64,000 nucleotides of DNA from Ehretia macrophylla (Eukaryota > Streptophyta > Magnoliopsida > Boraginales > Ehretiaceae), in the NCBI GenBank assembly GCA_037974665.1, contig CM075769.1, forward strand, positions 20,858,139 through 20,922,138, given 5' to 3'. Shown piece after piece: positions 1 through 64,000 of this stretch. Below the pieces are notes generated by a model. It did no database searches and was not told where the DNA came from. It worked only from the letters and a program-made list of their open reading frames with translations. The translations under genes were made by a program, and so were the position numbers. Each line of letters starts with the position of its first letter. Position 1 is the first letter of the stretch.

Positions 1-62
1 AGGGGAAACTGTATTTGTTTTTTTCTCATTTTTTGTGACCTTGGGCTTTGGATCGGGGCTCC
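1..62 (+). repeat. LTR 3'-end fragment (element X), left piece
   Basis: These bases look like the last part of a plant gypsy LTR. They resume after element A at 54494 and end in GGGGTGTTACA at 54525. The last five bases, GCTCC (58-62), are repeated at 54494-54498, so A landed inside this LTR. The joined end resembles the end of solo LTR E (GGGGCTCCGGTCTCGTGAGG) and, more loosely, that of family F/G. The start of X lies left of the window, so whether it is a solo LTR or part of a longer element cannot be told. Confidence 0.7.
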
Positions 63-1948
63 TGTGACGCCTGAGACATCTATCATGCTTCCTATTAACT
101 GTTGCATTCACTATTTGTACATTCTAATGTGCATTTATTTATTTTTGCCAATAACTACTATTCAACATAAAATTTTAATGTCTAATTTCTCTGAATTAAC
201 ATATTTCCTATATTATATTGCTTAATTGAGGAATGAGAAAAATAAAAATTTGAGTATTGCGTGTAAGGAGGGTTTGTCTAGAAAATGTTTTAGCGGTTCG
301 ATGAATAGTAAAACAGGAGTTTTTAGTGGGCTAATGAAATTATTTACTTTGGGCTTTAATTTAATTGATCCTACAAATTATTTTTGGCCATTTTGTTGTC
401 AACAACACACCTAACTAATATATAAAATATATATATATACACATTAGGACACAAACATATAACAAATAGCTCAAAAAAGAAAAAAATAATACCCAACCTA
501 TCCCTCCCAAACCCGAGAAGCAACAGGAAGAAAAAGAAAAGAAAAAACTCCATTTTGCTTGCATTTTGATCCCTCTAGCTAGTGTTTGGAACCATTTTGG
601 AGCACTCTAAGGCCCTACCTAGCATCCTACACATCTTGGTAAAGGATTTTGGCATAATATTTGCATTTTAAAAATGTTGTCAAATTTTATAATTTCTAGA
701 TTTGTTAGTAATTGCTTATTGAATGCTTAGATAAGGTGATATATGATGCCTACATGTTGTAGAGACCTTCTATATGTAGTTTTAAAACTTAGTTATGGAG
801 TTTTTGCTTAGGTGCTAATGTGGAAGATAATGAATAGTGCTTTTTCTAGGGTTTTGCTAAATTGTGAATTGGAGAATGATTTCATGTTATATTTAGATGC
901 TATAGGTGTTAATTAACTTGGATTGAGGGTTGTATGAAGTTAGATTGCTCAAATCTTGATTAAAATGCAAAAATAGTAAAATTTAAAAAGGGGTTTCAGT
1001 TGTAGAGTGAATCCGGGTACATTTTGGAGTCAATTTGGGGTTCTACTAGCCTGGAAGCACTTTTGGTGCTTTTGTTGCATTGAATTGCAGGGCAAATTGG
1101 GTAGCTATAGTTCAATGCACCCTCGGGGCCTTCCCAAGCTTCTATGTTTAAAGCAAGTTTTCAAAGCTTGAATAGGTGTCTTTTAGTATTCTTAGGGGTG
1201 TAGGATAGTTGGTTTGAGGAGATCGTGCTTTGTGATTCGATAGGAACCTAATTTGAGTTAGCAGGCAAAGGGGAAATGTGCCAAATATGAGTTTATTGAT
1301 AGTAATGATTTATAAACTGTCATGCCCCAACCCGACCTATGGAGGCTATATTAAGGTATGACCTAAACCATTATCGTTATTTTACGACTATAACCGATTG
1401 ACGAAGGTTAATGCTTATTCGTTAGCCTAGAACTTCAAAAGTTTTTCGAAAAACAGGCAGCATAATGACGATATTTAGGACCTTTGGTTTGACCTAATTT
1501 CTAGAACACCTCCGAAATTCCAAAACTTTAATTTGATGCCAACTATCATTCCTATTTTGTCATCAACCGATATGCCTACTAATTTATCTTGAAGGTTCCA
1601 TTTGGTTAATAAGCCTAGCATGATAACTATATCCCGTCTATTTGTCAATTTTCCCTATCATGCATGTACCTATTAACCTTTAGCTTACGAATGAGTACCT
1701 AAGTGAAATTGGATAGAGTTAACTTATTTATTCTTCACCTAATGGTTTAAACGCCTACGATAACTACTAATCAAGATAATGAAAGCAAACAACCAAATAA
1801 AGAGTTCATCTGAATATAGTTAGTACAAGCCAAAATTTGACCCCAATTTACAACGAGGGTCATTTATAATAACAACATAAGTAGTCTTCAAAACAAACAC
1901 AACGTCCATAAAACATCCACATTCAGGCAAAGCACATAAGGCATGTAG

Positions 1949-2010
1949 TCACTCCAAGGATTCATCAACAAGCACATTATCCTTGGGTACCTATTCCAAA
2001 TCCGCTTCAC
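1949..2010 (-). CDS. Candidate LTR terminal exon of family H (degraded)
   Basis: Directly after an acceptor-like TTTTTGTCACAG|GT on the minus strand, a 20-codon stretch aligns in frame with the tail seen in families B and D: an acidic start (EADLE), then VPKDN and VDES, ending in a stop. It is the weakest of the set and is not intact. The likeness to the D tail (VPPEE, NVPYVDES) is the reason for the call. No first exon is known. Confidence 0.25.
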
Positions 2011-2635
2011 CTGTGACAAAAAGAGGGTGAGTCCTTATGAACTCAGCGAGGGGGGAACAAGTGACAAGATTTTTGAAATCCTTTTCCGGTTAACTTGTGA
2101 AAACTCCTTTGAAAACATATCATGTAACACAAATAAGATCATATATAGCATAAGTATAATGGAACAATAAACACAGTTACCACATCATTTTATTAACATA
2201 GGATAATCAGTAAAGATTTCATCACATTTAATTCACGTATTAATCATAGTAGTGGCATATAAATAAACAGTCTTTCCTCCCTGAGGTCCTCTAGGAACCA
2301 AGCGAGAGTACTTAAGCACATAGTAAAAAGGATACGTTGAGCTTTCGCTCTCAAGATCAATGGGTGAGCATTTGCTCTCAAGATCATTTCCAATAACCAT
2401 TGTTGTAGCCGGCATCAATCATCCACTTATCACTCCAATGGGTGTACTCTGGATTGTATACCAAACCTACGACCCAATGCTCCAAGGAAGTCTAGCCCCC
2501 AAGCGAGAGAGGGAATTAGACCATGGTAGTCACGGTAGCACCGGCAAGCCTGATGCCGCCCGGCGTGCGTGAAATGCTATCATGCCACAATGAAAGGTTG
2601 CAACCTTGTATGCAATACACATTTATGCCATTTAA

Positions 2636-3003
2636 CATTTCACATTAGGAGGTCAACAAAGTAAGATGCCTCCGAACAAGTATATGCTCACATTTTGATA
2701 TATTGGCACATAAGGCATTGTAAGAACATATAATCATTTCATATATCAATTTGAAAGCAATTAAACTTTCACGGGCAGCCAAGTAATCATGTTGAAAACA
2801 AGCCATAGAATATCTTTTAACAATTCACATTAGGAGGTCAACAAAGTAGGTTGTCTCCGGATACACATATGATCACATATCGACAAGTAAACGTACAAGA
2901 CATGCTTTGACATGTAAATTCACTTTGTACAACACCTAGAAGCATGTGAACATTTAACGGGCAGCCAAGTAACACCATATAAAACAAGTCATATAACTCA
3001 TTT
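2636..3003 (-). repeat. Tandem duplication of about 180 bp inside solo LTR H
   Basis: Two diverged units, about 2636-2818 and 2819-3003, each start with TTCACATTAGGAGGTCAACA and include a GGGCAGCCAAGTAA block about 140 bp further on. Each unit carries one copy of the hairpin with the AAAGTAR loop (2648-2673 and 2833-2858). This doubles an element that is single in the other LTR families. Confidence 0.7.
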
Positions 3004-4994
3004 TAGTTCACATATCAAGTGTTAAGGATATACGAGTATGCTACGACACTTTACACAAAACCCGGTACAAGAATAGTTAACTTATCAACATGCAATCATC
3101 AAGAATCATGCTTAGAGTAATAAAGACAATTCCGGGTAGTCCATTAACACTCCTCAAACATCAATCATAGGCATACATGAATGGTTTGGGACTTGGGAAC
3201 CTCCGTAGCCATTAGGGTTTACAAGGGCCGTGCTTGGGTGTTGGTTTTGTTTGCTAAGAACCACAAGAGGTACTTAAGCCATTTCATACATACTTAGGGA
3301 TTATTGGTCAGCCTATTGAATACTCAATTAAGTTCATTTAACCATAGGATAATCACTTAGCAAGCATTCATAAGCAATAGGGCTTCAATTTCATGCTTAC
3401 ACATACGATTAGGCAAGAATTCGTCATGTAATGAACCTAAGTCGTGCTTCAACTAATTTAAGCAACCTCAACCAACCAAAACAGTCCACACAATTTCTAA
3501 TGCCCACAATTCCAAGCATTCAATGCCTCAAGTAAAATTACAATATGATTTAAAGCAAATTACCAAGCAAAACCCCACTGCAATAGCCTATTTTCCTCAT
3601 TCGTTTAACCAAGAAAATAACCTCCAAATTCAGTGAATAAAATGTCAAATCAAATCTTAACGAGTTCTTTAAATCTAGGAACAAACCTCGCTGCATTTCG
3701 AGTTCGGACTTAGAAGTAATGACCAAAACCGTGAGACCACGCAAAACTGTCCAGTTTCATACACATTTCGATATTTTTCATTTTTGAAAGTTTTAAACTC
3801 AAAATTATCCTTAGCCTATTTCTTCAAGATATGTTTAGAACTGAAACATCTAGTGACTCACCAAATTTCATGCATTTTTATCAATATTTACTAGGTCAAA
3901 ATCATCTCGTTCTACAAGGACAGAGAGCTGCCAGAAAAACGTCATTTCATATCTCAAAGTTTCTAGCAATTTCCAAGCCATGCAAGAGTAGATATGCTCA
4001 TATAAACACATAGACATGAACTTCAAGAGTAGATACAGTCATATAAGAGCATGCATGTGAGTTTTGAAAGCATTTGAAAAGATTTAACCCTCACCTCTTT
4101 GAAGACTTAGCAAAAATGCACGAAATCCTTGTTTTTGAGCTTTGGAGGCAATCCTTCATACTCCTAGCTTGGCTGAATGATAGCTTGTTTTTCCTTAAAT
4201 CCTAGCCTAGTTATCAAGTGTAGAAGGTGTGCATGTGCTCAAAATCAAAAGAGAAAGAAGATGAACCACAAAGCTTACCTTAGGCTGAAAATAGTGAGTT
4301 TTTGAGGGAGTTGAGTGTTTCTAGCTTTGTTGCTTGCTATGGCCGAGCACCTAAATGTCCTTGAGAGCAAAGTTGAGCCTTGGAAGCTCAAGAGAGAGCT
4401 AGAATCGAAAATGGTGAGAGAGGGAGAGAGAGTTGAGACGAAAATGAAGTTTGAAGAGTTGTTTGGGTGTTTTGCATGTGTGTGTCAGCCTTGGTACCAA
4501 AATTCAGATTTTTTTTGTCATCTTGAGCATATTGTGAATTGTGATGGTGCATGGGGTGAATAGGCCAAGAAAGTGAGGAGCTTGGGTAGAGTATAGGAAT
4601 AGTTTACCCTTCTAGTGTTTAGTGAAGAATATTTGAGTATTTTTTTGTGTTTTGTGTGTGTTTAAATTATAATTGTGTGTAAGAGAATGTTGGGTTGTGT
4701 GTCTTCTAGTGGGTTGAATTAGGATTAAAGTATAGTATTTAATAGTTAATGTGTCTTGTAGGAAAAAGTGAGTAGGTATATTATATTGGGGATAGTTTGG
4801 AAGATGATAGGGTTTTGTCTTGTAGTGAATTTGAATTAGGTTTAAAATAATGCTAGTGGAATGTTTAGGAATAGTTTAATGTTATTTTATAGTTAGTGGA
4901 GTTTGTAGGATTTGAATTAGGGAATTTAATATTGGTTAGTTGATTGTGTATGATTATTTTATTGTTTAGTGCTTTGTGCAGGAATCTTTATTGA

Positions 4995-5395
4995 TTAACG
5001 TGCAGGCACGTATTCCTAGGTCTAGGGTACAAATTACGAGGTAGACACGAACTTCAAGACTAAGGCATGTACTTCAAGGTAAATACACGGACGCCAAGGT
5101 AAATGCACGTAATCTTAGGTAATGCACGTAAACCAATGTAAGACACGTAATTCAATACAATACACGTAAATCAAGGTACGACTCTTATATCTAGGTTAAG
5201 GCACGCAGTTCAAGGTTAGTGCACACAAATTGAAGCATTACATGTAAATCGAAGTCAGGGCACACAATTCTAGGTCAAGGCACGTATGACGAGGCATAAA
5301 TGAAAACCAAGACAGGGCACGTAATTCAAGGTTGGTCATATAATTTTGGGTCTAAGGCATGCAAATTGAGGTAAGACACGTTATTCGGGGTCGGG
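4995..5395 (-). repeat. Degenerate tandem array with CACGT cores at the start of LTR H
   Basis: Roughly 16 imperfect units of about 22-26 bp follow a pattern like GGCACGTAATTCAAGGT. Most have a CACGTA, CACG or CATG core. In the sense direction of H this is the first 400 bases of the LTR, where the U3 enhancer lies in other LTR elements. ACGT cores are the binding core of plant bZIP factors; that this array binds them is inference. Confidence 0.7.
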
Positions 5396-5467
5396 GCTCA
5401 CAAAAACTACCATATCATGTTATTTGAGTGTTTATTGAGTTGCCTATATATTGAATTTCATATTTGA

Positions 5468-5965
5468 TGGAGACCTACTTTGTTGTCCCTTATTTATGTG
5501 TTTAATAGCTTGTATTATTATATTGTTCTATTATTATGTTATGTGATATGTTTCGATGGTTGCGCAACCTCAGTGTTCGGGACGGGTGTAATGGGCCTTA
5601 CTGGGTGGCATCGGGCATGCCAGTGTTGGTTGCCCTAGCCCCGTACCCTAGTCCCTCACTCGTCTGGTATGGAGTATGCCAAGAGGGTGTTGGTTCATAG
5701 GATCGGGTACATTCGGAGTATCCATTGGTGTTTGGGATGCCAACATATTGTGGTTCGTGGTTTGTGGATCGTGGTTCAAGGGTTGGAGTGATAAGGGTCA
5801 AAGATCGTATCCTTTTTAATGTGTGGTATCTTATTGTTTATTCGTACTTTAGTTACTTAACTGCTTTACATGTATTTAACTGTTGCATTGTATGAGTACG
5901 CCCCGGTAGACTATATCCCTCACTGGGCAACTGTGGTTGCTCATACCTCACTAAATATGTTTCAA
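5468..5965 (+). promoter_or_regulatory. Structured LTR module of A (three stem-loops, palindrome, acceptor-like site)
   Basis: In order: a degraded stem around loop CTACTTT (5475-5481), whose copy at 23755-23782 still pairs well; the 12-bp perfect palindrome GGTTGCGCAACC (5558-5569); a block conserved among families (about 5585-5704); a stem-loop GGGTAC/GTATCC around ATTCGGA (5705-5723); a stem-loop TGGGCAAC/GTTGCTCA around TGTG (5924-5943); then CTCACTAAATATGTTTCAAG, which looks like a branch site and 3' splice site. The copy in the far LTR has the same order. An RNA role is inferred from pairing kept across families. Confidence 0.55.
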
Positions 5966-6591
5966 GAGGTGTTGAGATAGACCCCCAACTCTTAGCGGTA
6001 GAGGCATAGAATGAGGTTTAGTTGGAGGAGTTACCCTGATTTTAGTGTTGCTGTGTGTTTGTTGCTTGAGGTTGGAGTGTTTAATTGTTAGACTGTGTTA
6101 AGACTTTGCTTGTATTGTATTATGTTATATTTTGTGCCTATGGGCTTGTATATATTTGGAGTAGTTGAAAGATTGTAACAGTTAGGTTGATGTATGGTTT
6201 GAATGGTAGTAGCCTGTAATAGCTTAACTTTACTTTTCGTTTATGTTGCTTGCTTGTCTGTGAATGAAAGCTAGTTGGACGGTTAGTCTTAAATTATAAG
6301 AATGTTTAAATGATAATGTTAGAGTGGGAAGATAAGCGGACTAAAAATATAAGATTTCAATGGCTTTAACCTTCTATGCTTGTGTGTTGTATTGTTTTGT
6401 CTTGCTTAAGGCCGGGATGGCCTTGAAGCTGGGAAAAGTTGTGGATTGGAGTTGGAGAAGGTTGTGGATTGTGTTTGTGGCTTTATATTTTGTTTGCAGG
6501 TAACCAGATTGTCCACTGTACAGAGGAGACTCTGTCCGTTTGTTAGGTCCGGACTTAACCTTGTAGCATGGGGTTATGTCGAAGTGCGACA

Positions 6592-6964
6592 TCGAGGTGG
6601 TATCAGAGTTTATGGAATGCATGAGCCGGGATATCTTTCTCGGTTTGTGGGATATAGGTCTATTATGTGAAAGTGTAATTGTGTGAATAAGTGTTTCTTT
6701 GATTGATTAAGTGAATGATTGATTAGGTAAAGAACATGCTAGCATGAAAATGAAGGTATAAAGTGTCTTTCATGAGTTATTGTGTGAATATGAAGAGTTT
6801 AGGATGAAAAACATGTTAAGTGATTTATATGTAACATTCGTGAATAAAGTGTTTTGTATGAACTTATATGACTTCATGTAAACTTATCTGAGCTTGTCCT
6901 TTTGTGATTTGCCTGTGGATTGTATATATGCTTGTTGTAATACTTTTGCATTCTAGTTTCTGCT
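6592..6964 (+). other. Primer binding site and leader of element A
   Basis: TGGTATCAGAG at 6598-6608 is the usual plant primer site complementary to the 3' end of initiator methionine tRNA. It starts six bases after the LTR end. The rest, to the gag start at 6965, is AT-rich leader with no coding signal. Confidence 0.85.
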
Positions 6965-8230
6965 ATGGGGCCACGTAGACATACTGGAGCTCAGAGTGTT
7001 GAACAGCCAGGTTTAGGACCACAGCCGAGTAATGAGCAGGTGATCGCTGGTATCGCAACGACAATTAATACAATCACTCAATATATTGATGAGCAGAGAT
7101 AGGTAGGGGCACAACCATCAGGTAATCTTGGCCGTGGCAGAGACAGAGCCAAGGGCAGTAATGCTACAGGGGGTAATAATCAGCTTGAAAAAGTTCTTAA
7201 ACATGGGGCAACGAGCTTCCTGGGTGAGCCAGATGATGAGGTAGCTGAGAGGTGGATCAATAAAGTTGACAAAATCTTTAATGTTCTAGAATATAATGAT
7301 GATAGACGGATTCACGTTGCCACATTTCTTTTAGAGGCTGATGCTGAATAGTGGTGGAGAACTGTATAGCAGAAATGGGCAGATGAGGCCGTACAGCGTA
7401 CCTGGGATAATTTTATGAGTGAATTTAGGGAGAAACACATCTCTGAGGTGACTCAGGAGAGGCGGGATGATGCATTTTGTTAATCTGAAATAGGGTAGTA
7501 TGACTGTCGCCCAGTACGAGGCTAGATTTGATCGGTTGTCCCGTTATCTGCCAGAGTTGGTCTGACCTAAGAGACGCAGAATTCAGAGGTTTATTCGAGG
7601 TCTGAGAGGGGACATCAACTTGAATCTGTCTACTCATACATATGCCATTTTTTCAGAGGCAGTGTAGGCGACTTCACAGTTGGAGAAGCGCAAGGCTGAA
7701 TTGATCACTGGTTCTAGCTAGTCTAGTAAGAGGTAGGCTATTTCACAGGGCCAGTAGGCTCCCAGGCAGACACAGTCCACTGGTCAAGTTCAGGGTCAAC
7801 CACCGAGACAATTTCAGACCCAGAGTTATCAGGGGCCGGTACAGTCACAGTCACAAGGCAGACCTGCATAGAGCCAGTTACAAAGCCAGACTAAACCTGT
7901 CACAGCTAGGTCTCAGCAAGGTAGCACAACTACCTCCACATACAGAGCTCCTACGAGAGGCACTATTGTAAGAAAAAACTAGCAGTGCAGATTCTGTCAG
8001 CATGGAGGTCATATTGAGGAAAATTATTGGACAAAGGTAGGACAGTGTACAGGTTGCGGAAGTGAGCATCACAGAGTTAAGGATTGCCCTAAATACAAGA
8101 ATCCTCAAGGGCAGACTTCTGGGAAGACTGGTCAGACTAGAGTGGCAGGTGTAGTGCCGGTTTAGCGAGCTCAGGCTCGAGCATTTGCTTTGGATGCAGA
8201 GGAGCTTCCGGACATGACTGCGGTGGTAGA
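6965..8230 (+). pseudogene. gag of element A (broken)
   Basis: The start MGPRRHTGAQ resembles the gag starts of C (MAPRRC) and J (MGPCHQ). A helical capsid-like region follows, with QLEKVLKHG and FLGEPDDEVAERW, typical of the plant retrotransposon gag family. Then comes a Q- and S-rich linker and two zinc-knuckle-like segments near 7985-8100 (CRFCQHGGHIEENYW and CGSEHHRVKDC). In life gag forms the particle and the knuckles bind the element's RNA. This copy is a fossil with several breaks. Confidence 0.85.
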
Positions 8231-8367
8231 AGGTACTTTTCTTCTTAATGATCAGTCGGTTAAAGTTTTAATTGACTCCGGGGCTACACATTCCTTTATC
8301 ACACCTATTGTGCACAAAATGCTAAATTGAAACATGATAAATTTTTGCATAAGATTGTGGTATATAC
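8231..8367 (+). pseudogene. Protease start of element A (split by element B)
   Basis: The aspartic protease signature [11 protein letters not shown] follows the acidic linker EELPDMTAVVEG. The domain is cut at 8367 by element B and goes on at 15940. It is part of a fossil and not functional. Confidence 0.85.
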
Positions 8368-9918
8368 TGTGAAACCCCATTTTTCTATCATGTCTCGTTT
8401 TGCGTGTTTATTCTCGTTTTGCGTGAATTAACCTGTTTATGTGCTATATGACTTAGAATGTGATAATTTTGATATTAATACTCCTAGAACATGCTAAATG
8501 TGCATTCATGAAATTTTCATCAAAAACAGAATCAGAAATTTTATCGTCGGTTTTGATGAATAGTACTTTTGAACACCTGTCAGCTAAAATTTTTACAGGG
8601 GTGTTTTAAACGTCTTAAAAACTAGTCCTCTATTATTAATAGACACATGTTTGATAAAAATTGATTCTGAAACAGAATAGTAATTTAAATAGACTTTTCG
8701 GGCGAAAAATAGCGTTTTTGAGTCAAATAGTGATTTCTTCTAAACCCGATTCTTGCATTGACTTTTGTTGACCTAGTATATATTAATATAAATGTATTTA
8801 TATGTGGTATTAAATGATTTTAGATTAATTGTGCATTCAAAAGACATTTGAAAATAAATAATATGACTTTTCACCTTCTTTTGCAAAAATTGCATTTTAA
8901 GCCGACTCGGGTGAAATTGTTTAAATGTAAAACTTCTTGTCACCTAAAAATAAACTACTTGAGATATTTTAGGTGTTGCATAATTAATTTCAGCAAGAGT
9001 AGTCAAGAAAATGAATTAAAAGACAAGAAAACACTAAAAATAATTAGTTTCCACTTTGACTTTCTTTTATTTATTTGACCTTTGCTTAATATATGATCAA
9101 CACACATTAAAAACAAAGCAAAACACCACCAAAAACACACACAAAACCGTGGTTCATTGTAGGAGAAAGATGAAGACATTTTTCAAAGGTTTTCAATCAT
9201 TTTTCACATAGATTTTGCAATTCAAGTCCAAATCACTTCATTCAAAGCTTGATTTCACTTGTTTGGAATCCATTCTACACATTTCTTGCATCAAAACACA
9301 TCAAAGGTGAGTGAAAAATTCTAGATCTCAAAATGTCATTTTTATGTTTTTGCGTATAAATGAAATTTGAACCGTTAGAATTGTAATATGATGTTAGATT
9401 ATTGCTCCTTGCGTGCTAGGGATCATTTAGTGGTAATACTACGAGTTTCTGTCGAATATAGCATAATTTTTATTTTCCGGGTATTTAATTTAGATTAAAT
9501 TGTTCAAAGTTGATTTAATTGAGTTGCGTTGCTCGAAATCGATTGCTGTTGATTTCTAAATACTTGATAATTACGTGGTAGCACTGTTGTAATGCCAAAT
9601 TTTCGATTACATTGTTCGTGTGAAAATCCAGAAAATTCAACCTTGACACCTTAGGGTTTTAGGGTTACTGGGCATGAATTGGAGGTGTTATGGTGGTTTT
9701 CCAAGGGGGCTAATGTAGTTGGTTGAATGGGTGAGTGTTTGAAACTGATTTGGAGTTGTTTGGATTAGTAGAATGTAAGATATGATTAATTGAAGTTTAG
9801 GTTGTCTTTCTTTAAAATGTTAGATTGAGCCTTAGTTGAATGGGTATGGGTTGAGTGATTGAATTGTGAGTTGTTGGTGGGTAAATTAGAGTTTGATTGT
9901 GTGTTTAATGCATGTTCG

Positions 9919-9945
9919 GTTAGATGGCCTACTTTGTCATCTAAC
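9919..9945 (+). promoter_or_regulatory. Stem-loop I (loop CTACTTT) in B 5' LTR
   Basis: Arms GTTAGATGGC and GTCATCTAAC pair over 10 positions with one G-U, around the heptamer CTACTTT. The same loop with different, still matching arms occurs in families A, C, F, G and H, and with one base changed in E. Copies in this family: 15034-15060, 29859-29885 (minus) and 37223-37249 (minus). Confidence 0.6.
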
Positions 9946-9966
9946 TTAGTTATTTGTTGTTTAACT

Positions 9967-10036
9967 GATTATTGATGCTATTATTGATGAATAAATGATT
10001 ATTGATTGATGATTGATTGATTATTGATGATTGTTA
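9967..10036 (+). repeat. TGATTATTGAT-type simple repeat in B LTR
   Basis: Irregular repeats of TGAT, TGATTGAT and TATTGATGA lie directly after stem-loop I. They recur in the other B LTR (about 15080-15148) and, on the minus strand, in both D LTRs (about 29738-29770 and 37085-37122), so they belong to the family and are not a local expansion. Confidence 0.75.
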
Positions 10037-10368
10037 TGGAGTCTTGGTATGTGTGTGCCACCTCTCGGGCAGCGTTGGGCTGTCGGGTTGATAACGGCAT
10101 GACTGCCAGAGGCTACCCTCAGCTCACATGATGGAGGTGTCATGGAGGGAGGGGCTAGTGAGGTACCTCGGGTGCGTGAGTAATGGGGAGTTATAAGAAG
10201 AATGGTTGAGATCGTAAGGCATTTGGAGCTACACCAACTAGAGTATCCTTTATTGAATGGTTATATAGTTATGTGATGATAATATTATTGATGTTGTGTA
10301 TTTACTTGCTCAAAGGATTATTTTCAAGGAGCTTAGTAAATCTTGCTCGAGATCTATCGGATCCTCAC

Positions 10369-10391
10369 TGGACTTATTATATATAAGCTCA
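10369..10391 (+). promoter_or_regulatory. Stem-loop III upstream of acceptor-like site, B 5' LTR
   Basis: Arms TGGACTTAT and ATAAGCTCA pair with one mismatch and a G-U. The stem ends 24 bases before TGCAG|GT. In D the arms are TGGGCTTAT and ATAAGCTCA. The preceding CCTCACTG is shared with other families. Confidence 0.5.
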
Positions 10392-10415
10392 CTCTCTATT
10401 ATTGCATGTATGCAG

Positions 10416-10507
10416 GTGTTACCGATTTTGACTACGGGTATGTGCCTCCTGAAGAGGGAAATGTGCCGTATGTGGATGAGTCTTATGTACAGGAGTCATT
10501 GCCATGA
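10416..10507 (+). CDS. Candidate LTR terminal exon, family B/D (B 5' LTR)
   Basis: After TGCAG|GT, 29 codons and a stop encode an acidic, tyrosine-rich tail containing DYGYVPPEEGN, VPYVDESYV and ending ESLP. Compared with the B 3' LTR (15531-15622), all three base differences are synonymous. Compared with D, most differences fall at third codon positions. The reading phase after the acceptor is the same in all families. No ATG lies in frame within this exon and no first exon is recognised, so what the product would be is unknown. Confidence 0.4.
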
Positions 10508-10826
10508 GATTATCTTAGTTGTTGTAAAATAATGTTTTGTATAATCTATTTTGAAATGTATGAATATCATATGTATTAAGTTGGAACGGAGGCGTATAAC
10601 AATGATTGGAATGTTGAAGAATGATTATTGTATAATATGGATGCGTTGTATGTTGTTAACTTAATTAAGGAGATGATTGTTGGGATTGTTTATGGAGTTT
10701 GATGAATGATGTTCTAAAGAGGTTGGTTTAGAGCCTCAGTGTCTTAATTATTGTTGTTATACTGCCGAAATTACGTTGCGTCCTGACTAATTGTAGGTAG
10801 GGTCGAGTTGGGGCGTGACATTTAAG

Positions 10827-10840
10827 TGGTATCAGAGCCA
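10827..10840 (+). other. Primer binding site of element B
   Basis: TGGTATCAGAGCCA, complementary to the initiator methionine tRNA 3' end, lies six bases after the LTR end. The following leader (GTCAGCCGGGGTAT) matches that of D. Confidence 0.93.
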
Positions 10841-13446
10841 GGTTAGCTGTCAGCCGGGGTATCCTCAGAATGTGGGTAGTGGTCTAAGCATGCAAGTATG
10901 TATTAAGTGAAAGAAAAGTGAAACATATGTTAATATGTTTATGTGATTAATTTACTTATGTGTCTAACTTTCTATGTGACCAGTATGCCTTGTGTGTTAA
11001 GTGAACTAATGTGGTCAATATGTTTTATGTGACAACGTGCCTTACGTACTCAATGTGTTGTAATTAATGTGCATTATGTGATTAATGTGTATTATGTGAC
11101 AATTGTGTTTTATGTGATCAAAGTGCCTTATGTGAAGTTTGTTGCTTATGTGACTTTAATTGTTTATAACTTACTTCTGTGATATAACCTGTTTATGTGA
11201 TGTTGGCTTCTTATATGCTGAATTGTCTGTTATGTGATAATGTTATATTATATGATACTCATGCATTACGTTGTACCTGTTTTCATGTGATGTAATTGTA
11301 TATATTCTATAACTGTGGGTGATTCTTTTAGGTGAAGTAAGGATGACTGCAAGAGTTTTCGGAATAGAGGTAGGCCATGATTTTGAATTATTATTATTCT
11401 AGAAGTTTATCAGTTAGATTTTAATTGTTATGTTTATGGATTTTAGTTTCGGCTTAGTGGATTGATCTTGATGTTCCTTTACCGAGAATGAAGTTGTTCG
11501 AGGAAATAGCAATGTATCTTGATGATTATAATTACTTTTGTTGCCATGTTTAACTTGTTATTACTTGGAGATGAATTATAAGTTGAGGTTTCCATGAGGT
11601 TGTGATTAGACACTTTTGGAGTCTCAACTCAGATTATACTTTCTTGAGGTTATTTTAGAATGAATTTATTTGAGGAATTAGTGATGTATATTTGTGAATG
11701 GAATGAAGTGTAGTATAACATGTGAATATTTCTACTATTTGGGATTGCTATATTATTAATGGATATTTTGGAGTTTTGATCTTTAAACCTTGGAGACAAT
11801 TGGAGTGATTCCTGACTAAAGTTACTTTATTCGAAGATGTAATTGTTGGGAGATAGAATTATTTGAGGAAATAAGAATGCATTTTGGTGACTGGACATTT
11901 ACTTGCCTACATCAAGCTTTTGGGTTCTAGGTGGTATGACTTTCTAAATTGTTGATTGGGGATTCTCTTGTGTTATAATAGGTTAGCATGAATCTGTATT
12001 GTGTTATCAGATTTTGGAGTCTTCATTAGTTAATCTTGTTAGGTAATCAGTGATTTATCTTGTTTAGTGATTGGTCTGGTACGGAATGTAAAATTTTGGA
12101 GTGATTTATCTTGTTTGGTGATTGTTATGACTCCTTAGGTTCTCTAGATCTCCTTAGTGTCTTGTTTTGGAGGAAGATAGATTGTAGGATTTGACTTGTT
12201 GGTGTTTAAGTGTATAGGTGGGACACCCTTCTTGTACTTCATAATTCTATCAGTCTTATTATTCCCTTTTACTCTATTCTCAGTTATTTGAGAGAGAGTT
12301 ACACTTTTCTAGCATATCAATTGTTTCTTGAAAGTTTTGCTTATTGGATTAATGGATCCTATACTCATTTGACATTGTTTCTATTCTTAGCATTCATATT
12401 TGCTTCTTATAGCAATGTCACTTATTGGAGTTAATGTTTGAGACTTCTATATTTCATTTTATATCTCCAGCCATTGATTTCAATATTTCATTTCATCCTA
12501 TTACTATTCATTTGAAAGTAATTTTTCCTTTGGTATACCATTTTACTTGTTCGAATTCCACTTGCTTGATGTACTCCCTACCTAAGTACATCATTGTCAT
12601 TCTTGTTGATCCTTGTAATCCTATTGTTTCATTATTAAATCTTGAGCCATTACTTTGCTTGTAATTGCTCATTTAATATACTCAGCATTGTCCTTTCTTA
12701 TTTATACTTCTTTGGTTATTGCGTGCTGAGATACTCATTATCTTGACACTCATATTTTCTATTGAATTAATAATCTCTTATTTCTTAATTTCATCTCGCC
12801 TCAAGTACAACTTACTTGTTGGTTCCTTGAACAATCATCGAGAATTGAAATGTCTACTTGTTCAGGAATTTTGTTCAACATACTCAGCACTGTTTTGACT
12901 CGTCATCATCCTTTGTTCGTACTTATTTAATTGATAGGTGCTGAGACATTTCTTATCTTAGTTATCATGCTTTCTTATTAAACTATTAGCCTCTTGATTC
13001 TCTAACCTGTTTGACCTCTTGTTCACTTGATTGTTGGCTCAAATATGATTTTTCATATTCGTATTTCCTTGTAAATTTCATAAGAGCCATATTCTGACCA
13101 ATGTCACTTTTGAGATATTCCCTTGATCAGTAATCATTCATGTTATCGTAAAAGAGTTTTAAAACCCTCGGGGTGTTCATAGAGCTCTTTTGTGTAGTAG
13201 GGGATGATTGATAATTAGTGGTGTCATGCTAAGACTTTAGAGTTGCGATTTCTTTCATATGCAATATGATATTAGGTAGGAGAGAATTATGAATTGAAGA
13301 TTGTCTTGGAATTATGATCATCAACTTGCAGTCAACAGAGGTTCTTTTGAGGTCTTTGGTTAGGTGTCATCCTAGGAGATAAATGAGAACTAAGAGAAGT
13401 ATTGTTAAGTGTAACGATTGAGGATTTAATTGTCTGTCAGTTTGAG
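10841..13446 (+). other. Internal region of element B, no recognisable coding
   Basis: The first part is leader shared with D, ending in a short gag-like start (MTAR near 11343) that soon stops. The remainder, about 2 kb, is AT-rich and shows none of the gag, protease, RT, RNase H or integrase motifs. Between about 12200 and 13100 the strand is T-rich (many CTT and ATT runs), unlike the flanks. I find no similarity to the other elements there; its origin is unknown. Confidence 0.75.
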
Positions 13447-13482
13447 AATTGCGCGGATGCAATTGTTTTAAGGAGGGGAGAA
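13447..13482 (+). other. Stem-loop V and polypurine tract of element B
   Basis: AATTGCG/TGCAATT pair around CGGA (13447-13464). They are followed by the polypurine tract AAGGAGGGGAGAA just before the 3' LTR. The tract would prime plus-strand synthesis. Confidence 0.85.
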
Positions 13483-15934
13483 TGTGAAACCCCACTTTTC
13501 TATCATGTCTCGTTTTGCGTGTTTATTCTCGTTTTACGTGAATTAACCTGTTTATGTGCTATATGACTTAGAATGTGATAATTTTGATATTAATACTCCT
13601 AGAACATGCTAAATGTGCATTCATGAAATTTTCATTAAAAACAGAATCAAAAATTTTATCGTCGGTTTTGATGAATAGTACTTTTGAACACCTGTCCGCT
13701 AAAATTTTTACAGGGGTGTTTTAAACGTCTTAAAAACTAGTCCTCTATTATTAATAGACCCATGTTTGCTAAAAATTGATTCTGAAACAGAACAGTAATT
13801 TAAATAGACTTTTTGGGCGAAAAATAGCGTTTTTGAGTCAAATAGTGATTTCTTTTAAACCCGATTCTTGCATTGACTTTTGTTGACCTAGTATATATTA
13901 ATATAAATGTATTTATATGTGGTATTAAATGATTTTAGATTAATTGTGCATTCAAAAGACATTTGAAAATAAATAATATGACTTTTCACCTTCTTTTGCA
14001 AAAATCGCGTTTTAAGCCGACTCGGGTGAAATTGTTTAAATGTAAAACTTCTTGTCACCTAAAAATAAACTACTTGAGATAGTTTAGGTGTTGCATAATT
14101 AATTTGAGCAAGAGTAGTCAAGAAAATGAATTATAAGACAAGAAAACACTAAAAATAATTAGTTTCCACTTTGACTTTCTTTTATTTATTTGACCTTTGC
14201 TTAATATATGATCAACACACATTAAAAACAAAGCAAGACATCACCAAAAACACACACAAAACCGTGGTTCCTTGTAGGAGAAAGATGAAGACATTTTTCA
14301 AAGGTTTTCAAGCATTTTTCACATAGATTTTGCAATTCAAGTCCAAATCATTTCATTCAAAGCTTGATTTCACTTGTTTGGAATCCATTCTACACATTTC
14401 TTGCATCAAAACACATCAAAGGTGAGAGAAAAATTCTAGATCTCAAAATGTCATTTTTATGTTTTTGCGTATAAATGAAATTTGAACCGTTAGAATTGTA
14501 ATCTGATGTTAGATTATTGCTCCTTGCATGCTAGGGATTATTTAGTGGTAATACTACGAGTTTCTGTCGGATATAGCATAATTTTTATTTTTCGGGTATT
14601 TAATTTAGATTAAATTGTTCAAAGTTGATTTAATTGAGTTGCGTTGCTCGAAATCGATTGCCGTCGATTTCTAAATACTTGATAATTATGTGGTAGCGTT
14701 GTTGTAATGCCGAATTTTTGATTACATTGTTCGTGTGAAAATCCAAAAAATTCAGCCTTGACACCTTAGAGTTTTAGGGTTACCGGGCATGAATTGGAGG
14801 TGTTATGGTGGTTTTCCGAGGGGGCTAATGTAGTTGGTTGAATGGGTGAGTGTTTAAAACTGATTTGGAGTTGTTTGGATTAGTAGAATGTAAGATATGA
14901 TTAATTGAAGTTTAGGTTGTCTTTCTTTAAAATGTTAGATTGAGCCTTAGTTGATTGCGTGTGGGTTGAGTGATTGAATTGTGAGTTGTTGGTGGGTAAA
15001 TTCGAGTTTGATTGTGTGTTTAATGCATGTTCGGTTAGATGGCCTACTTTGTCATATAACTTAGTTATTTGTTGTTTAACTGATTATTGATGCTATTATT
15101 GATGAATAAATGATTATTGATTGATGATTGATTGATTATTGATGATTTTTATGGAGTCTTGGTATGTGTATGTCACCTCTCGGGCAGCGTTGGGCTGTCG
15201 GGTTGATAACGGCATGATTGCCAGAGGCTACCCCCAGCTCGCATGACGGAGGTGTCATGGAGGGAGGGGCTAGTGAGGTACCTCGGGTGCGTGAGTAATG
15301 GGGAGTTATAAGAAGAATGGTTGAGATCGTAAGGCGTTTAGAGCTACACCAACTAGAGTATCCTTTATTGAATGGTTATATAGTTATGTGATGATAATAT
15401 TATTGATGTTGTGTGTTTACTTGCTCAAAGGATTATTTTCAAGGAGCTTAGTAAACCTTGCTCAAGATCTATCGGATCCTCACTGGACTTATTATATATA
15501 AGCTCACTCTCTATTATTGCATGCATGCAGGTGTTACTGATTTTGACTACGGGTATGTGCCTCCTGAAGAGGGAAATGTGCCGTATGTGGATGAATCTTA
15601 TGTGCAGGAGTCATTGCCATGAGATTATCTTAGTTGTTGTAAAATAATGTTTTGTATAATCTATTTTGAAATGTATGAATAGCATATGTATTAAGTTGGA
15701 ACGTAGGCGTATAACTATGATTGGAATGTTGAAGAATGATTATTGTATAATATGGATGCGTTGTATGTTGTTAACTTAATTAAGGAGATGATTGTTGGGA
15801 TTGTTTATGGAGTTTGATGAATGATGTTCTAAAGAGGTTGGTTTAGAGCCTCGGTGTCTTAATTATTGTCGTTATACTGTCGAAATTACTTGCGTCCTGA
15901 GTGATTGTAGGTGGGGTCGAGTTGGGGCGTGACA
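13483..15934 (+). repeat. 3' LTR of element B
   Basis: The length is 2452 bp, nearly identical to 8368-10820 and collinear along its whole length. Stem-loop I is at 15034-15060, the acceptor-like site at 15530/15531, and the end is at 15934 followed by the TATAC duplication. Confidence 0.93.
15531..15622 (+). CDS. Candidate LTR terminal exon, family B/D (B 3' LTR)
   Basis: This is the second B copy of the 29-codon acidic tail, with VPPEEGN and VPYVDESYV. Three bases differ from the 5' LTR copy (in codons for T, E and V), all silent. The LTRs overall differ by about 2% including indels, so an open frame by itself says little; the silent pattern is the point of interest. Confidence 0.4.
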
Positions 15935-17820
15935 TATACACCTATGGGTTAGAAGTTTGTTACTGAGTCTGTTTGTAAGGCATGTAATATTTATATTGAA
16001 GGTCACGTGTTTCCTGCTGATTTAATTATTCTACCTTTCCGCAACTTTGAAATTATATTGGGAATGGATTGGTTAGAAAGATACTATGCATAACTTGATT
16101 GTAGAAAGAAGATTGTAAAATTAGCGATGCCTGACCAACCTGTAATTGAGATAGTCAGGAGTAGGAAATCAATTGGGACCCCTATAATTTCCTCAATTAA
16201 AGCATCTAAGATGTTGTGTAAGGGTTGTGAGGCGCATCTGGCTTATTTAATTAATCAATCTGGGGACAAATTAAAACTAAATGAGGTGCCAATTGTAAAA
16301 GAGTTTCCGGGAGTGTTTCCCGAGGAGTTGTCAGGTTTGCCACCTGATAGATAGATAGAGTTCGTGATTGATTTATTGCCAGGGACTACCCCTATCTCTA
16401 GGAATTACAAGAACTGAAAGTTCAATTGCAGGGTTTGCTTGAGAAAGGATTTATTCAGCCTAGTTCTTCACCCTAGGGTGTACCAGTCTTGTTTGTTAAA
16501 AAGAAAGATGGATCCCTTTGCTTGTGTATTAATTACAAGGGACTTAATCAAGTAACAATAAAAAATAAGTATCTGTTACCTATGATTGAAGAACTATTTG
16601 ATCAATTACGAGGTGCTAAGGTGTACTCCAAATTTGATATAAGACAAGGCTACTATCAGTTGAGAATCGGAAAAGATGGTGTACCTAAAATTGCTTTCAG
16701 AATAAGATATGGTCACTGTGAGTTTGTTGTGCTACCGTTTGAATTGACTAATGCTCCCGCTGCATTTATGGATTTAATGCAGAGAGTATTCCGACCATAT
16801 TTAGACCAGTTTTTGGTTATTTTTATTGATGGTATACTGGTATACTCAAAATTAGAGGCTGAGCACGAACAACATTTGAGGATTGTGTTACAGACCTTGT
16901 AGGAGCATAAGTTGTTTGCTAAATTTAGCAACTGTAAATTTTGGTTGAAACAAGTTGCTTTTCTGGGTCATATAATCTCACAGGATGATATTTCTATTGA
17001 TTCGGCCAAGATAGAGGTTGTATTGTCATGGAAATGGCCTGAGACTATCACAGAAATTCGTAGTTCTCTGGGATTAGCAGGTTATTATAGGAGATTTGTC
17101 AAAGATTTCTCTAAAATTGCTGGGCCTTTGATTCAGCTTACTCAAAAGAAGACTGTGTTTGATTAGAATGAGAAATGTGAGGCTAGCTTCCAAGAACTGA
17201 AGAAAATGTTAACTATTGCTCCAATTCTTGCTTTGCCTGAAGGAACTGACAACTTTGTGATCTATAGTGATGCTTCAAAGGAGGATTTAGGTTGTGTGTT
17301 GATGGAGAATGGAAAAGTGATTGCATATGCCTCAAGAAAATTAAAACCTTATGAACTTAACTATCCTACGCATGATCTTGAGCTTGCAGCTATCATCTTT
17401 GCTTTAAAGAAATGGCGTCACTACTTGTGGGGTAACAAATTTGAAATTTTCATAGATCACTAGAGTTTAAAGTATTTGTTTTCGCAGAAAGAGTTGAATA
17501 TGAGGCAGAGGCGTTGGTTAGAGCTACTTGAAGATTATAACTACACTATTAGTTATCTACCCAGTAAAGCCAACATTGTCGCTGATGCTTTGAGCTGAAA
17601 GGCTACGATTGCCAGCCTGATTATCAAGAATTGGGAGTTCGTGGAAGAATTATGCTTGTGGAAACCAAAGACTTCAAATTCAGGCATTCGATTTGCAAGT
17701 TCACAAATTCAATCCTTGTTGCTATCCAAAATTAGAGAAGCGCAACAGATTGACCCCCAATTGTTGAAGATTCAAGAAAAGTCAAAAGGGGGAGAGTTGG
17801 ATTTTAAACTTCATGATAAT
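15935..17820 (+). pseudogene. pol of element A, middle part: protease end, RT, RNase H, integrase start (broken)
   Basis: Roughly 15940-16110 is the protease end (GMDWLERYY). The RT spans about 16250-17160 ([44 protein letters not shown]). The RNase H spans about 17206-17600 ([32 protein letters not shown]) and the linker to integrase follows. RT and RNase H copy the element RNA into DNA. The motifs and order are those of Tekay-type chromoviruses. This copy has many breaks. It is cut by B on the left and G on the right. Confidence 0.9.
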
Positions 17821-20800
17821 TGTAACGCCTCGATCTCTCACGAGACCGGAGGCTCTAAAAACCAAGCTATTCTCAACCCAATTCCAACCCGGTCTCAAAA
17901 TTTTAAGGAAAACGGACAGAGTCTCCTCTGTGCCATGGACATTCTGAAAACCTGCAAACATTCAAATAAGCTATAGAACAACACTAAAGCCATTTCCAAA
18001 ATAAAAATCTCAACTTTAAGGCCATCCGAGCCTTAAGACATGCAAACAATTTAGATACACACAAGCATGCATTCAAAACTTAACTTCTTTACAAAACCGC
18101 TTATTATGCCACTCCATGATAGCTTTTAAGCATTCTTAAAAATTGAAAACAACTCGTCATTCACTCCCAAGCATGCAAAGAAGCTAAGAGCAGAAATACA
18201 AGTTATTACACGCCACAATTCCATAACACTTACTACATCTACTTAGCTTTCAAACCTGCAACTACCCAAATATATATACATAAGCCCTTAGGCTCCAAAA
18301 AAGAATAGAAAGTAGAAAAATTAGGGTCTTCCACAGTTTAGCGACAATCATTCAAATCTCAAGTAATAGCACACAGCAATCAGGTCAACTTCTCCAACTA
18401 AACCACCTGAAACATGTTTAGTGAGGTATGAGCAATCACAATTGCCTAGTGAGGGATAAGGTCTACCGGGGACGTGCAATGCAGCAGTTAGTATAAATAA
18501 AGCATTTTACAAAAAAAGAGCAATTGAAACAACAAGTTACCACACATTAAAAATGATACGATTCACTTGTTCTTCAATCACGAATCACAAGCCACGAACT
18601 AAAATCCCAATGTAATAATGACACTGATATAGATAAGCCGGCATCCCTTATAACTCCAAAATGGGTGTACTCCGGATGTACCCCAAAATCCTACGACCCA
18701 ACTCTCCCTGGGGGGCATCCCAAGCGAGAGAGGGACTGGGTAACTATAGTAGCCGAGGTATACCAGCAAGCTCGATGCCACCCAGTTTCCACGACACTAC
18801 CATGCCTAAATGGTTGCGCAACCACAATGTAATGCACTCAAAATGATAACAACAGAATACATCAATAAACACATGATTGAGGGACAACAAAGTAGGTTGC
18901 CTTCACACACAATATATAGACAATAAGTGCACATAATCTAAGTAAAAGTAAATAAACTATTATGCACATAAGGATGAAGTCTCCCTCACCTGGAATTAAG
19001 CCAAGCATGCTAAAAGAATAGCTCAGATTTACTTCAACTCCCTGAATTAGCTCAAGTATGCAACCCTAGGGTGTTCCTATAAGTTTAGCAATTAACTATA
19101 TCAATTCCAACTCAACTCTTACTTAATTCAACCTTACAACATTAGAAGCTAGATTTATAATCACTTATTCACACAAATTCATAACCCACACACAATTAAG
19201 CTACAATGTTCACCTTACCATATCATTAGAGAACATAAGATATATTAGAAGCATCAAATACCATTAAGTTAAGATCATAAGTTATAAATTCCAATTACTT
19301 TTAATTACAATAATCAATAATCATATAACTAGATGAGTTACCCTTATAGTCCTACTCACTTAGCATACAATGTTTATTAGAGTTTGATCTTAACAAAGTA
19401 TAAGAAGTATAAACATTATAACAAGATATAAGCATTAAATATGAAAATAACTACACCAACACAAAGGGGTCAATGACCGATGATCACGAAACTTCACGAA
19501 ATGCTCACAAATGCCATATAACAACATGTAAAGGCAAGATATACAAGCACCAAAGCTAATTCAAAGGCTAAGCATGAAACCCTGAGTTTCCCTTTTGTTA
19601 TCCCAAGTCATTTAACTCCAAACTGAGGCTAAGGCTCAAGATTCACCAACTAACTATTCTAATCTTCTAGTTACACATTATGACACACGTAGAACCCTTG
19701 AAATCATTCATTAACCCGAATTAGCCACAAAAGCTCCGATTTCCCCTTTGTGCATTTGTACTACAAGTATCTTAATCAAAGCTCAACTAAGAGTTAGAAA
19801 AGCACATTTAGTCCCTACTTACCCTAAGAACACCAAATATATCAACCAAATTCACCCGGATTTACGTTTGACCCAAAACCCCTTTGTAACACAAGTCATT
19901 TTTCTTCCAATCACAAGTTAATGTTCTAGTTAAGCGAGCGGGCTATTCCATACTTTTAATTATCCCTTATGGCACCCCTAGGACCCTAGAAACTATCCAA
20001 TTACCTGCATTTAGCACAAAAGCCCCAGTTTTACTCTTTTGACTTTGTACTACACGTTCCTCATCCAAGACTCAAATGGAGGCTAGCAAAACTTAATTAG
20101 GTCCTAAATAGTCTAGGATTACTAAATGTGGAGGCCAATTCAACTTAGATTCGCGATAACCCCGAAACCCCTTTCTAAAAGTCGGCTATTTCATTCTTTC
20201 ACTAGGTTACGGGCAATTAAACCCTACAAGGCCTTCACACTACCTTCATTAACATCTAAAGTAGTTACTAGAACCATTAATTCAAGCTACAAGGTCTGAT
20301 TTTGCAAATCCCTAATTTTTCCGTCACTATTCATGCCCTACGATCAACAAATGATTTCAATCGTTTAAACTATGAAACAATAGCATAAATTAGGTCTCTA
20401 CTACTTATACACAACATACATAAGCATATTTAAGCATTGCATGATCATAATATAGCAAATCAATAAATTCAAGAAAGTTAACATATATTTCAAATGCAAA
20501 AATAATATGCAAAACCCTCACTTAACACGTGTAGGAGCTCTTAGAAGGCTTGCACACACCCTAAACTACTTGCTTCTTGCTTGGCTTGGCTTGGCTTGAA
20601 GATTTGATGAGCAAAATCCTTTCATTCTCCTCTTATGTTGATTCTCGGATTTGCTACAGTAATTCCTGCATCTTTTTTTTTTTTTTGGTTTTGCTAGTTA
20701 TGAGCTTATGTTGTGTGTTGTGTGAGTATATGTTTGGGTGAGCTATTTTAGTGAGAGTGTGTTGTCAAAATATGAGTTAAAATAGCTAGAACCAAGTCCT

Positions 20801-21092
20801 AAACTGCAAATCAATGCTTGCTAATTAAAACACTAAGTTAAGTTATGTAACACTATTGATTAGATTGGCAAAACATTTTCTAAACGAGTGCTCCTATCGC
20901 TCTAAGCTCAAATGGACATTTTTCTTATTCCTAAAACAATTAATATGATTTAATAAAAATACTAATTCATGGTAATTCAATAGTTGAAAAATAGAATGAA
21001 TAGTGATTAAAGAAAACAACAAGCACAAAAGAAATGCGCAAATAGTGGATGCAATAGTAAGCTAGAAGTACGGTTGAATCTCGGGCGTCACA
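17821..21092 (-). mobile_element. Solo LTR, gypsy family F/G (3.27 kb)
   Basis: It begins TGTAACGCCTCG and ends GGGCGTCACA, with exact ATAAT duplications at 17816-17820 and 21093-21097 inside the integrase of A. It is the same family and orientation as the LTRs of F but about 0.8 kb longer, partly through the internal duplication near 19660-20220. Conserved parts: tetraloop hairpin 17916-17931, stem-loop III 18429-18448, stem-loop II 18663-18683, palindrome 18812-18823 and stem-loop I 18879-18904. Minus-strand solo LTR; no internal sequence. Confidence 0.9.
19660..20220 (-). repeat. Diverged tandem duplication (about 300 bp units) in LTR G
   Basis: The segment with GCCACAAAAGCTCCGATT and TTTGTACTACAAGTATC recurs about 300 bases later as GCACAAAAGCCCCAGTT and TTTGTACTACACGTTCC, each followed by GAGGCTAGCAAAAC-like or matching sequence. 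The F LTRs (near 49140-49450) keep the second unit and only the end of the first. This explains part of the length difference. Confidence 0.6.
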
Positions 21093-22412
21093 ATAATGGC
21101 ATTCTCAAATTTAAGGGCAGAATTTGTATTCCAAGTGAGCCAACATTAAAGAAAGAAATACTGGCAGAGGCACACAGTTCAAAAAATATTATCCACCTAG
21201 GTAGTACAAAGATGTACAGGGATTTGAAACAAAACTTCTGGTGGAATAACATGAAAAGAGAAATTGCTGACTATGTAGCTAGATGCTTGAGGCTAAACAT
21301 CAGAGACCTACAGGGTTGCTACAACCATTGGCTATTCCTAATTGGAAATTGGACCATGTTACTATGGATTTCGTGTCAGACTTGCCAAGAACTTCGAGGG
21401 GTATTGATTCAATTTGGGTTGTTGTTGATAGACTGACCAAGACTTCTCACTTTATTTCCACGAAGAAAATAGATAACTTTGACAAGCTAGCGGAATTGTA
21501 TATTGAAAATATTGTCAAACTTCACTCCAAAGAGTATTGTATCCGATAGAGATTCTAGATTCACATCTCAGTTCTGGCAAAAGATACAGAAAGCTTTAGG
21601 CACGACGTTGAGCTTCAGCACATCATATCACCCTCAAACTGACGGGCAATCGGAAAGAGCTATCAGAGTACTTGAGGATATGTTACGAGCCTACATTCTG
21701 GACTTTGGTAAGAGTTGGGAGAGATATTTGCCACTTGCAGAATTTGCCTATAGCAATAATTACCAAGCTACTATTGGCATGGCACCGTATGAGGCACTGT
21801 ATGGGCATAAGTGTAGATCTTCTTTATATTGGGATGAGATTGGAGAGATGAAAACTATTGACCCTACTTTGATACCAGAGATGAACAAAATGATCGATAA
21901 TGTGTAGCTTATTAAGAAAAGAATGCTTGCAGCTCAAAGTCGGCAAAAGCGTTATGCAGATAGATGTCGTCGTGATCAAGAGTTTGTTATGGGTGATTGT
22001 TTCTTAAAATCTCTCCTCGTAAAGGTCTAATTCAACATAGAAAAGGGGGTAAACTTAGTCCAAGATATGTGGAACCGTTTGAAATAACTGAGAAAGTTGG
22101 CGCATTGGCTTATAGACTAGCTTTGCCTCCGAGTTTGGGCAGACTTCATGATGTCTTCCATGTCTCGATGCTTCAGAAATATCAGCCAATTCCTTCTCAT
22201 ATTCTTGAGCCTGAGCCTTTGGAGATTAGTGAGACTTTGTCGTATACTGAGAAACCTCTTCGGGTTGTGGACTAGAAGGTTAAAGAGCTCAGAACTAAAA
22301 TCATTTCATGGTTAAGATTCTTTGGGATCATCATGGGCTAGAGGATTCTACTTGAGAGAGAGAGGATCAGATGCGAGATAGATATCCAGAGTTATTCGCT
22401 GAATTATGTAAG
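21093..22412 (+). pseudogene. pol of element A, last part: integrase and chromodomain-like tail (broken)
   Basis: After the target duplication the integrase goes on: a zinc-binding-like segment ([20 protein letters not shown]), a catalytic-core region ([43 protein letters not shown]), the GPY/F-like module ([14 protein letters not shown]) and a tail resembling the chromodomain region (ILEPEPLEI). Integrase joins element DNA to the genome, and chromodomains steer it toward marked chromatin. Several breaks; a fossil. Confidence 0.88.
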
Positions 22413-22448
22413 AATTGCGGGGATGCAATTAGATTAAGGGGCAGAGGG
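22413..22448 (+). other. Stem-loop V and polypurine tract of element A
   Basis: AATTGCG/TGCAATT pair around GGGA (22413-22430), followed by the purine run AAGGGGCAGAGGG directly before the 3' LTR at 22449. Confidence 0.8.
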
Positions 22449-24023
22449 TGTTACGCCCGAGATATCTATCATGCTTCTTATTAACTGTTGCATTCACTAT
22501 TTGTACATTCTAATGTGCATTTATTTATTTTTGCCAATAACTACTATTCAACATAAAATTTTACTCTCTAATTTCTCTGAATTAACACTTTTCCTATATT
22601 ATATTGTTTAATTGAGGAATGAGAAAAATGAGAATTTGAGTATTGCGTGTTAGGAGGGTTCGTCTAGAATTTTTTTTAGCGGTTTGATGAATAGTAAAAC
22701 ATGAGTTTTTAGTGGGCTAGTGAAATTATTTACTTTCGGCTTTTATTTAATTGATCCTACAAATTATTTTTGGCCATTTTGTTGTCAACAACACACCTAA
22801 CTAATATATAAAATATATAACTATACAAATTAGGACACAAACATATAACAAATAGCTAAAAAACAAAAAAAATAATACCCAACCTATCCTCCCAAACCCG
22901 AGAAATAGCAGGAAGAAAAAGAAAAACTCAATTTTGCTTGCATTTTGATCCCTCTAGCTTGTGTTTGGAGCCATTTTGGATCACTCTAAGGCCCTTCTTA
23001 GCATCCTACACATCTTGGTAAGGGATTTTAGCATAATATTTGCATTTTAAAAATGTTGTCAAATTTTATAATTTCTAGATTTGTTATTAATTGCTTAATG
23101 AATGCTTAGATAAGGTGATATATGATGCCTACATGTTGTAGAGACCTTATATTTGTAGTATTAAAGCTTGGTTATAGGGTTTTTGCTTAGGTGCTAATGT
23201 AGAAGACAATGAATAGTACTTTTTCTAGGGTTTTGCTAAATTGTGAATTGGAGAATGATTATATGCTATATTTAGATACTATAAGTGTTAATTAACTTAG
23301 ATTGAGGGTTGTATGAAGTTAAATTGCTCAAATCTTGATTAAAATGAAAAAATAGCAAAATTTAAAAAGAGGTTTTGGTTGTAGAGTGAATCCAGGTACA
23401 TTTTGGAGTTAATTTGGGGTTCTACTAGCCATGAAAGCACTTTTGGTGCTTTCGTCGCGTTGAATTGCAGGGCGGATTGGGTAGCTATAGATCAATGCAC
23501 CCTCGGGGCCTTCCCGAGCTTCTGTGTTAAAAGCGAGTTTTCAAAGTTTGAATAGGTGCCTTTTAGTATTCTTAGGGGTGTAAGATAGTTGGTTTGGGTA
23601 GATCGCGCTTTGTGATTCGATAGGAACCTAATTTGAGTTAGTAGGCAAAGGGGAAAACTGCCAAATTTGAGTTTATTGATAGTAATGATTTAGAAACTAC
23701 CCTATCATGTTATTTGAGTGTTTATTGAGTTGCCTATATATTGAATTTCATATTTGAGGGCAACCTACTTTGTTGTCCCTCATTTATGTGTTTAATAGCT
23801 TGTATTATTATATTGTTCTATTATTATGTTCTGTGATCTGTTTCGATGGTTGCGCAACTTGAGTGTTCGGGACGGGCATGATGGGCCTCACTGCGCGGCA
23901 TTGGGCTTGCTAGTGTTGGTTTCCCTAGCCCCGTACCCTAGTCCCTCGCTCGCCTGGTATGAAGTATGCAAGCGGGTGTTGGGTCGTAGGATCGGGTACA
24001 TCGGGAGTACCCATTTGTGTTTG

Positions 24024-26323
24024 TGTCGTACCCCGACCCAACCCCGCAAAATGCCAAGTCCAGACCCGACACACGAACGGAGTCTCCTCGGTACCGCAGA
24101 CAATCTGAAATCCCTACATTCAATAAAATACATGCAAAACCACAATATTCATTCAGAACAAGACAACTTCCTTTAAAACAAACTTCCTTTCATTAACCAT
24201 CTTGACTTAAACCCAAAATGCCATGCATACTACACAGGTACTTATGCCACTAAGCAGTTAAACCATTAGCATGCAGTTCTTTACTAGATATTCAAGTACA
24301 ACATTACAACTTTTCAACTTATACAACACAAGACCATTGAGGCCTCCAAAATAGAACTACATACATGGCCACAAGCCTCAAAATAAAGCGACAACCAAGT
24401 AACAAATACATCTAGCATTGGCCCGCCACAAAAGTCTGGTAACCAACCACCAGCTAAGCAAAAAAAGTGCAATCAAGGAAACATTTCCACCTGCTCCTCC
24501 TCAGACCTCAAGCACCACAATAGGAATAGCCTAAACTACTCCTGTAAAATATGGTATAGAAAGGGATGAGCAAAAACTATTGCTCAGCGAGGCTTAACGG
24601 TCTCACGAGACGGAGGTGAGAGAAGAGTGCAATGCAAATAGCCAAGTAGGACAAACAATCAAAACATTCAAGACCAACAAGACTAAGCCAACTAACCAAG
24701 TCAAGACAAGCATTAAAAGCATTTAGGCTATAACCACACAATTAAAGAATACGATTCACTTTCCACGAGCAACTTCAATCACGATTTCGATGACGACGCG
24801 CCGACCCAACCACCTAATAACTTCAGTTTGGAATATCCCGGAAGTACCCAATCAATACTACGACCCAAATCTCCTTGGGAGGCAACCCAAGCAAGGAAGG
24901 GAATAGGACACGGAGCTAGAGCAACCAACCCTGGCAACCCGAGGCTACCCAGAAAGGCTCATCACACCCGCGCCTGACTCTATGAATGTAATACAATAAA
25001 CAATGCAACAATCAAGCAATAGAGCCACACGTGGGAGAATAATAAAGTAGGTTATCCTCGCACGCAATAGCAACAATTGGTATACATTCCAATCATAAAC
25101 AACTATAACAAGCATAATAAGCAACAATAAGCATTCTAAAAGCATAACATTGTAAAAAGCAACAAAAACACACAACGACCCTAACTTTCAAAATGCTACT
25201 ACTTCCAAACGAGCCTCGAGTTTTGGAAACCGACTTTACCACTCATCCTAGGACACCGTAAAGCACGACTAAAAGCCACGAAACCCTACTTTAACCTAGA
25301 ATTCCTGCAAAGCCCCGATTTTCCCCTTTGTTTGTTTGAACTACAGTTACTCTAACCAAACACCCAACTAACGCCATAACCACACCAAAAGTGCTTCCAT
25401 GGCCTCCCGACACAATGCCATCACGCAAAATGAGATACCGACAAACTCGACCAAAACGACCCCAACATGAACCAAGGCATTTTCCTCTATTTTTCCATTA
25501 CACGACCCAAATAAACCACGCATTTAAGCATTCTAACATACCTAGCATCTTTCTACATCAACAGAACGCAAAACGGAACAAAATTGAAAATTGAGGGTTT
25601 TACTATTCATATTTTACTAGTTCATTAACAATTTAAATTGCAATAGCCAAATTCAACCGTAGAAAATGCTAAAAAACTATAAATACATGTTCTACAATCA
25701 TCAAGGAACATTCTTCAAGCAATAAAACAATCAGAATAACATTCTACGCATAATTCTCAAAAATTAAAGTTTAGACACAATATATTCAAATGCGCAAATA
25801 ACGATGCATCCCTCACCTTAGCTGCTAGTAGACACTAGAAAAACAACGTTAAGAGCCTCGGGAACGACCTCAAGCAACCCCACACGATGATTTGAAGATT
25901 TGAGTTGAATTTTTTTTTTCCTTCTCCTTGGACCTTTCGGCTTTCTCCCTTTTTTCCAGCTTTTGTGCTTTGTTTTGCTTATATTAAGTATAAAACAATG
26001 ACAACTACTAAGTCAAAGGGTCAATGGGTGGTCAAGGTTAATTAAAAATGGTCAACTAGTTTATTTTGTAGGCAAATTTAGCTTAAACCAGGACAACAAT
26101 TGTAATTAAACTAAAGCTAACTAACTAGAAATACTAAAACTCTAAAAATACTATTTTTACTATTTGCCGAGGACTAGAAAACCCTCTCTAATTATCACTC
26201 TTGAAATGCAATGCACTTTACGACGATGGACGAATAACATTTAAATATCAAGGAATATAGGAAAAATATAATTTTTTAGAAAAAGAAACATAAAAATTTC
26301 ATGTTCTGGGGTCGTGTATTACA
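24024..26323 (-). repeat. 3' LTR of element C
   Basis: In plus-strand order: end motif TGTCGTACCCC, tail exon (degraded) ending at 24541, stem-loop III TGAGCAA/TTGCTCA (24567-24586), stem-loop II (about 24831-24849), the conserved block, stem-loop I around AAAGTAG (25031-25063), donor-like AAG|GTGAGG (25817/25816), TACTATTCAT (25601-25610) and the end TATTACA at 26323. Confidence 0.92.
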
Positions 26324-26359
26324 CCCTATCCCCCTTAAAACAATTGCGTCCACGTAATT
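26324..26359 (-). other. Polypurine tract and stem-loop V of element C
   Basis: On the minus strand AATTACG/CGCAATT (one mismatch) pair around TGGA, followed by TTTTAAGGGGGATAGGG next to the LTR. The plus-strand span of the stem is 26342-26359. Confidence 0.8.
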
Positions 26360-26399
26360 TTTACCTAATCAATAAACAACTCCGGATATTGACTCTGAA

Positions 26400-28836
26400 C
26401 CTGGTTCTCTCTCTCCCAAGTTGCTTTCTCAAACCCGTGATGACTTCACAGAACCTTTACCATCGGAATACTCTTCCTATGAAGCTCTTGAACTTTCCGA
26501 TCCACAATTCGAATCGGTTTTTCCTCATAAGTTAACTCCTCCTCAATCTGCAAAGGCTCTGGTTCAAGTACATGTGAAGGATCTAGATGATATTTCCTGA
26601 ACATTGACACATGGAAGACATCGTGCAGTCTCGACAAGCTCAGAGGTAAAGCTAACCGGTAAGCTAAGGGACCTCTCTTTTCAGTGATCTCAAATTGACC
26701 CACAAACTTGGGACTAAGTTTCCTACTCTTACTATGCCGAATTAACCCATTTCGAGGAGAAATCTTAAGAAACACCCGATCACCCAAAGTAAACTCGAGA
26801 TCCCGACGGTGCTTATCAATATAACTTTTCTGACGACTCTGAGCTGTAAGCATACGCTGGCGAATAAGGTGAACATTATCCACCATCTTAATCATCTCAG
26901 GTAACACAATCGGATCAACTGTTCTCATATCTCCAACCTCTTCCCAGTACAATGGGGATCTGCATTTACGACCATACAATGCCTCGTAGGGAGCCATACT
27001 TATAGTAGATTGGTAACTATTATTGTAGGCAAACTCCACTAAAGGCAATAATATCTCCCAATTCTTCCCAAAGTCCAACACACACGCCTGAAACATGTCT
27101 TCCAAGATCCTGATAGTTCTCTCAGACTGGCCATCAGTTTGTGGATAGTATGTAGTATTGAAGCTCAATTTAGTTCCCATTGCCTCTTGCAACTTCTACC
27201 AAAAATGAGACCTAAATCTGGGATCTCTATCTGACACTATACTCTTTGGTACACCATGGAGTCTCACAATGTTAGCAATGTAAAGCTCAACTAGTTTATC
27301 TAGGCTATCTTGTTTGTTCACGGAAATAAAATGTGAAACCTTAGTCAATCGGTCCACAATAACCCAAACAAATCATACCCTCTTGGAGATCTTGGAAAAT
27401 CAGTCACAAGGTCCATTGTTATATATACCCATTTCCATTGCGAAATCGACAACGGTTGCAAAAGCCCTGCTGGCCTCTGATGATCCGCTTTAACCTTCTA
27501 GCAAGTTAAACACCTGGATAACCCAGCAATCTCCCTCTTCATATTGTTTCACCAGAAGTGTTGTTTCAAATCTCTATACATTTTAGTACTGCTCGGGTGA
27601 ATCGTATATCTTGAATTATGTGCCTCGGTCAGAATCTCATTCTTCAAAGTCGGATCACCAGGAACACACACCATGTCCCTGAATCTGAAGATACCATCTG
27701 CATGTAATTTAAACTCTAACTCTCCCCCTTTTGCTTTTTCTTGGATTTTCAAGATCTGAGGATCAGTCTTCTGAGCCTCTCTGATTTGTGTTAACAATCA
27801 AGATTGAATTTGCACACTCGTAAACCGAATCCCAATTTCAGTAGCTTCTGGCTTCCACAAGCAAATTTTCTCCAAAGTCTCCCAATCTTTGATAATTAGA
27901 CTTGTAATAGTAGCCTTTCGGCTCAAAGCATCCACAACAACATTGGCCTTACCTAGCATGTAATTTATAGCACAATTATAGCCACTTAATAGCTTTAGCC
28001 ATCTACACTGCCTCATATTCAGATCTTTTTGTGAAAACAAGTACTTGAGGCTCTTGTGGTCAGTAAAAATTTCAAATTTGCTGCCCCACAAGTAATGACG
28101 CCACTTCTTTAAAGCAAATACAATTGCAGCTAACTCAAGATCATGTGTAGGGTAATTGACTTCACATGGTTTCAACTTCCTAAAAATATAGGCAATTACC
28201 ATACCATTCTGCATTAAAACACAACCCAATCTTTCTTTAGACGCATCACTGTAGACAAAAAAGTTTTATGTACCTTCCGGTAAAGCTAGGATAGGAGCTG
28301 TAGTTAGTCTCCTTTTTAATTCTTGGAAACTAGATTCACATTTAGCATCCCAGTTGTAGCCTACTTTCTTTCGAGTCAACTGGGTCAAAGGCCCAGAAAT
28401 TTTGGAAAAGTCTTTGACAAATCTCCGATAGTAACTTGCAAATCCCAAAAAGCTGCGGATCTCTGACACGGTTTCAGGTCTCTTCCAGGATGAAACAACT
28501 TCAATCTTAGTTGGGTCTACTGAAACTCCTTGATGTGAAATGATATGGCCCAAAAAAGAAATTTGATTCAACCAAAATTCGCACTTGCTAAATTTAGGAA
28601 AAAGCTTGTTTTCTTGCAAAGTCTGTAGTACAATTTTCAAATGTTGTTCATGTTCAGCCTCATTCTTAGAGTATACCAGAATGTCGGCAATAAAGATTAC
28701 GACAAATTGATCAAGATAAAGTCGAAATACCCTCTGCATTAAGTCCATGAATGCGGCTGGTGCATTCGTCAACCCAAATGGTAACACAACAAATTCATAG
28801 TGACCATATCTAGTCCTGAATGCTATTTTAGGTACA
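26400..28836 (-). pseudogene. pol of element C, downstream half: RT end, RNase H, integrase, tail (broken)
   Basis: Reading from the right: RT ([34 protein letters not shown]) about 28836-28270; RNase H ([37 protein letters not shown]) about 28230-27880; integrase zinc-like region ([20 protein letters not shown]) about 27700-27550; core ([18 protein letters not shown]) to GPY/F module ([18 protein letters not shown]) about 27500-26640; chromodomain-like tail ([21 protein letters not shown]) to about 26440. The likeness to A and D is high throughout. Fossil with several breaks. Confidence 0.9.
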
Positions 28837-28841
28837 TCGTC

Positions 28842-31174
28842 TGTCACGCCCCAACTCGACCCCACCTACAATCAGTCAGGACGCAACGGAATTTCGGCAG
28901 TGTAACGACAGTAAATAGATTTCGAGGTTCTAAACTAACCTCATTAATAACATTAAACATCCAATTCTATAACCATACAAACAACAACTCCTCAACAGCA
29001 TAACAAAACACAACATAACCGTAATATACAATAATCAGTCTTCGTTATCTGCCTCCGTTCCAACATAACATACAATACCTCAACCTTATCATACATTTCA
29101 AAAATAAGTTGAGACACATCTACAACTTAACCATAGACAAAAGAAAGCCACTAAGTTAACATCATTTGGATCATCATCTTTCAACATCTATTACAATAAG
29201 AACCATAAAGCATATAAAAGTCTATTAAGCTAATATACATGACATTAAACAACATATAATCATGGATAAGACTCTGGAACATATGACTCGTCCACGTAAG
29301 GCACATTTTCCTCCTCAGGAGGCACGTACCCGTAATCCGGCTCTGCAACACCTGTAAGCATGCAATAATAGAGAGTGAGCTTATATACATAAGCCCAGTG
29401 AGGATCCGATAGATCTCGATAGTATTCACTACGCTCCTTGGATTTAGTCCTTTGAGCAAGTAAACACACAACTACAATAATAACATTATCATCACATAAC
29501 TATATAACCATTCAATAAAGGATACTCTATTTGGTGTAGCTCCAAACGCCATCACGATCTCAACCGTTCTTCTTATAACTCCCCATTACTCACGCACCCG
29601 AGGTACCTCACTAGCCCCTCCCTCCATGACACCTCCGTCATGCGAGCTGGGGGTAGCCTATGGCAGTCATACCGTTATCAACCCGACAGCCCAACGCTGC
29701 CCGAGAGGTGGCACACAAATACCAAGACTCCATAATCATCAATCATCAATCAATCATCAATCAATCAATTAAGAGATCAGCAACGAAAGTGCCCGATTCC
29801 TGAACTCAATAATAATCAATCAATAACATCAATATTAAATTAAACAACAAATAACGTAGTTAGATGACAAAGTAGGCTATCTAACCGGACATGCATAATA
29901 TACACAATTAAACCCTAAATTACTCATCAACAACTCACCATTCAACACTCGAACACCACCCAACCATCTAAAGGCATCGTTCAAGAAATTAAAGAATGAC
30001 AACCTAAACTTCTAAAATTCATAACTTACAATCTACTAATCCAAACATTGCCAAATCAGTTCCTATCACTCACCCATTCAACCTACTACATTAGCCCTCT
30101 CGGAAATCCACCATAACACCTCCAAATCATGCCCGATAACCCTAAAACCCTAGGATGTCATGGCTGGATTTTCCGAATTTTCACACGAATAATGTAATCA
30201 AAAATTCGGCATTACAATAGCGCTAACACGTAATTATCAAGTATTTAGAAATCGACGGCAATCGATTTCGATCAACACAACTCATTTGATTCAACTTTGA
30301 ACATTTTAATCAAAATTAAATACCCGGAAAATAAAAATTATGCTACATCCGACAGAAATTCGTAGTATTAGTATATAATGATCCCTAGCATGCAAGGAGC
30401 AATAATCTATCATCAGATTTCAATTCTAACGGTTAAGTTTTCATTTATGAGCAAAAACATAAAAATGACATTTTGAGATCTAGAATTTTTCTCTCACCTT
30501 TGATGCGATATAAGCCTAGGAATGCGTGCTATGCGTGCCCAACAAGCAGAATCCAAGTCGGTGCGAAGTTCTACGGACAAAAACTATGTTTTTCTTTGAA
30601 AAATTGGATTGAAAAGCTTTGAAAATCTCTTTCTTTTTCTCTCTTCTTTCTCTCGGCCTTGTGTGTGTTTGTGGTGGTGTTTTGTGTTGTGTTGAGTGTG
30701 TGTTGATGATATTAGCTTATTTGGTCAATAATTAAATAAAGTCAAAGTTAATTTAAATTGGTATTTTTGTGTTTTAATGACTTTAATTGCATTTTATTGC
30801 TCACCAAGCTCAAAATAATTATGCAACCCCCAAGATATCTCAAGTGGATTATTTTTAGGTGACAAGAAGTTTTACAATCCAATAATTTCACCCGAGTCGG
30901 CTTAAAACTCGATTTTCGCAAAAGTCGGTGTAAAAACCCTAATAAATTCTTAAGCCGATTTTAAAACTGTTTTCATCAAACACAGGTCTATTAAAGTCCG
31001 TTGACTAGGTATAGAAGGGTTAAAAAGACCAGTTTCAAAATTTTAGTGGACGTGTTTCGAAAACACTATTCCTTAAAAATCGACGATAAAATTTCTGACT
31101 CTGTTTTTTATGAAAATTTCATGAATGCACATTTAGCACGTAAAACGAGATAAGCAGGAAAGTGGGGTTTCACA
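28842..31174 (-). repeat. 3' LTR of element D
   Basis: In plus-strand order: TGTCACGCCCC, tail exon 29260-29351, acceptor-like site, stem-loop III TGGGCTTAT/ATAAGCTCA (29376-29397), TCAATCAATCATC repeats, stem-loop I (29859-29885), donor-like AAAG|GTGAGA (30498/30497), a leader region with no ATG rich in CACAAACACAC, and the end GGGTTTCACA. It is about 100 bp shorter than its partner near the sense start. Confidence 0.93.
29260..29351 (-). CDS. Candidate LTR terminal exon, family B/D (D 3' LTR)
   Basis: After TGCTTACAG|GT, 29 codons and a stop encode an acidic tail with PDYGYVPPEEEN, VPYVDESYV and ESYP. The two base differences from the other D LTR (36613-36704) are both silent (P and D codons). 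Against B, at least eight of roughly fourteen codon differences are silent. Its length is the same in all four B/D copies. Function and first exon are unknown. Confidence 0.42.
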
Positions 31175-31210
31175 TTCTCCCCTCCTTATAGAAATTTCGT
31201 CCTCGAAATT
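31175..31210 (-). other. Polypurine tract and stem-loop V of element D
   Basis: On the minus strand AATTTCG/CGAAATT pair perfectly around AGGA (31193-31210), followed by TATAAGGAGGGGAGAA and the LTR. In this family the stem reads TTTC/GAAA where others have TTGC/GCAA, a paired change. Confidence 0.85.
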
Positions 31211-31240
31211 CTTACTTGATGTACGGAATAGATCTGGGTA

Positions 31241-34200
31241 TTACTGCTGCATCTGATCTCGTCTCTCCCACGTAGCTTCCTCAATGCCGTGATGCTTCCA
31301 CAACACCTTAACCATCGGAATCCTCTTCGACCTCAACTCTCGGTCCATCTGATCTAGAATACGAATCGGACGCTCGTCATAAGTCAAATTCTCTCGAAGC
31401 TGTAACGGCTCTGGCTCAAGAATATAAGAAGGATCCGGATTATATTTCCGTAAATTAGACACGTGAAATACATCGTGGACATTAGAGAACTTCTCCGGTA
31501 AAGCCAACCGATATGCCAACTTACCAACCCTGCCAGTAATCTCAAACGGCCCAACAAATCTCGGACTCAGCTTTCCACCTTTACCATAACGAGCAAACCC
31601 CTTTCGAGGAGACAATCTCAAGAAAACCCGATCTCCAACTGCAAACTCCAAGTCTCGACGACGCTTATCAGTATAACTCTTGAATCTACTCTGCGCCGTA
31701 AGCATTCTCTGCCTGATCAACTGAACATTCTCAATCTTCTCAAGAAGTTCTGGCATGATAGTCGGATCAACAATCTTCATCTCTCCTACCTCGTCCCAAT
31801 ATAAAGGTGAACGGCACTTACGACCATAAAGAGCTGCGAACGGTGCCATTCCAATAGTAGCTTGATAACTATTGTTATAGGCAAACTCGGCAAGTGGTAG
31901 ATGTTTCTCCCAGTTCTTCCCGAAGTCCAGAACACAAGCCCTAAGCATATCTTCTAGAATCTGAATAGTCCGCTCAGACTGACCGTTGGTCTGTGGATGA
32001 TACGCTGTACTGAAGTTCAACTGAGTACCCAAAGTCTCCTGAAGTTTCTCCCACAAACGAGAAGTAAATCGAGGATCTCGATCGGAGACAATACTAGATG
32101 GAATACCGTGAAGTCTAACAATCTGATCCAGATAGAGGTCCGTCAACTTTGTAACCTCATCTCCCATCTTCATGGCAATAAAATGAGCTGTCTTCGTCAA
32201 ACGATCCACGACAACCCAAACTGCATCATTACCCCTCGGTGATCTAGGCAAACCAGTGACGAAGTCCATCGTAATATGCTCCCATTTCCACTCTGGTATA
32301 GCCAACGGCTGAAGCAAACCTGCTGGTCGTTGATGCTCAGCTTTCACTCTCTAACAAGTCAAACATCTAGATACAAACTGAGCAACCTCTCTCTTCATGT
32401 TGTTCCACCAGTAATGTTGCTTCAAATCCCGATACATCTTGGTTCCACCGGGATGAATAGTATATTTAGAATTATGAGCTTCCTCCAGAATACCTCGCCT
32501 CAAGCTCGGCTCATCGGGAACACAAACCCTGTTCCGAAACCGAAGAATACCATCCTCATGCAGTTTGAAGTCAGACTGATCATCCGTGATCTGATCCTTG
32601 ATCTTCTGAAGTTTAACATCAAGTTGCTGAGCTTCCCTGGTCTGAGACAATAATAAAGGCTGAATACGGAGATGTGAACACATCACCCCAACCTGAGTCA
32701 ACTCTGGTCTCCAATAACTAAACTCCTCAAGAACCTCCCACTTCTTGACAGCCAAACAAGAAATACTAGCCTTCCGGCTGAGAGCATCTGCCACAACATT
32801 TGCCTTTCCAGGCAGATAATTGATAGAACAATTATAATCTCCAAGAAGCTCCATCCACATCCTCTGGCGCATATTTAACTCCTTCTGTGAGAATAAGTAC
32901 TTAAGACTCTTATGATCAGTGAAAATCTCAAACCTACTACCCCATAGATAATGACGCCACTTCTTGAGTGCAAAGACAACTGCTGCCAACTCAAGATCAT
33001 GAGTCGGATAGTTTTCTTCATAAGGCTTCAACTTTCGAGAAGCATAGGCAATAACTCGGCCATCCTGCATAAGAACACATCCCAAGCCCTCCTTGGATGC
33101 ATCACTGTAAATGACCATATTATCGGTCCCCTCTGGTAGAGCAAGTACTAGAGCGGTAGTTAACCTCTTTTTCAACTCCTGAAATCCACTCTCACACTTC
33201 TCGTCCCAATTAAAGATAGTTCGTTTCTGAGTCAACTTAGATAGTGGCCCCGCAATCTTTGAGAAGTCCTTGACAAACCTACGGTAATAACCCGCCAAGC
33301 CAAGAAAGCTACGGACATCAGTAACACTCTCTGGCCGCTTCCAAGACATCACCGATTCAATCTTAGTGGGATCTACAGAAATACCGCTCTGTGTAATAAC
33401 ATGGCCAAGAAAAGAAATCCGTTGCAGCCAAAATTCACATTTGCTGAACTTGGCAAACAACTGATGCTCTTGCAACTTCTCTAATACAAGCCGTAGATGT
33501 TGCTCGTGCTCCGATTCAGATTTAGAATAGACCAAGATATCATCAATAAAAATTACCACGAACTGGTCCAAGTACGGCTGAAAGACTCGATGCATAAGAT
33601 CCATGAATGCTGCCGATGCATTGGTCAAACCAAAGGGCATAACAACAAACTCATAATGCCCGTACCGAGTCCTGAAGGCAGACTTCGGAACATCCTCCGT
33701 GCGAATCCGAAGCTGATAATACCCCTGCCTCAAATCAAATTTAGAATAGACTTTGGCTCCCTGAAGTTGATCAAACAACTCATCAATCAGTGGCAAAGGA
33801 TATTTATTCTTGATGGTCACCTGATTCAAACCACGATAATTAATACACAACCTCAAGGTACCATCCTTATTCTTCACAAATAAGACTGGAGCTCCCCAAG
33901 GTGAAGAACTCTGCTGAATGAATCCTTTCTTCAATAACTCCTGTAACTGAGTCTTCAACTCGTTCAATTCAGCTGGTGCCATCCGGTACGCCGATTTAGA
34001 AATAGGTTGAGTACCGGGAACAAGATTAATCACAAACTCTATATCCCTCTCTGGCGGCAATCCTGGCAACTCCTCGGGAAATACATTAGGATATTCCCGG
34101 ATAATAGGGACTTCCTCTAGCTGTAGCTTATCAGATGGCTTGTTGATCAAATAAGCTAGATAACCCGAACACCCCTTACTCACCAACTTAACGGCTTTAG

Positions 34201-35899
34201 TTGCTGAGATAACAAAACTCGTCTTAGTACCCCGGTTACCCGCTACCTCTACTACTGGCTGATCCGGCAAGCGAAACTGTACTACCTTGGTTCTACAGTT
34301 CAACTGGGCATCATACTTAGAAAGCCAATCCATACCCAGAATAACATCATACCCCCGGATAGGAAATAAAATAAGGTCCGAAGGAAAATTATGCCCCTTA
34401 ACATGTATTATACAATCCTTACATACTAAGCCAGTAACATACTTATCAGTCAAAGAGGTACTAATCTCAACCACATAAGGTAATCTTTCAGGTTGCAATT
34501 TAACACGTTGCACACAAGCAGGAGTAATGAAAGAATGCGTAGCACCAGAATCAATCAACACTTTAACAAGTTGATCAAGTATAAGGAAGTTACCTTCCAC
34601 AACTGCAGTCTCCTCAGGCATCTCCTCCATATCAACTGCATAAGCCCGAGCCTGAACCCGCGGCTGCTGTGGTACACTGCCTGTAGGCCTACCCTGGTAA
34701 CCCTGAGTCGCTGCCCGACCCTCAGTCCTCGCATATCTAGGGCAATCCTTCGCCCTATGCTCGATGCTACCACAACCCAAACATGTCCCTGCCTTTACCC
34801 TGCAGTCGGACTCCACATGCCCTGGGCGCTTGCAGTAATTACACTGCGATGATGTGGCACTAACACTGCCCCTAGAAGAACCAGAAGCTGAAGAAGCAGC
34901 TGATACAGCCTGCTGCTGAGGTCTCACCACACTAGGCCTGTACTGACCCTGAGATTGGGCTGGCCTATACTAAATCTGAACCTGATATGGCCTCTGCTGA
35001 AACTGAGGTCGATAGTAACTCTGCTGACCCTGTGGCCTATAAGAACTCTGCTGGGCTGGTGGCCTGTAGACAACCTGCTGTACTGGAGGCCTATATATAA
35101 CCTGCTGGCCCTGTGGCTGATACGGCCTCTTACTAGGCTGACTGGAGACAATCTGATCCCCTTTCCTCTTCTCTAACCTAGATGCTGCATCAAAAGCCTC
35201 AGTGAAGATATCATAGCGATTCAGAGCCATTGCATCTTGAATCTCGGGCCTCAATCTCAACATAAATCTACGGGTCTTCCTCTCCTCCACAGCTACAAAC
35301 TCCGGTGCATACCGGGACAACCTAGTGAATGTAGCCTCATACTGAGCCACAGTAGAATCCCCCTGTACCAAAGACAAGAACTCAGCCTCTCTCCTCTCCC
35401 GTGCAACCCTCGGGACATACTTATCCCTAAAAGCAGTCAGAAAGGTATCCCAAACATACGGAACACCCCGGGTCTCCCAACTGGTTCTCACAGTGCGCCA
35501 CCATTCCTCTGCCTCATCATCAAGCAAATAGACAGCACAAGTCACCTTCCGCTCATCAGTGTACCCGAGAGAATCAAAAACTTTCTCTAACTTACTAATC
35601 TACGCCTCGGCCTTCCTATCATCAGGCTCTCCCTGAAATCTAGGAGGATAGTACCCCAGAAACTCCTTCATAGTACCTCGACCGTGATTACCTCCCTGTA
35701 CATTCTGTATCTGAGCCTGCAACGCCTGAGTCTGAACAGCCTGACCTGCTAACAACTCGGCCTGCCCAGCCATCAAATCTGCAATCCAATCCATTGCTGA
35801 CCCTAACCTGCCATCACCCCTATCACTGCCCTGTGCCACATTACCAGGGACCTCATCTACAATCTCGGGCCTACTACGAGTCCTCGGTCTACCGGTCAT
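31241..35899 (-). pseudogene. gag-pol of element D (broken, least damaged)
   Basis: On the minus strand gag begins MTGRPRTRSRPEIVDE at 35899, the first ATG in a good context. Domains: gag helical region to about 35000; Q- and Y-rich linker; two CCHC knuckles ([14 protein letters not shown] and [14 protein letters not shown]) about 34840-34735; protease ([11 protein letters not shown]) about 34565-34100; RT ([49 protein letters not shown]) about 34060-33290; RNase H ([31 protein letters not shown]) about 33130-32720; integrase ([42 protein letters not shown]) about 32560-31560; GPY/F module ([16 protein letters not shown]); and a chromodomain-like tail ([18 protein letters not shown]) ending near 31241. 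These proteins package, copy and insert the element. Fossil, about three to five breaks. Confidence 0.93.
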
Positions 35900-36193
35900 C
35901 GTACTAATCAAAGAGTTAGCACAAGTTATAGCACATAAACAGGTTATATACAACTTTTAACACATAAACAACAAACTCATATAAAACACATAGATCACAT
36001 AAGTTTCAATCACACAAACAAATTGATCACATAATCACATAAGCACTTAAATCACATAATCACTTAATCATTTAGTCATATCAATACATATTTCACTTTT
36101 CTTTCTTTTCACACATATTTCATGCTAAGACCATTACCCACATTCCGAGAATACCCCGGCTGACAACTAACATGCGCTCTGATACCACTTAAA
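35900..36193 (-). other. Leader and primer binding site of element D
   Basis: The minus strand of 36176-36187 reads TGGTATCAGAGC, the initiator methionine tRNA site, six bases from the LTR. The rest is AT-rich leader with repeated CACATAA and ATCACATAA units on the plus strand (about 35980-36070), similar to the TATGTGA repeats in the leader of B (about 10920-11300). Confidence 0.9.
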
Positions 36194-38626
36194 TGTCACG
36201 CCCCAACTCGACCCTACCTACAATCAGTCAGGATGCAACGGAATTTCGGCAGCGTAACGACAGTAAATAGATTTCCGAGGTTCTAAACCAACCTCATTAA
36301 TAGCATTAAACATCCAATTCTATAACCATACAAACAACAACTCCTCAACAGCATAACAAAACACAACATAACCGTAATATACAATAATCAGTCTTCGTTA
36401 TCTGCCTCCGTTCCAACATAACATACAATACCTCAACCTTATCATACATTTCAAAAATAAGTTGAGACACATCTACAACTTAACCATAGACAAAAGAAAG
36501 CCACTAAGTTAACATCATTTGGATCATCATCTTTCAACATCTATTACAATAAGAACCATAAAGCATATAAAAGTCTATTAAGCTAATATACATGACATTA
36601 AACAACATATAATCATGGATAAGACTCAGGAACATATGACTCATCCACGTAAGGCACATTTTCCTCCTCAGGAGGCACGTACCCGTAATCCGGCTCTGCA
36701 ACACCTGTAAGCATGCAATAATAGAGAGTGAGCTTATATACATAAGCCCAGTGAGGATCCGATAGATCTCGATAGTATTCACTACGCTCCTTGGATTTAG
36801 TCCTTTGAGCAAGTAAACACACAACAACAATAATAACATTATCATCACATAACTATATAACCATTCAATAAATGATACTCTATTTGGTGTAGCTCCAAAC
36901 GCCATCACGATCTCAACCGTTCTTCTTATAACTCCCCATTACTCACGCACCTGAGGTACCTCACTAGCCCCTCCCTCCATGACACCTCCGTCATGTGAGC
37001 TGGGGGTAGCCTATGGCAGTCATGCCGTTATCAACCCGACAGCTCAACGCTACTCGAGAGGTGGCACACACATACCAAGACTCCATAATCATCAATCATC
37101 AATCAATCATCAATCAATCAATTAGGAGATCAGCAACGAAAGTGCCCGATTCCCGAACTCAATAATAATCAATCAATAACATCAATATAACATCAATATT
37201 AAATTAAACAACAAATAACGTAGTTAGATGACAAAGTAGGCCATCTAACCGGACATGCATAATATACACAATTAAACCCTAAATTACTCATCAACAACTC
37301 ACCATTCAACACTCGAACACCACCCAACCATCTAAAGGCATCGTTCAAGAAATTAAAGAATGACAACCTAAACTTCTAAAATTCATAACTTACAATCTAC
37401 TAATCCAAACATTGCCAAATCAGTTCCTATCACTCACCCATTCAACCTACTACATTAGCCCTCTCGGAAATCCACCATAACACCTCCAAATCATGCCCGA
37501 TAACCCTAAAACCCTAGGATGTCATGGCTGGATTTTCCAGATTTTCACACGAACAATGTAATCAAAAATTCGGCATTACAACAGCGCTAACACGTAATTA
37601 TCAAGTATTTAGAAATCGACGGAAATCGATTTCGATCAACACAACTCATTTAATTCAACTTTGAACATTTTAATCAAAATTAAATACCCAGAAAATAAAA
37701 ATTATGCTACATCCGACAGAAATTCGTAGTATTAGTATATAACGATCCCTAGCATGCAAGGAGCAATAATCTATCATCAGATTTCAATTCTAACTGTTAA
37801 ATTTTCATTTATGAGCAAAAACATAAAAATGATATTTTGAGATCTAGAATTTTTCTCTCACCTTTGATGCGATATAAGCCTAGGAATGCGTGCTATGCGT
37901 GCCCAACAAGCAGAATCCAAGTCGGTGCGAAGTTCTAAGGACAAAAACTTGGTTTTTCTTTGAAAAATTGGATTGAAAAGCTTTGAAAATCTCTTTCTTT
38001 TTCTCTCTTCTTTCTCTCGGCCTTGTGTGTGTTTGTGGTGGTGTTTTGTGTTGTGTTGAGTGTGTGTTGATGATATTAGCTTATTTGGTCAATAATTAAA
38101 TAAAGTCAGAGTTAATTTAAATTGGTATTTTTGTGTTTTAATGACTTTAATTGCATTTTATTGCTCACCAAGCTCAAAATAATTATGCAACCCCCAAGAT
38201 ATCTCAAGTGGATTATTTTTAGGTGACAAGAAGTTTTACAATCCAATAATTTCACCCGAGTCGGCTTAAAACTCAATTTTCGCAAAAGTCGGTGTAAAAA
38301 CCCTAATAAATTCTTAAGCCGATTTTAAAACTGTTTTCATCAAACACAGGTCTATTAAAGTCCGTTGACTAGGTCTAGAAGGGTTAAAAAGACCAGTTTT
38401 AAAATTTTAGCGGACGTGTTTCGAAAACACTATTCATTAAAAATCGACGATAAAATTTCTAACTCCGTTTTTTATAAAAATTTCATGAATGCACATTTAG
38501 CACGTATTAGGAGTATTGACATCAAAATTATAACTTTCTAGGTCCTATAGCACATAAACAGATCATATGCACGCAAAGCGAGGTATAGCACGTAAAACGA
38601 GATAAGCAGGAAAGTGGGGTTTCACA
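36194..38626 (-). repeat. 5' LTR of element D
   Basis: It is collinear with 28842-31174. Exon 36613-36704, predicted intron 36705-37861, stem-loop I 37223-37249 (arms pair over ten positions, with one G-U when read as RNA). Just beside the sense start it has an extra block with GTATAGCACGT-like units that the partner LTR lacks. Confidence 0.93.
36613..36704 (-). CDS. Candidate LTR terminal exon, family B/D (D 5' LTR)
   Basis: This is the fourth B/D copy of the 29-codon acidic tail (VPPEEEN, VPYVDESYV). The protein is identical to the 3' LTR copy; the two base changes are silent. It is preceded by GCATGCTTACAG on the minus strand. Confidence 0.42.
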
Positions 38627-38631
38627 TCGTC

Positions 38632-40721
38632 ACTATGAATCCTGAGTTGATAGTAACCTTGCCTCAAGTCAAATTTCGAGTACACTTTCGCACCCTGCAG
38701 TTGGTCAAACAATTCTTCAATCAACGGTAAGGGGTATTTGTTCTTAATCGTAACTTGATTAAGTCCCCTATAGTCAATGCATAACCGTAGCGTGTCGTCT
38801 TTCTTTTTCACAAACAGCACAGGCACATCCCACAACGAAGAGCTAGGTTGTATAAACCCTTTCTTAAGCAAGTTCTGAAGCTGAATTTTCAATTCCTGAA
38901 GTTCGGCCGGTGCCATTCTATAAGGAGTTCTAGAAATTGGCGCAGTGCCCGACATTAGGTCAATCACAAACTCAATCTCCCTATCTAGTGGTAAACCCGA
39001 TAATTCCTCGAGAAATATACCAGGGAAGTCCTTAACAATTGGAACCTCGTTCAAATTCAACTTATCAATAGGTTGATTAATTAGATAAGCTAGGTAAGCT
39101 CCACATTCCTTATTCAACAATTTGGAAGCCTTGATTGATGATAAAATGGGTGTTCTAGTAGCCCTGCGGTTCCCAACAATCTCAAGTACTGGTTGGTCAG
39201 GAATCTGAAGATAAACAATTTTTGTTCTATAGTTCAACTGTGCATAGTGTTTCCCTAATAGTCCATTCCCAATATGATTTCAAAGTCACGAAAAGGCAGT
39301 ATGTTTAAATCAGCAGGAAAATTAAGATCCTCAATGCATATATCACAAGATTTGTAAATAGACTAAGTAACAAATTTTGCGCCTAAAGGCGTACTAACTT
39401 CAACTTTATGTGGCAGTTTATCAATGTTAACATTCACAGATTGTGCACATGCAGGAGTTATAAATGAATGCGTAGCCCCGGGATCAATCAAAACTTTAAC
39501 TGGCTGAGTATTGAGAAGAAAGGTACATTCTACTATTGCTGTGGTATCGGGTAACTCCTCTGTATCTAGGGCAAAAACTCTAGCCTGTACCCTCTGTGCT
39601 GGACCTGCACCTGCAGTCTATTCTGCACATCCTGGCCTCCAGTATGGCCCTGAACATTCTTAAACTTAGGGCAATCTTTCACCTTATGCTGATCGCTCTT
39701 ACATTCGGTGCACTTACCACTCTTCCTCCAGCAATTTGTTTCAATGTGCCCTAATCGATTACAAAAGTTGCACTGCTGATTTTGTCTTACAACAGTGCCT
39801 CTCGTAGGTACTGGGGCTTTAACAGTGGTAAGAACTGTACCTCCCTGCTGGGGTCTAGTCACAGTTGGTCTCGCCTGAATCTGATACTGAGGCTGATAAG
39901 GGCGCTGCTGAGGAGCATGAACAAAAGTCTGATACTGCCTCTGTTGACCCTGGCTGCTCTGGCCTAAGTACTGTTTCTTACTTGGCTGGCTACTCTCAGC
40001 TATCTCTCTACTTTTCATTTCTCAAATTTTGAGGCTTCTTGAAATGCCTCGGAATAAGTAGCATAATGTTGCCTAGTCAAATGCAGCTGTATATCCATTC
40101 TCAACCCATGAACAAATCTACTAATCATCCTTCTAGTTGGCTGCACCAGCTCAGGCATATACCTCGATAATTTGACAAATTTGGCCTCATACTGTGCGAC
40201 AGTCATGTTTCCCTGCCTCAGGCTCACAAATTCCTCTTCCTGCCTTTCCTTAGCCATCTTGGGAATATACTCACAAAGTTATCCCACAAATGCGGAATAT
40301 CCTCACAGTCCCACCTCAACCTAATAGTGTTCCACCACTGTTCTGCGTCGTACTCAAATAGGAATACTGCATATGCTATCTTTCTCTCGTCAGTGTAACC
40401 TAAGGCATCATAAATCTTCTCAACACGGTTAAGCCATTTCTTGGCTGCCTTGTCATCCGGCTCTCCGAAGAACTTACCCGGCTCATGCCTAACGAATTTC
40501 TCCAACTGATTGTTCTCAACCCTATGGCCCTGTCCACAAGGATTAACTTGATTTCCCTGGGAATTATTATTCCGCTCATGCCTCTGTTCATGCAGTACCT
40601 GAGTAATCCGGTCAACTATAGCAGTCATTGTAGCCATAAACTATTCAGGCATTGGTTGCTGACCCTGTTCTGTTATGTTTGTCTCTGCCTCTTGACCCCG
40701 AGTACAACGACGTGGTGCCAT
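38632..40721 (-). pseudogene. gag, protease and RT start of element C (broken)
   Basis: On the minus strand gag begins MAPRRCTRGQEAET at 40721. A helical region (NQLEKFVRHEPGKFFGEPDD) is followed by a Q-rich linker and zinc knuckles (CNFCNRLGHIETNCW, CTECKSDQHKVKDC) near 39760-39660. Then come the protease region about 39540-39230, the linker ([13 protein letters not shown]) and the start of RT ([43 protein letters not shown]), which is cut by D at 38632. Fossil with several breaks. Confidence 0.9.
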
Positions 40722-41029
40722 AGTAACAACTTACAGTAACTGTGGCAACATATAAAAGCAGTTTATAGACAGAAATATAACACATAAGATTAGATAACAC
40801 TCAAGTCAATAACAATCAAATATCATTTCACACAATTCACATAACACGAAATTGACATGTCAAACTAGTTCTCTTAAGCACATAAACACTCCAAGTTCAC
40901 ATGATCATACTATAACACTTTTCATTTAACAATCACGCAATAACACTTTATCATTTAGACCTTTACCCCACAGACCGAAAAACATATCCCGGCTCATGCA
41001 ATACTATCATGGTTTGATACTACCTAAGA
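40722..41029 (-). other. Leader and primer binding site of element C
   Basis: The minus strand near 41010-41025 reads GGTAGTATCAAACC, a worn form of the initiator methionine tRNA site. The rest is AT-rich leader with ATAACACATAAG-like repeats and no coding signal. Confidence 0.75.
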
Positions 41030-43328
41030 TGTCACGCCCCGACCTAATCCCGTAAAAGGCCAAGTCCGGACCCGACACACGGACGGAGTCTCCTCTGTAT
41101 CGCTGACAATCCGAAATCCCTACATTAAACAAAATACATGCAAAATCACAATATTCATTCGGAACAAGACAAATTCCTTTAAAACATACATCCTTTCATT
41201 AACCATCTTGACTTCAACCCAAAATGCCATGCATACTACGCAGTACTTATGCCACTAAGCAGTTAAACCATTAGCATGCAGTTCTTTACTAGATATTCGA
41301 GCACAACATTACAACTTTTCAACTTATACAACACAAGACCATTGAGGCCTCCAAAATAGAACTACATACAAGGCCACAAGCCTCAAAATAAAGCGACAAC
41401 CAAGTAATAAGTACATCTAGCATGGCTTGCCAAAAAAGTCTGGTAACCAACCACTAGCTAAGCAAAGAAAGTGCAATCAAGGAAACACTTCCACCTGCTC
41501 CTCCTCTTCCTCAAGCACCTCAATAGGAATAGCCTCAACTACTCTTGTAAAATATGGTATAGAAAGGTATGAGCAAAAACTATTGCTCAGCGAGGGTTAA
41601 CGGTCTCACGGGACGGAGGTGAGAGAAAAGTGCAATGCAAATAGCCAAGTAGGACAATCAATCAAAACATTCAAGACCAACAAGACTAAGCCAACTAACC
41701 AAGTCAAGACAAGCATTAAAAACATTTAGGCTATAACCACACAATTAAAGGATACGATTCACTTTCCACGAGCAACTTCAATCACGATTTCAATGATGAC
41801 GCGCCAGCCCAACCACCTTATAACTTTAGTTTGGAATACCTCGGAAGTACCCAATAAATACTACAACCCAAATCTCCCTGGGAGGCAACCCAAGCAAGCA
41901 AGGGAATAGGACACGGAGCTAGAGCAACCAACCCTAGAAACTCGAGGCTACCCAGAGAGACTTATCACACCCGCGCCTAACTCTACGAATGCAATACAAT
42001 AAATAATGCAACAATCGAGCGATAGAGCCACATGTGGGAGAATGACAAAGTAGGTTATTCTCGCACGCAATAGCAACAATTGGTATACATTCCAATCATA
42101 AACAACTATAACAAGCATAATAAGCAACAATAAGCATTCTAAAAGCATAACATTGTAAAAACCAACAAAAACACATAACGACCCCAACTTTTAAAATGTT
42201 ACTACTTCCAAACGAGCCACGAGTTTACAAAACCGACTTCCCTACTCATCCTAGGACACCGTAAAGCACGATTAAAAGCCACGAAACCCTACTTTAACCT
42301 AGAATTCCCGCAAAGCCCCGATTTCTCCCTTTGCTCGTTTGAACTACTGCTACCCTAACCAAACACCCAACCATCGCCATAACCACACCAAAAGTGCTTC
42401 TATGGCCTCCCGACACAATGCCATCACGCAAAACGAGAAACTGACAAACTTGACCAAAATGACCCCAACATGAACCAAGGCATTTTCCTCCGTTTTTCTA
42501 TTACACAACACAAATAAACCACACATTTAAGCATTCTAGCATACCTAGCATCTTTCTACATCAACAAAATGCGAAACGGAAAAAAATTAAAAAACGAGGG
42601 TTTTACTATTCATATTTTACTATTCTATTAACAATTTAAATTGCAATAGCCAAATTCAACCGTAGAAAATGCTAAAAAACTATAAATACATGTTCTACAA
42701 TCATCAAAGAACATTCTTCAACCAACAAAACGATCAGAATAGCATTCTATGTATAATTCCCAAAAATTAAAGTTTAGACACAATATATTCAAATGGACAA
42801 ATAACGACGCATCCCTCACCTTAGCTTCTAGTAGACGCTAGAAAAACAACGTTAAGAGCCCCGAGAATGACCTCAAGCAACCCCACATGATGATTTGAAG
42901 ATTTGAGTTGAAAATCTTTTTTTTTCTTTCTCCTTGGATCTCTCGGCTTTCTCCATTTTTTCCAGCTTTTGTGCTTTGTTTTGCTTATATTAAGTATAAA
43001 AAGATGACAACTACTAAGTCAAAGGGACAATGGGTGGTCAAGGCTAATTAAAAATGGTCAACTAGTTTATTTTGTAGGCAAATTAAGCTTAAACCATGAC
43101 AACAATTGTAATTAAACTAAAACTAACTAAGTAAAAATACTAAAACTCTAAAAATACTATTTTTACTATTTACTGAGGACTACAAAACCCTGTCTAACTA
43201 TCACTCTCGAAATGCAATACACTTTGCGATGATGGATGAATAACATTTAAATATCAAGGAATATAGGAAAAATATAATTTTCAGAAAAAGAAACAGAAAA
43301 ATTTCATGTTCTGGGCTCATGTATTATA
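41030..43328 (-). repeat. 5' LTR of element C
   Basis: Tail exon 41477-41544, stem-loop III 41570-41589 (TGAGCAA/TTGCTCA perfect), stem-loop II 41833-41852, stem-loop I 42034-42066 (13 positions, two mismatches), predicted intron 41545-42819, the same 1275 bases as in the 3' LTR. The tetraloop hairpin ACGGAG/CTCTGT lies at 41083-41098. Confidence 0.92.
41477..41544 (-). CDS. Candidate LTR terminal exon, family C
   Basis: The minus strand encodes 21 residues, VVEAIPIEVLEEEE then EQVEVFP and a stop, strongly acidic. The copy at 63011-63075 differs by seven silent changes, a few mostly conservative replacements and one whole-codon indel. The copy in the 3' LTR (24479-24541) is worn. The acceptor-like site before it is changed here but intact as TTTTACAG|G in the other two copies. 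Confidence 0.4.
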
Positions 43329-44542
43329 GTTTGTGATACCGGCATATCGTGGTTCGTGGATCGTGCTCTGTGGTTCGAGGGTTGGAGTGATAAGGGTCAA
43401 AGATCGTATCATTTTTAATGTGTGGTACCTTATTGTTTATTCGTACTTTAGCTATTTAACTACTTTACTTGTATTTAATTGTTGCATTGCATGTGTGACG
43501 CCCATACCTGGCATATAGATTTTTAAATTAGAATTGCATTTTTATTTTATTAAATTTCATTTTAGACAAAAACGTGCCATGAAAAATTTTCATGTTTATT
43601 CAATTCTACTTATTTCATTTGCTTAGAATGATTATTTTATTCTTTTATTTATTAGACTTTACTTCAATTATATTAAATTTATTTTTGGTGTGAAGCTCTG
43701 ATCCGGAACTTTACTTATGATTATTATCTACAATTACTAAATTAAGTAATGAAATTACATGAAATGATTACATTAGTATTATCATGTATATTTATTAAAA
43801 ATTTGAATCTAATTACTTTATGATAAATAATTTGCTATTTTTTCATTGTTGTAATTATTTTAATTAAGTTTAATCAACTTGCTCAAAATAACTACTTTAT
43901 TATCTTAATATCTTATTTACTAAAATTTACTTTATTAACATTTCAATTAATTTAAATTGCTATTTGAATGTGAAGTCCCGAATTTGAGAGTAATTATTTT
44001 GTTATTATTTTACCATTTAACTTTACTTGAGTTGCAATTAATTGATTTACATGGAATAATTGATAGATTATATTCATTGTTGTGTCTATCTTATTTGAAT
44101 TTGTTTAATTATATTTAATTGACTTGCTTAGAGTAATTGCTTTACTCTTTATTTACTAGAATTCACTTCATTTACACTTTCGTTAATTGATTTAATTTTA
44201 TTATTAAAGTGAAGCCGAACCCGAAAATAAATGTTTTACTTATTATTGTTACTTACATTTATTAAATTAAGTAATAGAATTACGTGAAATAATTAATTAT
44301 TATTATTCTTATAATTTGTAATTATTTAATTTAAAGATTAAATGACTTTCGGGACAATTATTTTAATATTTTATTGATTTAAATTATTTTGTATGCCTTT
44401 TAAATAATTTGATTCACCGCTCGTATGAAGAATCGGGGCCGGAACTGAATGAGCTAAGTGGTAAAAATGACATTTTAGATTTTCTCTTATTAGTTTTGAC
44501 CATATTAGGTAATTTAGGACCATACATTACATTATGTATATG

Positions 44543-44550
44543 TATATAAA
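44543..44550 (+). promoter_or_regulatory. TATA-like box in LTR E
   Basis: TATATAAA is followed by an A- and C-rich leader (CACCCAAAGC, CTCACCCACTC), as expected just downstream of a plant LTR promoter. The donor-like site lies about 210 bases further on. Confidence 0.5.
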
Positions 44551-46917
44551 AAAAGAATTAAACTTTGCCACCCAAAGCAACCAAACCCTCAAAATATCTC
44601 ACCCACTCAACCCCTCACCACCCACATGGCTCACATACACTCCACAAAACAAATCAAAACCAACATTCACTTTACCTCTCACTCCTCCATCGTCGGGCAG
44701 GGAAGGAAACAAAAAAAAGGGGATCAGTTCGGGAGTAGAAATCCAGTCATTTATGTGAGGGCTTCATGCAATTCTAGTATTTATTTTGTGCCTTTATGTA
44801 TATATCTTGATAGTTGTAAAGTAGACTCGTAACATTTGAGTTAATATTTCAAGAATATACGATCTTTAGCTTTATTTGTGTTATAAGAATAATCTCTAGA
44901 GTGGTAGCATATGATGGTTGAAAGCTACTTTGTCGAAATTCTTGGTTAGTTAAAATACAAGTTGCATGCTAAGTGTTTGATGCTGGGTTTCAATGAGGTG
45001 TTTTAGGCTATATGGGCTAATTCAAAGTACTAAACTACTAGGAAGCAAGCTAACAAACTAATTAGAAACTTATGCAAGTGTGTGTGTATGTGTATGTGTA
45101 TGTTGGGAGTCTTCGGCCAAGCTGATTTAGCGTCGGCAGTGACGCCAACGCTAGACAGTGCCGACAGTGGACTGCCGGTGTTGGCCTTTCTTCTGCTTTG
45201 TGTGTGTGCATATTAAGCTATATTTATATTGAGTATAGCCTAGTATGTTTTAAGTATGATATAAAATGGGTTGCAAGCTTCTTGATTTGGTGTTTAACTA
45301 TGAATCATATGATTGTATATAACTAGTTGAGTTGGAGGATTAATGATCAAGAGGGTTATGTTATCTTTTGGTGATATGTATTATCCTAGAATATGATAAA
45401 GATGTGAAGTTGGAATCATTCATGTTTAATAGAGTTTAGTTTGAAATGTGACTAATTGGTTAAGCCTTCCACATGTTAATAATGTTGAACATGTTAATAA
45501 TTCCTATTTTGCCTAAAGTGAAGCATGCTATACGAAGTGATCCCAATCTTTATAGTACAGTATAACATATTAGTGAACATATTAGGTGTTAAAAGGCTTT
45601 ATAAGTTAACCATGAGCTAAAAGGGGTTAAATTCTATAATAAGCTTATGTCTTGTCATTCCTGAATAAGTTAAACTAGAAAGCAAGATCTTGAATAAAAC
45701 CAAATGATTTTAGTAAAGACTATCGTACCACCTACATAAGAATGATTATATAGTAATAATTAACAATGTTGCTAACATGCAGTTATAAGAGGCTATTAAT
45801 AATGTCATTAATAGTTGTTTCTTATATCTTCTTCCCACTAGTGTTAACGTTTGAACTATCGGAGTTAGTTATGTGTAGAACTACAAGGTAGCTTGAAGCG
45901 TTTAGTGTTATATAATTATTACTTAATTAGTAATTACGTTAAAGGTGCTAAAATACCTTGAGAAATTGTATAAGATGCTTGAAGAACTAATTAGAACAAA
46001 AGTTAGTGTAAAAATTATGACTATTATATGCTAATTAAACTAGGTAGGGAGAACTTAATTGGAACCAGGAAATAGTTTAACCTAAGTAATAGGGTAACTT
46101 AAGAACCACTGTTACCCTATTATGGTTAGTGACTACCCAAATTACTAAAGACAGTTAGTAGTCTAATAACACGTGGTTGACTTTTACTGTTGGGTTGATT
46201 TATTCAGTCCACATAAGCTATTGTCTTTACTTCTTCTTCTAGATGATAAGCTCAACGTTATACTGCTGGAAAGTTTTGTACATTCCATATAAGTCAACGT
46301 CTACTCGTAAATGCTTAGTTATATGTATGAATAGTAGAATCACATGTTCGATTGGAATTCATTATTGTCTACTTTATTCTATTGCTATGTGATTGAGGAC
46401 AACCTATTTTGTTGTCCTTATATCTGTGCCTAGTAAAGATAAATGCTTTATGTGTTATCTTGAGTGGTTTGTTTGATGGTTGTGAAACCTAATCGAGGGG
46501 CGGATGTGATGGGCCTCTCTGGGCAGCAGAGGGCTTGCCAGAGTTGGTTGCTCTAGCTCAATGCCCTAGTCCCTCACTCGCCTAGTCCGAAGATTGCCAG
46601 GGGGTGTTGGGTCGTAAGATCTTGGGGTACATCTGGAGTACACCCACTGGAGTGTTTGGGGATGCCAACATATTGAATTCAAGTTCGTGGCTCGTGGTTC
46701 GTGGTCCAAGACTGGGAAGTTGGAGTGATAAGGGCTATCGAAACTGTATCCTTTTATAAGTGTGCTATCTAATTGATATTTGCTTGTCTATCTCGTGTTA
46801 TTAATTAACTCTCCGAAGTGTCTTCCTCATTATATATTACTAGTTGGTTATTCACTTAATGGCCTCGAATTGATTTATACTTTTGTGACTACTTGTTGTA
46901 TTGCACGAAAGATAAAT

Positions 46918-46997
46918 GATTCCATAAATTTCCGGTTAATTGCATCCCTCCCTCACTGATTCCATAAATTTCCGGTTAATTGCATCCCTCCCTCACT
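46918..46997 (+). repeat. Exact 40-bp tandem duplication in LTR E
   Basis: 46918-46957 and 46958-46997 are identical. Each ends in CATCCCTCCCTCACT, which leads into stem-loop III. No differences between the units suggests a recent event. Confidence 0.9.
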
Positions 46998-47023
46998 GAG
47001 TATACTTATATGGTATACTCAGT
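46995..47023 (+). promoter_or_regulatory. Stem-loop III of LTR E (perfect 11-bp stem)
   Basis: Arms ACTGAGTATAC and GTATACTCAGT are perfectly complementary around TTATATG. The stem ends 28 bases before the acceptor-like AAGCAG|GT at 47051/47052. Its arm sequence is wholly unlike those in A, C and D, yet the position is the same. Confidence 0.6.
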
Positions 47024-47051
47024 CCTATTTTAACCATTTAAGGCCAAGCAG

Positions 47052-47098
47052 GTTCAGTTCCTCCGGGGGTAGATGAGGAGGCTCAGGAGTCTCCTTAG
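47052..47098 (+). CDS. Candidate LTR terminal exon, family E
   Basis: After AAGCAG|GT, 14 codons (SVPPGVDEEAQESP) and a stop follow in the phase used by the other families. Like the others it is acidic and ends near a proline. Only one copy is here, so selection cannot be judged. Confidence 0.28.
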
Positions 47099-47570
47099 TA
47101 CTTGTGCTGTGTTAAATGGAAGTTCTTGTATATATGGTAGCTAACATGTATTCTTTTGAGGCCTACATGCCTTGTACATATTTGCTAGATGTAATTATAT
47201 AACTAAGTTGGAACTCTCCTAGGCTAGCGGTTTGTAATATTTTTGGATGGCGTTAAGGCTGTTAGCTATCTAACTAGAACTCTATAAACTATTTTGCTAA
47301 GACTAGATAACTAGCATTATCTTTGGGATATAAATGGCCTATGTTTACTTGTGAAATTCTTGTGTGTCAATTTCTCTGATAGCAGGTGCTGTAATGCCCT
47401 AAAAATAGGGGAGACTCTGCCCATTTTCCTTCATTTTTCGTGCCTCAGGTGTTGGGTTTGGGGCTCCGGTCTCGTGAGGGATTGGGCTGTTACAGCATGA
47501 GCATGCCCCGGTAGACTGTATCCCTCATTGGGCAATTGTGGTTGCTCATACCTCGCTAAACATGTTTCAT

Positions 47571-47644
47571 GAGGTGCTGAGATAGACCCCCAGTTCTTAT
47601 CAGTAGAAGGAGATGAGAAGGTACAGTTAGAGGAGTTACCCTGA
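47571..47644 (+). CDS. Candidate LTR terminal exon, family A (3' LTR)
   Basis: 23 codons and a stop: GAEIDPQFLSVEGDE then KVQLEELP. The 5' LTR copy (5966-6039) has the same length but is worn. It aligns with the F tail over the DPQ/EPQ, VEG, LQ and LP positions although the surrounding LTRs are otherwise unlike. Acidic. The site before it has lost the AG form in this copy. Confidence 0.35.
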
Positions 47645-47874
47645 TTGAGTGTTGCTGTGTGTTTGTTGCTTAGGTTGAAGTGTTTAATTGCTGGATTGTG
47701 TGAAGAGTTTGCTTGTATTATATTGTGTTATATTTTGTGCCTATGGGATTGTATATATTTGGAGTTGTTAAAAGATTGTATGTATGGCTTGAATGGTAGT
47801 GGCCTATAATAGCTTAACTTTACTTTTCATTTATGTTGCTTGCTTGTGTGTGAATGAAAGCTAGTTGGACGATT

Positions 47875-50354
47875 TGTAATGCCCCGATCCCTCACGAGAC
47901 CGGAGGCTCTAAGAACCATGCTATTCTCAACCCAATCCCAAACCCGGTCTCAAAATTTTAGGGAAAACGAACAGAATCTCCCCAGTACCGTGGACATTCT
48001 AGAAACCTGTAAACATTCAATATAGCTACGAAATAACCTAGAACACCAATTCTAATCAAAACCTAGCTTCAAGGCCATCCGAGCCTTAAGCGATACAAAC
48101 AAACAGTTGATATACATACAAGCATGCACTCACAACTTAATTCCTTTGCAAAACCGCTTATTATGCCACTCTATGATAGCATTGAAACATTCTTAGAAAT
48201 TGAAACCAATCAAACATCAGAACGTTCACTCCCAAGCATGCGAGGTAGTTAGAAGTAGAAACATAAGTTATTACATGCCATGATTCCAAATCTACTACTA
48301 CAACCATCATTCTTTCACCTTGCAATTACATAACATGTACATAGTACTTAAGCTACAAAATAGAACATAAATCCACCTCGGGCAATTAGACACAGCAACT
48401 AAGGTAACAGGTCAGTCTGAAGCTTCTGATCTTCACCCTAAACCAAATCTAGCTGGGGTTCAACCACAGCGTCTCCTGAAACATGTTAGTGAGGTATGAG
48501 CAACCACAATTGCCTAGTGAGGGATAAGAACTACCCGGGACGTGCAATGCAACAGTTATAACAATTAAACAAGAAGACAAGTAAAGTACATTTGCAGCAG
48601 TAGATAACCACACATTTCAAAGGAAACGATACATTTAACCCCAACATTCCAGAATACTCTTGTCTTTGATCACGAACCACGATCCACGAACCACGATCAA
48701 TATGCCGGCAAATCCCCAATCACTCCAGTGGGTGTACTCTGGATGTACCCCAATAATCCTACGACCCAACACCCCCTGACAATCTTTGGACCAAGCGAGT
48801 GAGGGAATAGGGTACGGAGATCGAATATCCACTGGCAAGTCCGCCGCTGCCCAGCCGATATTCAATACAACCACCCCTGACACTATGGTTGCGCAATCAA
48901 TATGCAATGCCACAATATCAATAATATAAGCAACAACACGTAGGAGGATCAACAAAGTAGGTTGACCTCGAAACAATTAGAATAGAAGAATTTTATATAA
49001 GCAATTAAGCAAATTATAAAGAGGTATTAACAAAATTCTCATAGAACTATACCAAAAGCTCCAAAACATCTTGAAACTACATTTAAATAGACAAGGAGTC
49101 ATGACAAGGCCTTAGATGCGTGAGACAATCGAATTTGCACTTAAAGCCCTTTGTAACTCAACTCGTTTTCCTTCCAAACTCATGTTATGGTTCTAGATTA
49201 GCAAGCGGCCTATTCTACTCATCTAGTTAATCCCTTAGGAACCCTTAGGACCATCGAAGTCACGCAATTACCCGCATTTAGCCTGAAAGCCCAAATTCTC
49301 TCTTTTGACTTTGTACTACACGTACCTCATCCGAGACTCAAACAAAAGCTAGCAAAGCATAATTAAGGTCTACTTAGCCTAGGAACACCAAAAGTAAAGG
49401 CCAATTTTATCCGGATTCGCGGTAACCCCGAAATTCCTTTTTAAAAGTTGGCTATTTCATTCTTTTGCTAGGTTATGAGCAATTAAACTCTACGGGGCCT
49501 TTACACTACTTCCATTAACATCTAAAGCACCTATTAGAACCATTAATTCAAGCTAGAAAGTCCGATTTCACAAAACCCTAGAAATCCCATCACTATTCAC
49601 CCCTACGAATCAACCATCGATTTATACTGTTTAAAATACGAAGCAATAGCATAAATGTGGTCTCTGCTACTTGTATACAACATACATTAGCATATTTGAG
49701 CATTGCATAAGCATTTAATAGCAAATCTACAAATTTGATAAGTTGACAACATCTTCAAATAATGTAAAAACTCATGAAATCTCTCACCTAAAGTGTGTAG
49801 GAGCTCGGCAAAGGCTAGTAAACACCCTAAACTACTTGTACTTAGCTTGGCTTGGCTTGGATTGAAGGTTTGATGAAGCAAAATCCTTCTCTTGGCACAA
49901 AGAGGGCTGTCGGGTATGGCTGCCCATTTTTCAGCTTTTGCTCTTTTTTTTTTGTGAGTCTAAATTGCTTTATGTTGGCATACGTTAGGGTGGGGTTAGG
50001 TTGGGTGCTTAAGTGGTCTATTAAAATGAACCTAGTTAGCTTTAAAATGAGCCTAAGGGTGCAAATGAGTGCTAGCTAATTAAAACACTAAGTTAAGTTA
50101 CGTAACACTATTCATTAGATTGGCAAAACAGTTTCTGAACAAGTTCTCCTATCGCTCTTAGCTCAAATGCACATTTTTCTCATTCCTAAAACAATTAATA
50201 TAATTTAAGAAAAATGCTAATTCATGGTAATTATGCAGTTTGAAAAACGGAATGAATAGTAGCTAAAGAAGACAACAAGCAAAGCATAGAAGAAATGCGC
50301 AAATACTGGATGCAACGGTAATCTAGAAGTACGGCTAAAATCTCAGGCGTCACA
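47875..50354 (-). repeat. 3' LTR of element F
   Basis: It begins TGTAATGCCCCGATCC and ends AGGCGTCACA. Worn tail exon ending at 48475, predicted intron 48476-49787, stem-loop III 48497-48516, stem-loop II 48730-48750, palindrome remnant near 48887, stem-loop I 48944-48969 (GAGGATCAAC/GTTGACCTC with one bulge). ATGAATAGTA lies at 50252-50261. Confidence 0.92.
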
Positions 50355-51676
50355 TCCTCTCCCCCTTAAACAAATTGCGTCCTCACAATTCTTCTTCACA
50401 ATAGAACTATGCATCAACTGAAAACCAACTCTGATTATTCTTCAACAGTTACTGAGAAAGACACGGTCTCTTCAAATGAACATCATATGAAAATGCCAAG
50501 TAGAAGTCCCGAGCGGAATGTCAAGAGAGATGTCAAATAAGTAGTTCGAAGAAGATTTATGAATGAGAACCCAAATACATCCCAGGAAGACTCCAAGCAA
50601 GAAACCCGGTCATATATACTACAATAAGTTACATAGAAATTTTCCAAATAAGAGTTCCAGAAAAATGCCAAATAGAATAACTACATAGATCCCGAACACT
50701 GTTAACAAATGCTAAGAAGAATGCCAAAGGAGAATACCAAAGAATAATACTGTGCTTCTAATAGGATAGTCAAGTTGAATATCATATCCCGGTTGAATGA
50801 GAAGATCAAATGAGAGTCTCAAGCAATTGCACCATATACAAAACCAAACTTCGAGGCCTCATCCCCATTTGCCGAGTAAGAGCATTGTACGAACTTGTTA
50901 ATAAGAAAACCTAATGCGAATTCCATATAATACCGTAGATAATACTGTATAATAATTATGATAGGAATCCCAAATACAAGACACACCAAGGAGTGTCAAT
51001 AAGAAAATACCAAAGAATACCCAATAAGAACTGTCATATAGAACTCCAAAGGAAACCGCTTATTCATGATTGCGGAGTACAAAAGAATGCCTTAGAAGAA
51101 GTCCAAAGGCCAAACTCCAATATAAACACTGACTCCCAATTAAAAAGGCTGATCAACTGCTTCATGTTCCTACTAATCCACATAACTTGAAAGGCCTGCC
51201 ACTAATCACCTCTGTTCAGAGGAAGGACGACATCTTTTTTACCATTCGACGACTATGTATGAATGCCAACTATTGAATATGTATAAAAATTCTTTAAACT
51301 ATTATGCAAGCATGATTATAAAAGAACATATAGAAACAATGTAAGCAACAAAGTCATTCAAATACAAGTCACAACAAAACAAATAAAAATCATCACAAAA
51401 CTTAATTCAAAAACATTCAATTACATGCATTAAAATCAACAATTCAAGCAAATAATGATTCATGAGGTCAATTCGATGCAACTTTACTTCACTAGCACAC
51501 GGTTAGCACATATTACATAACTTTATCACATAGGTGCACACATTCAACTCAAGACACAATCACATATATAGGCACACACTTTCAAAACATACTTAACAAG
51601 CACACACGCAAGGTTTACTACCTGACAGGTCGAGGACCCTGTCCCGGCTGAGAGCTAGCTAAGCTCTGATACCACC
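50355..51676 (-). other. Internal region of element F
   Basis: Plus-strand left end: polypurine complement CCTCTCCCCC and stem-loop V (50373-50390). Right end: the minus strand of about 51663-51674 reads GGTGGTATCAGAGC, the primer site. Between them the sequence is A-rich with recurring GAATGCCAAAT, AGAATACCAAAG and AAGAAAATACC units, about 50450-51190, and no gag or pol motif. The same kind of units fill the L stub at 62390-62560. Confidence 0.8.
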
Positions 51677-54181
51677 TGTAACGCCTCGATCCCACACGAG
51701 ACCGGAGGCTCTAAGAACCATGCTATTCTCAACCCAATCCCAAACCCGGTCTCAAAATTTTAAGGAAAACAGACAGAGTCTCCCCTGTACCATGGACATT
51801 CTAGAAACCTGTAAACATTCAATATAGCTACAAAATAACCTAGAACAACAATTCTAATCAAAACCTAGCTTCAAGGCCATCTGAGCCTTAAACGATACAA
51901 ACAAACAGTTGATATACATACAAGCATGCATTCACAACTTAATTCTTTTGCAAAACCGCTTATTATGCCACTCCATGATAGCATTGAAACATTCTTAGAA
52001 ATTGAAACCAATCAAACATCAGAACGTTCACTCCCAAGCATGCAAGGTAGTTAGAAGCAAAAACACAAGTTATTACATGCCATGATTCCAAATCTACTAC
52101 TACAACCACCTATTTTTCACCTTGCAATTACATAACATGTACATAACACTTAAGCTACAAAATAGAACATAAATCCACCTCGGGCAATTAGACACAACAA
52201 CTAAGGTAACAGGTCAGTCTGAAGCTCCTGATCTTCACCCTCAACCAACTCTAGTTGGGGTTCAACCATAATGTCTCTTGAAACATGTTAGAGAGGTATG
52301 AGCAACCACAATTGCCTAGTGAGGGATAAGGACAACCCGGGACGTGCAATGCAATAGTTATAACAATTAAACAAGAAGACAAGTAAAGTACATTTGCAAC
52401 AGTAGATAACCATACATTTCAAAGGATATGATACACTTAACCCCAACACTCCAGAATACTTTTGTCTTTGATCACGAACCACGATCCACGAACCACGATC
52501 AATATGCCGGCAAATCCCTAATCACTCCAGTAGGTGTACTCCGTATGTACCTCGATAATCCTACGACCCAATACCCCCTGACAATCTCTGGACCAGGCGA
52601 GTGAGGGAATAAGGTACGGAGATCGAATATCCACTAGCAAGCCCGCCGCCGCCCAGCCAATATTCAATACAACCGCCCCTGACACTATGGTTGCACAACC
52701 AATATTCGATGCACTTAACAATTACAAGGCAATATCAATAATATAAGTAACAACACGTGGGAGGATCAACAAAGTAGGTTGACCTCGAAACAGTTAGAAT
52801 ATAAGCATTTTATATAAGCAATTAAGCAAATTATAAAGAGGCATTTACAAAATTCTCATAGAACTATACCAAAAGCTCCAAAACATCTTGAAACTACATT
52901 TAAACACACAAGGAGTCATGACAAGGCCTTAGATGCGTGAGACAATCAAATTTGCACTTAAAGCCCTTTGTAACTCAACCCGTTTTCCTTCCAAACTCAT
53001 GTTATGGTTCTAGATTAGCAAGCGGACTATTCTACTCTTCTAGTTAATCCCTTAGGAACCCTTAGGACCATCGAAGTCACGCAATTACCCGCATTTAGCC
53101 TGAAAGCCCAAATTCTCTCTTTTGACTTTGTACTACACGTACCTCACCTGAGACTCAAACGAAAGCTAGCAAAGCATAATTAGGGTCTACTTAGCCTAGG
53201 AACACCAAAAGTGAAGGCCAATTTTACCCATATTTGCCATAACCCCGAAACCCCTTTTTAAAAGTCGGCTATTTTATTCTTTTGCTAGGTTATGAGCAAT
53301 TAAACTCTACGGGGCCTTTACACTACTTCAATTAACATCTAAAGCACCTATTAGAACCATTAATTCAAGCTATAAAGTCTGATTTCACAAAACCCTAGAA
53401 ATCCTATCACTATTCACCCCTACGAATCAACCATCGATTTTTACCGTTTAAAATACGAAACAATAGCATAAATGTGGTCTTTACTAATTGTATACAACAT
53501 ACATTAGCATATTTGAGCATTTAATAAGCATCTAATAGCAAATCTACAAATTTGATAAGTTGACAACATTTTCAAATAATGCAAAAACTCATGAAATCCC
53601 TCACCTAAAGTGCGTAGGAGCTCGGCAATGGCTAGTAGACAGCCTAAACTACTTGTACTTAGCTTGGCTTGGCTTGGATTGAAGGTTTGATGAAGCAAAA
53701 TCCTCTTCTTGGCACAAAGAGGACTGTCGGGTATGGCTGCCCATTTTTCAGCTTTTGCTCTCTTTTTTTGTTTTTGTTTTGTGAGTCTAAATTGCTTTAT
53801 GTTGGCATATGTTAGGGTGGGGTCAAGTTGGGTGCTTAAGTGGTCTATTAAAATGAACCTAGTTAGCTTTAAAATGAGCCTAAGGGTGCAAATAAGTGCT
53901 AGATAATTAAAATAGTAAGTTAAGTTACGTAACACTATTTATTAGATTGGAAAAACATTTTCTAAACAAGTGCTCCTATCGCTCTTAGCTCAAATGCACA
54001 TTTTTCTCATTCCTAAAACAATTAATATGATTTAAGAAAAATGCTAATTCATGGTAATTATGCAGTTTGAAAAATGGAATGAATAGTAGCTAAAGAAGAC
54101 AATAAGCAAAGCACAGAAGAAATGCGCAAATAGTGGATGTAACAGTAATCTAGAAGTACGGCTAAAATCTCGGGCGTCACA
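51677..54181 (-). repeat. 5' LTR of element F
   Basis: It begins TGTAACGCCTCG and ends GGGCGTCACA. Tetraloop hairpin 51773-51788 (ACAGAG/CCCTGT around TCTC on plus, GAGA in the sense strand), tail exon 52201-52277, predicted intron 52278-53604 and stem-loop I 52761-52786. Confidence 0.92.
52201..52277 (-). CDS. Candidate LTR terminal exon, family F
   Basis: The minus strand gives 24 codons and a stop: DIMVEPQLELVEGEDQ then ELQTDLLP, acidic. It aligns with the A tail at EPQ/DPQ, VEG and LP. The 3' LTR copy (about 48399-48475) keeps the same frame for most of its length but is worn. The acceptor-like CAG|GA is intact in the 3' LTR copy. Confidence 0.35.
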
Positions 54182-54493
54182 CGATTAGTCTTAAATTATA
54201 AGAATGTTTAAATGATAACGTTAGAGTGGTAAGATAAGCGAACTAAAAAGATAAGATTTCAATGGCTTTAACCTTGCATGCTTCTATCTTGTATTGTCTT
54301 GTCTTGCTTAAGGCCCAGATGGCCTTGAAGGTTAGAAAAGTTGTGGATTGGAGTCGGAGAAGGTTGTGGATTGTGTTTGTGGCTTTGTATTTTGTTTGCA
54401 GGTAACCAGATTGTCCACGGTACAAAGGAGACTATGTTCGTTTGTCAGGTCCGGACTTAACCTTTTAGCATGGGGTTGGGTCAGGGTATGACA

Positions 54494-54525
54494 GCTCCGG
54501 TCTCGTGAGGGATCGGGGTGTTACA
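54494..54525 (+). repeat. LTR 3'-end fragment (element X), right piece
   Basis: It starts with the GCTCC duplication of A and ends GATCGGGGTGTTACA, a typical end for this group. What follows is not a primer site but gag sequence on the other strand, so X is inserted in J and ends here. Its own target duplication would include AGTCG (54526-54530), whose partner lies left of the window. Confidence 0.7.
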
Positions 54526-55742
54526 AGTCGTCTATGGCAGTTCCTCCTAATCGAGGGAAAAGACTCTAGCATGTACTAGCTGGGCTAGGACCGTACCTGT
54601 AGCTTTGGTCTGGGTACCCTCACTGGAAGTCTGCCCTTGAACACCTTTAAACCTGAGGCAGTCCTTGACCCTATGCTGGTCACTGCCATATCCAATACAT
54701 CAACCCTAGTTTTTCCAACTGTTATCCTCGATATAGCCCTTACGTTGACAGTAACTGTACTGCTGGTTTTGTCTTACAACAGTGCCTCTTATAGGGGCTC
54801 TATAAATAGATGTAGTTGTGCTACCCTGCTGAGATCTAGCTGCAACTGGTCGGGTCCTTCTCTGAACTTGTCTCGACTGTGATTGAGTCTGAACAGGCCC
54901 TAGATAACTCTGTGACTGATACTGTCTCTGCTGCTGACCCTGGCTAGCTGACTGGAACTATCTTGATGACCCCTGACTCTAAGACTGGTAGGGCCTCTTA
55001 TTAGGCTGACTAGACTTAGCTAATAACTCTACCTTGCATTTCTCAAATCTCGATGCTGCATTAATAGCATCAGTATAAGTGGCAAACTGATGGGAAGACA
55101 AGTTAAGCTATATGTCTGGCCTTAACCCCCAGATAAATCTCTATATTCTTTGTCTCATAGGCTGTACTAACTCGGGTACATTTGAAAAAGTCTATCAAAT
55201 ATAGATTCATATTGAGCAACAGTCATGTTACCCTGCTTCAATGTCACAAATTCTTATTCTCTCCTTTCACGAGTTAACTCAGAAATGTATTTGTCCCAGA
55301 AATTTCTCATGAAATCATCCCATGTTAGTGTCACAGTTCGCCACCATTGCTCGACATCACCGTCGAGCAAGAACACAACAAATGAGATTTTTCTCTCATC
55401 ACAATACTCTAGGGCATTGTAAATTTTCTCAATATGACCCAGCCATAACTCAACCTACACGTCACTTAGCTCTCCAAGAAATCTTGTTGGCCCATATTTC
55501 ATAAATTTCTCAAGTTGACTACTGTTACTATTGCCACCGGTGGTACTACTACCCTCAATTCTATCACGGATATTTTTGGGATTGTCGGCTGGATTATTTC
55601 CCCCTTGTCTCTGCTCCTTTAATACCTGTGTTATTCTGTTGATAGCAGTAGTCATGCTAGCCATAACCTGTTCATTTGTAGGCTGTTGACCTATATCTGC
55701 TTCCTCAGTATTATGTCCTCTAGTTTGATGACAGGGTCCCAT
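54526..55742 (-). pseudogene. gag of an older chromovirus, element J (truncated, broken)
   Basis: The minus strand begins MGPCHQTRGHNTEE at 55742, with NEQVMASMTTAINRITQ and SSQLEKFMKYGPTRFLGE, as in the gags of A and C. Then a Q- and S-rich linker and worn zinc knuckles (about 54770-54640, including GSDQHRVKDC). It stops at the protease linker where X is inserted. J is the oldest layer of the nest. Fossil with many breaks. Confidence 0.85.
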
Positions 55743-57148
55743 ATGATAAGTATAAGGACCTGTACCTAAATCCTGAATGGTAGTATATGAAATAAGTGTT
55801 ACTCATGTGCTTGGCTTATTTCGCTTATGTGCTTGGTGTTTTTATGCTAAGAAACAATTTAAACTAATAAGATGTGTTATAATTAGCATATCAAACTAAG
55901 CATTTGTTTCAATTAACAAGTGTATTAAGATAATTTGTGCTTGGAAGTGACTGGAAATGCTAAAGTTAACTTCTAGGGAATTCTATTAGCTACCTTAGCT
56001 GGATAGGATTTGCTAAGAAATGGAATAGTAATAAGTTGTGAACCCATATTTATGTTAATAATCTAGCTTCTATCATTTGAGTTATCATTTGAGATACTGA
56101 AGTTGGCTATGAGTAAACTATTGGAGCAACGGGATAACCTGAGGCACTTGGAAGTATCTAAATTATTGATTAAGCTTATGGTACTAGTTTATCTCGAGGA
56201 TTCATATTGAATGCTTGCAGACTATCATTTCAAGTTGTGTCGAATAAGAGTTAACACTAGGATAAGAATAGTAAGGACAAGCCTTATAGGACTAGTTGTT
56301 AAAGATATGCACTAATGCTATATAGTTAAATGACCTATATAGGGCATTTTGATGTAAATCTGAATGGCATGTTTGTTGAATGTTCATATTCTCCATTCAA
56401 TTATATGAATATGTCCTTAATGTTTTTTTCTAAGAAAAAAGTATATTCTTAATGTGTTGATAATTCGACTGCATATTTCTTCGACATGATTTCAAAAGCA
56501 TTCATAGTCCTTAGATTATTCGACCAGGACTAGAATAATCAAGTATGGACTATCATATGTAGTTACCTTTGATTAACATAGAGATGTTAATGATAAATTG
56601 TAGCGAGCATTGAGCTACAACTGCATAGGGATGTGATTAACTTACATATGAATGATCATTGGTGGAACGGATAATTGAATGTGACCAGAATGACAAACTA
56701 CATGACTTTGGATTAATAGTTTGTCATTCATTGTAAATTGTGTAAATTAATCCTTTGACTTAAGAAATTACGGCTGCCGGCTATATCAAGGGCTAAATCT
56801 TGTGTTTGGACAATGCTCGCCTTCTTTGAGGGTGAGATACGGCCTCTTGCAGTTTAGTTTTGTGATATAGAGACCAACAGGTAATTGTCAAGATAGGATC
56901 TGTTAACCTCTGAAAGTGAGGCGATGTCCTCTGTAATCTAGTGACGGTTGTCTGAAATGAGAAATCCTCGGCCAGGGTAGTTGAACGATGGAAAGGTGTT
57001 TTTCCATAGATGTCATCTCTCATTCCATCGAATTAGATCTATGCATAGAATCGTTTAGTGGACTTAATCATTTCATGGTCCCCACAACAATCGGGACATT
57101 TTAACAGAAAGATCGGACTGCACGCTAATTTGCGACTGTAAATAGGTT
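55743..57148. other. Unassigned AT-rich stretch between J and the copia LTR
   Basis: It should contain the leader of J on the left and the beginning of the copia LTR (K) on the right. I see no primer site, polypurine tract or matching repeat that fixes either limit. The text changes character near 56320. No coding. Confidence 0.5.
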
Positions 57149-57540
57149 TGTTGGAATTGGACTTCATTACTGTACATATTGTCAAGATACGTTCGTTGCT
57201 AGCGTGTCACTCATGAACATGAAGGTATTTTGGAAAATAGCGGAGACATTTTCGGAATTGGTCCTTTATCATTGTACGGTCATGAACCTAGAAAGTTACA
57301 TACTTAGGGTATCATGAATAAAGCATATTTGAGCTTGGTATTGATTTTTAAATATGTTAAAATGTTAACGGTGTAATTTTGGACATTAATGGTTAAGTGG
57401 GCCAAAATCGTAATTTTTAAAAGTTTTAGGGCCAAAGTATAAATACTAAAAAGTATTGAGGCAAAAGTGCAAATAGATTGAGCGGTCAATCTACAATTAA
57501 TTATTCTAAAATAGTTTAGAATTAATTAATGTTTGTCTTC

Positions 57541-57640
57541 ATTAAAAGACAAATAACAAGTTGCATTAAAAGACAAAACACTAAAAGACAAAGTACAAAA
57601 GGACAAAAGACAACTTACACTAAAAGACAAATAACAAGTT
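57541..57640 (+). repeat. AAAAGACAAA tandem array upstream of the K TATA box
   Basis: About eight imperfect units of TTAAAAGACAAA, CTAAAAGACAAA and AAAGGACAAAAGAC lie here, including two copies of ACAAATAACAAGTTGCA. They sit about 120 bases before TATAAATA, where enhancer repeats of plant copia LTRs are often found. Confidence 0.7.
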
Positions 57641-57759
57641 GCAAGTGAAATTTGTCCAAAATGCCGTCCTATGGCCGGCCATGTGTAGGATTTGGACACT
57701 TGGCTTCTTGATTTGCTTAGATCATGACACTTGGCATTTGATGAGCATGTTCATGCATC

Positions 57760-57767
57760 TATAAATA
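57760..57767 (+). promoter_or_regulatory. TATA box of the K LTR
   Basis: TATAAATA lies in CATCTATAAATAGAAGAC, a good plant TATA context. Transcription would start about 30 bases on, near 57795. Confidence 0.6.
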
Positions 57768-58304
57768 GAAGACATGTTCTTCATTCTTCTTTGCACCTCT
57801 TGGCCGAAATTCTCACACTTTTAGAAGAAAAATGTTCTCTATTTTCTCTTGTTAATTTCGGCCAAGACAAGTAGAGATAGAAAACATTTTGTTTATAATT
57901 CACAACTCTTGTATACCTAAGCTCTTGGACTTAACTAAGTTAGCACTACTATTAGTTAGTTGTCCTTTGCTTTTGGATATCCATGGACCGACTAGGACCT
58001 TTGCACTTGCGAAGGAGATTTGTCCGAGTCAAGATCATCCTTTCAAGAGTCTACATCCGAATTCTCCACGCGAGGTATTTTATTTTGAATACATTTGTAT
58101 ATAGTTATATATACTCTTATGTATTTTCTTTTAATGTACTAGGTACAGATTTACTCTTGAGATTTTGTGAATACAACTTGTCAACATGCAAATTTTTAAT
58201 TGTTTTTATTTCCGCTTTGCTTGCATGTTTTTGTTATTTACATATCTCGAGATGATCCCGTTGTGCTCCTACTTTTGAAGCTGACGCCTTTATGTGCCTT
58301 CAAG

Positions 58305-59609
58305 TGGTATTTGAGCCACGGTTTTGAAAGTCCGTAATATGTACATTTGATCTAATTTTTTAATGTTATTTGACACGATTATGCGAGAGATATGAGCTTA
58401 TTCCATCCCGCATGGAAATATTGACTTTGATTTTAACAAGCCAAAAGTTTCTATGATCAGGCCTGATGATCCCTTTATATGGAGATCTTGATTTGCGTGT
58501 CATGTCGAGACTATATGGCTTGTGAACTCGGTTGGTCTTGGAATGCTTAGTTGATGTTAGAGTCAATTCTCTTTCATGCATGTTGTCAAAACAGTAATAG
58601 AAGATTAGATGGACTTGTTTCATCTTTGGTATTTCATGCGTAAAGATGTTCGTTGATTATTTTCATTTAGCTTTGATTATCTATACGATAAGTTTAATCT
58701 AGCTACATGTTGCATAAATGTTGAACTTGATCATGGACTTAGTGGATGCTCAGTTTGTAATTGAGACATAAGTCTCATTTTATTTTCTTGCTTTTGAGAG
58801 AACTTTGTAGTGAGGACTACATGAAAATTCTCAAAATGACATGCAAGGAGGCAACCGGATGAATCCAAAGGAGTTGGAGATCTTGAAGACATAGTGATAT
58901 GTTTTAAGATAGTTTTTCCTTTTTATCCCAAAGTCCATGATCCACCATCTATACTAGCTGCATGCATTATATTCTATATCTTTGTTAATGTATGCATGAT
59001 GAGATCTATTACAAAACTCCCAAATGTGCAAATGAATATTAGATCTGTTGTCCTCTGCCATCCTAGGACTTAATGAACCCAAAGCGATCATATCTGGTCT
59101 TACCCAAAGGCAGAGGGACATGATTCGTATTAAGTTTAATTAAGTTGATAGTAGAACATAGTGATGTGGTTGTCTTCCAAAATCTAACGGCCAACATAGC
59201 CACAAAGGCTTGAGGCTATTGATTCAATTTGTCGAATAACTGTGAGATGGCAGGTCAGATCTAACTGAATCACTTAATCAACATAGCCACAAAGGTTTGA
59301 GACCAAAGTGATTTAGGGAATGGATATGATCATAACCTATTTTGTGAAATAGACAACAAAGCGTTGTTGACTCTTGATGTTTATATTCCAACATAGCCAC
59401 AAAGATTTGAGGGATACAAATTATTAAGAGAATTTGGTCACCCACTACCGGATTCTAACGAATTCGCGTTTCTCGTTTTGGGAGTATGAGATTCAATAAA
59501 GATAATGGGAGATACTATTTTTCTAAAGACCATACTTAAATAGTTATACATTTTTACATCAATTAGCAGTCTTACTTTCTATACTACTTATTTATGCAGT
59601 ATTTTTATA
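58305..59609 (+). other. Primer binding site and long leader of element K
   Basis: TGGTATTTGAGCC (58305-58317) is a variant of the initiator methionine tRNA site. The 1.3-kb leader before gag shows no coding. It holds three copies of CAACATAGCCACAAAG followed by RYTTGAG, at 59192, 59279 and 59389. Confidence 0.7.
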
Positions 59610-60295
59610 ATGGCTTCTATTTCAAATCCCATTGCCCGTATCCTTGATAAAAATGCTTTAACCGGACCAAACTTTCCCTGTTGGTTTCGCAATCTTAAAA
59701 TTGTTCTGGTATTGGAAAAGATTGAATATGTTCTGGATAAGGCCCCTCCTACTACCCTTCCTAAAACTGCAATAGAAGAAGAGCAAGAAACACATCAGCT
59801 CTAGATAGAAAATGACTTGAGAGCAAAAGCTTATATCCTTGCTTCAATGTCAAATGAACTGCAAAAACAACATAAGAATATGTCTGATGCTGCTAGCATG
59901 ATTCTGAACTTGAAAGAGCTGTATGGTGAGCAAAGTGATGTTGCCAGATATGAACTGTCAAAAGAGTTGTTCAGAGGAATGTGGTGATATCAGCAAGCAT
60001 GTTCTCAAGATGATTAATCTGATTACTCAACTTGAGATGCATGATTTTGACATGGACTGTAAGCTACACAAGGATCTTTTTCTGCAGTCCCTCCCACCTT
60101 CCTTCAATCAGTTCATTGTGAACTTTCAGATGAACAAACTCTATGCTTCTTTGCCCGAGCTGGCCAATATGCTGACCACTGCACTGTCACAGTTCAAGGG
60201 AAAGGGCAAGGAGACTGTCCTCATTGCTGCCTCTTCTTCTAGGTTTAAACCCAATAATAGAATGAGGAAGAATAACAAGAAGAAGAAGGACACTG
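59610..60295 (+). pseudogene. gag of a Ty1/copia element, K (truncated)
   Basis: It starts MASISNPIARILDKNALTG. The segment FPCWFRNLKIVLVLEKIEYV is typical of the amino end of plant copia gag. A helical region (LPPSFNQFIVNFQMNKL, ELANMLTTALSQF) is the UBN2-type gag domain. It ends in a lysine-rich stretch where L is inserted, before any zinc knuckle. Broken about once besides the truncation. Confidence 0.85.
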
Positions 60296-62329
60296 TGTAA
60301 CAACCCCAACCCGACCCTTCTCAAGATTAGGTCAAAGTCTGCATTTACTGTCATTGCGAGTTCATAACTTTCTATTAAAAGGAATAATAAATAAAAAAAT
60401 TATTCAATAACAAGTCTTTATATAATAATTTAAGTACAAAAGGGTGTTATAACATCCAAGACCCGATAGCTACCCAACTATCATACAAACTAGAGTTTCA
60501 ACACAACCACCCTTCTACCCGAAAGCCATACAAACAACCTCTAACTTTTACAACTTGGATCGAAACATGACAGACAAGGAGCTTCGAGCATGTAAACATT
60601 CAACTCCAGGTTATAAAGTCAATTTCCATTTCAAGCTAAGTTGTACCTGCACTGGGGGGAAGAAAAGATGGTGAGCTCTGGGGAAGCTCAGCAAGGATGG
60701 AATAGAAGAATTTTGAAAACATTTCTGGTTGGTCTCTTTTGCAAATCATCATGCAATTCACGTACAGTAGTAACTCAAATTATCCACATAAGATACATAT
60801 AACAAGTAGAAATTACTATCCCATTCGAGTCACATATCAAATAACGGTAATAATCTTTAGATAGATAATCAATTTATATTGCATTAATAATTACATTTAG
60901 TGGCATATACCAACATCACATATCAGCCTACTCTCCGAGGGTGGAATTCCAAGCGAGAGTAGCAACAAGTCGATCATTTCACGAGGTGACCAGCCTTGAT
61001 CACAATTTCAACATCTTATCTAGCCCAAGAGGGTACTCCGGATTGTACCCGAAATCTACAACCCAACTTTCCAAGGGTGGAAGGCCAAGAGAGAGAGGGA
61101 CTAGGACCACGATAGTCACGGGATCACCGGAACACCCTATGTCACCCGACGTTAGTGAAATACTATCGTGCCTGAGGTTGCAACCCCCAATTCCAATAAC
61201 AGAGTAACGACTAAATAAATCAATTTCCAAGTATAAACTGGGCATTATGATGGCATGCAAATAATATATATAACATTTCTGGAAATATTTGGGCAGCACC
61301 TACGTTTACCTGATGCTAAATCTACCAAATAAATCGGGCAGCACATATTAGCATTTAACTGGACAAATTTAAGCATAACAGGGATATACTAATAACATGT
61401 AGATGCCATGAATAAGTAAAACAATAAAACCCTTGCCTTAAAATGTCAAAAATTGGAGAGGACTCAGACCGGTTTTGGAACTTTCAGAACATTAACTAAC
61501 TAAATTGATATAATTTAGTAGAATCGGGCCAGAGAAAAATTGTCTACCAGTTTGATTTCACGGGGTCAAGTGACCCCCTTATATAGGCCCTCAAGGCCGA
61601 CATAGGGGGAAACACGGGTCCCTCCTTCGTTGGCCAACCAATCATGGTTGGCCACGTGGGGGACCCATGTCCCTCACGTGTCACACATGCGTGACACGTC
61701 CACGCATGCATGACATGTGTCCCTCCACGTGTCACGCATGTGTTGCACATCTACTTATGCATGACACGTGTCCCGAGACATGTGTCACTCCCCAGGAGTG
61801 GCACCAACGTTTCATTTTTTGCCCGTTTCGTGTGCAAGTGTCCTGATTTTCATATTTTTGGGCCGGGATGTAATTGTGCCAAACTTTGCCATTAAGTAGT
61901 ACAAGTTAAAGGAAACCTAATGGCGTATGCCCATTTTTCGCAGCGGAATCCCGATTTTCCTATAATTGGCCCCGAAGTGAAACTCATTTTCTGGACCAAA
62001 AACTCCTAAAATTGGGAAAACAGTCGAAATGGCCCGAAAAGTTAGAGAAAATCACCCATACACTTGTAAACAGCTGAAAAGTTTTACTTAGTCATGATAT
62101 GGAGCTTTACATCCTTGTAACGATCCTAAGCTTAATGTTAATTCATGTTATAAGAAAACCTAATAATAAGTTACTATTAATCGTAATACCAATTGATTTT
62201 TAAATAGTACGACAATTAACTATAGATTAAATGCAGGAAAATAATCACAAAGGCACATTTTCTAAAAATAACGAAAGAAATGAATATAAATAAATACTTG
62301 TAAATGCATGGTCGGCCTCGGGTATTATA
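60296..62329 (-). repeat. LTR of gypsy element L
   Basis: It begins TGTAACAACCCC in the K gag (flank CACTG, 60291-60295) and ends GGGTATTATA, next to a polypurine complement CCTCATCCCC. It is a 3' LTR on the minus strand, about 2.03 kb. Conserved parts: acceptor-like CCCCAGTGCAG|GT (60647/60646), stem-loop III TGAGCT/AGCTCA (60672-60690), stem-loop II GGGTAC/GTACCC (61031-61050), donor-like AAG|GCAAGG near 61437. Stem-loop I is not recognisable. The partner LTR is outside the window. Confidence 0.8.
61632..61790 (-). promoter_or_regulatory. G-box array and inverted repeat in the U3 part of LTR L
   Basis: Perfect inverted repeat GGCCAACC/GGTTGGCC (61632-61653), then two units of about 50 bp and part of a third. 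They contain four CACGTG boxes (61653-61658, 61675-61680, 61726-61731, 61765-61770) and several CATGTG, CACGTC and GCATGC variants. In the sense direction it lies 540-700 bases into the LTR. CACGTG is the G-box bound by plant bHLH and bZIP factors. Confidence 0.65.
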
Positions 62330-62563
62330 TCCTCATCCCCTTATAAAAATTGCGCCCTCGCAATTTACTTCTCCAGTACCTCCGGTCCATTGCACGAGAT
62401 TGAATACCGGATGCCAAGTAAGAATTCCAAACATGAGCCTTGAATAATAATACCCGGAAAACAATACCAAAGAACACCGTACAAGAATACCATGCGAGAA
62501 TATCAAGAAATCCCGAAAATTCCAAATAAAGGTAATATGAATGCCAAATAAAGGCAATATGGC
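62330..62563 (-). other. Stub of internal region of element L
   Basis: Polypurine complement, then stem-loop V (62348-62365, AATTGCG/CGCAATT perfect around CCCT). Then A-rich text with AGAATACCA and AATGCCAAATAAAGG units, as in the F internal region, up to the LTR of the C family at 62564. Confidence 0.75.
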
Positions 62564-64000
62564 TATCACGCCCCGACCCGACCCAGCAAAAAGGCCAAGC
62601 CCGGACCCGACGCACGGACGGAGTCTCCTCTGTACCGCGGACGATCTGAAAACCCTAAAACAACATAAAACTTGCGAAAGCCATAAAACAATTAAAATAA
62701 GCCAACTTTCTTTGAAACATACATTTCTCCATTAACAGCTTTGCAACCCAAAAATGATATGCATACTACACAATTATTTATGCCACTAATCAATTCCATT
62801 AGCATGCAATTCCTTGCTAGTCACAAGAGTATAAGTGTGTAACTTTACATTCTTTCAACTTATACAACATAAGACCGTAGAGGCCTCAAACTAGAAAATA
62901 CATACAAGGCTACAAGCCTCAAAATTAAGCGACATCCAAGCAATATACATATCAAGCAAGGCTCGCACAAAAATCTGGCAACCAACCACCAACAAAGCAA
63001 AGAAGTGCTATCACGGGAACACCTCCACCTGTTCCTCCTCCTCAATTACCTCAAGAGGGTCTACTTCAACTACTCCTGTAAAAATATAGTATAGAGAGGA
63101 ATGAGCAAAAACTATCGCTCAGCGAGGGCAATTGGTCTCAAGGACGGAGATGAGAGGAGTATGCAATGCAATTAGTCAAGCAATACATACAAGTATCATA
63201 TAGAGATACCAATAAAGCCATCAATAAAGCAAGGCAAGTATTTAAAGCTGTAAACACTCATTCAAAGGATACGATACTCTTTTCATGAGCAACTTTCAAA
63301 CACGAATTCGATGATGACGCGCCGGCCCAAACCACCTTATAACACCAGTTTGGAATACCCCGGAAGTATCCATCAACCTATGACCCAAATCTCCCTGGGA
63401 GGCAACCCAAGCGAGAAAGGGAATAGCAGTGGAGCTAAAGCAACCAACACTGGCAACCCGAGGCTACCCAGAGAGGCCCATCACTCACGCGCGAGACACT
63501 ATGCAATGCAAGATTCGATACAAGGCGATAAACAAGCAATAAAGCCACACGTGGGAGAATAACAAAGTAGGTTACTCTCGCATGCAATAGCAACAGTTGA
63601 TAAGCATTTCAAACAGAATCAATACTAACAAGTATGTCAACCAACCATAAGCATTCCATAGGCATATTTTCAAGAAAACACACAAAGAAACAAATCGGCC
63701 CCAACTATCAAAACACTACCATTTCCAAACGAGCCACGAGTTCTGGAAACCGACTTCGCCAAACCTCCTAGGTCACCATAAGGCACGTCTAAAGACCCCG
63801 AAACCTTACTTTACCCTAGAACTCGTGCAAAGCCCCGATTTCCCCCTTTCTCGTTTGAACTACAACTATATCAACCAAACACCCAACCAATGCCATAATC
63901 GCACCAAAAGTGCTTCCATGGCCTCCCGATACAATGCCAACACGCAAAACGAGAAAATGCCAAACTCGACCTAAACGACCCCGACTTTCACCAAGGCTTA
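62564..64000 (-). repeat. LTR of the C family, partial (continues beyond the window)
   Basis: It starts TATCACGCCCCGACCC and follows the C LTRs for the rest of the window, over 1.4 kb of an expected 2.3 kb. The tetraloop hairpin is at 62618-62633, tail exon 63011-63075, stem-loop III 63102-63121, stem-loop II 63352-63371, stem-loop I 63551-63583 (GTGGGAGAATAAC/GTTACTCTCGCAT around AAAGTAG). It was inserted in the internal stub of L. Solo LTR or full element cannot be told. Confidence 0.88.
63011..63075 (-). CDS. Candidate LTR terminal exon, C family, second copy
   Basis: After TTTTTACAG|GA on the minus strand come 20 codons, VVEVDPLEVIEEEEQ then VEVFP, and a stop. Against 41477-41544 there are seven silent changes, four replacements (two of them I/L swaps) and one codon fewer in the glutamate run. 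This is the clearest coding-like pattern between copies that are not an LTR pair. Confidence 0.42.

Follow-up and report, generated by a model that had tools for sequence, protein, structure and literature searches.

Self-comparison and open reading frames showed that the window, i.e. the whole analysed stretch of 64,000 nucleotides, consists of nested plant Ty3 LTR retrotransposons. The Pfam matches in element D (Retrotrans_gag, RVP_2, RVT_1, RT_RNaseH, Integrase_H2C2 and rve) follow the Ty3 order of gag, protease, reverse transcriptase, RNase H and integrase. At the integrase end of D, SH3_Tf2-1 and rve were matched and no Chromo model was (Pfam, E <= 0.001); the C-terminal end of its pol (...YPxLF), recognised by eye, looks chromodomain-like. 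From the domain order and a general resemblance, we take the elements to be Tekay (Del)-like. LTR ends were sought as TG..CA termini with five-base duplications. Such ends delimit elements A (63-54493), B (8368-15934), D (28842-38626) and F (47875-54181), an F-like copy (17821-21092) and the E region (43494-47494); for C and H they were sought in the window and not found.

Within the window, no gag-pol match was recovered from B or F. The part of B between its LTRs (10825-13482) lacks such a match, yet the tail exon described below is intact in this element. B might be what it resembles, a large non-autonomous derivative with an LTR copied from a coding partner. An inverted repeat of the AATTnCGnGGAnGnAATT type lies just 5′ of the polypurine tract in five elements, D (31160-31200), A (22410-22440), C (26340-26360), B (13446-13465) and F (50370-50395), and also in loci outside the window. 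Another conserved feature is a G+C-rich block about 200-350 bases 5′ of the tail exon acceptor (10050-10200; homologous e.g. at 18640-18740, 46565-46666, 48719-48808 and 63335-63422), which is shared between families and is the source of many cross-family matches in the self-comparison. Rfam gave no matches across the window.

The earlier note had described a short acidic reading frame of 14-29 codons, ending in a stop, inside the LTRs of several families. We found this frame, which begins two bases into the segment, open at nine of the ten places cited. The cited copies of A, B and E are on the plus strand and those of C, D, F and H on the minus strand. Both copies of B (5′ LTR, 10416-10507, 29 codons and TGA behind a GCAG acceptor; 3′ LTR, 15531-15622) and both copies of D (3′ LTR, 29260-29351, 29 codons and TGA behind ACAG; 5′ LTR, 36613-36704) are open. 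The same is true of the C copy at 41477-41544 (C5, in the LTR at 41037-43326), the copy in a C-related LTR at 63011-63075 (C2, acceptor CAG), the 3′ LTR copy of A (47571-47644), the 5′ LTR copy of F (52201-52277) and the E copy (47052-47098, 14 codons and TAG). The H copy (1949-2010) had been called worn, and it indeed contains an in-frame stop and does not end in proline. Searches with nhmmer added four copies, bringing the total to 14 LTR copies, and none of the four keeps the whole frame. These are the 5′ LTR copy of A (5966-6039, in-frame stops), the other LTR copy of C (24473-24541, acceptor CAG, reading frame lost through a stop and an insertion of one base), the 3′ LTR copy of F (48399-48475, acceptor CAG, one in-frame stop) and a shortened F-like copy near 18407.

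The frame was said to follow directly after an acceptor of the YAG/G type. CAG is present in 10 of the 14 copies, including other C and F copies, and the site is worn in A3, A5, C5 and F5. The statement fails for several of the very copies on which it was based, since A reads CAT/G and both C at 41544 and F at 52277 read CAA/G. The claim that no in-frame ATG is present also needs to be divided. Among 11 copies inspected, four of them from B or D, an ATG is absent in the seven other copies, and B and D have one three codons 5′ of the acceptor.

The open peptides share a characteristic end, all seven of seven terminating in proline before the stop codon and carrying a net charge of -4 to -8; the worn H peptide ends in glutamate. 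We searched both strands of the window for YAG sites followed by a frame of 14-30 codons in the same phase, which gave 807 frames. Of these, 59 end in proline and 13 combine a proline end with a charge of -4 or lower. All 13 are the tail exon or its sub-frames, and the acidic Pro-stop signature is thus more than chance in the window.

Selection on the frame had been argued from pairs of LTRs. The differences listed for B1/B2 (three) and D3/D5 (two) are all silent, exactly as described. Because the LTRs of a pair diverge after insertion, the B and D pairs provide no evidence of selection. Three of the five pairs decay freely, with replacements, stops or a frameshift, as is to be expected once an element has inserted. 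Among the 15 differences of the A pair are 4 silent changes, 6 replacements and 2 stop codons; the F pair has 7 differences (1 silent, 4 replacement, 1 stop), and the C pair one stop and a one-base insertion. We therefore rejected the argument from LTR pairs. The comparison of C5 with C2 had been given as seven silent changes and one codon indel; these are present, but four replaced codons had gone unmentioned.

The situation is different between families. B and D differ at 20 sites, 14 of them in third position, which bears out the observation that changes there are mostly third-position ones (pN/pS 0.20; values as low in 1 of 5000 column shuffles). C5 and C2 show 14 differences, 9 in third position (pN/pS 0.16; 3 of 5000), and A and F 32 differences, 16 in third position (pN/pS 0.47; 47 of 5000). 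In shifted frames pN/pS ranged from 0.74 to 3.04. The earlier note had called for a comparison with the flanking LTR, and here the third-position bias of the exon was reached by none of 897 other ungapped windows in B1-D3 and none of 723 in B2-D5. In the same sliding-window control the bias of C5-C2 was matched by 3 of 484 windows, so this comparison alone makes a weaker case. The B-D alignment has no indels in the exon, and of the 23 gap events outside it 18 break the frame. A large gap opens directly after the stop codon. Purifying selection on the LTR reading frame as a protein is supported by these sequence comparisons between families, and not by the pairs.

Where the earlier note knew of no first exon, there are now two candidate phase-1 donors, both in the gag-pol of the element itself. 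In A and D, just 5′ of the polypurine tract, pol runs into a GTAAG donor whose phase (1) is that of the LTR exon (D, minus strand, 31211-31215; A, plus strand, 22408-22412). At the corresponding place C has a donor-like GTAAA (minus strand, 26360-26364) in phase 0, off by one in a frame-broken copy. An unprompted screen covered the coding region of D: of its 341 GT dinucleotides, 202 could be aligned in both A and C, and 53 were GT in all three. Among these 53 the pol-end GTAAG had the best minimum donor score, 2.0 vs 0.17 for the next, on a donor matrix that was assumed and not computed. When every GT in the coding part is ranked, the pol-end donor is third of 363 in D and eighth of 300 in C; that of A is modest, with a score of 2.0 and a place outside the top ten of 289. 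As families A, C and D are related, the agreement of phase in A and D does not amount to two independent draws. B and F have retained the inverted repeat by the polypurine tract and not the GTAAG, which is weak support as their breakpoints may fall just there. No intact element in the window unites the donor, an open pol and the exon; the pol of D is interrupted by stops, including one within its end.

We also looked for related elements elsewhere. Scanning prokaryote genome contigs with an integrase alignment recovered 21 related loci, presumably contamination from eukaryotes, of which nine were examined at the pol end. Four of these (L006, L008, L009 and L013) were set aside as not Tekay-like, being only 33-45 % identical, and five are close (L001 to L005). 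L001 has GAG/GTAAGT at the pol end, the best of its 237 GTs, in phase 0, on a contig that ends short of the exon. L003 has TAG/GTAAAT, third of 203 GTs and in phase 1, the two better-scoring GTs at 479 and 3383 being in phase 1 as well; this contig, too, ends before the expected exon position. GTAAR is absent from the pol end of L002 and L004 (both with an in-frame stop there) and of L005 (neither stop nor donor). The LTR of L004 contains the hairpin described below and the acceptor, with no acidic Pro-stop frame behind them. The pol-end donor thus recurs beyond the window in some lineages (L001 and L003), next to a lineage with an ordinary stop and without the tail (L004); the cases are few. 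Three matches to a primer-site pattern (L043, L045 and L046) showed no comparable exon on inspection. A protease-reverse transcriptase alignment found no relatives in the prokaryote genome contigs, nor did three protein queries and one DNA pattern in viral contigs. Phages gave no match, plasmids only distant matches to bacterial records, and 297 + 392 more genomes of two contaminated genera only the known loci.

The LTRs have further conserved features. Eight copies, from B, C, D and F, have preserved a leader donor, AG/GTGAG, about 1.1-1.3 kb 5′ of the acceptor. In the 5′ LTR of B (AAAG/GTGAGTG, plus strand, 9307-9313) it bounds, with the acceptor at 10415, a putative non-coding leader intron, and in D (AAAG/GTGAGAG, minus strand, 37855-37861) it lies inside the 5′ LTR; the other leader donors are at 14422, 30497, 42819, 25816, 53604 and 49787. 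The LTR thus resembles the front of a gene, with an AT-rich promoter part, a leader exon, a donor, a putative intron of 1.1-1.3 kb and an acceptor. A leader intron lying wholly within the LTR would need to be retained in the genomic RNA. Slightly 5′ of the acceptor, a hairpin stem of six pairs is kept across the 14 copies (10369-10391, plus strand, in the 5′ LTR of B). Of its 78 cells 89.7 % are paired, a value reached by none of 500 shuffles, and slid registers gave 32-41 %. Two pairs show covariation with changes on both sides. The hairpin may aid splicing or promoter function.

The reading that we prefer, to which we give about an even chance, is that the LTR frame would serve, in the 3′ LTR, as the terminal exon encoding the end of the polyprotein and be reached by splicing. 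Transcription would begin in the 5′ LTR and pass through gag-pol, and the pol-end GTAAG, located 3′ of the chromodomain-like integrase end and 5′ of the polypurine tract, would be joined to the acceptor in the 3′ LTR. The polyprotein would then gain an acidic tail of 14-29 residues ending in proline. The stop codon and the poly(A) site would both fall in the LTR, and the exon would lie in its R part. Since splicing would take out the polypurine tract together with most of U3, the spliced RNA could serve only translation, and the unspliced RNA would be the genome. The copy of the acceptor in the 5′ LTR would probably be used also by the leader donor upstream in the LTR. Beside the integrase end, the acidic tail may play a part in targeting or in the assembly of particles. 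The sequence itself shows the frame and its phase, the protein-like evolution, the acidic Pro-stop end and the conserved donor with its phase in A and D; splicing, the location of R and the poly(A) site, and the function of the tail are inferred.

The same terminal exon could instead be joined to the second candidate donor, at the border of gag and protease, giving a short Gag-only mRNA (shGAG) and a Gag with the acidic tail. This donor reads AAG/GTAAC in D (minus strand, 34589-34593) and AAG/GTACT in A (plus strand, 8233-8237) and was third in the list of the screen for GTs shared by A, C and D. It ranks first of 363 GTs in D (AAG/GTAACT), fourth of 289 in A and fourth of 203 in L003, in phase 1 in all three. 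The glycine codon at the border is also GGT in all three further Tekay-like loci (L003, L034 and L007), but the GGT-A is partly forced by the conserved protein motif there, a Gly followed by Thr, Asn or Met. The donor is weak in L007 and in L034 (score -1.1) and lost in C (TGT). Such splicing would supply the excess of Gag needed by a single gag-pol ORF, and a BARE donor at the start of the protease region is reported to give a Gag-only mRNA (PMC3735527). On the other hand, the intron would be 5.2 kb long in D, and the conserved pol-end donor would be left unexplained. We regard the gag/protease donor as the main rival or as a second user of the exon, and consider it rather unlikely. One LTR exon might even serve both same-phase donors, the gag/protease donor for a Gag-only mRNA and the pol-end donor for a Gag-Pol mRNA. 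Splicing would then remove the polypurine tract and sort every spliced transcript to translation, and the same acidic tail would be put on Gag, integrase or both; this combination, too, we consider unlikely.

Other explanations do without a polyprotein tail. The segment could be non-coding, with a role as an RNA element such as an exonic splicing enhancer that follows the leader intron's acceptor, its acidic codons being a mere reflection of purine-rich GAR repeats. L004 speaks for this, as the presence of its acceptor and hairpin without the acidic frame means that the acceptor has another use, and so does the C exon, which is rich in GAG and GAA (purine fraction 0.62). The exons of B and D, however, have a purine fraction of 0.53, near the 0.50 of the window, and the third-position changes between them include many transversions and pyrimidine changes. 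Together with the codon-length indel in C and the constant Pro-stop end, this makes a pure RNA element improbable. A small protein made from the LTR alone, either from the leader exon joined to the tail exon or from an unspliced micro-ORF, could draw on the conserved leader donor and on the ATG upstream of the acceptor in B and D. Yet the leader exon in the required phase 1 has no Met 5′ of its donor in any of eight copies and so cannot start the tail frame, and in C an in-frame stop sits at the junction, in D at or near it. The upstream ATG is absent from A, C, E, F and H. We rejected the leader exon as first coding exon and the unspliced micro-ORF as the common form, and hold a protein from the LTR alone to be very improbable. 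Finally, the open frame may be shared merely by descent, without selection on a protein. The segments are short (20-29 codons) and carry few substitutions, open frames of 29 codons are not rare, decay is seen in three of the five LTR pairs and the phase bias of C5-C2 is not unique. The shuffle and sliding-window controls and the window-wide signature search all count against chance, which we likewise consider very improbable.

LTRs are customarily annotated as non-coding. Retroviral nef and MMTV sag are proteins coded using LTR sequence, but they are separate accessory proteins and not a tail exon of the polyprotein. To think of LTRs as non-coding, as in the earlier note, is too strong, as the gag-pol ORF of CRM and of several Reina chromoviruses reportedly extends into the 3′ LTR (PMC3605345). 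CRM and Reina (Bingo) are close parallels, being plant chromoviruses whose 3′ LTR encodes the C-terminus of the polyprotein, but there the ORF is contiguous over the LTR border (PMC3605345). In the window, the pol frame ends some tens of codons at most past the border in A, C and D, and the exon lies about 1.8 kb further in (in D), so it would need splicing to be reached. BARE1 and EVD are likewise plant LTR elements, with alternative splicing at the gag/protease border and separate RNA pools for translation (PMC3735527, PMC12786077); they belong to Ty1/copia, and the BARE acceptor is described as an internal site 104 nt away, outside the LTR, three residues being added by frameshift (PMC3735527). 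Ogre (Tat) is a Ty3 element in which an intron between protease and reverse transcriptase is spliced from part of the transcripts, but this intron is internal, and the available text of the report mentions no LTR exon (PMC6317226). Cer1, a CERV and LTR element of C. elegans, produces a spliced mRNA in which gag exons are linked to a downstream exon (PMC10309623). The literature searched, which covered few subscription journals, contained no report of a terminal (discontinuous) coding exon in a Tekay LTR.

If the preferred reading, splicing of the pol end to a terminal exon in the 3′ LTR, is true, the annotation of polyproteins would change for a very abundant class of plant retrotransposon. 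It would also offer a simple answer to how retrotransposons keep mRNA and genomic RNA apart, a question still open in the field, and an acidic tail beside the chromodomain could bear on integration sites.

As a minor observation, L001, L003, L004, L005 and L007 are contigs with a plant-type Ty3 polyprotein in published bacterial assemblies, those concerned being of Streptomyces clavifer, Mycobacterium sp., Labilibacter sediminis and Robertmurraya kyonggiensis. The plant-type Ty3 contigs in these assemblies are probably contamination.
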